Shown here: positions 1 to 37,692 of the stretch, one piece after another
Position numbering within the stretch: position 1 is the first letter of the stretch
Layout of the letters: every line of letters begins with the position of its first letter
NCBI GenBank assembly: GCA_025058735.1
Contig: JANXDX010000002.1
Location: forward strand, 1 to 37,692
DNA from: Archaeoglobaceae archaeon
GTDB lineage: Archaea > Halobacteriota > Archaeoglobi > Archaeoglobales > Archaeoglobaceae
DNA length: 37,692 nucleotides
Reading direction: 5' to 3'
Made by a program: the position numbers and the translations under genes
The notes under the pieces: model-generated
What the model was told of the DNA's origin: nothing
Database searches by the model: none
The model's input: only the letters and a program-made list of their open reading frames with translations

Positions 1-373
1 CAAACCTTCTTGTGTATTCTAACATAACTACTGCATTTGCTCCCTTTGGCATTGCAGCTCCTGTAGATATTTCAACAGCTTCTCCCTTTTTTATTTCAAT
101 CTTAGGTTTTTCCCCAACTTCAACTTTTCCGACAATTTTCAAAACTATTGGATTCTCCTGAGATGCTCCAAAGGTATCTTCAGCTTTCAAAGCATATCCA
201 TCCATAGCAGCTCTGTCAAAAGGTGGAACGTCTATAGGTGCGAAAACGTCTTCAGCTAAAACTCTATTCGAGCAATGGTAAACTGAAACTTTTTCTGGAT
301 CTAAGCTTTTAACCTTTTTCAAGAGTTTTTCAAGAGCACTATCCAGCTTTTCAAGTTTTTTGAACTCTCTCAT
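1..373 (-). CDS. moeA: Molybdopterin molybdenumtransferase MoeA, N-terminal part (runs off the window)
   Basis: MoeA inserts molybdate (or tungstate) into adenylylated molybdopterin, the last step of molybdenum/tungsten cofactor synthesis in the cytoplasm. The minus-strand frame from the ATG at 371-373 reads through to the window edge for 124 codons without a stop. It contains the two hallmark MoeA motifs: [13 protein letters not shown] near residues 67-79, and [16 protein letters not shown] near residues 107-122. The first ~35 residues are a charged helix ([15 protein letters not shown]), as expected for the MoeA domain I/II region. The gene is divergent from the MBL-protein gene at 450, so the ~75 bp between them holds both promoters. 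The C-terminal catalytic domain lies outside the window. Tungsten enzymes are common in such archaea, but whether Mo or W is the metal cannot be told here. Confidence 0.93.
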
Positions 374-419
374 CAAAAAAGTTGTGTATTTTTAATTCTT
401 TCTTTTACTCGATCGAGTG

Positions 420-432
420 CAATTTTTTAATC
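420..432 (+). promoter_or_regulatory. TATA-like box of the first MBL gene
   Basis: A T/A run (cAATTTTTTAAT) is centred about 24-25 nt before the ATG at 450. This is the distance expected if transcription starts at or next to the start codon. No Shine-Dalgarno sequence precedes the ATG, which agrees with a leaderless mRNA. This is inferred from spacing only. Confidence 0.35.
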
Positions 433-449
433 TATCTTCAACTGTTTTT

Positions 450-1376
450 ATGGAAGAAGTTCACGAAGACATAATTAGGATCAAAGTTCCACTGCCAAAC
501 AACCCACTGAAGGAGGTGAACTGTTATCTGATAAAGGATCCACCGATCCTTATCGACACTGGAATGAACTTGGAAACCTGCTACAGCACATTAAAACCTG
601 TAGTTGAAAAGTTTGGAAAACCAACAGTTGTTGCTACGCACATGCACGTAGACCATCTTGGCCTAGCTGGAAGAATTTGTGAACTTGTTTTGATGAGTGA
701 AAAAGAGATCGAAGTCTTTAAAAAGTTTACAAAGAAAGAAGAATGGATCAAACTAATTAAATTTTTCGTATCCAATGGTTTCCCAGAAAACTTAGCATTA
801 GAAATTTTATCATTACATCCAGGGATCCGCTACTTCTATCCACCTAGAGAATTGAAAATTGTAGATTTAGTTAGCTCATCTGGCTACGAGTTGGAACCTC
901 TACTTACTCCGGGCCATACACCGGGACATCTATGCCTATATGAGAAGAGGGAAGGTATTCTGTTTTCAGGAGATCACGTACTTTTTGACATTACTCCTAA
1001 CATAGGTTACTGGGAGAACTTTGATTCTCTTAAATCTTACGTTGAAAGTTTAAAAGGATTGAAAAAACTGAAAGTCAAAATAGTTTATCCAGGACACAGA
1101 GAAGCTAGTAGTAGTTTGAAAGATAGGATCGATGAACTTTTAGAACACCATAAAAAAAGGTTAGAAGAAGTTTTTAACGCTGTAAAAAGTAGAAAGACTG
1201 CTTGGCAAATTGCACAAGAAGTGAGCTGGGATGTTGGTTACAAAAGTTGGGAAGAATTTCCAGTAACTCAGAAGTGGTTCGCTGTCTCTGAAACTTTAGC
1301 ACATCTGGAGTACTTAGCAGATTCTGGTGAAATCAGAAAAATAATAGAAGAGAAAATATACTACTGTCCTTGCTGA
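450..1376 (+). CDS. MBL-fold hydrolase with C-terminal helical/winged domain (LACTB2-like)
   Basis: This is a metallo-beta-lactamase-fold hydrolase of 308 residues. Seen: the metal motif THMHVDH near residues 63-69, a second ligand in TPGHTPGHLCLY, and FSGDH as the bridging aspartate. A C-terminal ~70-residue segment (RKTAWQIAQEV... LAHLEYLADSGEI) looks like the winged-helix tail of glyoxalase-II-like and LACTB2-type MBL proteins. LACTB2 relatives are single-strand RNA nucleases or thioester hydrolases, and the substrate here is unknown. A GTG at 417 would add 11 residues, but the ATG at 450 is preferred: the added residues are not family-like, and a TATA-like box sits ~25 nt upstream. The last 16 nt overlap the end of the convergent PRC-barrel gene. 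It is one of five MBL proteins in the window. Confidence 0.85.
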   Translation: MEEVHEDIIRIKVPLPNNPLKEVNCYLIKDPPILIDTGMNLETCYSTLKPVVEKFGKPTVVATHMHVDHLGLAGRICELVLMSEKEIEVFKKFTKKEEWIKLIKFFVSNGFPENLALEILSLHPGIRYFYPPRELKIVDLVSSSGYELEPLLTPGHTPGHLCLYEKREGILFSGDHVLFDITPNIGYWENFDSLKSYVESLKGLKKLKVKIVYPGHREASSSLKDRIDELLEHHKKRLEEVFNAVKSRKTAWQIAQEVSWDVGYKSWEEFPVTQKWFAVSETLAHLEYLADSGEIRKIIEEKIYYCPC

Positions 1377-1636
1377 TCTTGCTGTTCTTGCTCAACTTTT
1401 TTACTCTTAAAAACGTTTTTCACGATCACTATGTCTCCTACAGCTTTTACTATTCTGTACGGTATTATTACACCCTTTGCATTCGAATTCACGACAGCTT
1501 TGTTGTACTCAACTAGAGCCAAACCTCTTATAACTTTTGTATCAGTATCTATTATAACCTCAGCCACTCTACCAACGTACACTCCATCGTCTGTGAAAAC
1601 CTTCATTCCAAAGAAGTTTGAGATCTCACCCATCAT
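1361..1636 (-). CDS. PRC-barrel domain protein
   Basis: A small PRC-barrel protein of 91 residues. Residues ~1-75 match the fold: an opening strand (EISNFFGMKVFTDDG), the VGRVAEVIID turn, a middle strand (KVIRGLALVEY) and the typical VIIPYRIVKAVGDIVIV ending. Archaeal stand-alone PRC-barrels are common; they are thought to bind RNA or act in ribosome or cell-division contexts, but the role of this one is unknown. The last ~15 residues are a Lys/Gln/Glu tail (KKVEQEQQDQQGQ), probably disordered. A second Met follows the first, so the start could be one codon later. The gene is convergent with the MBL gene (16-nt overlap) and divergent from thiI. Confidence 0.8.
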   Translation of the reverse strand: MMGEISNFFGMKVFTDDGVYVGRVAEVIIDTDTKVIRGLALVEYNKAVVNSNAKGVIIPYRIVKAVGDIVIVKNVFKSKKVEQEQQDQQGQ

Positions 1637-1686
1637 GTATAGAAGACTTCAGAAAATATATTAAATTTATTTGAGGAGTACTAAAA

Positions 1687-1745
1687 ATTAATATATTTAT
1701 ATAAATAAAATTTAAAATAAATAATGTTAAAAATATATTTAAACA
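1687..1745 (+). promoter_or_regulatory. Very AT-rich promoter region upstream of thiI
   Basis: This stretch is almost pure A/T and contains several TATA-like boxes (ATTTATATAAATAA near 1692-1705; AAATATATTTAAAC near 1730-1743). It lies between the PRC-barrel gene and thiI and probably serves thiI; the first box may also help the divergent PRC-barrel gene. The exact box in use cannot be fixed from sequence. Confidence 0.4.
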
Positions 1746-1792
1746 TTAATCTTTCTGACAACACATTAAAATCCTCTTCTACTACTTTCTCT

Positions 1793-2911
1793 GTGGACTG
1801 CTTCGTAATACACTACGGTGAAATTGGAATTAAAGGAAAAAACAGAGCTTTTTTTGAGAAAAAACTAGTAGAAAATATTGAAAAAATAGCAAAAATTAAA
1901 GCTGTTAGGAAGAGTGGAAGAATTGAAGCTGAGTTTAAAAGTGAAGCTGAAGAAAAGCTTAAGAAAATTCCCGGAATAAAATACTTTGCTCCAGCTTTGA
2001 AAGTTGAAAAGGACATTGAAGAGATAAAGAAGGCAAGTTTAAAGGTTTTACCTGAAAACTTTGAAAGTTTTAAAGTCGAAAGTTCTAGAAGTGATAAAAC
2101 TTTTCCTCTAACTTCCCCGGAGATAAACGCTGAACTTGGTAAGTTTATAGTTGAGAGGACTGGAAAAAAAGTTGATCTGAAGAAAGCTGAAGTTAAAGTT
2201 TATGTTGAAATCTGTGAAAAAGAATCTTACATCTATTCGAAAAAGGTAAAGGGGGTTGGTGGCCTACCAGTTGGAACCGCTGGAAAAGTAGTTTCTTTAG
2301 TTTCTGGAGGAATAGATAGTCCTGTAGCTTCTTTCTTGATGATGAAGAGGGGATGCGAAGTTGTAGCTGTTCACTTCTTCAACGAAACACTCCATTCGAA
2401 AGAAGTTAGAAAAAAAATTGTAATGTTAGCAGAAAAGTTAGCAGAGTTTCAAGGAAAAATGAGACTTTACATGGTTCCTTTTGAATCGATACAACTCGAA
2501 ATAATAAGAGATGTTCCAGCAAAGCTGAGGATGATCGCTTACAGGAGAAGTATGATGAGGATGGCAAACATCGTAGCTAAAAAGGAAAAGGCTAAAGCAA
2601 TAGTAACAGGTGATAACCTCTCACAAGTAGCAAGTCAAACGTTGGACAACATAGCTACGATAAATTCTGCATCAGCTTTACCAGTTCTTTCCCCTTTGAT
2701 CGGAATGGACAAGGAGGAGATAATAGAGATTGCAAAAAAGATTGAAACTTACAAGATCTCAACGATTCCGTATGAGGATTGTTGCTCTCTTCTAGTTTCA
2801 AAACATCCAGAAACTAGGGCAAGAAAAGAAGATGTTGAGAAGTACGAGTTTTATTCTGAATTAGAGAAAGATGTTGTAGAACTTTCTGAAGTGGTCGAAG
2901 TTTCGATCTAA
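1793..2911 (+). CDS. thiI: tRNA 4-thiouridine synthase / thiamine-pathway sulfurtransferase ThiI
   Basis: ThiI adenylates uridine 8 of tRNA and swaps in sulfur to make 4-thiouridine; in some organisms it also supplies sulfur for thiazole synthesis. Seen: the N-terminal start [18 protein letters not shown] typical of the family, a THUMP region in the first ~165 residues, and the PP-loop ATP motif SGGIDSP at residues 171-177. A conserved cysteine block ([13 protein letters not shown]) lies near the C-terminus. There is no rhodanese domain, as usual in archaea. The GTG at 1793 is chosen because the longer frame from ATG 1724 adds 23 Ser/Thr/Asn-rich residues that the family lacks. The end overlaps the convergent nuclease gene by 4 nt. 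Confidence 0.92.
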
Positions 2912-3762
2912 AAGATCAAGAATCCCATGTTTTTCAAAATTTTAGCAGCCCTTTTTGAACAAGAAATTGATTTTTTCCCTTTTCTAAAAGATTCTACAGC
3001 TTTCTTTACTTGATCTATTGGATCTCCTTTCTCCTTCTTTCTCACCTTCAACTTCATTTCGAGGAAGTTTCGATCTTTTAAATCGAAGTCGCTGTAAGTT
3101 AGAACGTCTAGTTGATCTGTGGATCCAAACCAGTAAACTACCAACCCTTCCCCAAAAATTTTTCTGTAGTGCGAGTACTGTCTAGTTTCGTAAAACTCGT
3201 GAATTCTTTGATCTGCAAAAAACGCCTTACTTTCGATCCATCTAACTTCTTTTCCAAATATTTTTACAGGTTCTACAAAAAGAACGTCTGGAGTTTTACC
3301 TTTCAATTCTTTCTCAGTTTTATAATCGACACCTAGCTCATCGACGAAATTAAGAAGTAGTTTTTCACCTATCTCACCCTTTGCAGCTTGTATCTTTGTT
3401 GCTATCGGAGAATAAACGTAGTCTTCAGTCAGAGCTTTCCAGGCGTATCTTCTCAGATCTTCATCAAACTTTCCAAGATCTTCGAAGTCAACACCTCTGT
3501 ATCCAAGACCTTTCAGAAGTAAACGGAGCTTCATAGCAGGAGTTAACTTCAACCATTCTGGAAACTTCTTTTCACTCTTCCAAATTTTAACAACTTCATC
3601 AATTCTAGATGCGAAGCGATGGTAGTTTTTTCTTGTGTAATCGACTTTTTTCTGCAAAAGTATCGAATGTAAAATGCCCCTTGGATAGTTGAACTTGTCT
3701 AAATCTTTTATGTTCGAAAGGTTCTTTCTAATTGCTTTGTACTCATCTACTCCTATCTTCAT
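2908..3762 (-). CDS. CDIN1 (C15orf41)/TPD-motif family PD-(D/E)XK nuclease
   Basis: This 284-residue protein matches the archaeal branch of the family named for its TPD motif, whose human member is CDIN1 (C15orf41), mutated in congenital dyserythropoietic anaemia type I. Seen: KGKTPDVLF with TPD at residues 157-159, then WIESKAFF with E177 and K179. Together these form a PD-D/ExK restriction-endonuclease-like core, and a helix with E133 (GEIGEKLL) sits upstream. The N-terminal ~120 residues are helical and rich in Lys/Arg, as in the family's nucleic-acid-binding half. The exact activity is not established. It is the last gene of a leftward operon behind endonuclease III and an 84-residue protein, overlapping the latter by 20 nt, which points to DNA or RNA repair. 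Family recognition is from the motifs; the cellular role is inference. Confidence 0.8.
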
Positions 3763-3997
3763 CTAGACACCTTACAGAGTAGAAGAAGATCTTCGGCTGC
3801 TTTATGCTCATCTTGATCCTAACTTTTGCAAATTTTTTGATCCTAGATATATACCTCCTAGCATCGTTCACATCTTCAAAATAAACATCTACTCCACCTT
3901 TTTCTACTGAAACTATCTTTCCTCCAAACTTTTCTGCAAACTTTTCTAAATTTTTGCAACTCCTAAGCTGAACTAGGCAAGGGTACTTGACTTGCAC
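3743..3997 (-). CDS. Small unknown protein between endonuclease III and the TPD nuclease
   Basis: An 84-residue protein I do not recognise. It starts with GTG at 3995-3997 inside the last codons of the endonuclease III gene (25-nt overlap) and overlaps the downstream nuclease gene by 20 nt, so all three are probably translated together. The sequence suggests a compact alpha/beta fold: a helix (NLEKFAEKFG), two strands (KIVSVEKGGVDVYFED), a second helix (VNDARRYISRIKKF) and a final strand (VRIKMSI). It is basic (pI likely above 9), has cysteines at residues 7, 14 and ~78, and could bind nucleic acid. The frame is open and positioned like a real operon member. Function is unknown; a partner role for either nuclease is inference. 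Confidence 0.7.
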   Translation of the reverse strand: MQVKYPCLVQLRSCKNLEKFAEKFGGKIVSVEKGGVDVYFEDVNDARRYISRIKKFAKVRIKMSIKQPKIFFYSVRCLDEDRSR

Positions 3998-4596
3998 TCT
4001 TTAGAGATCGGGCATTCTCTACATAAAGGTTTAGATCTGCAAACCGTCTGTCCAAAGCCAACGAAAACTTTGTTTATCTTTTTCCAAAGATCTTTCGGAA
4101 AGATCTTTTTCAATTCTTCTTCGGTTTTTTCTGGATCTTTTGTAGAAACGAGTCCGATCCTGTTTGCAATTCTATGGACGTGAGTATCTACAGCTATCGC
4201 ATCGTAACCCAAGCTGTTAAGAAAAACGTTCGCAACCTTTCTTCCAACCCCTGGAAGCTTTATTAGTTCATCGAAGTTCTCAGGTATCTTGGAGTTGTAA
4301 TCTTTAACGAGTTTCAAAGCCAGTTCCTTGATTTTTCTGGCTTTAACTCTGTAAAAACCTACTCCTCTTATAATTTTCTCTATCTCCTCAACTTCCATTC
4401 CGATAAAATCTTCAGGCCTGTTGACCTTTTCAAACAACCTTTCAACAACTTCAACCGTAACCTCATCCCTAGTCCTTGTACTTAGAATTGCTGCTATCAA
4501 GATCTTGAACGGATCTCTCTCCCCATATCTGAAAACTGGAGCTCCCCTTTTTCTAGCTTCATCCTCCATTACCTCCAACAACTTTTTCAAATCCAT
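3973..4596 (-). CDS. nth: Endonuclease III (DNA glycosylase/AP lyase)
   Basis: A base-excision repair enzyme of 207 residues that removes oxidised pyrimidines and cuts the abasic strand. Seen: the helix-hairpin-helix LPGVGRK at residues 114-120, with K120 as the Schiff-base lysine, and VDTHVHR with catalytic D137. Four cysteines at 186, 192, 195 and 201 would bind the 4Fe-4S cluster. Their spacing is C-x5-C-x2-C-x5-C, one residue shorter in the first gap than the x6 of the E. coli enzyme. The gene leads a three-gene leftward operon. A TATA-like box (AAATAAACC on the minus strand, ~4622-4630) lies ~25-30 nt upstream of the ATG, inside the start of the divergent HisA-like gene. The family assignment is firm. 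Confidence 0.93.
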   Translation of the reverse strand: MDLKKLLEVMEDEARKRGAPVFRYGERDPFKILIAAILSTRTRDEVTVEVVERLFEKVNRPEDFIGMEVEEIEKIIRGVGFYRVKARKIKELALKLVKDYNSKIPENFDELIKLPGVGRKVANVFLNSLGYDAIAVDTHVHRIANRIGLVSTKDPEKTEEELKKIFPKDLWKKINKVFVGFGQTVCRSKPLCRECPISKECKSSTLA

Positions 4597-4610
4597 GCAA
4601 CATTGAGATC

Positions 4611-5282
4611 GTGAAGGTTTATTTCGTGATCGATGTTATGGGAGGAAAAGTTGTTCTAGCTAGAAAAGGTGAGAGAGAAAAGTACAAGCCGATAAGCCTT
4701 TTCAGTGAAATTGTAGACTGCGATGAAGTTGATGATGTTGTAAAAAAAGTTGCTCCGAAGTATCTGTACGTAGCTGATCTAGATAGAATAGAGTCGAGAG
4801 GAGATAACATAGAGGTAATAGAAGATCTTTGCAAATATGTGCAAGAACTGATAGCTGACTGCGGTTTTAAAGCAGGTGAAAGTTTGAACTTCAACTTTGT
4901 ACCAGTTCTAGGAAGTGAAACCTTTGATCTAACAAAAATTCCAAATCAAAAAATTTACGTAAGCTTGGATTTTAAGGATAAGTTTCTAGATGCATCTGGA
5001 AAGTTCAAAAGCTTTGAAGATGCTGTTGAATTTTTAAACAGTTTTGAAATTGAAGCAATAGTAGTTTTATCTTTGAAAAACGTTGGAACTTTTTTCGCGA
5101 ACTTTGAGTTAGCTGAAAGAGTTCTTGAAATTTCAGATCATCCAGTAATGCTCGGAGGTGGAATAGCTGGGATAGAAGATCTTGAAAGAGCAAAAGAAAT
5201 TGGATTGAGTGGAGTTTTAGTAGCTACAGCGGTTCATAAAAAAAAGATCCCAGTAGAAATTGTAAGGAAAGGAAAATACTAG
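4611..5282 (+). CDS. HisA/HisF-related TIM-barrel protein
   Basis: A 223-residue (beta/alpha)8 barrel related to HisA, the histidine-pathway ribotide isomerase. Seen: D8 in FVIDVMGG (position of the HisA N-terminal catalytic Asp), YVADLD at residues 53-58, VSLDFKD with D120 (position of the second catalytic Asp), and the phosphate-binding LGGGIAGIEDL at 181-191. It is divergent from true HisA: the segment after the first strand (LARKGEREKYKPI) lacks the usual CVRL-x-G-D pattern, and the chain is ~15-20 residues short. Archaea with tetrahydromethanopterin often carry HisA-like paralogues of unsettled role, so a cofactor-pathway function is more likely than histidine synthesis. The start is GTG at 4611, only 14 bp from the divergent nth start, so the promoters overlap the opposing coding regions. 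Confidence 0.8.
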   Translation: MKVYFVIDVMGGKVVLARKGEREKYKPISLFSEIVDCDEVDDVVKKVAPKYLYVADLDRIESRGDNIEVIEDLCKYVQELIADCGFKAGESLNFNFVPVLGSETFDLTKIPNQKIYVSLDFKDKFLDASGKFKSFEDAVEFLNSFEIEAIVVLSLKNVGTFFANFELAERVLEISDHPVMLGGGIAGIEDLERAKEIGLSGVLVATAVHKKKIPVEIVRKGKY

Positions 5283-5520
5283 CAATAGATCTTTAACTTT
5301 TCAAAAAAGTTTTTGCATATCTTAAAGATTGTACATTTATCTTTCGGACTTTATCAACTCTCCCAAAGCATATCCACTGGCAGTAACCATGTTTGTCATC
5401 CAACATCTATGTTGTCGATTTTGTTGTATAACGTTGTAGTAAAAACCTCTTTTTTTACTCAGGAAGTTTGTTAAACTAAAAGTATCGTAGAAGCTATGTA
5501 ATTTTTTCAACCTATCTTTC
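5283..5520. other. Gap with a possible small gene or gene remnant
   Basis: About 240 bp between the HisA-like gene and the phosphoesterase. The minus strand has an open frame at 5337-5546 (69 codons), whose 5' end overlaps the phosphoesterase stop. Its last ~20 residues (MVTASGYALGELIKSER) look protein-like, but the first part is rich in Asn/Tyr/Phe/Lys, has no clear start context, and matches no family I know. It may be the worn 3' end of a lost gene. No RNA gene was recognised. Confidence 0.3.
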
Positions 5521-6138
5521 TCACAATTTTTCAAGTTTGGCCTCAAAAACTTCTGTATCGAAAGTTGCGTACCTTCTTTTAAAAACTGGGCCAGGATTTA
5601 TAGCTAAAAATCTATTTTTTTCTATTCCAAATGCTTCATGAACGTGACCGCAAAATATCACTTCGAAATTTTCAACGTACTTCTTTACAACGTTGCAACC
5701 AACATGGATCCCATTTTTAGTCAGATCGAGTATCCCCTTTGGAGGACAGTGAGAGAGCAAAAAATTTCTTTCAGAAAAAACAAACTTTTTAAAAAATTCC
5801 TCCATTTGCTCTTCGCTGTATTCAGAGGGAGTTGAGAACAGAGTTAAATTCGATCCTCCAACTCCGTGTAAAGTAAAGTCTTCAAAATTCAAACTTTTTG
5901 CATGAACAAAGTTTATAGAATCTAGATCGTAACCCAGTATTTCCTCGTAGTCACAATTTCCATGAACAGCGTAAGCTTCTCCAAATTTGGAAATTATCTC
6001 GTCTATCTTGAAAACATCCTCCTTAATGAAATTCGTTAGATCTCCTGCTAAAAAGATCAGATCGTAGCTAGCTGAGGACAAGATCTCTTTAAGGTTTTCA
6101 AAGGATGAATGAACGTCTGAGAGTATGAGGATCTTCAT
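5521..6138 (-). CDS. Calcineurin-like metallophosphoesterase
   Basis: A 205-residue phosphoesterase of the small calcineurin-like (YfcE/MJ0936-like) type. All metal motifs are visible: DVH at residues 8-10, AGDL at 31-34, HGNCDYEE at 59-66 (GNCD in place of GNHD), SHCPP at 129-133 and GHVH at 164-167. The C-terminal NPGPVFKRRYATF is the usual closing strand pair. Such enzymes hydrolyse phosphodiesters or phosphomonoesters, and the substrate is unknown. The start overlaps the beta-CASP ribonuclease gene by ATGA (6135-6138), so the two are co-translated, hinting at a role in RNA or nucleotide turnover. Cys in place of His in GNCD is seen in several archaeal members and probably does not abolish activity. 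Confidence 0.88.
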   Translation of the reverse strand: MKILILSDVHSSFENLKEILSSASYDLIFLAGDLTNFIKEDVFKIDEIISKFGEAYAVHGNCDYEEILGYDLDSINFVHAKSLNFEDFTLHGVGGSNLTLFSTPSEYSEEQMEEFFKKFVFSERNFLLSHCPPKGILDLTKNGIHVGCNVVKKYVENFEVIFCGHVHEAFGIEKNRFLAINPGPVFKRRYATFDTEVFEAKLEKL

Positions 6139-7358
6139 ACTACGTAAACTTCACCATTCGTTGGAGCGTAAGCTTCAACTCCTATTTCTCCTCTTATCCA
6201 CTTTGCAAACTCTTCAGTTTTCTCTCCGTGAACTGTGAAAACGACTTCAACTCCTCTATCAACAACTTTTTTCACGTACTCCTTGAGCTGCTTATCGTCC
6301 GCATGAGCAGAGAAGTCGTACTGCTCAACTTTCATCTTCAGCTTGACAACTTTATTCCCCAAGTTCAGAGTTCCATACTTCAAAGCTCTATCTCCATTCG
6401 TTCCATCGACTTGGTAGCTAGTAAGTAAGATCTTTGATTTTTCATCATTGTAAAGTTTCGATATGTAAAACAGAGCTGGGCCACCGTTTAGCATTCCAGC
6501 TGTAGTTACTATTACGCAAGGTTTTTCAAGTATCTCTTCTCTCATTCTCCAAAAAACTGGAATAGAATTTTTTATAGCTTTCTTTAAGTTCTTAGGACTT
6601 CTAATGTAATCAGGATATCGCAAGATTACTTCTGAAACTTCTTTTCCTAGACCATCGACGTATGGAGATATTCCGTACTTTTCCAAGATCATCAGAACTT
6701 CCTGAGTTCTACCAACTGCAAAAGCTGGAATTATAACGTGTCCACCAGAGTCCAAAGTGTTCAAAATACTCTCTACAAACGCCTTTTCCAATTCCTTTCT
6801 TTCAGGATGTTCAGTACCGTAATAAGTACTTTCAACTATCAAGATGTCTACTTCAGGATAATCTACTTTTGCACCTTCCAGCAAGTTAGTGCTATCTAAC
6901 TTTATGTCTCCAGAGAAAAGTACACTTTTACTGTCTCTAACAACTATACTCGAGCTTCCTGGGATGTGGCCTGCATTGAAGAACTCTACTTCGATTCCAC
7001 CTACGTTTATAGCTGTCTCGTATTCAACTTCTTCGATGTTACTTTCAAACTGTCTAAGTTCTCTAGCTGTAAAAGGTGGTGGTTGTATGACGTTCATAGA
7101 ATCTTTTAATATTATAGTAGAGAGATCGTGAGAGGGGGGAGTTAAAATTACCTTTGGGTTGTAGTACATGAGGTTTGGTGCCAGGCCAACGTGGTCTAGG
7201 TGAGCGTGAGAAATTATCACCGCTGAAGGTTGATTTCCGTTTAAGGGAAATTCAGGTGGATCTGAAGGTTTTATACCATAGTCTAATATTAGAGAGTTTA
7301 GCATAACAGCCGTTCTTCCAACTTCCCTACATCCTCCAAGGAACTTGATCGTCGTCAC
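6135..7358 (-). CDS. Beta-CASP MBL ribonuclease (aCPSF2 / RNase J-like)
   Basis: A 407-residue metallo-beta-lactamase/beta-CASP nuclease that processes or degrades RNA in the cytoplasm. Seen: HAHLDHVG at residues 51-58 (motif 2), H131 and GD151 (motifs 3 and 4), VESTYYG with E176 (beta-CASP motif A), FSAHADD with H352 (motif B) and VHGEK with H377 (motif C). The N-terminal KH domains of aCPSF1 are absent, which places it with the shorter aCPSF2-type enzymes. The start is the ATG at 7358; no clear Shine-Dalgarno is seen, but minus-strand GTATATAAAC lies ~15-25 nt upstream and could be the TATA box. It shares an operon with the phosphoesterase downstream. Confidence 0.9.
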   Translation of the reverse strand: MTTIKFLGGCREVGRTAVMLNSLILDYGIKPSDPPEFPLNGNQPSAVIISHAHLDHVGLAPNLMYYNPKVILTPPSHDLSTIILKDSMNVIQPPPFTARELRQFESNIEEVEYETAINVGGIEVEFFNAGHIPGSSSIVVRDSKSVLFSGDIKLDSTNLLEGAKVDYPEVDILIVESTYYGTEHPERKELEKAFVESILNTLDSGGHVIIPAFAVGRTQEVLMILEKYGISPYVDGLGKEVSEVILRYPDYIRSPKNLKKAIKNSIPVFWRMREEILEKPCVIVTTAGMLNGGPALFYISKLYNDEKSKILLTSYQVDGTNGDRALKYGTLNLGNKVVKLKMKVEQYDFSAHADDKQLKEYVKKVVDRGVEVVFTVHGEKTEEFAKWIRGEIGVEAYAPTNGEVYVV

Positions 7359-7413
7359 TTTAAAGCGTGTGAAGTTTGAAGTATATAAACTTTGACCTGT
7401 TCTTTGCGAAATT

Positions 7414-7740
7414 TCATTTTGAACAATCTTGAAAGATCTCTTTCTTCAAACTTTCAACTTCAGTTTCCAACTCTTCCAAACTTACGAACTTGAACTCTCT
7501 CTCCTCAACTCCGGCTAATTTCCAAAAAAGTCTAGCTATAATTGGAATTGCTTTTCCAGCATACCCAGGTGCATGCGGTAAAAGTTTAGCTGCTAAGTCT
7601 CCAATTTTTTCCAATTGTTCTTTACTTAACTTGTCTAATCTTACGCTAGCTTCACCGATCAAAGATATTGCATTTCCTATCACTTTTTCTCTCAGCGCAT
7701 AGTACTTAGCTGCCTCACTAGTGATCCTGTGAACTCCCAT
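7414..7740 (-). CDS. Conserved-looking hypothetical protein, all-helical
   Basis: A 108-residue protein I do not recognise. It is predicted to be almost all helix: HRITSEAAKYYALREKVIGNA, then a Leu-rich helix (LSKEQLEKIGDLAAKLL), a Gly/Pro/Ala hinge (PHAPGYAGKA) and a hydrophobic stretch (IPIIARLFWKLAGV) too short and mixed for a sure membrane span. It ends with a Glu/Lys coiled segment. The gene is divergent from thpR: 66 bp separate the starts, with TATA-like T/A runs for both strands in it. It is 55 bp upstream of the beta-CASP gene on the same strand, so it could head that operon. Function unknown; it is probably a real gene given start context and length. Confidence 0.6.
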   Translation of the reverse strand: MGVHRITSEAAKYYALREKVIGNAISLIGEASVRLDKLSKEQLEKIGDLAAKLLPHAPGYAGKAIPIIARLFWKLAGVEEREFKFVSLEELETEVESLKKEIFQDCSK

Positions 7741-7767
7741 GGTTTCAGTTGTAGGTGAACATATTAA

Positions 7768-7800
7768 GTTTTTTAAAAAATTTTATACCGAGGAAGTACA
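7768..7800. promoter_or_regulatory. Divergent promoter between the 108-residue protein and thpR
   Basis: A T/A block (TTTTTTAAAAAATTTTATA near 7769-7787) can be read as a TATA-like box on both strands. It is ~20-30 nt from the GTG of thpR, and a related A/T run on the minus strand lies ~25-35 nt before the other start. A GAGG just after it (7790-7795) may be the thpR ribosome-binding site. Confidence 0.35.
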
Positions 7801-7806
7801 AAAATT

Positions 7807-8340
7807 GTGAGACTGTTTATAGCTGTTGATATGAGCGAGCAGATAAAAGATAGACTTTCTACTATCCTCTCTGAGATGTCAAAGATCGGTGGAGTTAAAG
7901 TTGTTGAAAAGGAAAATTTACACGTAACATTACTTTTCCTTGGAGAAGTTCCAGAGTTCAAAGTTGAACAGATAAAGAAGGAACTTTCACAGATAGATTT
8001 CAAGTCTTTTGAGATGAAAATTAAAGGTTTAGGGGCTTTTCCTTCAAAAAATAATCCAAGAGTTGTGTGGGCTGGAATTGTTGGAGATGAAATTAGATCG
8101 CTCGCGGAAGAGGTATATGCAAAGATGAAAAAGATCGGATTCAAAAGGGATAAAGATTTTGAGGCACACGTAACAGTAGCTAGGATGAAAAGGAGGAACG
8201 ATGAGGTTAAAAAGTTAATAGAAAAGTATGAGATGGAAGACTTCGGAAGTATGAAGGTTGAGAACTTCAAGTTGAAGCAGAGTATTCTAAAGCGTGAAGG
8301 ACCTATATATATAGACCTTGCCTTGTTTAGTTTGAGATGA
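7807..8340 (+). CDS. thpR: RNA 2',3'-cyclic phosphodiesterase ThpR (2H/LigT family)
   Basis: ThpR opens 2',3'-cyclic phosphate ends of RNA to 2'-phosphates, and some members ligate tRNA halves with 2'-5' bonds in vitro. This 177-residue protein has the two HxTx motifs of the 2H family: HVTL at residues 39-42 and HVTV at 121-124. Between them are the familiar opening RLFIAVDM and the VVWAGI strand. The start is GTG at 7807, preceded by GAGGAAG. The stop overlaps the cca start by ATGA (8337-8340), so it is the first gene of a thpR-cca-RNase Z-like operon devoted to RNA ends, tRNA in particular. Confidence 0.93.
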   Translation: MRLFIAVDMSEQIKDRLSTILSEMSKIGGVKVVEKENLHVTLLFLGEVPEFKVEQIKKELSQIDFKSFEMKIKGLGAFPSKNNPRVVWAGIVGDEIRSLAEEVYAKMKKIGFKRDKDFEAHVTVARMKRRNDEVKKLIEKYEMEDFGSMKVENFKLKQSILKREGPIYIDLALFSLR

Positions 8341-9635
8341 GAGAACTGCTGAGAGATGCTCTTAAACTAGTAGTCCCTGAAAAGGATGAAGTAGAGGCTG
8401 GAGAAAAGGCTGAGAAGGAACTTAGAAAAAGGTTAAAAGATGTTGGAGTAGAGTTTACTTTCGTTGGAAGTTATGCAAGAAAAACTTGGCTAAAAGGAAA
8501 CTTAGAAATAGACGTATTTATCCTCATACCTACAAACGTTGGAAGAGAGGAGCTGGAAAAGTTAGGGATCGAAGTAGGTAAAAAGGTCCTTGACAGGTAC
8601 GAGGTAAGGTACGCTGAACATCCTTACGTGCATGGAGAAGTGCTCGGCGTAAAAGTTGACTTAGTTCCATGCTACAAAGTTGAAAGTGCTGAAAAAATAT
8701 TATCTGCAGTAGACAGGACACCTTTTCACCACGAGTGGTTGAAGGATAAGGTAGCTGGAAAAGAGAACGATGTTAGATTGTTAAAGAAGTTTTTGAAAGC
8801 AAACGGAATATATGGAGCAGAGTTCAAAGTCAAAGGTTTTTCAGGATATCTTTGCGAGCTCTTGATAATATTCTACGGATCTTTTGAAAATCTAATAAAG
8901 AACGCTTCAAGGTGGACAAGGAGAACTGTAATAGATGTCTCAAAAGGAGAAGTTAGAAGTGGAGAGAACTTTTTTGTTGTAGATCCTGTAGATCCAAAGA
9001 GAAACGTTGCAGCAAACCTTAGTTTAGAAAATTTAGCTAAGTTCGTTCATCTTTGCAGAGAATTTATAAAAAATCCTAAAATAGATTTTTTCATTGAAAA
9101 AGATTTTGAAGTGAGTGAGGAGAAGATTTTAGAAGCTATGAGAATTAGAAATTCATCAATTTTTGCTCTAGAATTTGAAAGACCTGAAATATTCGAAGAC
9201 AACCTTTACTCCCAACTTGAAAGGGCTGCAAAGAAAATATACGAGCATTTAGAAAGGGAAGGATTCAAACCTATCAGGTATCACTACTTTGCAGAGGATA
9301 AATGTTACTTGGTATTTGAATGTGAAGTGAGGGAACTTTCAAAAGTTTACAGAAAAGTTGGCCCACCTTTTGAAGAGTATGAACATGTAGATAAATTTTT
9401 AAAGAAAGATAGAATTTTTAAGCCATTCATAGATGGTGGAAGATGGTGGAGTTTTGAAATAAGAAAATTTACGAAACCTCAAGAATTTGTTGAAGATTTT
9501 GTGACTAAAAACTTTAGTGCTCTCGGAAAGAATGTTGGAGAATTTATTGCAATGAAGGGTTTTAGAATAATTGAAGGTCCTGAGCTGTTAAAAATAAAGA
9601 AGGAGCTTGCAAAGATGATTGGGGTGGTAGGTTGA
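8337..9635 (+). CDS. cca: CCA-adding tRNA nucleotidyltransferase, class I (archaeal)
   Basis: This enzyme builds or repairs the 3' CCA of tRNA using CTP and ATP. Its 432 residues match the archaeal class I length. Seen: GSYARKT at residues 44-50 and the carboxylate triad E57, D59 (NLEIDVFI) and D108 (VKVDLVPCY). The middle domain carries GFSGYLCELLI, and the tail domain carries FVFEC-like strands (CYLVFECEV) and the GGRWW block. It lies between thpR (ATGA overlap) and the RNase Z-like gene (TTGA overlap at 9632-9635). The operon therefore has an enzyme for trimming the tRNA 3' end and one for adding CCA side by side. Confidence 0.95.
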   Translation: MRELLRDALKLVVPEKDEVEAGEKAEKELRKRLKDVGVEFTFVGSYARKTWLKGNLEIDVFILIPTNVGREELEKLGIEVGKKVLDRYEVRYAEHPYVHGEVLGVKVDLVPCYKVESAEKILSAVDRTPFHHEWLKDKVAGKENDVRLLKKFLKANGIYGAEFKVKGFSGYLCELLIIFYGSFENLIKNASRWTRRTVIDVSKGEVRSGENFFVVDPVDPKRNVAANLSLENLAKFVHLCREFIKNPKIDFFIEKDFEVSEEKILEAMRIRNSSIFALEFERPEIFEDNLYSQLERAAKKIYEHLEREGFKPIRYHYFAEDKCYLVFECEVRELSKVYRKVGPPFEEYEHVDKFLKKDRIFKPFIDGGRWWSFEIRKFTKPQEFVEDFVTKNFSALGKNVGEFIAMKGFRIIEGPELLKIKKELAKMIGVVG

Positions 9636-10336
9636 AAGTTACTTTTCTAGGTACAGGAGTATCTGTTCCTTTTGAAAACAGAGCACAAAGCTCCATTTTA
9701 ATTGAAGACGATGTTAAACTTTTGATCGATGCTGGAATAGGGGCTATGCTTAGACTTGAGCAAGCTAAAGTAGATGTTTGCGAAGTTGATGCAATTTGCA
9801 TAACTCATCACCACCTAGATCACAACGGAGATCTATTGAACATTCTGAAGGCTATGTGGTTAAGAGATTGCAAAGAGATCTCGATCTTCGGCCCTCCTGG
9901 AACAAAGTTTTTCATGGAATCAATTTTAGAAGCTTATTCCTATCTTAGAAACAAGCTGAAGTTCAAAGTGTTTGAGGAGGAAGAGTTCAAGGTAGGATCG
10001 ATCAAATTCAAAGCTATTAAAACTTTACACAGCATAGAAAGCAGAGGTTACGTTGTTGATGGTGTTGTAGCAATAAGTGGAGATACCAGAGCTTTCAAAG
10101 ACTTTATGGAAGTTGATTGTGAAGTAATTGTGCACGAACTATCTCTCCCCTTTGGATACAAAGCTGACCATCACACAACTCCAGAGAACTTGAAAGAGAA
10201 CTTGAGATTTTGTAAAGCTAAAAAAATCTATTTAACTCACCTTTACCCACAAACTCATGCCTTAAAAGAAAAGATACTAGAATTTCTTGAATTCGATGCT
10301 AAAATAGCTAACGATCTAGAAAGCTTTAAAATCTAA
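9632..10336 (+). CDS. RNase Z-like MBL-fold endonuclease
   Basis: A 234-residue MBL protein most like RNase Z, which cuts the 3' trailer from pre-tRNA. Seen: HHHLDHNGD at residues 59-67 (zinc motif), FGPPGT at 86-91 (the glycine-rich turn after the core strand), H133, SGDTR with D151, HELS at 168-171, and HHTTPENL followed by LTHLYP with H203, which parallels the HxT...H ending of RNase Z. The chain is ~70 residues shorter than standard RNase Z and the flexible exosite arm is not evident, so it may be a variant or a related phosphodiesterase. It starts with TTG inside the cca stop, so it is translationally coupled, which supports a tRNA 3'-end role. Confidence 0.78.
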   Translation: MKVTFLGTGVSVPFENRAQSSILIEDDVKLLIDAGIGAMLRLEQAKVDVCEVDAICITHHHLDHNGDLLNILKAMWLRDCKEISIFGPPGTKFFMESILEAYSYLRNKLKFKVFEEEEFKVGSIKFKAIKTLHSIESRGYVVDGVVAISGDTRAFKDFMEVDCEVIVHELSLPFGYKADHHTTPENLKENLRFCKAKKIYLTHLYPQTHALKEKILEFLEFDAKIANDLESFKI

Positions 10337-10438
10337 CAACTCAAGTTAACGTTTTGAGTTGAAAATTAGAACAAAAAATAAAAAAATTTGAATTTGTCGA
10401 AACAGAAGGAGTTAAAAATTTTCTCAGCCACTTTTAGC

Positions 10439-10888
10439 ATGGAGGAAGCGAACAAGATCATAACTCTTTGCAGTAAAAATTGGGCAAAGATAGGTGTAGA
10501 ATTCATATTTCTTGGTGGAAAAAATGAATGCGAAGATTGCAGATTAAAAAAGACTTGTCTAAGGTTGAAAAATGGTGCAAAGTACAAGATAGTTGGACTT
10601 AGAGAAGGGGAAACTTTCGAATGTCCACTCCACGATGAAGGTGTTGTAGCTGTTGAAGTTGTTGAGATGCCAGTTATAGCTTTGATAGATTCAAAGCTAG
10701 TCGAAGGTGTGAAGTTTCAGTATCAAGAGAGAGTCTGCGATGAGGAATGTGACATGCAAAATCTTTGTAAGCCAGCTGAATTGAAAGGGGGAGAAAATTT
10801 AGTTGTACAAAAAATAATTGGAAATTCTCCAGGTAAATGTACAAAAAATTACAACTTAGTACTAGCTGAACTGAGAAGGCTAGATTAG
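10439..10888 (+). CDS. UPF0179 family cysteine-rich protein
   Basis: An archaeal protein of the UPF0179 family, function unknown. With the ATG at 10439 it has 149 residues, the family's usual size. Seen: KIGVEFIFLG near the start, then CEDCRLKKTC (C-x2-C-x5-C), FECPLH, CDEECDMQNLC and a last GKC. At least eight cysteines are in metal-cluster-like spacing, suggesting an Fe-S cluster or zinc. A longer form from TTG 10388 adds 17 residues; a GGAG near 10409 fits neither start well, and the family normally begins just before this IITLCSKN strand. The gene lies 100 nt after the RNase Z-like gene and may be read through from it. The last 9 nt overlap the convergent UlaG-like gene. Confidence 0.8.
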   Translation: MEEANKIITLCSKNWAKIGVEFIFLGGKNECEDCRLKKTCLRLKNGAKYKIVGLREGETFECPLHDEGVVAVEVVEMPVIALIDSKLVEGVKFQYQERVCDEECDMQNLCKPAELKGGENLVVQKIIGNSPGKCTKNYNLVLAELRRLD

Positions 10889-11503
10889 TGGTTTTAGAAC
10901 TACAGCGTTCTTTACTTTACTTGCAAACTTTACAGGATCAGTTTCAGTTCCAGGAATTCCAAAGTGCATAGGTATGTAGTACTTCGCTTTTATGTCTTTT
11001 GCAGCTTCAACAGCTTCGTTCAGATCCATCGTGTACTTCCCACCCACTGGAAGTAAAGCTATATCAACTTCGATCCCTTTCATCTCAGGTATCCTATCTG
11101 TATCCCCCGCGTGGTAAATTCTAACTTTGTCCATCGTCAATATGTAACCAACCCCGTAACCTTTTCTATGGAAAGGTTTGTTCACGTTGTAAGCTGGAAC
11201 TGCTTTAACTTTGACTCCAGCAACTTCAACTTCTTCTCCAACACTTACTGTACGAGTTAAAAAGCCAGATACAGAACTACCTTTTGGAATGACTACAATT
11301 GTTTCACTTTTAGAAATTCTTCGAGCAGACTTTGGATCGAAGTGGTCGAAGTGGTCGTGTGTTGCTAAGATGAGGTCTGCTTTTTCCAAGCCTTCTGGAA
11401 GTTCGTATGGATCCATGTATACTACCTTGGAACCTTTTACTTTAAAGCTAGCATGTTTCAAGTACGTTATCTCGACGTTTTCAAACTTAAAACTACTCAC
11501 CAT
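10880..11503 (-). CDS. UlaG-like / UPF0173-type MBL-fold hydrolase
   Basis: A 207-residue MBL hydrolase of the UlaG/UPF0173 type. Seen: ITYLKHASFKV at the start (the early histidine strand), VVYMDPY, THDHFDHFD at residues 48-56, YHAGDTDRIPEM with the bridging Asp, LLPVGGKYTMD, and PMHFG near the end. Members hydrolyse lactones or other small esters, and the substrate is unknown. The ATG at 11503 is chosen over TTG 11524 because AGTTAAATTTG on the minus strand (~11524-11534) sits ~25 nt upstream as a TATA box and the extra residues are not family-like. It is a single gene, convergent with UPF0179. Confidence 0.85.
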   Translation of the reverse strand: MVSSFKFENVEITYLKHASFKVKGSKVVYMDPYELPEGLEKADLILATHDHFDHFDPKSARRISKSETIVVIPKGSSVSGFLTRTVSVGEEVEVAGVKVKAVPAYNVNKPFHRKGYGVGYILTMDKVRIYHAGDTDRIPEMKGIEVDIALLPVGGKYTMDLNEAVEAAKDIKAKYYIPMHFGIPGTETDPVKFASKVKNAVVLKPLI

Positions 11504-11589
11504 ATAGTAACTTTGGTAGGACAAATTTAACTTTTTGCTTTTTTAGAAAAAATAAATTAGTCCAATCGTTTCAACTTTTCCGCTTATTA

Positions 11590-12618
11590 TCAGATCGGCG
11601 TCGCCCAGCTTTCATCATCTCTATAAATCTTTTCATCCAGCTTTACTTTCCCCTCGATCAAAGGCTTAGGTTCTAAAACTGCTTCAATTCTTAAAAAACT
11701 TGACTTGTACCAGTTGTAGTCAGATTTAATTCCAAGGTTTTTTACTATTGGAAGCTTTTCTTGGAACTTGAAAAAGTTTTTCTCGTCCTCAGGATAAACA
11801 CTGAACTTCCTGATTATATCTGTTACAACAAAACCCATCTCATGAATGATCTTTTCTATTTCATACCATTTTTTCCTAGAAGCTTCTAGCGTTGTTATTC
11901 CGAAGTACCCTGAACTTCCAACTCCTTTCAAAGCTTCTACACCTCTAGATAAAAACAAAGTTATCCCTGGGATCGTTTCAACTGGATCGCTTACAAATAG
12001 ATCGAAATTTTTCTTAAAATCTTTCGGCAACTCATCCTGAACATCGTAAACGAAAGCCTCTATATTCAAAGAGTGCTTCTTTGCCAATGAATCTATGTAA
12101 TCTATCAGTTTTCTATCTATATCTACTACAACGATTTTTTCTGGAAACCCTGTTAAAGCAGATGCTACGCTGAAAAGATCGTCATCTCCAACTACGAAAA
12201 TTTTTCCATAGATATCTCCTCTCTCATAGATAAACTGCAACCTCCTAACGATGCTTTCAGAACTTATAAAACCTTGATCGTAAATATCTAAAGCTTCGGG
12301 CCTATCTTTCGTAATCTCTTTAAATTTTTTCAATATATTCGAAAAAAAACCGTCTATCTTGAAACCAGTACCATCGCAGAAGTTGCACCTAACTTCGAAG
12401 TACTTGTAAGGTAGATCCTTAACACTCTTCACTTTTCCAAATTCAGAAACTATATAACCATCTCTTTGAAGTTCTTTAAAAATTTCAAAGAATTCATTCA
12501 AAGATGAATCTTGCAAATCTATAATTTCATATATACTTTTTTTCTTTCCATTTGCTAAACTTTGGAGTATTTGAATTTTTATTCTATCTTTTTCTTTTTT
12601 TGTTATTATTTCATCCAT
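11590..12618 (-). CDS. bpsA: N4-bis(aminopropyl)spermidine synthase (branched-chain polyamine synthase)
   Basis: BpsA transfers aminopropyl groups from decarboxylated AdoMet to spermidine to make the branched polyamine N4-bis(aminopropyl)spermidine, known from hyperthermophiles such as Thermococcus. The 342-residue chain has an N-terminal winged-helix-like domain (residues 1-70), a CNFC pair at 78-81, GDDDLFSVASALTG at 144-157 (nucleotide-binding loop with the acidic cluster) and DPVETIPG at 211-218, a BpsA signature. It follows speD with a single base between stop and start, so the enzyme that makes the aminopropyl donor is co-expressed. GGGGATAA before the ATG can act as ribosome-binding site. 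The presence of this gene argues for growth at high temperature. Confidence 0.92.
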   Translation of the reverse strand: MDEIITKKEKDRIKIQILQSLANGKKKSIYEIIDLQDSSLNEFFEIFKELQRDGYIVSEFGKVKSVKDLPYKYFEVRCNFCDGTGFKIDGFFSNILKKFKEITKDRPEALDIYDQGFISSESIVRRLQFIYERGDIYGKIFVVGDDDLFSVASALTGFPEKIVVVDIDRKLIDYIDSLAKKHSLNIEAFVYDVQDELPKDFKKNFDLFVSDPVETIPGITLFLSRGVEALKGVGSSGYFGITTLEASRKKWYEIEKIIHEMGFVVTDIIRKFSVYPEDEKNFFKFQEKLPIVKNLGIKSDYNWYKSSFLRIEAVLEPKPLIEGKVKLDEKIYRDDESWATPI

Positions 12619-12619
12619 T

Positions 12620-13015
12620 TTATCCCCTATCTAGTATGTAGTGTCTGTAACTTTTCGGTTTAAATTTCTCCAAGAAGAGTTTAAATGCTTTCTCAGCCTT
12701 TTTAGGATCTCCGCAGGTAAATATGTCCAAATTTACAAGCTCATACTCGGGCCATGTGTGTAGAGACACATGACTCTCCGAGATGAGCACGACACCAGTA
12801 ACACCGTATGGGCTGAACTGCTTGTATATGCTACCAACTCTGTTCAGTTCAGCAGCATCGACAACTTCTTCAACTATTTCCTTAACTTTTTCTTCTTTAG
12901 CTATCAATTCAGGATCTACACCGTAAAGCTCTGCTATGATATGTATTCCCACGATCACCTCTCTCCCATTCAATCTCTTTATTTCTTTTCCAGTTTTTTC
13001 CAAAACTTCAAGCAT
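12620..13015 (-). CDS. speD: S-adenosylmethionine decarboxylase proenzyme
   Basis: A pyruvoyl enzyme that decarboxylates AdoMet to supply aminopropyl groups. The 131-residue proenzyme should cut itself between E80 and S81 in LISESHVSLHTWPE, turning S81 into the pyruvoyl group. H86 and C101 (IFTCGD) match the processing and catalytic residues of class 1B enzymes. A paralogous branch in Crenarchaeota decarboxylates arginine instead; pairing with bpsA favours AdoMet here. The start is the ATG at 13015 with GGTAGGAG just before it, in an unusually G-rich leader. It heads a two-gene operon. Confidence 0.93.
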   Translation of the reverse strand: MLEVLEKTGKEIKRLNGREVIVGIHIIAELYGVDPELIAKEEKVKEIVEEVVDAAELNRVGSIYKQFSPYGVTGVVLISESHVSLHTWPEYELVNLDIFTCGDPKKAEKAFKLFLEKFKPKSYRHYILDRG

Positions 13016-13060
13016 CTCCTACCCCTCCCCCTAGTTTCCTCAATAGTGGTCGTGTAAAAT
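13016..13060 (-). promoter_or_regulatory. Leader of the speD-bpsA operon with G-rich ribosome-binding segment
   Basis: Just upstream of the speD ATG the minus strand reads AGGGGGAGGGGTAGGAG, a striking G-rich run in an AT-rich genome. It includes a strong Shine-Dalgarno (GGAG). Further up (~13055-13062) AAATTTTACAC may be the TATA box. A polyamine-sensitive role of the G run is only a guess. Confidence 0.4.
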
Positions 13061-13252
13061 TTGAAATGTATTGATTTTTAAATTTTTCGCAGTAGTATAT
13101 CTGATTTCTAAATTTTGATTTTACTTTAAACAGCTTCTAACTAATTAGTTTTTTAGATTTCTACAATTTTTTAGTTTTTTAATTCAAGAAAAGCTATCTA
13201 ATGTTATTTTTCTACTCTGAACTTGAATCAAAAATATTGATGATAAATATAT

Positions 13253-14662
13253 TCAATATGTTTTAGCCGATGCTGCAAGCTTTCCTCTACTTCCACAAAC
13301 GATGCATTCTCCCTCTTTAGGAAAATTCATCCAATCTGGAATTTCTTCAAACCATCCTAAAAGACTAACTCCAAATTTCTCTATCTCCAATCCACATTCT
13401 CTATTCTCACAGAGATGAAAAACTTTTACTCCTTTTGCATCTAAGTTTGACAATTCTTTTATAAAACTGATCATACTCTTTAAATTTTCTACAGCTTTTC
13501 TTCTTAGTCTTTCTCTCATCTCCTTTGCCCATTCAAGTATCTTTTCTTCTCTTAGTTCTTCAACTTTCAAGCTGAACTTCTTTTTCTCATCTCTAAAAGA
13601 GACTACTACTTCTCCATTTTCAACTTCCCTTGGGCCTATTTCTATCCTTACAGGAACACCTTTCAACTCCCACTTGTAGTACTTTGCTCCAGGTCTATCT
13701 TCGCTATCATCTAGAAGAACTCTAAATTTTTTAAGTTTTTCAGCAACATCTCTGCACGCTTTGATAACTTCATCCTCTCTACCTCTGTATGGGATAGGTA
13801 TTATTACCACTTGAATCGGTGCAACTTCGAAAGGTAGAACTAAGCCGTTATCATCTCCATGTATCGCTATCATGGAAGCTACACACCTCTCACTTATTCC
13901 ATAGCAAGTTTGATTTGCAAACTTGTGTTGACCATCTACATCTTCGTAAGTTATTCCGAAGGTTTTTGAGAAGTTGTCAGCTAAGTTGTGCACTGTTGCG
14001 ATCTGCATGGTTCTTCCATCTAGCATTATAGTATCGAAAGCTACAGTATAAGCAGCTCCTGGAAACTTGTCCCAATCTGGGCGGCGTATTACCATGTATG
14101 GGATAGCTAAGAAATCGTAGAATTCTTTGTAATAACAAATAGCTTTTTTAACTTGCTCTTCAGCTTCTTCATAGTTTCTGTGAACGGTATGTGCTTCTTT
14201 GAAAGAAGTGATCTCTCTAACTCTTATCAAAGGTCTTGTGTGCTTTGTTTCATATCTGAAAACGTTGACGATCTGGTAAACTTTCAAAGGTAGATCTGCG
14301 TGAGTCCTTATCCATAGAGCAAACATCTCATACATCGGCGTCTCACTCGTAGGCCTCAAAGCTAATTTTACATCCAAAGGTGTAGAACCACCAAATGTAA
14401 CCCAGAAAACTTCGTTTTCAAAGCCTTTTATGTGCTGACTTTCCTTTCTCAATACACTTTCTGGAATCAAAGTCGGGAAGTAAACTTCTTCATGATCTCT
14501 ATCCATTATCTCTCTTAGTTTTTCATAAACATATCTCCTAATTTTGAATCCAAATGGAAACCAAACATAGAGTCCTTTTACTGGATAACGAACGTCTAAT
14601 ATCTCAGCTTGCTGTATCAGTTCATGAAACCATTCTGAGAAGTTCTGCTTTGGTGGCAACAT
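13253..14662 (-). CDS. proS: Prolyl-tRNA synthetase, archaeal/eukaryotic type
   Basis: A class II aminoacyl-tRNA synthetase that charges tRNA-Pro. At 469 residues it has the length of the archaeal type without an editing insertion. Seen: [16 protein letters not shown] at the start, [14 protein letters not shown], the class II motif 2 region [22 protein letters not shown] split around residues 160-180, GISERC and [10 protein letters not shown] (motif 3 region), and the anticodon-binding domain. The C-terminal zinc domain shows CENREC and CIVCG, and the chain ends in the conserved KTY. A TATA-like AATAAATATTTTG overlaps the cofC stop ~25 nt upstream of the ATG, so proS probably has its own promoter. 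Confidence 0.96.
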
Positions 14663-14679
14663 CGCTCAACGGTAGTGTC

Positions 14680-14695
14680 AAAATATTTATTCTTT
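14680..14695 (-). promoter_or_regulatory. TATA-like box of proS inside the end of cofC
   Basis: On the minus strand AATAAATATTTTG overlaps the cofC stop codon and lies ~25 nt before the proS ATG. There is no Shine-Dalgarno at proS, so a leaderless transcript is plausible. Based on spacing alone. Confidence 0.4.
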
Positions 14696-15331
14696 TCTTT
14701 CGTTCGCCGACACATCTCTTAGCTGTGAAAGTTTAGCTATCATGGGTGTACGATCCATAACTGCACGAAAACCTAGAGATTCTAGGTAATCCTTAGATCT
14801 TTTTCCTTTACCGTGAAGCAGGAGTTCGAGGAGATCGGATTCATCATCTATGTCGCAAGATGCAAAGAAAGAATCGAAGATATTAACTTTCATTCCAAGC
14901 TTCTCAGCAATTTTCAAATGTTTGAAAAAACTTCCATAGTGATAAGAAACTCTAAATCCTTCTTTTCTAACTAAGAGCATGTTTGTTCCACCTTTCCTTC
15001 CAGGAGCTATAACTACATCTCCCTCTGTGTTCATGAATCTTTTGAAAACATTTTCACTTATCAAAGGTAGATCGGACATTACAACTGCTTTTGGAACATC
15101 TTTTAGCTCATCGTTTACAACATCATCTAGACTTCTTCTATCTACAACAACTTCAGCACTTATCGAGATGTTCGATTGAGAAACTACTTTAACTTCGCAA
15201 CCACAATTTTTTAAAACATCTACAACATCTTCCAACATAAAAAGAGAAAACTTCAACCTCTCCTCTTCATTGAGAACTTTTGAAAGTCTAGATTTTGGAT
15301 TGAAGAACTTGAACGGAACTACAACTTTCAT
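14687..15331 (-). CDS. cofC: 2-phospho-L-lactate guanylyltransferase CofC
   Basis: CofC activates 2-phospholactate (or phosphoenolpyruvate) with GTP for coenzyme F420 synthesis. The 214-residue protein opens with VVPFKFFNPKSRLSKVL, the nucleotide-binding loop of this family, followed by VVVDRRSLDDVVN, VMSDLPLIS (metal-binding Asp) and IAPGRKGGTNMLLV, all CofC marks. The tail DIDDESDLLELL is typical. It is co-translated with ftsY (ATGA at 15328-15331), at the end of the translation operon. Its presence says the organism makes F420, as Archaeoglobales and methanogens do. Confidence 0.92.
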   Translation of the reverse strand: MKVVVPFKFFNPKSRLSKVLNEEERLKFSLFMLEDVVDVLKNCGCEVKVVSQSNISISAEVVVDRRSLDDVVNDELKDVPKAVVMSDLPLISENVFKRFMNTEGDVVIAPGRKGGTNMLLVRKEGFRVSYHYGSFFKHLKIAEKLGMKVNIFDSFFASCDIDDESDLLELLLHGKGKRSKDYLESLGFRAVMDRTPMIAKLSQLRDVSANERKE

Positions 15332-16290
15332 GAGATTACTCTCTCAACAAGCCACTTCGCATCGAACTTCAAAAGATCGTCGTAAGATTGCCCGTTTCCT
15401 AGAAATATGATCGGCTTTTTCGTCACGTAACTTATAGATATCGCAGTTCCACCTTTTGGATCTGCATCTATCTTCGTCAATATAGTCGCATCTATTCCAA
15501 CAGCTTCGTTGAAAACTCTAGCCCTTTCGACTGCATCGTTTCCAGCTATGCTCTCATCTACAAATATCGTTAGATCTGGCTTAGTTACTCTCTTGATCTT
15601 TTGAAGTTGCTCTATCAGGTTCTTCTTCGTATGCATCCTTCCAGCTGTGTCTGATAGAACAAAATCTATTCCTTTACTTTCAGCATGCTTTATGGCATCA
15701 AATATTACTGCAGCAGGATCTGAGCCTTGCTTGTGCTTTATCAACTTCAAATCTAATCTTTTTGCGTGCTCCTCTAGCTGTTCAATAGCTCCAGCTCTAA
15801 AAGTATCTCCAGCTGCTAAAACTACTGTATAACCTCTATCAATTAACCTCTTAGCTACCTTTGCAATAGTTGTAGTTTTACCCGTTCCATTAACACCGAC
15901 GAAGAGTATCTTTACAGGTCTCTTCTCCTTTATTTTTTCATCAACATAGCTATCGAAATCGAAATCAGTTGAAAGAATATCCAAAAGAACTTTTTTTAGC
16001 TCTAAAGCAACTATTTCTGACAACTTCTCTCCGATCTTTTTTCTCCTACCTACGAGCTTAGATCTTAGATTTTTAGATATCTCTTCAACAACTTCGAGAG
16101 CAACGTCGCTTTCGAGCAGAACTAATTCAAGATCTGAGACAACGTCGTCAACTTTTTTCTCATCGATTATTACTTCTCCAGAAAATATTGCAGAAATTTT
16201 TTCTTTTAATCCTATTTTCTCCTCTTTTTCTTCTTTTTCTTCAATTTTGCCGAAAAATTTTTTTAATTTCTCCTTTAAAGAGTCGAACAT
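15328..16290 (-). CDS. ftsY: Signal recognition particle receptor FtsY
   Basis: The SRP receptor GTPase that brings ribosomes to the membrane translocon. In its 320 residues, an acidic and basic N-terminal A region (residues 1-30, EEKEEKEEK) is followed by the N domain (30-115) and the G domain with GVNGTGKTT at 132-140, DTFRAGAIEQL at 162-172, DTAGR at 214-218 and TKIDADPKGG near 280. It is shorter than bacterial FtsY because the A domain is brief, as usual in archaea. It follows prefoldin alpha by 8 nt and overlaps cofC. Confidence 0.96.
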   Translation of the reverse strand: MFDSLKEKLKKFFGKIEEKEEKEEKIGLKEKISAIFSGEVIIDEKKVDDVVSDLELVLLESDVALEVVEEISKNLRSKLVGRRKKIGEKLSEIVALELKKVLLDILSTDFDFDSYVDEKIKEKRPVKILFVGVNGTGKTTTIAKVAKRLIDRGYTVVLAAGDTFRAGAIEQLEEHAKRLDLKLIKHKQGSDPAAVIFDAIKHAESKGIDFVLSDTAGRMHTKKNLIEQLQKIKRVTKPDLTIFVDESIAGNDAVERARVFNEAVGIDATILTKIDADPKGGTAISISYVTKKPIIFLGNGQSYDDLLKFDAKWLVERVIS

Positions 16291-16298
16291 TATTTCTT

Positions 16299-16697
16299 TT
16301 ATTTCTTCTCTTCTCTCTCCTTTTCAATTTCTTCTTGTATCTTGCTAGCTTGCTGAACAACTTGCTGAAGAGCTGCTATCAATTTTTCTCTTGTCTCTTC
16401 AACTCTTCCAATCCTCTTTTTGACGAACTCTATCGCATCTTCAACTCCCTTCTCAACAACAACTCCAGCCCCAACGTTAACTAGGAACCTTTTAACATTT
16501 TTTACATCTACGTATGCGAAAACTCCACCACCTAGATCCATCAACGCCTCAACCACTTGCTGAGATGAGCTGAAGTACTGTAAAGTTTCAAGAGTTTTAT
16601 TATATTCAGAAAGTAAAATTTCTGTCTCTAAAATTCTTCTCTGAATAGCTTCAGCCTCGTTTTGAAGTTGTTGGAGGATCAGGAGTCTTCTGTCCAT
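16299..16697 (-). CDS. pfdA: Prefoldin alpha subunit
   Basis: A subunit of the hexameric prefoldin chaperone that holds unfolded proteins for the thermosome. It has 132 residues with a long N-terminal coiled coil (residues ~1-40), the hairpin core (VVEALMDLGGGVFAYVDV and VGAGVVVEKGVEDAIEF) and a second coiled coil to the end. The start ATG shares a base with the L18Ae stop (TGATG) and has AGGTGAG before it. Its position between rpl18a and ftsY matches the order seen across Euryarchaeota. Confidence 0.95.
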   Translation of the reverse strand: MDRRLLILQQLQNEAEAIQRRILETEILLSEYNKTLETLQYFSSSQQVVEALMDLGGGVFAYVDVKNVKRFLVNVGAGVVVEKGVEDAIEFVKKRIGRVEETREKLIAALQQVVQQASKIQEEIEKEREEKK

Positions 16698-16870
16698 CAG
16701 CTCACCTTTTTAATTTCTTCAATTTTTATTAAATTTCTTTTTACTTTATGGTTGCTACCAAGTATCGAGTAGACTTTCTCCAAAGCAAATCTTTCGTTGT
16801 GAGCATCGACAACTTTTTTGAACCTCTTCCATCCTTCAAGAGTTTTGAATTTACCGGAAATTTCAAACAC
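16697..16870 (-). CDS. rpl18a: Ribosomal protein L18Ae (LX)
   Basis: A large-subunit ribosomal protein of 57 residues. Seen: FEISGKFKTLEGWKRFKKVV and the following HNERFALEKVYSILGSNHKV, which match the single-domain archaeal LX form. The GTG at 16870 is chosen because GAGGTGATC stands five bases upstream; the longer form from 16894 would put this ribosome-binding site inside the coding region and add eight residues the family lacks. It lies 4 nt after aIF6 and overlaps pfdA by one base. Confidence 0.92.
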   Translation of the reverse strand: MFEISGKFKTLEGWKRFKKVVDAHNERFALEKVYSILGSNHKVKRNLIKIEEIKKVS

Positions 16871-16874
16871 AAGA

Positions 16875-17528
16875 TCACCTCGGGAAAAGAGCATCCATAA
16901 CTACTCCAAGCTCAAAACCAGTTGTATCTTTTCCAACAACACAACCTTTCGAATTTGCAAGAACTCCAGCTCCTACCATGTCTATTCCAAAATTTACAGT
17001 TCCAGTCAGAACTTCAACCTTCATAACTTTCTCTATCTTTTTCTTCTCCCAATCTGTAAGCCTTGGATGTGCCAATCCGCCTTTGTTTGTTATCACAGCT
17101 GCCATTCCAACAGCTTTTATACCACCGATCGTCCCCTTGACAATTTCTACTTCCAAGAACTTTGAAACTTTTTCGACAACTCCATCGCTAACTTCAGGAT
17201 TAGCTATTCCGCCAAAATCGTTCAAACAAAAGTTGTTGCCAAAGCAAGTCATCGGCGTATCTAAAACTTCTACTTCCAACTGTCTTTTCAAGGTTTCGAT
17301 CTCTTTACTTAAAGCGTTTGAGCTGACGACTGCTCCACTTGAATTCAAAGCTAGCAAAGCTCCAACAAGTTCTGAGCCTGCGATCGTTGTATGTATCGTA
17401 TCAACTTTCAATTCTTCAGTTATAGCTTCTCTGAATTTCCTATCCCTCACACCAACTACCGCAAATTCTTCAGAAACTTTAGCGTACAGACCAATTAGTG
17501 GATTTCCAGCTACAGCTGACAACCTCAT
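16875..17528 (-). CDS. eif6: Translation initiation factor aIF6
   Basis: aIF6 binds the 50S subunit and keeps it from joining the 30S until needed. It has 217 residues made of five similar alpha/beta repeats forming a pentagonal ring; the repeat core is visible several times (TIAGSELVGALLALNSSGAVV, then NDFGGIANPEVSD, GGIKAVGMAAVITNKGGLAHP and GAGVLANSKGCVVG, each in pieces). The opening MRLSAVAGNPLIGLYAKV is conserved. The start overlaps the L31e stop by ATGA (17525-17528). It belongs to the translation operon. Confidence 0.95.
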   Translation of the reverse strand: MRLSAVAGNPLIGLYAKVSEEFAVVGVRDRKFREAITEELKVDTIHTTIAGSELVGALLALNSSGAVVSSNALSKEIETLKRQLEVEVLDTPMTCFGNNFCLNDFGGIANPEVSDGVVEKVSKFLEVEIVKGTIGGIKAVGMAAVITNKGGLAHPRLTDWEKKKIEKVMKVEVLTGTVNFGIDMVGAGVLANSKGCVVGKDTTGFELGVVMDALFPR

Positions 17529-17794
17529 TTCACTAACTCAACTTCAACTGTTCCATCGTCGAACTTAACAGCTCTAATTCTTATCCAAGATGGTGGCTCT
17601 TCAGATCCTCTCTCCCAGATCTTCTCATTTATACTTGCATCTATCTTCACGTTTTCAACTGGAACTTTCATATGCCTGCTAAGGAACTTTTTTATGTATT
17701 TCACAGCTTTCTTTGCTCTTAGCCATCTTGGATACCTTTTCAAATTGTGATCGAGCTGCATAGAGTAGATCCTTTCAACCTCTATCTTCGCCAT
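17525..17794 (-). CDS. rpl31e: Ribosomal protein L31e
   Basis: A large-subunit protein near the exit tunnel, 89 residues. Seen: ERIYSMQLDHNLKRYPRW, then RAKKAVKYIKKFLSRHMKV and NEKIWERGSEEPPSWIRIRA, all standard L31e. The ATG at 17794 is preferred over the TTG one codon earlier because GAGGTGG is placed five bases upstream of it. That site lies right after the L39e stop. It is followed by aIF6 with a 4-nt overlap. Confidence 0.96.
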   Translation of the reverse strand: MAKIEVERIYSMQLDHNLKRYPRWLRAKKAVKYIKKFLSRHMKVPVENVKIDASINEKIWERGSEEPPSWIRIRAVKFDDGTVEVELVK

Positions 17795-17803
17795 CAAACC
17801 ACC

Positions 17804-17956
17804 TCAAGGCTGCAATTTGCTTCTCCTCCAATGTCTTCTCTTTGGAGTTGTAGTAACTTTGCGCTTAGTCTTTACAATTACCCATACAGGTGGCCTTCTG
17901 TTTTGCTTTAGCTTTCTTGCAAGCCTCAACTTTACTCCCAATGTCTTTTTACCCAT
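17804..17956 (-). CDS. rpl39e: Ribosomal protein L39e
   Basis: A very small, very basic ribosomal protein (50 residues) that lines the peptide exit tunnel. Reading the minus strand from ATG 17954-17956 gives [18 protein letters not shown], then [16 protein letters not shown] and [14 protein letters not shown] before TGA at 17804-17806. The RRPPVWV and RRHWRR segments are the family's signature. GGAAGTGAT just before the ATG serves as ribosome-binding site. It sits between the PDCD5 protein and L31e, the usual archaeal order. Confidence 0.95.
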
Positions 17957-17960
17957 AGGA

Positions 17961-18290
17961 TCACTTCCTTATTATTCTTGTCTCCCTCTTCTTAGCCTGC
18001 GCCCTCTTCAGTATTTCAACGAGCATTTCATCAGTTATCTTCGACTGAATTTTTCCAGCTTGAGCTAGAGCTACGAGTTGATTTTCTATAGCTTCAGCAA
18101 TTTCAGGATGTGCTAGTTTCAAGCGAGTCAACCTTTCTCTAGCCTCAGGCTCAAGTATTGTTTTTAAAATAGCTTTTTTCTGTTCTTCATACTGCCTTTT
18201 TAGCTCTTCTTGTCTTTTCAATTCTTCCAGTTCAGCTCTTCTCTGAAGTTCCAACAACTTCCTTCTCCTAATTTCTTCAACGTCTTCCAT
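17961..18290 (-). CDS. DNA-binding PDCD5/TFAR19 family protein
   Basis: A small helical protein (109 residues) of the PDCD5 family, archaeal relatives of a human apoptosis-related protein; archaeal members bind DNA. Seen: a Glu/Lys/Arg-rich N-terminal helix ([17 protein letters not shown]) and the three-helix core with [35 protein letters not shown] and the closing [12 protein letters not shown]. The ATG at 18290 is preferred because GGTGATC precedes it; GTG at 18299 would add three residues and overlap the S19e stop. It lies in the ribosomal operon between S19e and L39e. Confidence 0.92.
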
Positions 18291-18295
18291 CTCGA

Positions 18296-18739
18296 TCACC
18301 CATACTTCGCTAGTTCAGGCATCTTTTTTATCAATTCTTTCTTAACTTCGTTTGCAATCCTGTCTAAGAAAGATCTTCCGTAAGGTGTTAAAATTCTACC
18401 ATTTTTAGTTTTCTGTACAAATCCAAGTTGCTCAAGCTGATGGAGAGCATTTCTTATTATTGCTCCACTTCCTTTTCTGAAATGTGGTGGCTTAACTCCT
18501 CTCCTCTTCCTTCCACCGTAGAAAGTTCTTAGCCTTTCTATTCCAACAGGTCCATCTAAGTATATCCTTCTAAAAATCGATGCCAGCCTTAAATACCACC
18601 AATCTTTCTGTTCAGGAGACCTTTGCTTGTAAGTACCAGTTTTAACGTACTTAGCCCACTCAGGTGGTGCAACCATCTCTTTCAACTTATCTGCAACTTT
18701 CTGTATTAAAAGATCTGCAGGTACATCGTAAACGCTCAT
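18296..18739 (-). CDS. rps19e: Ribosomal protein S19e
   Basis: A small-subunit protein of archaea and eukaryotes, needed for 30S/40S maturation. It has 147 residues with the winged-helix core: [18 protein letters not shown], then [32 protein letters not shown] in pieces and [18 protein letters not shown], all typical. The ATG at 18739 is chosen because GAGGTGAT is six bases upstream; a start at 18754 would include that site. It follows the CRM protein closely. Confidence 0.96.
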
Positions 18740-18743
18740 TTTA

Positions 18744-18962
18744 TCACCTCTCAAACGTTAAAACAAACCCTCTGAAATCTACAAGTTTACCTTTAACCTT
18801 CGAAGCTATTTCCATTGCTAACTCTTTTTTTTCTTTCTCAGATATCCTTCTAAAGTTTTTCAACATTTTTACCTTCACTACTCCATGTTTCTCAAGCTGC
18901 AGATTTATCTCTTCTATCAAATTTTCTGTTATTCCTTTTTTCCCGACGTTGATCGTGATCAT
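18744..18962 (-). CDS. CRM (YhbY-like) RNA-binding protein
   Basis: A stand-alone CRM-domain protein (72 residues), the archaeal counterpart of bacterial YhbY, which associates with pre-50S ribosomes; plant relatives act in intron splicing. Seen: [27 protein letters not shown] (the position of the usual GxxG loop region is partly changed) and [12 protein letters not shown] as last strand. The ATG at 18962 is preferred over TTG 18983; GGGTAGG lies directly before it, though rather close. It is the first gene of the long leftward translation operon, with the promoter at ~19005-19020. Confidence 0.85.
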
Positions 18963-19000
18963 CCCTACCCGTGAACACTGCAACTAAAAAATTTAACTGA

Positions 19001-19058
19001 TTGATCTCTTATAAATTTATATTTATATAAAATTTTTTTATTGTTTTTATAAATTATT
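19001..19058. promoter_or_regulatory. Divergent promoters of the translation operon and rfcS
   Basis: A 60-bp A/T block. On the minus strand ATAAATTTATAAGAG (~19006-19020) can drive the CRM-S19e-...-CofC operon. On the plus strand TTTTTATAAATTA (19044-19056) can drive rfcS, placing its transcript start ~15-20 nt before the ATG at 19093. The two TATA-like boxes are only ~30 bp apart. Confidence 0.5.
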
Positions 19059-19092
19059 AAAACTTTTTATGCAAAACTCGCACAATCTTTCG

Positions 19093-20046
19093 ATGGAAGA
19101 ATTTGAAGTGTGGGTAGAGAAGTATCGTCCAAGGACTCTAGATGAAGTAGTTGGACAAGATGAAATTGTACAGAGACTAAAAGGATACGTTAGACAAAAA
19201 AACATACCCCATCTTCTCTTCTCAGGACCACCTGGAACTGGAAAGACTGCAACTGCTATAGCTTTGACGAGAGATCTATTCAGCGATGTCTGGAGAGACA
19301 ACTTCATAGAGCTGAATGCGAGCGATGAGAGGGGGATAGATGTAGTTAGAAGTAAGATAAAGGAGTTTGCTAGAACAGCACCGATCGGAGGTGTACCGTT
19401 TAAAATAATATTCTTAGATGAAGCAGATGCTTTGACAGCTGATGCCCAGGCAGCTTTAAGAAGAACTATGGAGATGTTTTCGAAGAGCTGCAGATTTATA
19501 CTGAGCTGCAACTACTTGAGCAGAATAATAGAGCCTATTCAATCTAGATGTGCAATCTTCAAGTTCCGTCCAATAGCTAGAGAAGCTATGAGGAAAAAAT
19601 TGCTAGAAATTTGTGAAAAAGAGAAAGTAAAGATCACAGAAGATGGCTTAGAAACTCTGATCCAAATATCTGGAGGAGATTTCAGAAAAGCTATAAACGC
19701 TTTACAAGGTGCTGCAGCTTCTGGAGAAGTTGTAGATGCTGAGGTTATATATCAAATAACTGCAACAGCAAGACCTGAAGAAATTGGAAAACTCATAGAG
19801 GTTGCTTTGAGCGGAAAGTTCATGGAAGCTAGAAGTATGCTTGAGAAGTTGATGGTTCACTACGGAATGAGTGGAGAAGATGTTGTGAACCAGCTCTTCA
19901 GAGAGATAGTTTCGATGAAGATCGATGAGAAGTTGAAAGTTCTACTTGTAGATAAACTTGGAGAAATAGACTTCAGGCTAACTGAAGGTGCAAACGAAAA
20001 AATCCAGCTGGAAGCTTATCTAGCTTTTCTAGCTTCTCTAAAGTGA
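19093..20046 (+). CDS. rfcS: Replication factor C small subunit
   Basis: The AAA+ clamp-loader subunit that loads PCNA onto DNA. It has 317 residues from the ATG at 19093, whose MEEFEVWVEKYRP is the standard archaeal opening; the frame from 19069 adds eight residues with no family match. Seen: GPPGTGKT at residues 45-52 (Walker A), LDEAD at 108-112 (Walker B), SCN sensor near 138-140 and SRC at 151-153 (arginine finger). No intein is present. The stop overlaps the tyw3 start by one base (TGATG). Confidence 0.96.
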   Translation: MEEFEVWVEKYRPRTLDEVVGQDEIVQRLKGYVRQKNIPHLLFSGPPGTGKTATAIALTRDLFSDVWRDNFIELNASDERGIDVVRSKIKEFARTAPIGGVPFKIIFLDEADALTADAQAALRRTMEMFSKSCRFILSCNYLSRIIEPIQSRCAIFKFRPIAREAMRKKLLEICEKEKVKITEDGLETLIQISGGDFRKAINALQGAAASGEVVDAEVIYQITATARPEEIGKLIEVALSGKFMEARSMLEKLMVHYGMSGEDVVNQLFREIVSMKIDEKLKVLLVDKLGEIDFRLTEGANEKIQLEAYLAFLASLK

Positions 20047-20615
20047 TGTGGAAGTTGAAAGAGGAGAAGTTAAAGATCTACGAGGAGGCAAAAAAGAGAA
20101 AAGAAGTTGACGAAGATCTATTAGAACTCCTAGATCTTATAAACAGCTTTCCAAACTACGTAACTCTTTCGAGCTGCAGTGGAAGAGTTGCCGTTTTAGA
20201 TCTTGAAAACTTTGGAGAGAAGTTTTCTGCAAAATTTTTAGGAAAATGGCACAGTTTTGTAAGCTTTGAAGAAGTTTTGAACTCTGCTAAGAGAAGTGAG
20301 AGAGTTGCCTGGTTGATCCAGTATCCCCCAATAATACACGTTGCTTGCAAAACTTTGAAAGATGCGAAAAATCTGCTGGAAATTGCGAACAACTCTGGAT
20401 TCAGGAGGAGTGGTATAATATCTTTGAAGAATTTTGTAGTTGAAATAGCTTCGTTTGAAAGGATCGAACTTCCAATAGCTTTCAAGGGAAAAATCTTAGT
20501 TGATGAGAATTATTTAAATTTTATAATAGATCTTGCTAATAGAAAACTTGAAAGAGGGAAGGAGAAGTTAAAGAGGCTTTATTCTAAACTTTCTCAAGTA
20601 GTAAATTCCTATTAG
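20046..20615 (+). CDS. tyw3: tRNA-Phe wybutosine-pathway methyltransferase Tyw3-like
   Basis: Tyw3 methylates N4 of the wyosine-type base at position 37 of tRNA-Phe, next to the anticodon. The 189-residue protein shows YVTLSSCSGRVAVLD (the conserved SSCSGR loop) near residues 37-51, then GKWHSF, QYPPIIHVACKTL and a later SGFRRSGIIS, all family marks. The start is the ATG sharing a base with the rfcS stop; a GTG one codon earlier is also possible. The 3' end overlaps the convergent DUF373 gene by 48 bp, an unusually long overlap. Archaea make several wyosine variants; which one is made here cannot be said. Confidence 0.88.
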   Translation: MWKLKEEKLKIYEEAKKRKEVDEDLLELLDLINSFPNYVTLSSCSGRVAVLDLENFGEKFSAKFLGKWHSFVSFEEVLNSAKRSERVAWLIQYPPIIHVACKTLKDAKNLLEIANNSGFRRSGIISLKNFVVEIASFERIELPIAFKGKILVDENYLNFIIDLANRKLERGKEKLKRLYSKLSQVVNSY

Positions 20616-21560
20616 AGCTATAGATATTGAAAGAATTATTGAAATTAAAAATTCTTCGATCTTTGCACTGATCAAAAAATTCGATGTGCTCCAGAGAATA
20701 ATTCCTGACGAACTCGTCAAGAAAAAAGTGGAAACATATTTTTTAAAATTTAAACCTTCAGCTATCGCATCAATAGCTCTAGCAAATATTATGAATATTG
20801 CAGACAAAATGATCCATGGAATGCTTGTCGCTACAAATTCAAGAGAACTTTTGGAGTTCAAACTTAGAGTTAGTCCAACGACTAAAAAAATTGCAGACAT
20901 TACATAAAAAACTGAAGATAATCTTCCCTCTACAACAGATCTTTTAACTGCTGAACCGTAAGCTTCAAGAACTCTTTCCAATCCATAAGCTTTTGCCAAA
21001 AAGTAAAGTCCAAGGAAAAGAATTATTGCTCCAAAACCGATCTCTGGCCTATAAAACATCAAAGATAAAGAATAGAATATCAGTATTATTCCTAGAGGAA
21101 CTAGAGTTGCCCTAGCTATTTTCGGTTCACTCATCATCTTCTTTATCAAAAAGTACGTACTCTCTATTGTCCTGCTTTGCTTAACAACAACTCTCTGAAC
21201 ACCGTCAACTTTGAAGCGAGAATATATGAGTGGTAGTATGAACTCATCCTCAGATCCATCTGTTACAACTAAAACGCTCTCTGGCTTTAAAGTTGAAGCG
21301 ATCTCATCTAACTGCCTTGCTATCTTTAGATCTGAAGAGATACCGACGTTTTTGTCTCCGCAAACGACTGCAACTTCAGCCCCTATCTTATCGCATAACT
21401 TTATACCTGCAAACATCGCATTCGGATCTGAGTCCTCTGGATCAGATATCGCAAGCTTCACTGCAGCATCTAAAACTTTCTCTCTACCAACTACAGGTGA
21501 TTCTATTCCAGTTTTCTCTCCAAGATCGTTGTCTCTGTCAATTACTAGAACTAACTTCAT
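20568..21560 (-). CDS. DUF373 family membrane protein
   Basis: An archaeal DUF373 protein, 330 residues, function unknown. The N-terminal ~145 residues are soluble: LVLVIDRDNDLGEKTGIESP at the start, an NAMFAGIKL helix, EVAVVCGD and VLVVTDGSEDEF. This resembles a Rossmann-like fold with Asp-rich loops. From ~150 on there are about six hydrophobic segments (for example IARATLVPLGIILIFYSLSL and IGFGAIILFLGLYFLAKAY) in an integral membrane domain. It is co-translated with the acyl-CoA dehydrogenase gene (ATGA at 21557-21560) and overlaps tyw3 tail-to-tail by 48 bp. Confidence 0.88.
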   Translation of the reverse strand: MKLVLVIDRDNDLGEKTGIESPVVGREKVLDAAVKLAISDPEDSDPNAMFAGIKLCDKIGAEVAVVCGDKNVGISSDLKIARQLDEIASTLKPESVLVVTDGSEDEFILPLIYSRFKVDGVQRVVVKQSRTIESTYFLIKKMMSEPKIARATLVPLGIILIFYSLSLMFYRPEIGFGAIILFLGLYFLAKAYGLERVLEAYGSAVKRSVVEGRLSSVFYVMSAIFLVVGLTLSLNSKSSLEFVATSIPWIILSAIFIIFARAIDAIAEGLNFKKYVSTFFLTSSSGIILWSTSNFLISAKIEEFLISIILSISIALIGIYYLRKFRIKPL

Positions 21561-22711
21561 GTTAGTTTACCCAAAACTTCCCTTGCTATAGTGTTCAGCT
21601 GTATTTCCTTTGTACCTTCGTATATTTCGGTTATCTTCACATCTCTATAAAACCTTTCAACTTCGTACTCAGTTATGTAACCGTATCCGCCGTGCAACTG
21701 TATAGCTTCATCGCAAATCTTGACTGCTATCTTTGCAGCGTAAAACTTAGCCATAGAAGTTAGAGCTGGATCTATCTTTCCCTGATCAAAGTTCCAAGCA
21801 GCTTTGTAAATTAACAACCTTGCAGCTTCAAGTTCTGTTCTCATTTCAGCAACTCTGTGCTGCAAAGCTTGAAAAGCACCTATTGGTACTCCAAACTGTT
21901 TTCTCTTTTTCAGATAATTTACGGTCCTATCAAAAGCTCCCTGTGCTATTCCTAAAGCTTGTGCAGCAATCTCTATTCTACTTTCATCAAAAAACTCCAA
22001 AACTTGATAGAAACCTCTATTTAGCTGTCCTATAACTGCTGAATCATCAACTCTAACGTTTTTGAAAACTATCTCTGCAGTTGGAGAAGATCTTATACCC
22101 ATCTTTCCCCCTATCTTTGTAACTTTTATTCCAGGATCGTCCTTTTTCAAAAGAAAAGTTGTAAAACCTCTGTACCTTGGCTTTGCTTCTTGATCTGTGA
22201 CTGCTAAAACTATGAAGTAATCTGCTATAGTTCCATTTGTTATGAACGTCTTAGTTCCATTTATCACCCACTCATCTCCATCTCTCAAAGCCAAAGTTCT
22301 TATAGCTGTCAAATCGCTTCCAGCTTCTGGCTCTGTATAGCAGCCTGCTGTTATCGAGTCGCCTCTTGCAACTCTAGGTAAAACTTCCTTTTTCTGCTCT
22401 TCACTTCCAAACCTTGCAACTACTTCAGAACTGAAATCTGCTAAGATTATTGCACTACCTATAGTGCTGTCTGCTCTACAAAATTCCTCAGCGATCAAAA
22501 CGTTTTCAAGACAACCCATTCCTCCTCCGCCGTACTGCTCTGGAAAATGTACACCTATGAATCCTAAACTAGCTGCTTTTTTGTGCAATTCAAAAGGAAA
22601 TTCTTCTTTTCTATCAAGTTCTTCCGCAATTTCTTTTTTGAATTCCTTCGATGCAAAATCCCAAGCAGCCCTCTTTATATCTTTTTGCTCCTGGGTCAAT
22701 TCGAAGTCCAT
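21557..22711 (-). CDS. Acyl-CoA dehydrogenase
   Basis: An FAD enzyme that puts the 2,3 double bond into acyl-CoA in fatty- or amino-acid breakdown. Its 384 residues are the normal length for short/medium-chain members. Seen: the start MDFELTQEQKDIKRAAWDFA, CYTEPEAGSDLTAIRT (FAD/substrate loop), WVINGTKTFITNG, RKQFGVPIGAFQALQHRVAEM in pieces, IQLHGGYGYITEY and YEGTKEIQ with catalytic E365. The substrate chain length is not certain. A TATA-like TTTAATATATG lies ~20-30 nt before the ATG. Beta-oxidation genes are typical of Archaeoglobales. Confidence 0.94.
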   Translation of the reverse strand: MDFELTQEQKDIKRAAWDFASKEFKKEIAEELDRKEEFPFELHKKAASLGFIGVHFPEQYGGGGMGCLENVLIAEEFCRADSTIGSAIILADFSSEVVARFGSEEQKKEVLPRVARGDSITAGCYTEPEAGSDLTAIRTLALRDGDEWVINGTKTFITNGTIADYFIVLAVTDQEAKPRYRGFTTFLLKKDDPGIKVTKIGGKMGIRSSPTAEIVFKNVRVDDSAVIGQLNRGFYQVLEFFDESRIEIAAQALGIAQGAFDRTVNYLKKRKQFGVPIGAFQALQHRVAEMRTELEAARLLIYKAAWNFDQGKIDPALTSMAKFYAAKIAVKICDEAIQLHGGYGYITEYEVERFYRDVKITEIYEGTKEIQLNTIAREVLGKLT

Positions 22712-22725
22712 GTTTTTTGTAGAAG

Positions 22726-22742
22726 ATCATATATTAAACTTT
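22726..22742 (-). promoter_or_regulatory. TATA-like box of the acyl-CoA dehydrogenase gene
   Basis: Minus-strand AAGTTTAATATATGATC ends about 15 nt before the ATG at 22711 and its T/A core is ~25 nt from it. It sits between this gene and the stop of the MBL gene at 22743. The ATG has no Shine-Dalgarno, which fits a leaderless message. Confidence 0.4.
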
Positions 22743-23591
22743 TTACTTCTTTGCCGCTTCAAACAATCCAGGGATCGAGGTTGTGAAAAAGCTTAGAGCG
22801 ATCTTTTTTTTCGAATACTTTTCAAAAAAAGTTTTTACATCTTCATCTTTCATAAGCTTTTCAGAGAACTGATCTAAGTTATCGCTCTCTTTAGCAATTT
22901 CAAACCAACTTCTAATTTTCTCTTCAGCTTTCTCCAAAACCTCTTTATCAGCTAATCCAAAGTGTGTGAAAGCTATGTATCTTATGTCCATCCTCTTAAA
23001 CCTTTCAACGGTTTTTATGTAACTATTGAAATCAAAAGGAGGAGGGGTTAGTGGGATCAAGTGTCCATCGAAGTACATTCCAACTGCATCTGCTGGAAAC
23101 AGAACTTTCAGATCTTTCAAATAGTAAGAGAGCATGTGCGGTGCGTGGCCTGGAGAATGAAAGACTATCAACTCGTCTCCGCCAAGATCAAAATTCTTTC
23201 CATCTTCAACTACGATTATTTCACTCTCATCTATACTTTCGGGCTTTCCATATATTTCCGCAACTTCTTTTAAAACAAGTTTAGATGCTTCCCAGAGTTT
23301 TTCTGGATTTGCTAAGTGCTTAGCTCCTCTAGGATGAGCTAAAATTTTTGCTGAAAAGATCTTTGCAAGCCTGGCAGCTGAACCTGCATGATCTATATGT
23401 ACGTGAGTTGGAGCTATAAAACTTGGCCTTATCTTCAGTTTTTTCAACTCTTCCAAAAGATAATTAGAGCTGTTTTGTGTTCCAGGATCTATTAGAACTG
23501 CTTTTTCAAAATTCAGAGCGTAACATGCTATCAAGTTTTCTTCCACATGCTTGAAAGTGTCGATCATGTAGACTTTTGGAAGCACTTCCAT
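22743..23591 (-). CDS. MBL-fold hydrolase, glyoxalase II-like
   Basis: A 282-residue MBL hydrolase with glyoxalase II-like motifs. Seen: LPKVYMIDTF at the start, AVLIDPGTQNSS, THVHIDHAGSAARLA (metal motif), HSPGHAPHMLSYY, FPADAVGMY (bridging Asp) and FTHFG (last ligand). A C-terminal ~70-residue helical tail follows (KAEEKIRSWFEIAKESDNLD). It resembles archaeal thioesterase- or hydrolase-type MBL proteins of unknown substrate. The ATG at 23591 is chosen because minus-strand TTTTTAAAATTG (~23610-23622) lies ~25 nt upstream; TTG at 23609 would sit inside the promoter. It precedes the acyl-CoA dehydrogenase on the same strand, so an acyl-thioester substrate is possible. Confidence 0.85.
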   Translation of the reverse strand: MEVLPKVYMIDTFKHVEENLIACYALNFEKAVLIDPGTQNSSNYLLEELKKLKIRPSFIAPTHVHIDHAGSAARLAKIFSAKILAHPRGAKHLANPEKLWEASKLVLKEVAEIYGKPESIDESEIIVVEDGKNFDLGGDELIVFHSPGHAPHMLSYYLKDLKVLFPADAVGMYFDGHLIPLTPPPFDFNSYIKTVERFKRMDIRYIAFTHFGLADKEVLEKAEEKIRSWFEIAKESDNLDQFSEKLMKDEDVKTFFEKYSKKKIALSFFTTSIPGLFEAAKK

Positions 23592-23639
23592 GATTCCAGT
23601 GGACAACAATTTTAAAAATTTTCTTTTAATAAGAAAATT

Positions 23640-25475
23640 TTATTTTTTTAATTTTTTTATTATAAATGCAAGAGCTGCAGACACTAAGCATGCTAAGATC
23701 TCGAAACCTGGAATTGCTTTACCTCTTTCGATCTCAACTATGGATTCAGCAAAACTATTACCTATTTCAGCCTTCACTTTCAAAAATCCAGGATCTTTTG
23801 CTTTTAGCACCAACTTAGCTTTCCCTTCGTTGTCTGTGAGTTTATCGCTGTAAACTATTTCAGCTAAACTGTTGTTTAGATACCATTTCAAGTGCAAGTT
23901 TTTAACTGCAAAAAGGTGTACTTCGAAAGTCTCATCTTTCTTGACTTTCAAGAACTTTGGTCTCAATTCAACTTCAACAGGTTTAGCGATAACTTTTCTT
24001 TCTGCAAAACTTGAATCGAAAAGAACTTTCAAGTTCAACTCTTTATCTTCAACGATCCATTCAATGCAAGTGTTACCTTCAGCTTCTTTTTCAACGTAGA
24101 AATCGTTTATGTAAAACTTCACCCTTCCACTCTTTTCTAGAACTGTACAAACTTTTATTTTTTGTCCAACGAATGGATCTTCTGGTTCAAGGTAAACAGG
24201 TAGTTGTTCTGATCTTTTTAAAACTTTAACAACTTTGATCCCATCGATCCTGAGCCCATCGATATCAACAGAACATCCAACGACATAATCTCCTTCCTTC
24301 TCAGGGATCCAAGGTAAGGTAAAAATTTTCTTTTCTCCAGCTTTCAACTCATCAACGAACATTTTTCTTAAAAGAATTTTTTCAACGTAGAAGCTTAAGT
24401 TGAAAGACGTTAAATTGGCTTTTCCGAAGTTTGAAACTTTTGCAATTATTTCAACCTCTTCTCCCTTGAAAGCCGTATCTGGAACTTCAAGCTCGAGGTC
24501 GATGTTTAGTTTAGAAGCTAGAACTTCGATGATCGCTGAAACTTGATTGTTCTCTTCATCACTCTCCTCCACAAAATCTTCCTCATCTGCAAAGATCGTA
24601 ACAAAGTACTTACCTTCTACCTTCGGTTTCCAGAGAAGAGTTAAAACTTTGATCTCTCCAACTTTCAACCTATCTACACTTAATTTTCTGGCTTCGCTGT
24701 TCAAGTGAAAAGTTACGTAAAATCTATCTATATCAGATCTTCCAGCGTTTAGCAACTCAACTTCGATCTTCACGTCTTGAAAAGTCTCAGGCATTTCAGG
24801 TTCAAACTTTAAGTTTCTAATTCTAATGTCTGGCTTCTCTTTTTGTTTCTCTTCTTTTGGCTTTTCTTCTACTGTTTTCTCCTTTTCTGGAATTCTATCA
24901 ACTACTTTTACTCTTAACTGCTTTGAATCAACCTCAACGAGCATTTCTCCGAAGGGAAGTTTTGAAGTGTCGTATTTAACTGTGTACTTGCCATTTTCAT
25001 CTAGTTTAATCTTAGCCCTAGCCTTAGCTTCTACGTTCACAACTTCACCTCTCGATGCTCCGTAGATTTTAACATCGAAGTTTCCTGCAAAAGGTACATC
25101 TACTCCGATCTTTGCAACTCCATCTACTGCACTTTCTTGCAATTTTCTAGAAAATATCCAAAGTCTAGCTTCTACAGTTAAATTTTCTACTGGCCAGGTT
25201 TTTATTTCAAAGTAAGCTTTCAGCGGAATTGGAAACTTATCTTGCGAGTAGAAATATTGATTGTTAGATGATGGAATTGAGAAATAATAATCAATCGAAA
25301 CTTGAAGCTCCTGCAAAGGACTGCTAAGCAAAGTTATTTCTGCAACTTCTCCTCTTGAAATGTAGTAGGTGTCTCCAATTAAAACTGCGTTAGTTGAAAC
25401 CTCTAAAGCCTCTACTAAATTTATTGAAAAAAGAAAAATAAAAATAATTTTAAAAATTGTTATCAGTTTTTTCAT
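23640..25475 (-). CDS. Secreted CARDB-repeat protein with PGF-CTERM archaeosortase signal
   Basis: A large surface protein, 611 residues. The N-terminus MKKLITIFKIIFIFLFSIN...VEA is a Sec signal peptide. After ~170 residues of beta-rich sequence comes a charged Lys/Glu/Pro linker (~195-220, EKTVEEKPKEEKQKEK), then two CARDB-type beta-sandwich repeats: ~220-310 (IEVELLNAGRSDIDRFYVTF ... ESDEENN) and ~320-410 (IIAKVSNFGKANLTSFNLSF). A third Ig-like part follows. The C-terminus has PGF at 589-591, a hydrophobic stretch and IIKKLKK. This is the PGF-CTERM arrangement recognised by archaeosortase A, which trims the tail and attaches a lipid. It is co-translated behind the gene at 25472 (ATGA). The ligand is unknown, and no archaeosortase gene is in the window. 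Confidence 0.85.
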   Translation of the reverse strand: MKKLITIFKIIFIFLFSINLVEALEVSTNAVLIGDTYYISRGEVAEITLLSSPLQELQVSIDYYFSIPSSNNQYFYSQDKFPIPLKAYFEIKTWPVENLTVEARLWIFSRKLQESAVDGVAKIGVDVPFAGNFDVKIYGASRGEVVNVEAKARAKIKLDENGKYTVKYDTSKLPFGEMLVEVDSKQLRVKVVDRIPEKEKTVEEKPKEEKQKEKPDIRIRNLKFEPEMPETFQDVKIEVELLNAGRSDIDRFYVTFHLNSEARKLSVDRLKVGEIKVLTLLWKPKVEGKYFVTIFADEEDFVEESDEENNQVSAIIEVLASKLNIDLELEVPDTAFKGEEVEIIAKVSNFGKANLTSFNLSFYVEKILLRKMFVDELKAGEKKIFTLPWIPEKEGDYVVGCSVDIDGLRIDGIKVVKVLKRSEQLPVYLEPEDPFVGQKIKVCTVLEKSGRVKFYINDFYVEKEAEGNTCIEWIVEDKELNLKVLFDSSFAERKVIAKPVEVELRPKFLKVKKDETFEVHLFAVKNLHLKWYLNNSLAEIVYSDKLTDNEGKAKLVLKAKDPGFLKVKAEIGNSFAESIVEIERGKAIPGFEILACLVSAALAFIIKKLKK

Positions 25476-27367
25476 CTTTTTCTCTTGATCAGATAGACTA
25501 TCAAGGCTAAAACTACGATTATTGCAACTACTGCTCCTCCTATCACTTCAACTCCAATCGGTGGCGGTACTGGAGTTGGAGTAGGTGTTGGAGGTATTGG
25601 AGTTGGAGTAGGAGTTGGGGTAGGTGTAGGAGTAGGTTTAGGAGCTTCCAAGACAACAGCGAAGTAACTAAAGCGTGGAACTTCAGCTCTATAGTAGTTG
25701 TACTTGTCATCTTTTCTGACAAATTCTGTTTTGAGCTCTATCCAACTCTTTCCATCAAACCTGAGCATTGTAGCAATAACGTTGTCAGGATCGAAACCTT
25801 TTTCTCTAATTTCATCTCTTTCAATGACAAAGTTTATGTAACCTTTAACATCGGTTTCCTTGCTAAGAATCAAATCCATTTTCATTAAAAGAGCAATAAC
25901 ACCGACTGGTGTCGGTATATTTGCTGGTACTTCTTTGAGTTTCTCGATCCTAATTCTTAAATTGACATCCTCTCGCGGTACTACAACAACTGAGACTACG
26001 TTCGTGTCTAAAACTACAGTCAGTGGCATTTTAACTTCATACTCTTCTTTGGCAACTACAACGTAGTAAGGAGTAAGATAAATTGGTATTCCTGGTAAAA
26101 CTGCTCCACCACCGATCCCGATACGTGGTACTGGTGTAGGAGTTGGAGTAATTGGAGGAACAATTGGAGGTGGAGTTATCGGAGGAACAATTGGAGGTTT
26201 GATTATATTTACACTAAGACTTCCAAAGTAAAGCGGATCAGCTTTTTCCTTTTCAAAAGCAACGATGTAAAGAATGTAATTTCCTAATTCTAGGCCTTTT
26301 GTTTCTAAAATTAACTCATCATCTTCAATCCCATAGTTGTAGCTGAACATATTTTTTGGAGCTTTTATTCCAAGCTCTCTGTCAAAAACTTTTATTTTTT
26401 CAATTTCTTTATTTTCATAATTTAATTTTATATCAAAAGCGTCAACTATCTTTTTCGTTAAGTTTACCTCTATTTCTGCATCGTATTTATCATCTTTTAA
26501 AAGAAGAGCAAACGCCATTCCAAACTCTTTTTTGAATTTTAGTACCAGATCTTCACCTTCAACGATTGTTGATTTGAATTCTGGTCTATTTTCTTTAGAT
26601 GTCCCATTCAAAACAAAAAATGGAACAGCAAGTTTAAAAATTGGATTTCTGTACTCATCTAAGCTAATAACTGTTAACATGTAGTAACCTGGAGAGAGTT
26701 TTCTTAGGTCTGGTGGAAGGCCACCTGGAAGACTATCGTTTATTCTAAAGTTTGACAGTTGAATCGAATTTATTTTGATGGTTTCGGTTATGTTTTTTCC
26801 CAGAATGAATTCATTTGTACTTTTTTTAATAACTTTGATTTTGTTTTCAGTTTCATTATAACTTACTTTAGCCCAACCAGTGTAGTTGAAAGCGTATCCG
26901 TACTCTGTCATTTCTAGAAGTTCTTCAAAAGTTATACCTTTCAGAAAATTTTCAATATTTTGTAAGTTTTCTAGAAAATCTTCAATATTAAGCTTTAGAA
27001 CTACTGGTAGTCCAAAACTATCTATTTTAATCAAAACGTCCAAACTAGAGTTTATGTCGTAAATTATGGAAGTGTCAGGAAAACTTTTTAAAGTGGTGTT
27101 AGTTATCCCAGTTGTTTGAATCGTATAATGTGCTTTACTTCCTGGAATCAATTTTCTATCGAGTTCATCTAAAGGTATAGGAAAACTGCTAGCTCCGTAG
27201 AATTTAAATTTAACGAAGCTTTCATTATAAAAATCCCAAAAGCAAATTTTTGTAACGTTTATTTCTATGACTTCTTTAGGAAGATCTCTTGTTGCACAAA
27301 AAAACTCTTCTGCTGAGCAGGAATATATAGCAAAAAGACCCAAGAGAAGTAGCAATAAGATCCGCAT
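25472..27367 (-). CDS. Secreted PGF-pre-PGF-like protein with Thr-Pro linkers
   Basis: A 631-residue exported protein: signal peptide MRILLLLLLGLFAIYSCSA, then a long Asn-rich ectodomain with many N-x-S/T sites (NVT, NES, NTT, NGT). Around residues 385-410 and 575-600 there are Thr-Pro/Pro-rich linkers (PTPTPTPTP). Between them lies a domain resembling the PGF-pre-PGF module: VNLRIRIEKLKEVPANIP, ETDVKGYINFVIERDEI, NVIATMLRFDGKSWIEL and VPRFSYFAVV. The C-terminus VIGGAVVAIIVVLALIVYLIKRKR (in two pieces) is a transmembrane anchor without a PGF tripeptide. Such modules sit near archaeosortase targets on S-layer-type proteins. It is first in a two-gene operon with the PGF-CTERM protein. A role in the cell envelope is inferred. 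Confidence 0.78.
   Translation of the reverse strand: MRILLLLLLGLFAIYSCSAEEFFCATRDLPKEVIEINVTKICFWDFYNESFVKFKFYGASSFPIPLDELDRKLIPGSKAHYTIQTTGITNTTLKSFPDTSIIYDINSSLDVLIKIDSFGLPVVLKLNIEDFLENLQNIENFLKGITFEELLEMTEYGYAFNYTGWAKVSYNETENKIKVIKKSTNEFILGKNITETIKINSIQLSNFRINDSLPGGLPPDLRKLSPGYYMLTVISLDEYRNPIFKLAVPFFVLNGTSKENRPEFKSTIVEGEDLVLKFKKEFGMAFALLLKDDKYDAEIEVNLTKKIVDAFDIKLNYENKEIEKIKVFDRELGIKAPKNMFSYNYGIEDDELILETKGLELGNYILYIVAFEKEKADPLYFGSLSVNIIKPPIVPPITPPPIVPPITPTPTPVPRIGIGGGAVLPGIPIYLTPYYVVVAKEEYEVKMPLTVVLDTNVVSVVVVPREDVNLRIRIEKLKEVPANIPTPVGVIALLMKMDLILSKETDVKGYINFVIERDEIREKGFDPDNVIATMLRFDGKSWIELKTEFVRKDDKYNYYRAEVPRFSYFAVVLEAPKPTPTPTPTPTPTPIPPTPTPTPVPPPIGVEVIGGAVVAIIVVLALIVYLIKRKR
25555..25645. 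repeat. Short GT/GA-rich repeat encoding the Thr-Pro linker
   Basis: On the plus strand GTTGGAGTAGG-type units repeat about every 6 or 12 bp, encoding the Thr-Pro-Thr-Pro stretch before the membrane anchor of the gene at 25472. A second, shorter tract at ~26120-26200 encodes the PPIVPPITPP linker. Such tracts are prone to slippage and length change. Confidence 0.75.
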
Positions 27368-28048
27368 AGAATATCAAGGTTTTCAAAGTTTATAAATTTT
27401 TTGTTGTTAGTAGGTAACTTTAAACAAAAAAGGATGCGTAAACGTAGCTAAAAAATTAAAATTACCTGAGTTACAGCTAAAGTAGTTTATACGTAGACTA
27501 AAGATGAAAACTGAGAAAAGTACGTTAAGAAAAACAACAGTATTTTCTCTATTCTTTCTAAATAAAAAATACAAGAAAAAATTAGAATAAAAAATTATTT
27601 TAAAAAATAAAAATATAAAAAATTTTTTTTAAGTGTTAAAAGATTTTCACAGCTTTTTTAACATTAGTACTCTTCAAGCAAAAGATCGTAGAGAAGAGAA
27701 CAGATGAAGTTAACAAATATCTTTGAGAGAGTTTGCGACTCAAAAAGTGAATAAGAGGAGTATTTCCAAGAAAACCTCAAAACTTAAAGATAATAGAAGA
27801 GCAAAAAGATAGACCTAGAAAGTATTGTCAAAACCATCGACTGATCAAACCGTCATTACCACAATTTGTTAAATTTCTTTGTAGAATAAAACTAATTTTA
27901 AAGAGAAATCTAACTTCTTCCTCATCTCCATACTCGCATCAAAAACGATGTAAAAATCTCCTTCCCATTCTTTCAAAATTAACTATAAGCTCTCTAAACC
28001 TTGCAGAGTTGTTACCTAATATAAATAATAAATAATATAAAAAGAAAT
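27368..28048. other. Gene-poor, AT-rich part of the island, including a DUF58 fragment copy
   Basis: About 680 bp without an intact gene between the secreted-protein operon and the acylphosphatase fusion. 27540-27660 is almost pure A/T. 27660-27860 has no open frame of note. 27888-28007 is a diverged copy of part of the DUF58 gene (listed separately). No RNA gene or complete mobile element was recognised. Confidence 0.6.
27888..28007 (-). pseudogene. Broken 120-bp copy of the DUF58 gene's MIDAS region
   Basis: This stretch matches 31178-31302, inside the intact DUF58 gene, in the same orientation. By eye the alignment shows four substitutions and one 5-nt gap over ~120 bp. The gap (AAAATTAACT here, AAAAATTCTTTAACT there) shifts the frame, so no protein can be made. 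The source piece encodes residues ~188-229, the SAR...FDASREM segment of the DUF58 vWA-like domain. The closeness of the match says the copy is fairly recent or was corrected by gene conversion. Confidence 0.88.
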
Positions 28049-28726
28049 TTACATAAGCCCCGCTCTTCTTAAAGCATCTTCTATCCTAGAAATCCTTGCG
28101 TTCAATTCTTTCATGTTTGATTCTAAATAATTCCTGAAATCGGAGCGAAGAAGTTCGAGTTTTGTATTCATTTCTTCTAGTTTTTCTGAAATGGGCTCTA
28201 TCTTCCTTCCCAACTCCTCCCTAGTCATTTCTATCTTCTTTCCAAGTTCTTCTCTCGTTAAATCTATCTTCCTTCCCAACTCCTCCCTAGTCATTTCTAT
28301 CTTCTTTCCAAGTTCTTCTCTCGTTAAATCTATCTTCCTTCCCAAATCTTCTCTCGTCTCTTCCAACTTCTGGATCATCAAATCCTGTTTTTCAACCATG
28401 TTTAGCATTATTGGAATAGCTTTTCCCCAGTGTTCCATTTGAAAAGCTTGCATACATCTCTCTATCGGAGGAACTACATAATGATATTCTTCAACTTCTA
28501 TCGCTTCTACAATCGCTTTTTCTGGCTTTTCTACTTTTATTCTTTCCTTAAAAACTTCAAGAACTTCTTTTGGTGCATCTATTAAAACGAGAACAGACTC
28601 TTTATTGTTTGAAAATGTGTTAAAAACGGCAAATCTCTCAATTCCATATTCCAAAGCGATGTTTATCAACTTAACTCTATAGCCAACTCCGTGTACTTTT
28701 CCTTTAATAGTTATCTTTAAGGCCAC
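28049..28726 (-). CDS. Acylphosphatase-domain protein fused to an 11-residue-repeat coiled coil
   Basis: A 225-residue two-part protein. Residues 1-~82 are an acylphosphatase-like domain: GKVHGVGYR with R17 and VFN with N36, the two residues acylphosphatases use, although the usual DG after the Asn is replaced by TFSNNKES. A middle helix (~88-120) has FQMEHWGKAIPIMLNMVEKQ. Residues ~122-180 are repeats of 11 residues (REELGRKIDLT / REELGKKIEMT), followed by a further coil to the end. The DNA carries two exact 66-bp copies and part of a third. Hendecad repeats favour long, right-handed or straight coiled coils. The product probably forms oligomers, and its target is unknown. It is the only intact gene in a decaying island, with a TATA-like stretch ~28740-28755 upstream. 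Confidence 0.78.
   Translation of the reverse strand: MALKITIKGKVHGVGYRVKLINIALEYGIERFAVFNTFSNNKESVLVLIDAPKEVLEVFKERIKVEKPEKAIVEAIEVEEYHYVVPPIERCMQAFQMEHWGKAIPIMLNMVEKQDLMIQKLEETREDLGRKIDLTREELGKKIEMTREELGRKIDLTREELGKKIEMTREELGRKIEPISEKLEEMNTKLELLRSDFRNYLESNMKELNARISRIEDALRRAGLM
28198..28350 (-). repeat. Tandem 66-bp repeats inside the acylphosphatase-coiled-coil gene
   Basis: 28198-28263 and 28264-28329 are identical 66-bp units, and 28330-28350 begins a third that drifts after ~16 bp. Each unit is two 33-bp halves, each encoding an 11-residue coiled-coil repeat (LGRKIDLTREE and LGKKIEMTREE). Exact identity including silent positions points to recent expansion. Confidence 0.95.
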
Positions 28727-30154
28727 AAAAACATTTTACATCTTATTTTATAAATTTTTCTGTTTCATTTTCAAGGAATTTGAGATAGCCTGATTCAATT
28801 TTTATATAATTTTATAAAATTTTAATTTTTAATAATTATCTTTAATATAAGTTGCCACTTAAATTGTTTATAGGTGTCATTAACTGGGAAGTTGGATAAA
28901 ATCTAAAAGTGAAGCAAGATTTGACAATTCTTAAATTCTATCTATTTTTATCAACTTTTTCCGTAATCTAATTTTCAAGCTCCTTTGTTTTCCCACATCT
29001 CCTCTAACTTTATTTTCATCCTGTTTTGAAGTATCTGCTTTTCTAAGCATTGTAAGATTAGAATCGTTAGAACGGTTGGCGTAGAAAGATTAACTGAAAG
29101 CGAGTAAAACGTCTTCTAAGGAATTTAATAATTAAGAATTATTTATATCCTAAAAACCAGAGGAGCAATTTGGATAGACGAAAAAATTAGAGCTAAATTA
29201 AAGGCCGTTTCAATGTTGGTTGCAGGTGATATGAAGATAGTTTTTTTGTTGATCAAAAGATTTGCTTACAGGATCTTGCTTCAATTTAGATTGCAATTTC
29301 GCATCCTACAATTTAGAAGTTTTAACAGTGAAAAATATCAAAGAATTTAATATGTTTTCAAATGGAATAAAGAGCAACAAGTGCGGAAGTATTTAAGGTT
29401 TTTTGAGAGAGACAAATTCGAACAAGAGATAACTATCTTCAAACCTAAGAATACTGAGTTGGAGATCATGCGTTTAAACGTGGTTTCAAAGGTGTTGAGT
29501 TGAAAAAGGTATAATCACTCGAGCTATAACAAATAATAAATTTTTAGGCTTAAAACTGTTCTTAGATTCTGTTCTGGAAAAGTTTAAGCATAAGGATTTG
29601 AGCATAGCATTCAAAGAAGTTATAGATTTTAGGTTGAAAGCGGGCTTTTGGAATAGAAACAGCCCCTCTTACATGTGACCTTTAGAAACTTGTGAAGAAA
29701 AGAGAAGTAATTGCTAGAAGGATAGGTATTGAGGAGAATTAGCTGTTGTAAGTGAAGAGAATCGATACCACAATAGATCCTATGAAACGTTAACGATGAT
29801 TGATGAAAGTGAAAAAGTGTTAGAATTTTCATAAAAATGAGATTAAAACGATTCAAGTAAAAACTTCAACAACGTGTGACAACAAAATAGAACTATCTTC
29901 AAGCCTTTTAGATTAAGTGGTTCCCTAAAAATTTTTATAGAGCAGATAGTGTATGCACAGAATTGATCAACTTGCTCAGCTGCACGATAAAGTTCTGAAA
30001 CGAGCAAAGTTTGCGCATAATCAAAAAAATTTGGTTTGAAGTTTTTCAGATCGAGGAGTTGAATCGCTATCTCTCAAAGATTTCAAACGATTTTGCATTT
30101 GAAAGCTTTTGATCTTTTTTATTTCCATTCTCTAAGTGCAATACGATCTTCAAG
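28727..30154. other. Gene-poor decaying region
   Basis: About 1.4 kb without an intact gene. 28727-28870 is very A/T-rich with TATA-like boxes. 28900-29130 has only short open frames. 29132-29678 looks like a broken gene (separate entry). 29690-30120 holds further short open pieces on the plus strand, for example KLVKKREVIARRIGIEEN near 29690-29740 and MHRIDQLAQLHDKVLKRA near 29953-30006, all cut by stops. No family could be named, and no inverted-repeat ends or target duplications were found by eye. Confidence 0.55.
29132..29678 (+). pseudogene. Likely broken gene of unknown family
   Basis: One plus-strand frame is open from 29132 to 29350 (72 codons, stop TAA), continues in the same frame from 29351 to 29503 (50 codons, stop TGA), and the frame one base over is open from 29499 to 29678 (59 codons). 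Protein-like pieces include IWIDEKIRAKLKAVSMLV, RKYLRFFERDKFEQEITIF and KHKDLSIAFKEVIDFRLKAG. This pattern, an in-frame stop plus a frameshift, suggests a former gene of ~180 codons. I could not assign it; a transposase or an antitoxin-type regulator are possibilities without support. Confidence 0.4.
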
Positions 30155-30679
30155 CTATCTTTTAATTTTTCCAATCCAGAAAAAGCATATGAAAGCTGTT
30201 ATCGAAGAGATCACAACTGCTTGACTTGCAGTACTTCCAAGATGATTTATCTGTTGACTGAAAATAAGAAAAATTGAAAAGAGGAAAAATGGAAGAAGAG
30301 AAACGAGTACTCCTTTTTTCGGTTTTTCTTGATAAAATCTGTATAAAAGTGATACGATCAAAATTGAAAGCATAAATTCGATGGAGAAGAATCCAAGGAT
30401 AGTCGTAACTGCAAGAAAGTGATCTTTCATCTCAATCCTCTTGACGTTCAGCCCCTCTTCAAGTAGTAAGATCGTTGCAAATATTACAGCCAACTTCTGA
30501 ATTTCCAGTTTGTAAAAGTCCTCAGCTAAAAATTCATAGCTCAAGAACATAGAATAAAAGAGAAAAGAGTACAAAAAAACGTCTTTTCTCCAATAGCTGA
30601 TTAAATATAAAAGTGGTGCAAAAAACAAAGTCTTTGCGAAAAGTACTGCGAGAACTAGTGATGCGATTGCAGAGATCAA
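30155..30679 (-). CDS. Small multi-pass membrane protein at the end of the MoxR/DUF58 operon
   Basis: A 174-residue integral membrane protein with about five hydrophobic segments: ISAIASLVLAVLFAKTLFFA, FLYSFLFYSMFLSYEF, KLAVIFATILLLEEG, FSIEFMLSILIVSLLYRF, VLVSLLPFFLFSIFLIFSQ and a last AVVISSITAFICFFWIGKI. No family recognised. It starts with TTG overlapping the DUF58 stop (30676-30679), with AAGGTGAG upstream, so it is co-translated with DUF58 and likely part of the same membrane complex. It marks the border to the decaying island. Confidence 0.75.
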   Translation of the reverse strand: MISAIASLVLAVLFAKTLFFAPLLYLISYWRKDVFLYSFLFYSMFLSYEFLAEDFYKLEIQKLAVIFATILLLEEGLNVKRIEMKDHFLAVTTILGFFSIEFMLSILIVSLLYRFYQEKPKKGVLVSLLPFFLFSIFLIFSQQINHLGSTASQAVVISSITAFICFFWIGKIKR

Positions 30680-31863
30680 GTTCTCACCTTGAAAAGATCG
30701 TCCCCAGGCCCAACGTCGATCGTTGGAACTACTGAGTTGATCTTTCTTATCAACTCCTCCCTCTCAACGTAAGCTCTGTAAAGCTTTAAAACAACGTCCT
30801 TTGTCAAAACTCCTCTGTAAAATAGAACTGGATTTGGAGAAATCAAAAATACTTTACATTCCTTTTTAACCTCAAGGATAACTCTCAAAAGCTCATCTGG
30901 ATTTGAAAGGTCTGAGATGAAAATTAGGAAAGATTTCCTCGGAATTTTTTTGATCAGATCTAGAGAAGTCGTTGGCATTTTTTTCAAAAAACTCCTTAGA
31001 AGTTTAGAAACAACTAGCTTTGGAACCTTTAAACTCAACTCAGCTTTTGTAGGATTTATCTTTAGTTCGCTTTTTATCTGTGAAAAATCTTCGCTAGCTT
31101 TCACAAACCTCTTGACTCCAAACTCATCGTAAACAACAAGCCCAACTCTCTTTCCCTTCAAAGAATTCAGCAACAGAAAAACTAATTTTAAAGAGAAATC
31201 TAACTTCTTCCTCATCTCCCTACTCGCATCAAAAACGATGTAAAAATCTCCCTCCCATTCTTTCAAAAATTCTTTAACTATAAGCTCTCCAAGCCTTGCA
31301 GATGCTTTCCATTCTATTTTTTTTGCATCATCACCGAATACAAATTTTCTCAGAGAATGGAAATCTGTTTCGATTCCAAAAACAGATCTATGAGGAGCTC
31401 CGATCTTGGTTTTTTCCTTGATAGCTTCAACAGACGGCAAAACTTCAACTTCAACTTCGGGAATTCTGAGCTTTTTTTCAAAAATTTCTCTTGAATCGAA
31501 AATTTCTAAAGATCCTTTTATCCTGTAAACTCCTTTTAAAGGAATTAAACTGTATTCAAAAGATTTTTCTCCAGGTTCAGAGAGAAATTCAACTTTTTCG
31601 CTGAAACTAGGTTCTTCAAGAAGTTTTATTTTGTAAACTTTCCTAGTAAAGTTCTTAACTTTTAGCTTAGCTGAAGTCCTCTTACCTTCGTAAAGAACTC
31701 TTTCAACTTCTCTGTAAGCTTCAATCTTTGGTTCAAATTCAAGGTAAACGTAAAAAACGTAAGTTGCAATTGAAAAAGCTAAAAGTGCTGGAAAAATATT
31801 TTGGAGAAGATATGATTGAGCGCAGAGGAAAAATATTGTCAAAGCTAAGATCTTTGCATTCAT
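30676..31863 (-). CDS. DUF58 domain protein (vWA-like), membrane-anchored
   Basis: A 395-residue DUF58 protein, the usual partner of MoxR ATPases. Two N-terminal hydrophobic segments (residues ~5-42) anchor it, and a beta-rich region follows. The DUF58 signature reads LRKFVFGDDAKKIEWKASAR (residues ~171-190), followed by LIVKEF and a vWA-like metal site FDASREM at ~208-214. A later FLIFISDLSNPDELL corresponds to the second metal-site loop. MoxR/DUF58 pairs are thought to help assemble or insert metals into other proteins, often at the membrane; the client here is unknown. The start overlaps the MoxR stop by ATGA. A broken copy of residues ~188-229 lies at 27888-28007. Confidence 0.9.
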   Translation of the reverse strand: MNAKILALTIFFLCAQSYLLQNIFPALLAFSIATYVFYVYLEFEPKIEAYREVERVLYEGKRTSAKLKVKNFTRKVYKIKLLEEPSFSEKVEFLSEPGEKSFEYSLIPLKGVYRIKGSLEIFDSREIFEKKLRIPEVEVEVLPSVEAIKEKTKIGAPHRSVFGIETDFHSLRKFVFGDDAKKIEWKASARLGELIVKEFLKEWEGDFYIVFDASREMRKKLDFSLKLVFLLLNSLKGKRVGLVVYDEFGVKRFVKASEDFSQIKSELKINPTKAELSLKVPKLVVSKLLRSFLKKMPTTSLDLIKKIPRKSFLIFISDLSNPDELLRVILEVKKECKVFLISPNPVLFYRGVLTKDVVLKLYRAYVEREELIRKINSVVPTIDVGPGDDLFKVRT

Positions 31864-32750
31864 TTTGGAACCTCTACCTTCTTCAAAACATCCATCACAA
31901 CTTCTTCACCTTTCAAATCAATCTCGTACTCAGGTTTCAAAATTATCCTGTGAGATAAAACAAAGTTTGCAAGGTACTTAACGTCGTCTGGTAAAACGTA
32001 ACTCCTACCTCTAAGAAATGCGAGAGATTTAGATGCTAGTAGTAGATGTTCCATAGCTCTAGGACTTGCTCCAAGCAAAACTCTCTCGTCTAGCCTTGTT
32101 TCATAACATATCCTATGTATGTAATTCAAAATCTTTTCAGAAACAGTAACTTTTACTTCTTTAAAATCAAAATCAACTTTTTCAACTTCTTCAAATTCTT
32201 TCAAAGATTTCCTCCTCAAGAACTCGATCTCCTTAAATGGATCGAGGTACTCCAACTTTATCCTAAGCATGAACCTATCTATCTGCGCCTCCGGTAGCTT
32301 GTAAACTCCCTCAGTTTCAACTGGGTTCATTGTTGCAAGGACGATGAAAGGTTCTGGAAGTTTATAAGTAATACCTTCAACGGTAACTTGTCTTTCCTGC
32401 ATAGCTTCGAGAAGAGCAGATTGAGTTTTTGGCATAGCTCTGTTTATTTCATCTGCAAGTACAACGTTTGCAAATATTGGACCTTTTTTGAACTTGAAAT
32501 CGGAAACTCTTTGATCGAAGTAGTAAGTTCCAATTATATCAGCTGGCATCAGATCTGGAGTAAGCTGGATCCTTGAAAATTCCAAACCAAGAGCCTTTGC
32601 AAAAGATTTAGCAATAGTAGTCTTTGCAATTCCAGGAACTCCTTCAAGCAGTACATGTCCCCTTGAAAGCAAAGCTACAGCTAGCAGTTCTACAACTTCT
32701 TCATAACCAACAACAGCTTTACTTATTTCTTTTTTCAACTTCTCCAGCAT
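31860..32750 (-). CDS. MoxR-family AAA+ ATPase
   Basis: A 296-residue MoxR ATPase. Seen: GVPGIAKTT at residues 37-45 (Walker A; MoxR proteins have GxPGxAKT), LTPDLMPADIIG at 63-74, VVLADEINRA at 96-105 (Walker B), ALLEAMQERQVT at 112-123, VLATMNPVETEGVYKLPEAQ in pieces (sensor 1 and following loop) and DRFMLRI (arginine finger area). It acts as a chaperone-like ATPase with DUF58/vWA partners. The start ATG is preceded by GAGGATG and lies 32 bp inside the end of the DUF4350 gene, an extended overlap typical of strong coupling. Confidence 0.95.
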   Translation of the reverse strand: MLEKLKKEISKAVVGYEEVVELLAVALLSRGHVLLEGVPGIAKTTIAKSFAKALGLEFSRIQLTPDLMPADIIGTYYFDQRVSDFKFKKGPIFANVVLADEINRAMPKTQSALLEAMQERQVTVEGITYKLPEPFIVLATMNPVETEGVYKLPEAQIDRFMLRIKLEYLDPFKEIEFLRRKSLKEFEEVEKVDFDFKEVKVTVSEKILNYIHRICYETRLDERVLLGASPRAMEHLLLASKSLAFLRGRSYVLPDDVKYLANFVLSHRIILKPEYEIDLKGEEVVMDVLKKVEVPK

Positions 32751-33693
32751 AATTCATCCTCCTGAGCATCTCTTCAAGCTTTTCCTTTTCAAGTGGAAGA
32801 TCTTCGAGAGATAACTTGGAGGGAAAGATTTTTTCAAAAAACCTCAAAATTTTTGTGAGGCTAGATAGATAAGGAGATAAGAGGGAAAATGCTGCAACAA
32901 ACAGCAAAACTAAAAAAGCCGAATCTCTGTTTAGATCTCTTTGTATGTAAACAGTTGCAACTGAGTAGGGATTCAAATCAGCTCTGTGAGCTTCATCGAA
33001 GTAGAAAGTTCCGCTTCCAAGTAGATCGATCAGGTTCAATGCAAATTGTCTGTTTTGATCTATCATTTCGTTCATCAAAGAGCTAGGATCTGAAAAGAGG
33101 ATGATCTTTCCATTTCCATAATCTAGCTCCGCAAGTATTGTATAAGATCTCATTTCTTCAACGAAGGAAGCTTTGCTAGTTTTTACATCTCCTTCAACGC
33201 CAAGGATCGCTGAGGGTACGTTGAGTTTAATTTTCTCCAAACCTCTTGAAATCTCTCCATCGATCCTTACAACAAAAGGAAAATTTTCGTTTTTATCGTA
33301 AAATATGTCTCTAATTTTTCCAGAAAACCTTGCCTTAACACCTAATTTTTCTAGTAAAGAATTAGAAAGTCCTGAATCGTCTGCAATAAAAACAGTTCCT
33401 CCTTTTTCTAAGAAAGCCTTGATCTCTTCAACTTCAGCTAAAGAGAAATCCAAGTTCGGAGATACTATGAGCAGAACTCCCTCCTTTTCACTTAGCTTAA
33501 TTGAGTTGTATGGGTACAGAATTGGAACAACTTTTCTCTTTTCTAAGCAAAGTTTTGCAAATTCAGATAACCCATTCCAATCTGTATTGAAGATGCTGAG
33601 ATCTGCTGAACTTTTTATTAAAGGGATGGCTATGGGTAAAATTAAGAGGGCTGTACCGAATAGGATCATGAAAGCGTAGACGGTTGGGTTCAT
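32719..33693 (-). CDS. DUF4350-type membrane protein
   Basis: A 324-residue protein with one N-terminal membrane helix (VYAFMILFGTALLILPIAIP), an extracytoplasmic alpha/beta domain and a C-terminal helix (SAFLVLLFVAAFSLLSPYL). The middle shows VLLIVSPNLDFSLAEVEEIK, FLEKGGTVFIADDSGLSNSL, KIILFSDPSSLMN and FYFDEAHR, the DUF4350 / GldG-like pattern. Such proteins accompany MoxR, DUF58 and DUF4129 proteins in bacteria and archaea. It is co-translated after the gene at 33690 (ATGA). Substrate or client unknown. Confidence 0.83.
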   Translation of the reverse strand: MNPTVYAFMILFGTALLILPIAIPLIKSSADLSIFNTDWNGLSEFAKLCLEKRKVVPILYPYNSIKLSEKEGVLLIVSPNLDFSLAEVEEIKAFLEKGGTVFIADDSGLSNSLLEKLGVKARFSGKIRDIFYDKNENFPFVVRIDGEISRGLEKIKLNVPSAILGVEGDVKTSKASFVEEMRSYTILAELDYGNGKIILFSDPSSLMNEMIDQNRQFALNLIDLLGSGTFYFDEAHRADLNPYSVATVYIQRDLNRDSAFLVLLFVAAFSLLSPYLSSLTKILRFFEKIFPSKLSLEDLPLEKEKLEEMLRRMNYAGEVEKRNK

Positions 33694-35363
33694 GAAAGAA
33701 ATTCTTTTGCAAGCTTAAAGAATTTTTCCAGCTCAGCTTCAGTTAAAGTTTCAAGTGCATAAGCAGATCTTTCATGGATCTCCGTTATCTCCTTCAGCTT
33801 TTCTGCAAATCTTTCTCCTTTAAGTTCAGCCAGAAGTTCTCTAGGAGTAAGGCTTTTAGATAAGTTGTAATTTGAAACAAGTTTCTTGAAGATCTCTGAA
33901 TAAACTTCGCTGACATCTCTAATCTCTTTCTTATCATTCAAATCTTTTTTCTCTTCCAACTCTTCCTCCTTCACTTCAACTTCTTCAATTTTTTCATATT
34001 TCTTTTTAAATATACTATTTTTTATTTTTTTTGTAAAATAAATTAAAGTTAGCATAGCTAGAGGTAAAACTATGAAAGGAACAAAGTTGAATCCTTCAAC
34101 GTAAACAGTTATTTCGTTGGATTTCGAAGCTTTTCTTAAATGATCTCCTTCGAAGTAAGCGTAGATCTTGTAAGTTCCAGGTTTCAAGTTCAAGGAGAAA
34201 TTTTTATTTCTTCCATAAAAATTTAATTCTTTTATATTATTTATGAAAACATCTATTTTTAAATCCTCACTTGCCTCAACGTAGATTTCAACTTTTTCCC
34301 ATTCAAAAAATCTTTCCTTCTCAGTTATTATCTTTATCCAAGTTGGATAGCGAGAAAAATGAACAGTTGTATTTGCAAAAGCTTTTTCATGTGTCTCATT
34401 TCCTTCGTAAAAAACAAAGATCGGAACAGAGCATTCGTAATCTCTTCTAATGCTAAAACTGAAATAACCTTCTCTCGACTCTAACTCAAAATCGTTGACT
34501 CTTATCGAAACACTCAAAGCTTCGCCGTAGTGATCGAAGATGAAACCTTCAACTCTAGCAAATTTACCAACGAACGCGGAGTAAGCTTTTAAGTGTATGT
34601 AAACTGGTATCTTTTCAACGAAGATCTTTACAACGTTGGACCTTAATATCTCACCACCCCTCGATCCTTCAGCGTATACTACGTGCTCTCCGTACGTTGA
34701 GAAAGTGTAGCTCATGTTCCTAGCTTCAAAGACCTTCTCATCTATGAAGAGTCTTAAAGGTTTGACGTTCTTAGCATAGATCCATATCCAAACTTCTTCA
34801 AAAAGGTAAACTTCTGTCTTCGAAACAAAAACCCAGATCCCTTCATCAAGTTCAAAGCCTTCATCAATGTACTCTTCGTAGAGATTCAAAGTTGATTCGA
34901 GTTTAGCTAAAGCTTCTCTAAGATCTGATGTGTTGAAAAAGAGTGGAGTAGTTCCGTTGTAGTAAACTATTTTCTCTATCTCATCTACCAAAAATTTCAT
35001 CTCAGATAAGCTCTTCTTCATCCTGAAAATGCTCGATCTCTCAGATCTTAGAACATCGTTTGCTTTGCAGAGATCTTCAAGTTCAACTGCAAAAGATAGA
35101 AAAGGGTCTATTGCCAAAGTTGCGTTTGTACTTATCCCCTTTGCTCCGTAAAAACCTATTTCAGCTTTAACTGTCTCAAGTTCCTTCGAAAAAGATCTGC
35201 AGCTTTCTCCTTTACTAGCTTTGATGATCTCTTCAGAAAACTTTTCTATGAAGCTGGAGTAGAAATCGTAGATCCACTGATCGCTTTCAAAAGTTTCCGA
35301 GTACTTGACGTGACTAGCTTCTGCAGAAAAAATAATTATCAACAATACAAACAACTTCTTCAC
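33690..35363 (-). CDS. Exported protein with Ig-like ectodomain and DUF4129-like C-terminal
   Basis: A 557-residue membrane protein leading the MoxR/DUF58 operon. It has a signal peptide (MKKLFVLLIIIFSAEA), a ~150-residue helical part (LEDLCKANDVLRSERSSIFR), several beta-sandwich segments (IWIYAKNVKPLRLFID, VYIHLKAYSAFVG, WEKVEIYVEASEDLKI) and one membrane helix (FVPFIVLPLAMLTLIYF, ~residues 435-455). An acidic, Lys/Glu-rich cytoplasmic stretch follows. The last ~75 residues (LSKSLTPRELLAEL ... HERSAYALETLTEAELEKF) resemble the DUF4129 tail found in transglutaminase-like partners of MoxR. GTG at 35363 is the start. Domain naming beyond the tail is tentative. Confidence 0.75.
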   Translation of the reverse strand: MKKLFVLLIIIFSAEASHVKYSETFESDQWIYDFYSSFIEKFSEEIIKASKGESCRSFSKELETVKAEIGFYGAKGISTNATLAIDPFLSFAVELEDLCKANDVLRSERSSIFRMKKSLSEMKFLVDEIEKIVYYNGTTPLFFNTSDLREALAKLESTLNLYEEYIDEGFELDEGIWVFVSKTEVYLFEEVWIWIYAKNVKPLRLFIDEKVFEARNMSYTFSTYGEHVVYAEGSRGGEILRSNVVKIFVEKIPVYIHLKAYSAFVGKFARVEGFIFDHYGEALSVSIRVNDFELESREGYFSFSIRRDYECSVPIFVFYEGNETHEKAFANTTVHFSRYPTWIKIITEKERFFEWEKVEIYVEASEDLKIDVFINNIKELNFYGRNKNFSLNLKPGTYKIYAYFEGDHLRKASKSNEITVYVEGFNFVPFIVLPLAMLTLIYFTKKIKNSIFKKKYEKIEEVEVKEEELEEKKDLNDKKEIRDVSEVYSEIFKKLVSNYNLSKSLTPRELLAELKGERFAEKLKEITEIHERSAYALETLTEAELEKFFKLAKEFLS

Positions 35364-35400
35364 GTGTGAAGTTTTTATATAGCATTAAAGATTTTCGGTC
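35364..35400. promoter_or_regulatory. Shared divergent promoter of the two envelope operons
   Basis: Only 37 bp separate the GTG of the leftward MoxR/DUF58 operon and the ATG of the rightward DUF1616 operon. TTTTTATATAG (~35371-35381) is a TATA-like box ~25 nt before the ATG at 35401. On the other strand TCTTTAATGC (~35383-35392) is about the same distance from the GTG. Both messages would be leaderless, and the boxes nearly touch, so the two operons probably share control. Confidence 0.5.
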
Positions 35401-36075
35401 ATGAAACTAGCAGGGATCTTGCTCATGATCTTAGGCTCAGCAATAGCTCTGATTGGATTTTTCAATTCAAAGGAGACAATTTTAAACGTTGGAGTCTGCG
35501 GAACTTTCATTGGAGCAGTTCTCTTCTCTTTTTCTCAGCAAAAAAATTCCAAGTTTATAGAATCTTACCACGAAAACCTAAGAAATCTCTCAAAGTTTTT
35601 AGAATTAAAGAAATCGATATACATCCCCAGAAACAAACATCTTCCAGATGGGGCAGTTTTTTTAGCTCTGATGGAGGATTTTGAGATCGATCTTGCAAAG
35701 ATGGATTACGAGAGGATCGTAATCTCTGGAAGAGAGAGGGAAGCTGGAATGTTGTTAAAAGTTCCAGGTAGCGAGATCTTGAGGGAAGTTGAAGAGATCT
35801 CATTCGAATCTGTAGCATCTGCTTTAAGGTACATGGGCTTGATCAGATCTTCTAAGATCGTTTCAAGTGGAGAAGATGTGAGGATTCTTGTAGAAGGTGT
35901 TGCGGTAGATTTCTGTGAGGAGTACTGCAAAGTTCTAGCTTGTCCAATTTGTTCAAACCTTATCTTTTCTTTTGCAAACGAAAGCAACGAGTTGATAGAA
36001 GTTGAAAAGTTTGAAGTTGGAGAAAAAATAGAGATACATGCGAGAAAAATAGGAGGAGTTGAGAGATGGGTTTGA
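35401..36075 (+). CDS. Membrane-anchored protein of unknown function (possibly DUF7982-like)
   Basis: A 224-residue protein with two N-terminal membrane helices (LAGILLMILGSAIALIGFF and NVGVCGTFIGAVLFSF), a helical linker (FIESYHENLRNLSKFLEL) and a soluble domain: HLPDGAVFLALMEDFEID, then VPGSEILREVEEISFES, ALRYMGLIRSSKI and VRILVEGVAVDFC with CEEYCKVLACPICSNLIF, a cysteine cluster (C-x3-C-x4-C-x2-C). Haloarchaeal proteins of similar plan neighbour DUF1616 genes; this relation is from memory and unsure. It heads a three-gene rightward operon, overlapping the next gene by 10 bp. Confidence 0.7.
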   Translation: MKLAGILLMILGSAIALIGFFNSKETILNVGVCGTFIGAVLFSFSQQKNSKFIESYHENLRNLSKFLELKKSIYIPRNKHLPDGAVFLALMEDFEIDLAKMDYERIVISGREREAGMLLKVPGSEILREVEEISFESVASALRYMGLIRSSKIVSSGEDVRILVEGVAVDFCEEYCKVLACPICSNLIFSFANESNELIEVEKFEVGEKIEIHARKIGGVERWV

Positions 36076-36305
36076 GAGAGATACTGATCTTATCTTTTTC
36101 AGCATGGGCAGTTTTTAGCTGTTTGATCACAAGTTCTTTTGAAATATTTTTATCTCTACTTCTAATAGGATCCCTTGTAATATACGAGCTCAGCAGGTAC
36201 TACATTCCAAGGAAAGTTAAAGTTCTACTGAACCAAGTTGTTTATGTAATGCTCTTCACATTTGCTCTGATAGTTTTAAAGAAAGCGATGGAGGTTCTTA
36301 GATGA
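36066..36305 (+). CDS. Small membrane protein
   Basis: A 79-residue protein made of about three hydrophobic segments: ILILSFSAWAVFSCLITSS, IFLSLLLIGSLVIYELS and a last VVYVMLFTFALIVLKKAM. Basic residues between (RYYIPRKVKVLL) lie on one side. It overlaps both neighbours (10 bp with the previous, ATGA with the DUF1616 gene), so it is co-translated and likely part of the same complex. No family recognised. Confidence 0.75.
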   Translation: MGLREILILSFSAWAVFSCLITSSFEIFLSLLLIGSLVIYELSRYYIPRKVKVLLNQVVYVMLFTFALIVLKKAMEVLR

Positions 36306-37246
36306 AAGATTGGGATCTGATTACAGTTTTAGCGATTTCAATCTCTTTTACAGCTCTAATATCTGTACTAGAAGATCAGCTGAGGATTTTTCTTGGAATC
36401 TTTTTCATCCTTTTTTTGCCAGGCTACTCCATTACATCTTTTCTCTTTCCAGAAAAAAGTATAGACAACATCGAAAGAATTGCACTTTCTTTTGGTTTGA
36501 GCATTGCAGTAGTTCCTCTCTTAGGTTTGATCTTGAACTACACACCTTTCGGAATAAACTTGATCTCTATCCTCATCAGCGTTTCAGCTATCAACGTTAT
36601 CTTTTCAATTCTTGCAATTTTTAGGAGGAAGAGGAGCTTTGATCCATTTAGGCCAGAAATTAAAAAGTTAGATCTTGGAAAGAGTAAAGTTGAGAAAGTT
36701 TTAACAGCAATTCTTCTGATCTCAATTGTATTCTCGATCTCAGCGCTGATTTACATTATAAGCAATCCAAAGCAACCTGAGAAGTTCACAGAATTCTACA
36801 TACTTGGAGAAAAAGGGAAAGCATCAGATTATCCAACGAAGCTTTTTGTCAAGCAAAAAGCCTCTGTGATCGTTGGAATAGTGAACCACGAGCAAAGATC
36901 TGTGAACTACACAGTTGAAGTATGGTTAGCAAGGATGAGCTTTGAAGATGGTAGAATTTTGATCAAAGATCTCTTCCTCCTCGACAGCTTCAACGTTACA
37001 CTTGAGCACAAGCCCTTGACAGAAAAATGGGAACCGCAGTGGGAAAAAGTTTACAACTTCTCCATAGATAGAGCTGGAAAGTACAAAGTTTTCTTCCTTC
37101 TATTCAAAGATTCGGTACCTCCTTTACCTTACGAAGCCAATAGAACTGTGAACTTTTCTGGAACAGATGCTGAAAAAAGGATATTAGATGCGATCGATGG
37201 AAAAATACAAAGCTTGATTTTAAACGTCGAGGTCGTCGAGATCTAA
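36302..37246 (+). CDS. DUF1616 domain membrane protein
   Basis: A 314-residue archaeal DUF1616 protein. The N-terminal half has four or five membrane helices with the family's markers FLGIFFILFLPGYSIT and FPEKSIDNIERIALSFGLSI, then VVPLLGLILNYTPFGI. After a basic loop (RRKRSFDP) another helix (VLTAILLISIVFSISALIYI) leads to a ~150-residue outside domain with TEFYILGEKGKASDYPTKL and VGIVNHEQRSVNYTVEVW, a typical beta-sandwich. DUF1616 proteins lie near envelope and glycosylation genes in archaea; function unproven. It is the last gene of the rightward operon. Confidence 0.88.
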   Translation: MKDWDLITVLAISISFTALISVLEDQLRIFLGIFFILFLPGYSITSFLFPEKSIDNIERIALSFGLSIAVVPLLGLILNYTPFGINLISILISVSAINVIFSILAIFRRKRSFDPFRPEIKKLDLGKSKVEKVLTAILLISIVFSISALIYIISNPKQPEKFTEFYILGEKGKASDYPTKLFVKQKASVIVGIVNHEQRSVNYTVEVWLARMSFEDGRILIKDLFLLDSFNVTLEHKPLTEKWEPQWEKVYNFSIDRAGKYKVFFLLFKDSVPPLPYEANRTVNFSGTDAEKRILDAIDGKIQSLILNVEVVEI

Positions 37247-37442
37247 TTTTTGGCTTCGATCGATTGACTGCTTTATTCTTCTACTTCTTTCAACTCTTTC
37301 TCACAGGAAATTGTAAGCTTTTTACATTCGAATAATCTTTCATTTTACAACCTAATAAACAAACAACATCATCTGTTCGAAACGCGGAACACTTGTTCTC
37401 CAAGTCTAGAAAACTTTTTAAACTTTACAACTTAGCTTCACT
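37247..37442. other. Intergenic gap after the DUF1616 gene
   Basis: About 200 bp. Pyrimidine-rich stretches (CTTTATTCTTCTACTTCTTTC near 37271-37291, in parts) follow the DUF1616 stop and may act as a T-rich terminator. At 37414-37426 CTTTTTAAACTTT is a TATA-like box ~25 nt before the GTG of the next gene. No RNA gene seen. Confidence 0.45.
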
Positions 37443-37692
37443 GTGCCATGTAATCACTTCGCAAATGAGGTGGAGTGGGCTAGAATTCCAAACGGAATTT
37501 TAAAATTGCATCCAGTCTGCTCCAACTGTGGAACTTTTAAAAACGTATCTTCAGATAGGGGAAAAAAGTTTTCTCACTTCATCAAAGCCCTTTCAAAGTT
37601 GAAGAAGAACTGCAAGGTAACTGATGTTCAGATCAGGTTGATCACGAAAGAATTAGAGAAAAATCCCGATTTCCAAGACCTTTGGTGGATAA
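37443..37692 (+). CDS. Zinc-ribbon protein, N-terminal part (runs off the window)
   Basis: An open frame of 83 codons to the window edge, starting with GTG at 37443. Seen: PCNHFANEVEWARIPNG at the start, PVCSNCGTFKNVSSDRGK (second half of a C..H / C-x2-C zinc site), FSHFIKALSKL and VTDVQIRLITKELEKN. Archaeal proteins with this CxH...CxxCG and SSDR pattern exist as uncharacterised zinc-ribbon proteins, possibly nucleic-acid binding. A TATA-like box ~25 nt upstream and no Shine-Dalgarno fit a leaderless start. The 3' part is missing. Confidence 0.75.
   Translation, partial: MPCNHFANEVEWARIPNGILKLHPVCSNCGTFKNVSSDRGKKFSHFIKALSKLKKNCKVTDVQIRLITKELEKNPDFQDLWWI

What the first reader, a model, noticed from the sequence alone, without database searches (positions are those of the whole stretch)
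27888..28007. Broken copy of the DUF58 gene's metal-site region 3.3 kb from the original
120 bp here match 31178-31302 in the same orientation with four mismatches and one 5-nt gap. The rest of the gene is absent. A lone internal fragment copied in direct orientation is unusual: it could be left from a tandem duplication that collapsed, from insertion of a reverse-copied or repaired piece, or serve as an antisense/targeting RNA against the DUF58 message.
Basis: seen in the sequence. Interest (0 to 1): 0.6.

Follow-up and report, generated by a model that had tools for sequence, protein, structure and literature searches.

The report
Decaying scrap of a nearby gene
A 120-letter piece of a gene was copied once into the gap beside a neighbouring gene in this archaeon's chromosome and is now drifting without sign of a function, so it is an ordinary kind of genomic debris.

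Summary
Window 27888-28007 (120 nt) matches 31178-31302, inside the DUF58 (vWA-type) gene, in the same orientation, with 4 substitutions and one 5-nt gap (E = 2.5e-47). The rest of the gene occurs nowhere else in the 1.22-Mb genome (an Archaeoglobaceae MAG). None of 39 other genomes searched, 9 of them from the same genus, carries the fragment. Comparison with two orthologues shows that the four substitutions are derived in the fragment, not in the gene. Three of four would change an amino acid and the gap shifts the frame, so the fragment drifts without coding constraint. Its edges are sharp, with no target-site duplication and no notable structure. In 459 kb of the genome it is the only gene-to-intergenic copy apart from tRNA cross-matches. 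It is best read as debris of a local illegitimate-recombination event. The two likely routes, template-switch patch or tandem duplication trimmed by deletion, cannot be told apart here. An antisense or guide role is unsupported. A more interesting item lies 41 bp away: an acylphosphatase/coiled-coil gene 94% identical in DNA to one in another species whose core genes are only about 70% identical, the similarity being confined to the gene and about 60 bp upstream.

The parts
27888..28007 (-). Fragment: decaying 120-nt copy of DUF58 codons 188 to 229 (last codon partial)
   Evidence: BLAST E = 2.5e-47, 4 substitutions plus a 5-nt deletion; all substitutions derived in the fragment
31178..31302 (-). 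Source stretch inside the intact DUF58 gene
30676..31863 (-). Intact DUF58 gene (395 aa), in an operon-like run with MoxR, DUF4350 and DUF4129-like genes
   Evidence: Pfam PF01882, E = 1.3e-8; orthologues with the same gene order in G006 and G001
28049..28726 (-). Acylphosphatase-domain/coiled-coil gene 41 bp upstream (in - sense) of the fragment; part of a multicopy family, apparently acquired or moved
   Evidence: Pfam PF00708, E = 2.7e-9; 94% DNA identity with G005 against about 70% for core genes
27368..28048 (.). Intergenic stretch holding the fragment; low GC (0.26 left of the fragment, 0.12 in the last 41 bp)
   Evidence: no homologue in relatives apart from short AT-rich matches
28727..30154 (.). 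Noncoding stretch between the acylphosphatase-like gene and the DUF58 operon; no recognisable homologue or domain (first ~60 bp are the conserved upstream region of the acylphosphatase-like gene)

Best explanation
The fragment is non-functional debris. At some time after this species split from its known relatives, an illegitimate recombination event within this chromosome put a 125-nt internal piece of the DUF58 gene into the intergenic space 3.3 kb away, in the same orientation. The copy has since collected four substitutions and a 5-nt deletion under no visible coding constraint. Shown: the copy, its direction (gene to fragment), its sharp edges, its rarity and its lack of coding potential. 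Inferred: the route. Either a single template-switch or repair patch (about 50%), or a tandem duplication of 28008-31302 later cut back by one deletion (about 40%). In the second route 28007|28008 would be the duplication junction and 27887|27888 the deletion junction.
For: Exact match with sharp ends and no flanking similarity. At all four substituted positions the gene, not the fragment, agrees with at least one orthologue at the changed base. Three of the four substitutions would change a residue (L to F, G to R, R to M) and one is silent, against 81% non-synonymous expected at random; the 5-nt gap breaks the frame. No open frame of use. Not in 39 other genomes. Only gene-to-intergenic copy in 459 kb of the own genome except tRNA cross-matches, and the only local one above 85% identity besides a repeat inside one gene. 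DNA next to the same operon is variable in relatives: a recombinase-like ORF in G006, a TnpB-like ORF in G001 (by inspection). A perfect 66-nt tandem duplication starts 190 bp away and is absent from the G005 homologue, so tandem duplication does occur here.
Against: The event itself is not seen: no relative shares the flanking intergenic DNA, so no empty site could be compared. No diagnostic microhomology or target duplication remains at the edges. Four substitutions are too few to exclude weak constraint by statistics.
Confidence: 0.86

Rival explanations
1. The fragment makes a small RNA (antisense, decoy or guide) that regulates the DUF58 message.
For: High identity to the message; it could be transcribed by read-through from the gene at 28726-28049.
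Against: Read-through gives the same sense as the message, so it would not pair with it. Neither strand folds notably better than shuffles (z = 1.15 on the - strand, -1.30 on the + strand). No Rfam family in the region. The promoter scan finds no more sites than shuffles, though it covers only bacterial promoters. Not conserved in relatives.
Confidence: 0.04
2. The fragment came in from another strain or species together with the neighbouring acylphosphatase-like gene.
For: It lies 41 bp from a gene with signs of recent transfer.
Against: The fragment is 97% identical to the own gene, while the nearest DUF58 orthologue found is about 74% identical in DNA there. No fragment lies beside the G005 copy of that gene.
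Confidence: 0.06
3. Assembly artefact of the MAG.
For: The genome is a fragmented assembly of 29 contigs; no reads were available.
Against: The two copies differ at four positions and by an indel, all substitutions derived in the fragment, which a misplaced read of the own gene would not show.
Confidence: 0.04

Closest known systems
Gene remnants/pseudogene fragments in prokaryotic intergenic DNA
   Same: Short, disabled, decaying copy of part of a functional gene in a noncoding gap
   Different: Here the intact parent is only 3.3 kb away and just 120 nt are left or were ever copied
Templated insertions (filler DNA) of microhomology-mediated end joining
   Same: Short, locally copied, sharp-edged piece. 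Microhomology-mediated end joining is reported in archaea (PMC7690668; for Saccharolobus, PMC12019639)
   Different: No microhomology remains at the edges; the passages read describe mostly 1-2-nt indels, not patches of this length

Membership tests
Pseudogene fragment (gene remnant) | Significant similarity to a functional gene | tested here: met
   E = 2.5e-47
Pseudogene fragment (gene remnant) | Incomplete and disabled reading frame | tested here: met
   120 of 1188 nt left; 5-nt frameshift; stops around it
Pseudogene fragment (gene remnant) | Changes accumulate in the copy, without coding constraint | tested here: met
   4 of 4 substitutions derived in the fragment, 3 of 4 non-synonymous; small numbers
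Templated insertion of end joining | Microhomology at the junctions | tested here: not met
   No in-register base shared next to the edges and no repeat longer than 5 nt across them; later decay could have erased it, so membership is not claimed
Trimmed tandem duplication | Direct orientation with the intact gene continuous across the unit end | tested here: met
   Geometry fits unit 28008-31302
Trimmed tandem duplication | Pre-duplication state in a relative | tested here: inconclusive
   No relative shares the flanking DNA
Antisense/regulatory RNA | Discrete transcript complementary to the target | not testable with these tools
   No RNA data; orientation argues against it
Mobile-element insertion | Terminal repeats or target-site duplication | tested here: not met
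   No shared repeat above 5 nt at the edges and no multicopy element

The most novel reading that the evidence does not exclude
The fragment is a cis-encoded regulatory RNA, or a reservoir for gene conversion acting on the vWA metal site of the DUF58 gene.
Probability: 0.03. Interest if true: 0.5.

Novelty: new member of a known kind. Interest (0 to 1): 0.1.

Why it matters
It matters little on its own: one decaying scrap of a gene. It suggests that partial local copies are rare in this compact genome (one in 459 kb sampled), and it marks the gap between two operons as a place where DNA has been gained and rearranged, next to a gene that appears to move between species.

Tried and rejected
Other copies or further pieces of the DUF58 gene in the genome: none. 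A recurring system of gene fragments in this genome: none in 459 kb; the three other asymmetric pairs are tRNA genes, one of them crossing a false ORF and confirmed with Rfam. In 400 kb of relative G009, 11 asymmetric pairs were listed and not pursued. A decayed transposase in 28786-30154: no convincing Pfam match in the three + strand frames read through stops (the - strand was not scanned), no DNA relative in 59 other genomes. Known RNA families: none. Relatives of DUF58 in the named genome collection: none found. Viral contigs for the neighbouring gene: none.

Full report
Observation. Self-comparison of the window gives 27888-28007 against 31178-31302, same orientation, four substitutions and one 5-nt gap, E = 2.5e-47. 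The source lies inside a 395-aa ORF on the - strand (30676-31863) that matches Pfam DUF58. The copied stretch starts at codon 188 and spans 'SARLGELIVKEFLKEWEGDFYIVFDASREMRKKLDFSLKLV'. This includes the beginning of the vWA-type metal site, although the gene itself has E where the canonical DxSxS motif (my own knowledge) has its second S. Protein and DNA searches of the whole own genome (1.22 Mb, 29 contigs; the window is one whole contig) find only these two places apart from short, mostly AT-rich matches.

Setting. Two of nine congeneric genomes gave a DUF58 orthologue (G006 51% and G001 47% identical). In both it follows MoxR- and DUF4350-type genes and is followed by a small membrane protein, as in the window. 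Beyond that membrane protein the DNA differs in each genome: a recombinase-like ORF in G006, a TnpB-like ORF in G001 (read from the translations, not tested by profile), and in the window a 1.4-kb noncoding stretch, then an acylphosphatase-domain/coiled-coil gene (28049-28726), then the fragment, then a gene for a PGF-pre-PGF-domain protein (25472-27367). The fragment is absent from all 39 other genomes searched, and the 1.4-kb stretch has no DNA relative in 59.

Direction and decay. The four codon changes from gene to fragment are CTT to TTT, GGA to AGA, GAG to GAA and AGG to ATG. At each changed base the gene agrees with at least one of the two orthologues and the fragment with neither. Thus the changes happened in the fragment. 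Three of four are non-synonymous, close to the 81% expected by chance, and the 5-nt loss breaks the frame. The numbers are small, but nothing suggests constraint. The fold of either strand is unremarkable and no Rfam family matches.

Uniqueness. To see whether such fragments form a system, I compared 459 kb of the own genome (about 38%, about 90% coding) with itself. The DUF58 fragment is the only gene-to-intergenic copy; three other asymmetric pairs are tRNA genes, one of which overlaps a false ORF. Only one other local repeat above 85% identity and 60 nt exists there, the 66-nt repeat inside the acylphosphatase-like gene.

Mechanism. The edges are sharp: the bases immediately beyond either edge differ, and no repeat above 5 nt spans the fragment. 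That speaks against a long duplicate that merely diverged, because 97% identity inside and none outside does not arise by gradual drift. Two routes remain. In one, a repair or replication template switch copied 125 nt and returned: one event. In the other, a tandem duplication of 28008-31302 (3295 bp) formed, which keeps the right-hand DUF58 gene whole and puts the piece ending at 31302 directly left of 28008; a deletion then removed the rest of the left copy: two events. Direct orientation and closeness fit both and slightly favour the second; economy favours the first. No relative shares the flanks, so the empty site cannot be compared. Microhomology-mediated end joining is reported in archaea (PMC7690668; for Saccharolobus, PMC12019639), but the passages read describe mainly 1-2-nt indels, so neither is direct precedent for a 125-nt patch.

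Antisense idea. The fragment and the DUF58 message have the same sense, and the nearest upstream gene is on the same strand, so read-through would give sense RNA. An antisense RNA would need its own + strand start, for which there is no evidence. The archaeal promoter type is not covered by the scan used, so this is not excluded outright.

Neighbouring gene. The acylphosphatase-like gene is the more notable feature. The similarity ends at the stop codon on one side and about 60 bp upstream of the start on the other. The family has several members per genome in this genus and relatives in other archaea. It was not pursued further because it is outside the finding.

Verdict. A true but ordinary feature: a decaying scrap of a nearby gene. 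Interest is low.

Noticed in passing
28049-28785: Acylphosphatase-domain/coiled-coil gene with about 60 bp upstream is 94% identical in DNA to one in another species of the genus (G005, MAG SKYB47) whose core genes are only about 70% identical; similarity stops at the stop codon and about 60 bp upstream of the start. Suggests recent horizontal movement of a single gene; terminal repeats were not systematically looked for.
   Followed up: partly
28197-28328: Perfect 66-nt (22-codon) tandem duplication in the coiled-coil part of that gene, absent from the G005 homologue, so probably recent.
   Followed up: partly
28786-30154: 1.4 kb of noncoding DNA without any recognisable homologue in a genome that is about 90% coding; origin unknown.
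   Followed up: partly
L084:7173-8525 and L085:8675-9880: In relatives G006 and G001 the DNA beyond the DUF58 operon holds a recombinase-like and a TnpB-like ORF, suggesting that this flank is a frequent site of insertion.
   Followed up: no
L155:18927-19150: In relative G009, a 224-nt direct repeat (94% identical) 1.15 kb apart and only partly coding; a possible parallel case of a local partial duplication.
   Followed up: no

Follow-up and report, generated by a model that had tools for sequence, protein, structure and literature searches.

An acylphosphatase head on a predicted coiled coil built from DNA repeats: a widespread archaeal family with head-tail shuffling and apparent movement of single genes

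The window analysed here is a whole stretch of 37,692 nucleotides from an Archaeoglobaceae archaeon (GenBank assembly GCA_025058735.1, contig JANXDX010000002.1, positions 1 to 37,692 of the forward strand). On its minus strand, at 28049..28726, lies an intact ORF with a GTG start that encodes a protein of 225 aa. All of its parts are given here as read on the minus strand. The acylphosphatase head (residues 1-84, 28475..28726) was delimited using Pfam, AF2, Foldseek and alignment, has the order beta-alpha-beta-beta-alpha-beta, and includes the codons for R17 (28676-28678) and N36 (28619-28621), which were located in the family alignment. It is followed by a linker that starts a long helix ('VVPPIERCMQAFQMEHWGKAIPIMLNMVEKQD..', residues 85-118, 28373..28474; AF2 helix 88-221 and alignment), by a variable hendecad coil (residues 119-177, 28196..28372; hydrophobic periodicity and Tandem Repeats Finder, TRF) and by a conserved C-terminal tail (residues 178-225, 28052..28195; alignment and tail search).

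No gene could be recognised within approximately 1.4 kb on the upstream side of this ORF and 0.7 kb on the downstream side, and four short ORFs scanned in these flanks had no Pfam match. A duplicate fragment of a DUF58 gene (31178-31302) was found just 3' of the acylphosphatase-coil gene, at 27888..28007 (minus strand, 93-98% identity). The earlier note had described the gene as the only intact one in a decaying island; the empty flanks and the DUF58 fragment agree with that description, which holds in part only. Upstream, 30155-35363 (minus strand) holds a row of genes for a MoxR ATPase, DUF58, DUF4350 and DUF4129-like proteins, the last below the cut-off. On the other side, 23640-27367 (minus strand) encodes a pair of large proteins that look secreted; CARDB domains are present in one, and the other has a TPT-rich linker whose coding DNA consists of short tandem repeats. 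Neither tRNAs nor Rfam matches at gathering scores were found in the window.

Residues 4-83 match the Pfam family Acylphosphatase (PF00708) with E=2.7e-9, over the gathering score. The AF2 model of the single chain (mean pLDDT 90.9, pTM 0.51) consists of the head and one helix, residues 88-221, and in a Foldseek search of the PDB the best match was HypF (3vti), followed by acylphosphatases, with target TM-scores of up to 0.80. An acylphosphatase fold is thus predicted by AF2 and Foldseek, and the P-loop Arg and the Asn are both present. In an alignment of the family profile to solved acylphosphatases, R17 and N36 fall on an Arg and an Asn of 1ulr, N36 being preceded by one residue more than in 1ulr. 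We take the equivalents of R17 and N36 to be the catalytic pair of acylphosphatases. In sequence and predicted fold the head is an acylphosphatase, as the earlier note had proposed, and it has probably retained catalysis.

VQG is the usual acylphosphatase motif and is also visible in the alignment here. The window protein resembles acylphosphatases (PF00708; 1ulr, 1w2i, 9sv1) in fold, P-loop Arg and Asn, but differs in the helix of approximately 134 residues that follows the head, in the H that replaces the Q of VQG in window-type heads, and in the extra residue before the Asn. Family members are presumably annotated in databases as plain 'acylphosphatase'. The N-terminal domain of HypF (3vth, 1gxu) is likewise an acylphosphatase-like domain inside a longer protein. 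However, HypF is described as continuing with zinc-finger-like, YrdC-like and Kae1-like domains (PMC6022934), for which the 225-aa window protein has no Pfam match, and the window protein scored 23.7 bits against TIGR00143, for which the cut-off is 466.1, and is not classed as HypF.

TRF reported a period of 66 bp at 28197-28345, with 2.3 copies, 100% matches and a partial third unit, and also a period of 33 bp with 4.9 copies and 73% matches. The two complete units (28197..28262 and 28263..28328, minus strand; TRF and self-comparison) are identical, and each encodes 22 aa, or two hendecads. The hydrophobicity of the window coil has its maximum at 98.4 degrees per residue, where 11/3 corresponds to 98.2. 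When residues 122-177 are taken alone, the maximum lies at 97.8 degrees, and 16 of 2000 shuffles attained it. An 11-residue periodicity lying within a long helix is what characterises a hendecad coiled coil, and the earlier note's account of a hendecad coil encoded by identical 66-bp units was borne out. The coils of three relatives (L011, L055 and L051) are heptad coils with peaks at 102.6-103.0 degrees, so the family changes repeat type. Because AF2 modelled one chain (pTM 0.51), the coiled coil is deduced from periodicity; the rod is probably a dimeric or trimeric coiled coil that sets the spacing of the heads.

A unit of 22 residues and 66 bp would also suit an apolipoprotein-like, lipid-binding amphipathic helix instead of a coiled coil. 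When the whole protein is compared by sequence with the PDB, apolipoprotein A-IV comes first, and PF01442 matches with E=5.7e-8. However, this match to PF01442 (A1/A4/E) scored 33.1 bits, well short of the cut-off of 90, PF01442 matches only 4 of the 28 aligned members, and the heptad coils of the three relatives argue in the same direction. We consider a lipid-binding helix highly improbable and retain the coiled coil.

A profile of the head (A2, 118 positions) was searched against 392 genomes of the window's phylum. At E<=1e-6, 127 genomes contained a match, with HypF and plain acylphosphatases among them; at E<=1e-20 there were 70 (counted by hand), made up of 26 from the window's own family (f1), 26 from f7, 11 from f21, 3 from f13, 2 from f9 and 1 each from f6 and f31. 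A second phylum, to which a Methanodesulfokora MAG belongs, had matches at E<=1e-12 in 19 of 29 genomes. Judged by these matches, the combination of acylphosphatase head and coil is found commonly across at least two phyla of archaea. The earlier note had seen it as a lone novelty, which no longer holds, and a SelD-like fusion and a Borg acylphosphatase with repeats are already in print (PMC4210487, PMC9879509). The hosts named for a set of 15 loci include Archaeoglobaceae, Methanolliviera, Methanoperedens, ANME and Methanosarcinales MAGs.

PF00708 matches all 28 aligned members. Only ORFs in which the profile match starts at position 6 or earlier and reaches position 100 were included in the head comparison, and shorter pieces were left out. 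Among the 49 distinct head-bearing ORFs that remained, G9 and H12 are invariant (49/49), and R17 and N36 are each present in 48, the exceptions being an R to H change in a truncated copy and an N to S change in a copy at a contig end. The earlier note had staked its reading partly on a conserved R and N in homologues, and at the level of sequence such conservation is present. Several genomes carry more than one family copy. In the array L146, one window-type head is accompanied by three canonical acylphosphatase heads, with rod and tail very similar in all. These three genes, and one in L026, have rods and tails like those of their window-type neighbours or relatives, but their heads are of the VQRVGYR...VEN type. 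The ends of contigs C9 and C29 of genome G000 (L003 and L005/L008) have 141 identical bases in common where a family copy has its 5' end, as if the assembly had broken on near-identical family copies. The window gene is ordinary within its family, and the interest lies in how the family shuffles and moves, both of which go beyond the earlier reading. An open-access literature search gave no account of the family, its shuffling or its mobility among the matches listed.

The nearest relative found, in G005 (contig L038/L064 of a 78%-complete MAG), belongs to another species, is 94% identical in protein, and lacks exactly one 22-aa (66-bp) unit relative to the window copy. Complete family ORFs (42 of the 49 distinct ORFs stop within their locus) range from 112 to 290 aa, and the shortest of them are without most of the coil. 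These data support a coil length that is currently changing by whole repeat units, as the earlier note had supposed from the identical repeats and as the comparison of repeat number with G005 now bears out.

The DNA shared by the window and G005 copies is confined to 28049-28785, that is, from -59 to the stop codon, with nothing homologous outside. It includes a common upstream stretch (28727..28785, minus strand; DNA comparison) with a putative TATA-like element, ATTTATAAAA, at 28746-28755. BLAST returned 94.6% identity over 523 bp and 91.4% over 257 bp, the two pieces meeting at the repeat; as a single alignment of 737 columns, identity is 85.6% if the 66-bp gap is counted and approximately 94% if it is not. 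The flanking genes of the two copies differ, and core genes at 13253-22711 share 69-70% identity with G005 in all five G005 segments longer than 1 kb. As the promoter-to-stop block is approximately 94% identical versus 69-70% for the core, recent movement of a single gene is indicated. Misbinning of the G005 contig was considered and judged unlikely, because a homologous gene on the same contig, likely an orthologue, shares only 50% protein identity with that in the window.

Other pairs show the same pattern. G020a and G020b, found in one genome in unrelated surroundings, are 98.4% identical from -40 to +21 only, and G007a and G009a, also in unrelated surroundings, are 87% identical from -97 to +10. 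The surroundings of G020a are common to G027 from -250 to +414, which suggests that G020b arose later. The DNA upstream of G007a matches that of G007c and G009b as far as -186 and then departs, and G007a carries a piece from the start of the gene that lies upstream of G007c and G009b; G007a is a copy with a ragged left end. The pairs G025a/G025b, G007c/G009b, G003/G007b and G024/L040 have flanking blocks in common as well, and look like duplicated or inherited regions. Each of the G025 copies (L061 and L062) is flanked by genes for a MoxR-like ATPase on one side and a VWA-partner-like protein on the other (by eye), and the two sites look like one duplicated operon. In L069 and L070 (G007 and G003), the copies are followed by pilin-like genes that have a 34-residue stretch in common and by a gene for a membrane protein that is alike in the two loci (by eye).

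Near-identical copies of a single gene at unrelated sites in one genome (G020a/G020b) could also be explained if the gene travelled on a non-autonomous transposable element that relies on a transposase supplied in trans. By eye, an integrase-like gene (L053:1950-2993) lies 87 nt from G014a and the G014 array of family copies, and a TnpB-like gene lies close to the L156 copy. However, the left end of homology differs from pair to pair (-40, -59, -97 and -186), G007a bears a ragged piece of a neighbouring gene, and neither terminal inverted repeats nor common target sites were seen by eye in the flanks. A clean empty site was not found; G030 has the flanks of G020b with another gene between them. 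Variable left ends and flanks in which no terminal repeats were seen favour recombination or duplication over a classical transposon, to which we assign quite a low probability. The ragged ends point to copying by ordinary recombination or duplication rather than as a defined element.

Heads and tails have not stayed together. In 37 full copies, the identity of heads is only weakly correlated with that of tails (r=0.34, or 0.40 after dropping pairs whose tails align over fewer than 25 positions, which are otherwise scored 0). G009a and G009b, from the same genome, have heads that are 99% identical and tails that are 34% identical, and their DNA similarity ends at approximately codon 128, within the coil; one of the G009 copies has a tail 81% identical and a head 41% identical to those of G005. 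Separate trees were built for heads and for tails, each from 20 sequences, on 112 and 47 columns respectively. The head tree groups G009a, G009b and G007c (support 89/79, not starred), and this clade is rejected by the tails with p-AU 1.7e-4, while the heads reject G009a joined to the window group without G002 with p-AU 6e-33; these values are not blind, because the clades were named after the identities had been seen, and the tails offer only 47 columns. The tails do not reject G009a in the window group (p 0.16), yet the tail tree as drawn is without that placement. The identities within G009 and the conflict between the head and tail trees indicate that heads and tails shuffle. In a tail search of 55 family genomes, 22 had a match, and the matches inspected, G285:C146 (103 aa) not among them, were acylphosphatase-head ORFs or short or broken pieces, with no tail on another kind of head. 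The sole clearly different head that bears such a tail is a canonical acylphosphatase (L026).

The dN/dS value for the window and G005 copies is 0.119. In 11 pairs, head values range from 0.02 to 0.22 in the 10 for which there is a value, the heads being identical in one pair. A single high value was obtained for tails, 0.676 for G003/G007b, and G007b is frame-broken there. The low values fit a working protein. Broken copies were also found (G007b, G014c and G000c).

Patchy occurrence, multiple copies, horizontal movement and the presence of broken copies would suit a role in conflict, defensive or toxin-antitoxin-like, in which the head has lost its metabolic role and acts on an acyl-phosphate or mixed-anhydride signal, which it binds or destroys, and an arms race drives the shuffling of rods and tails. 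The L071 and L053 copies lie near PIN-toxin-like genes, and the latter also near a nucleotidyltransferase-like gene (names assigned by eye). Several observations make a role in conflict unlikely. Head dN/dS is low, and no relatives were found in viral, plasmid and phage collections. Among 34 copies, no recurring neighbour or partner gene was seen (by eye, using the first 45 residues of each neighbour), apart from pairs whose surroundings match and from the gene piece common to G007a and G007c. Twelve PADLOC families match the window protein, all of them only in the helix (residues 99-221), and look like coiled-coil cross-hits; assignment to a defence system was rejected for this reason. Assignment by PHROGs, where 10 weak matches were all within the helix, was also rejected.

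The nearest printed cases found are the SelD-like/acylphosphatase fusion of Thermoproteales (PMC4210487) and a Red Borg acylphosphatase, subfam0779, which is listed with a 7-residue KLVEGQN tandem repeat (PMC9879509). The first is another archaeal acylphosphatase fusion, but its partner is an enzyme and the description in that paper mentions no coil (PMC4210487). The second, compared by description only, likewise combines PF00708 with a tandem repeat that is young and in frame, and its context is also archaeal, but it is carried on a Borg, and the title of that paper casts such repeats as disordered regions (PMC9879509). On the question of a Borg or other extrachromosomal origin, the window holds housekeeping-like genes too (by eye).

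We hold, with moderate confidence, that the window gene encodes an accessory archaeal protein of head, rod and tail, in which a predicted active acylphosphatase is held in oligomers on a coil of adjustable length, and whose family evolves by unit change, head-tail recombination and single-gene copying. The head would be an acylphosphatase that is still catalytic, the rod a hendecad coiled coil (heptad in several relatives) that would oligomerise and space the heads, and the tail, a second conserved helix, a putative docking end. Whole repeat units would be gained and lost in the rod, recombination would pair different heads with different tails, with the junction inside the rod for the case examined, and the gene may be copied singly, promoter included, to new sites, between species too. 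The earlier suggestion of a scaffold or tethered small-molecule phosphatase is plausible as a putative role. More tentatively, such proteins may be combinatorial adaptor enzymes in archaea, single-gene cassettes that would spread between species with no mobility genes of their own, with the coil as a recombination hinge pairing heads, docking tails and spacings.

Acetyl phosphate is among the candidate substrates of acylphosphatases. Carbamoyl phosphate and 1,3-bisphosphoglycerate are further candidates, and the biological function of acylphosphatase has been described as still unknown (PMC4210487). A widespread archaeal form in which the active site is carried on an adjustable rod would give a concrete handle on that function. 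If the docking view holds, one would expect a partner for the tail, and the same head with a different tail in one genome amounts to a natural domain-swap experiment. The family further suggests that a repeat within a protein-coding gene can serve as a hinge for recombination, and that a single gene passed recently from one archaeon to another with no mobility genes in sight.
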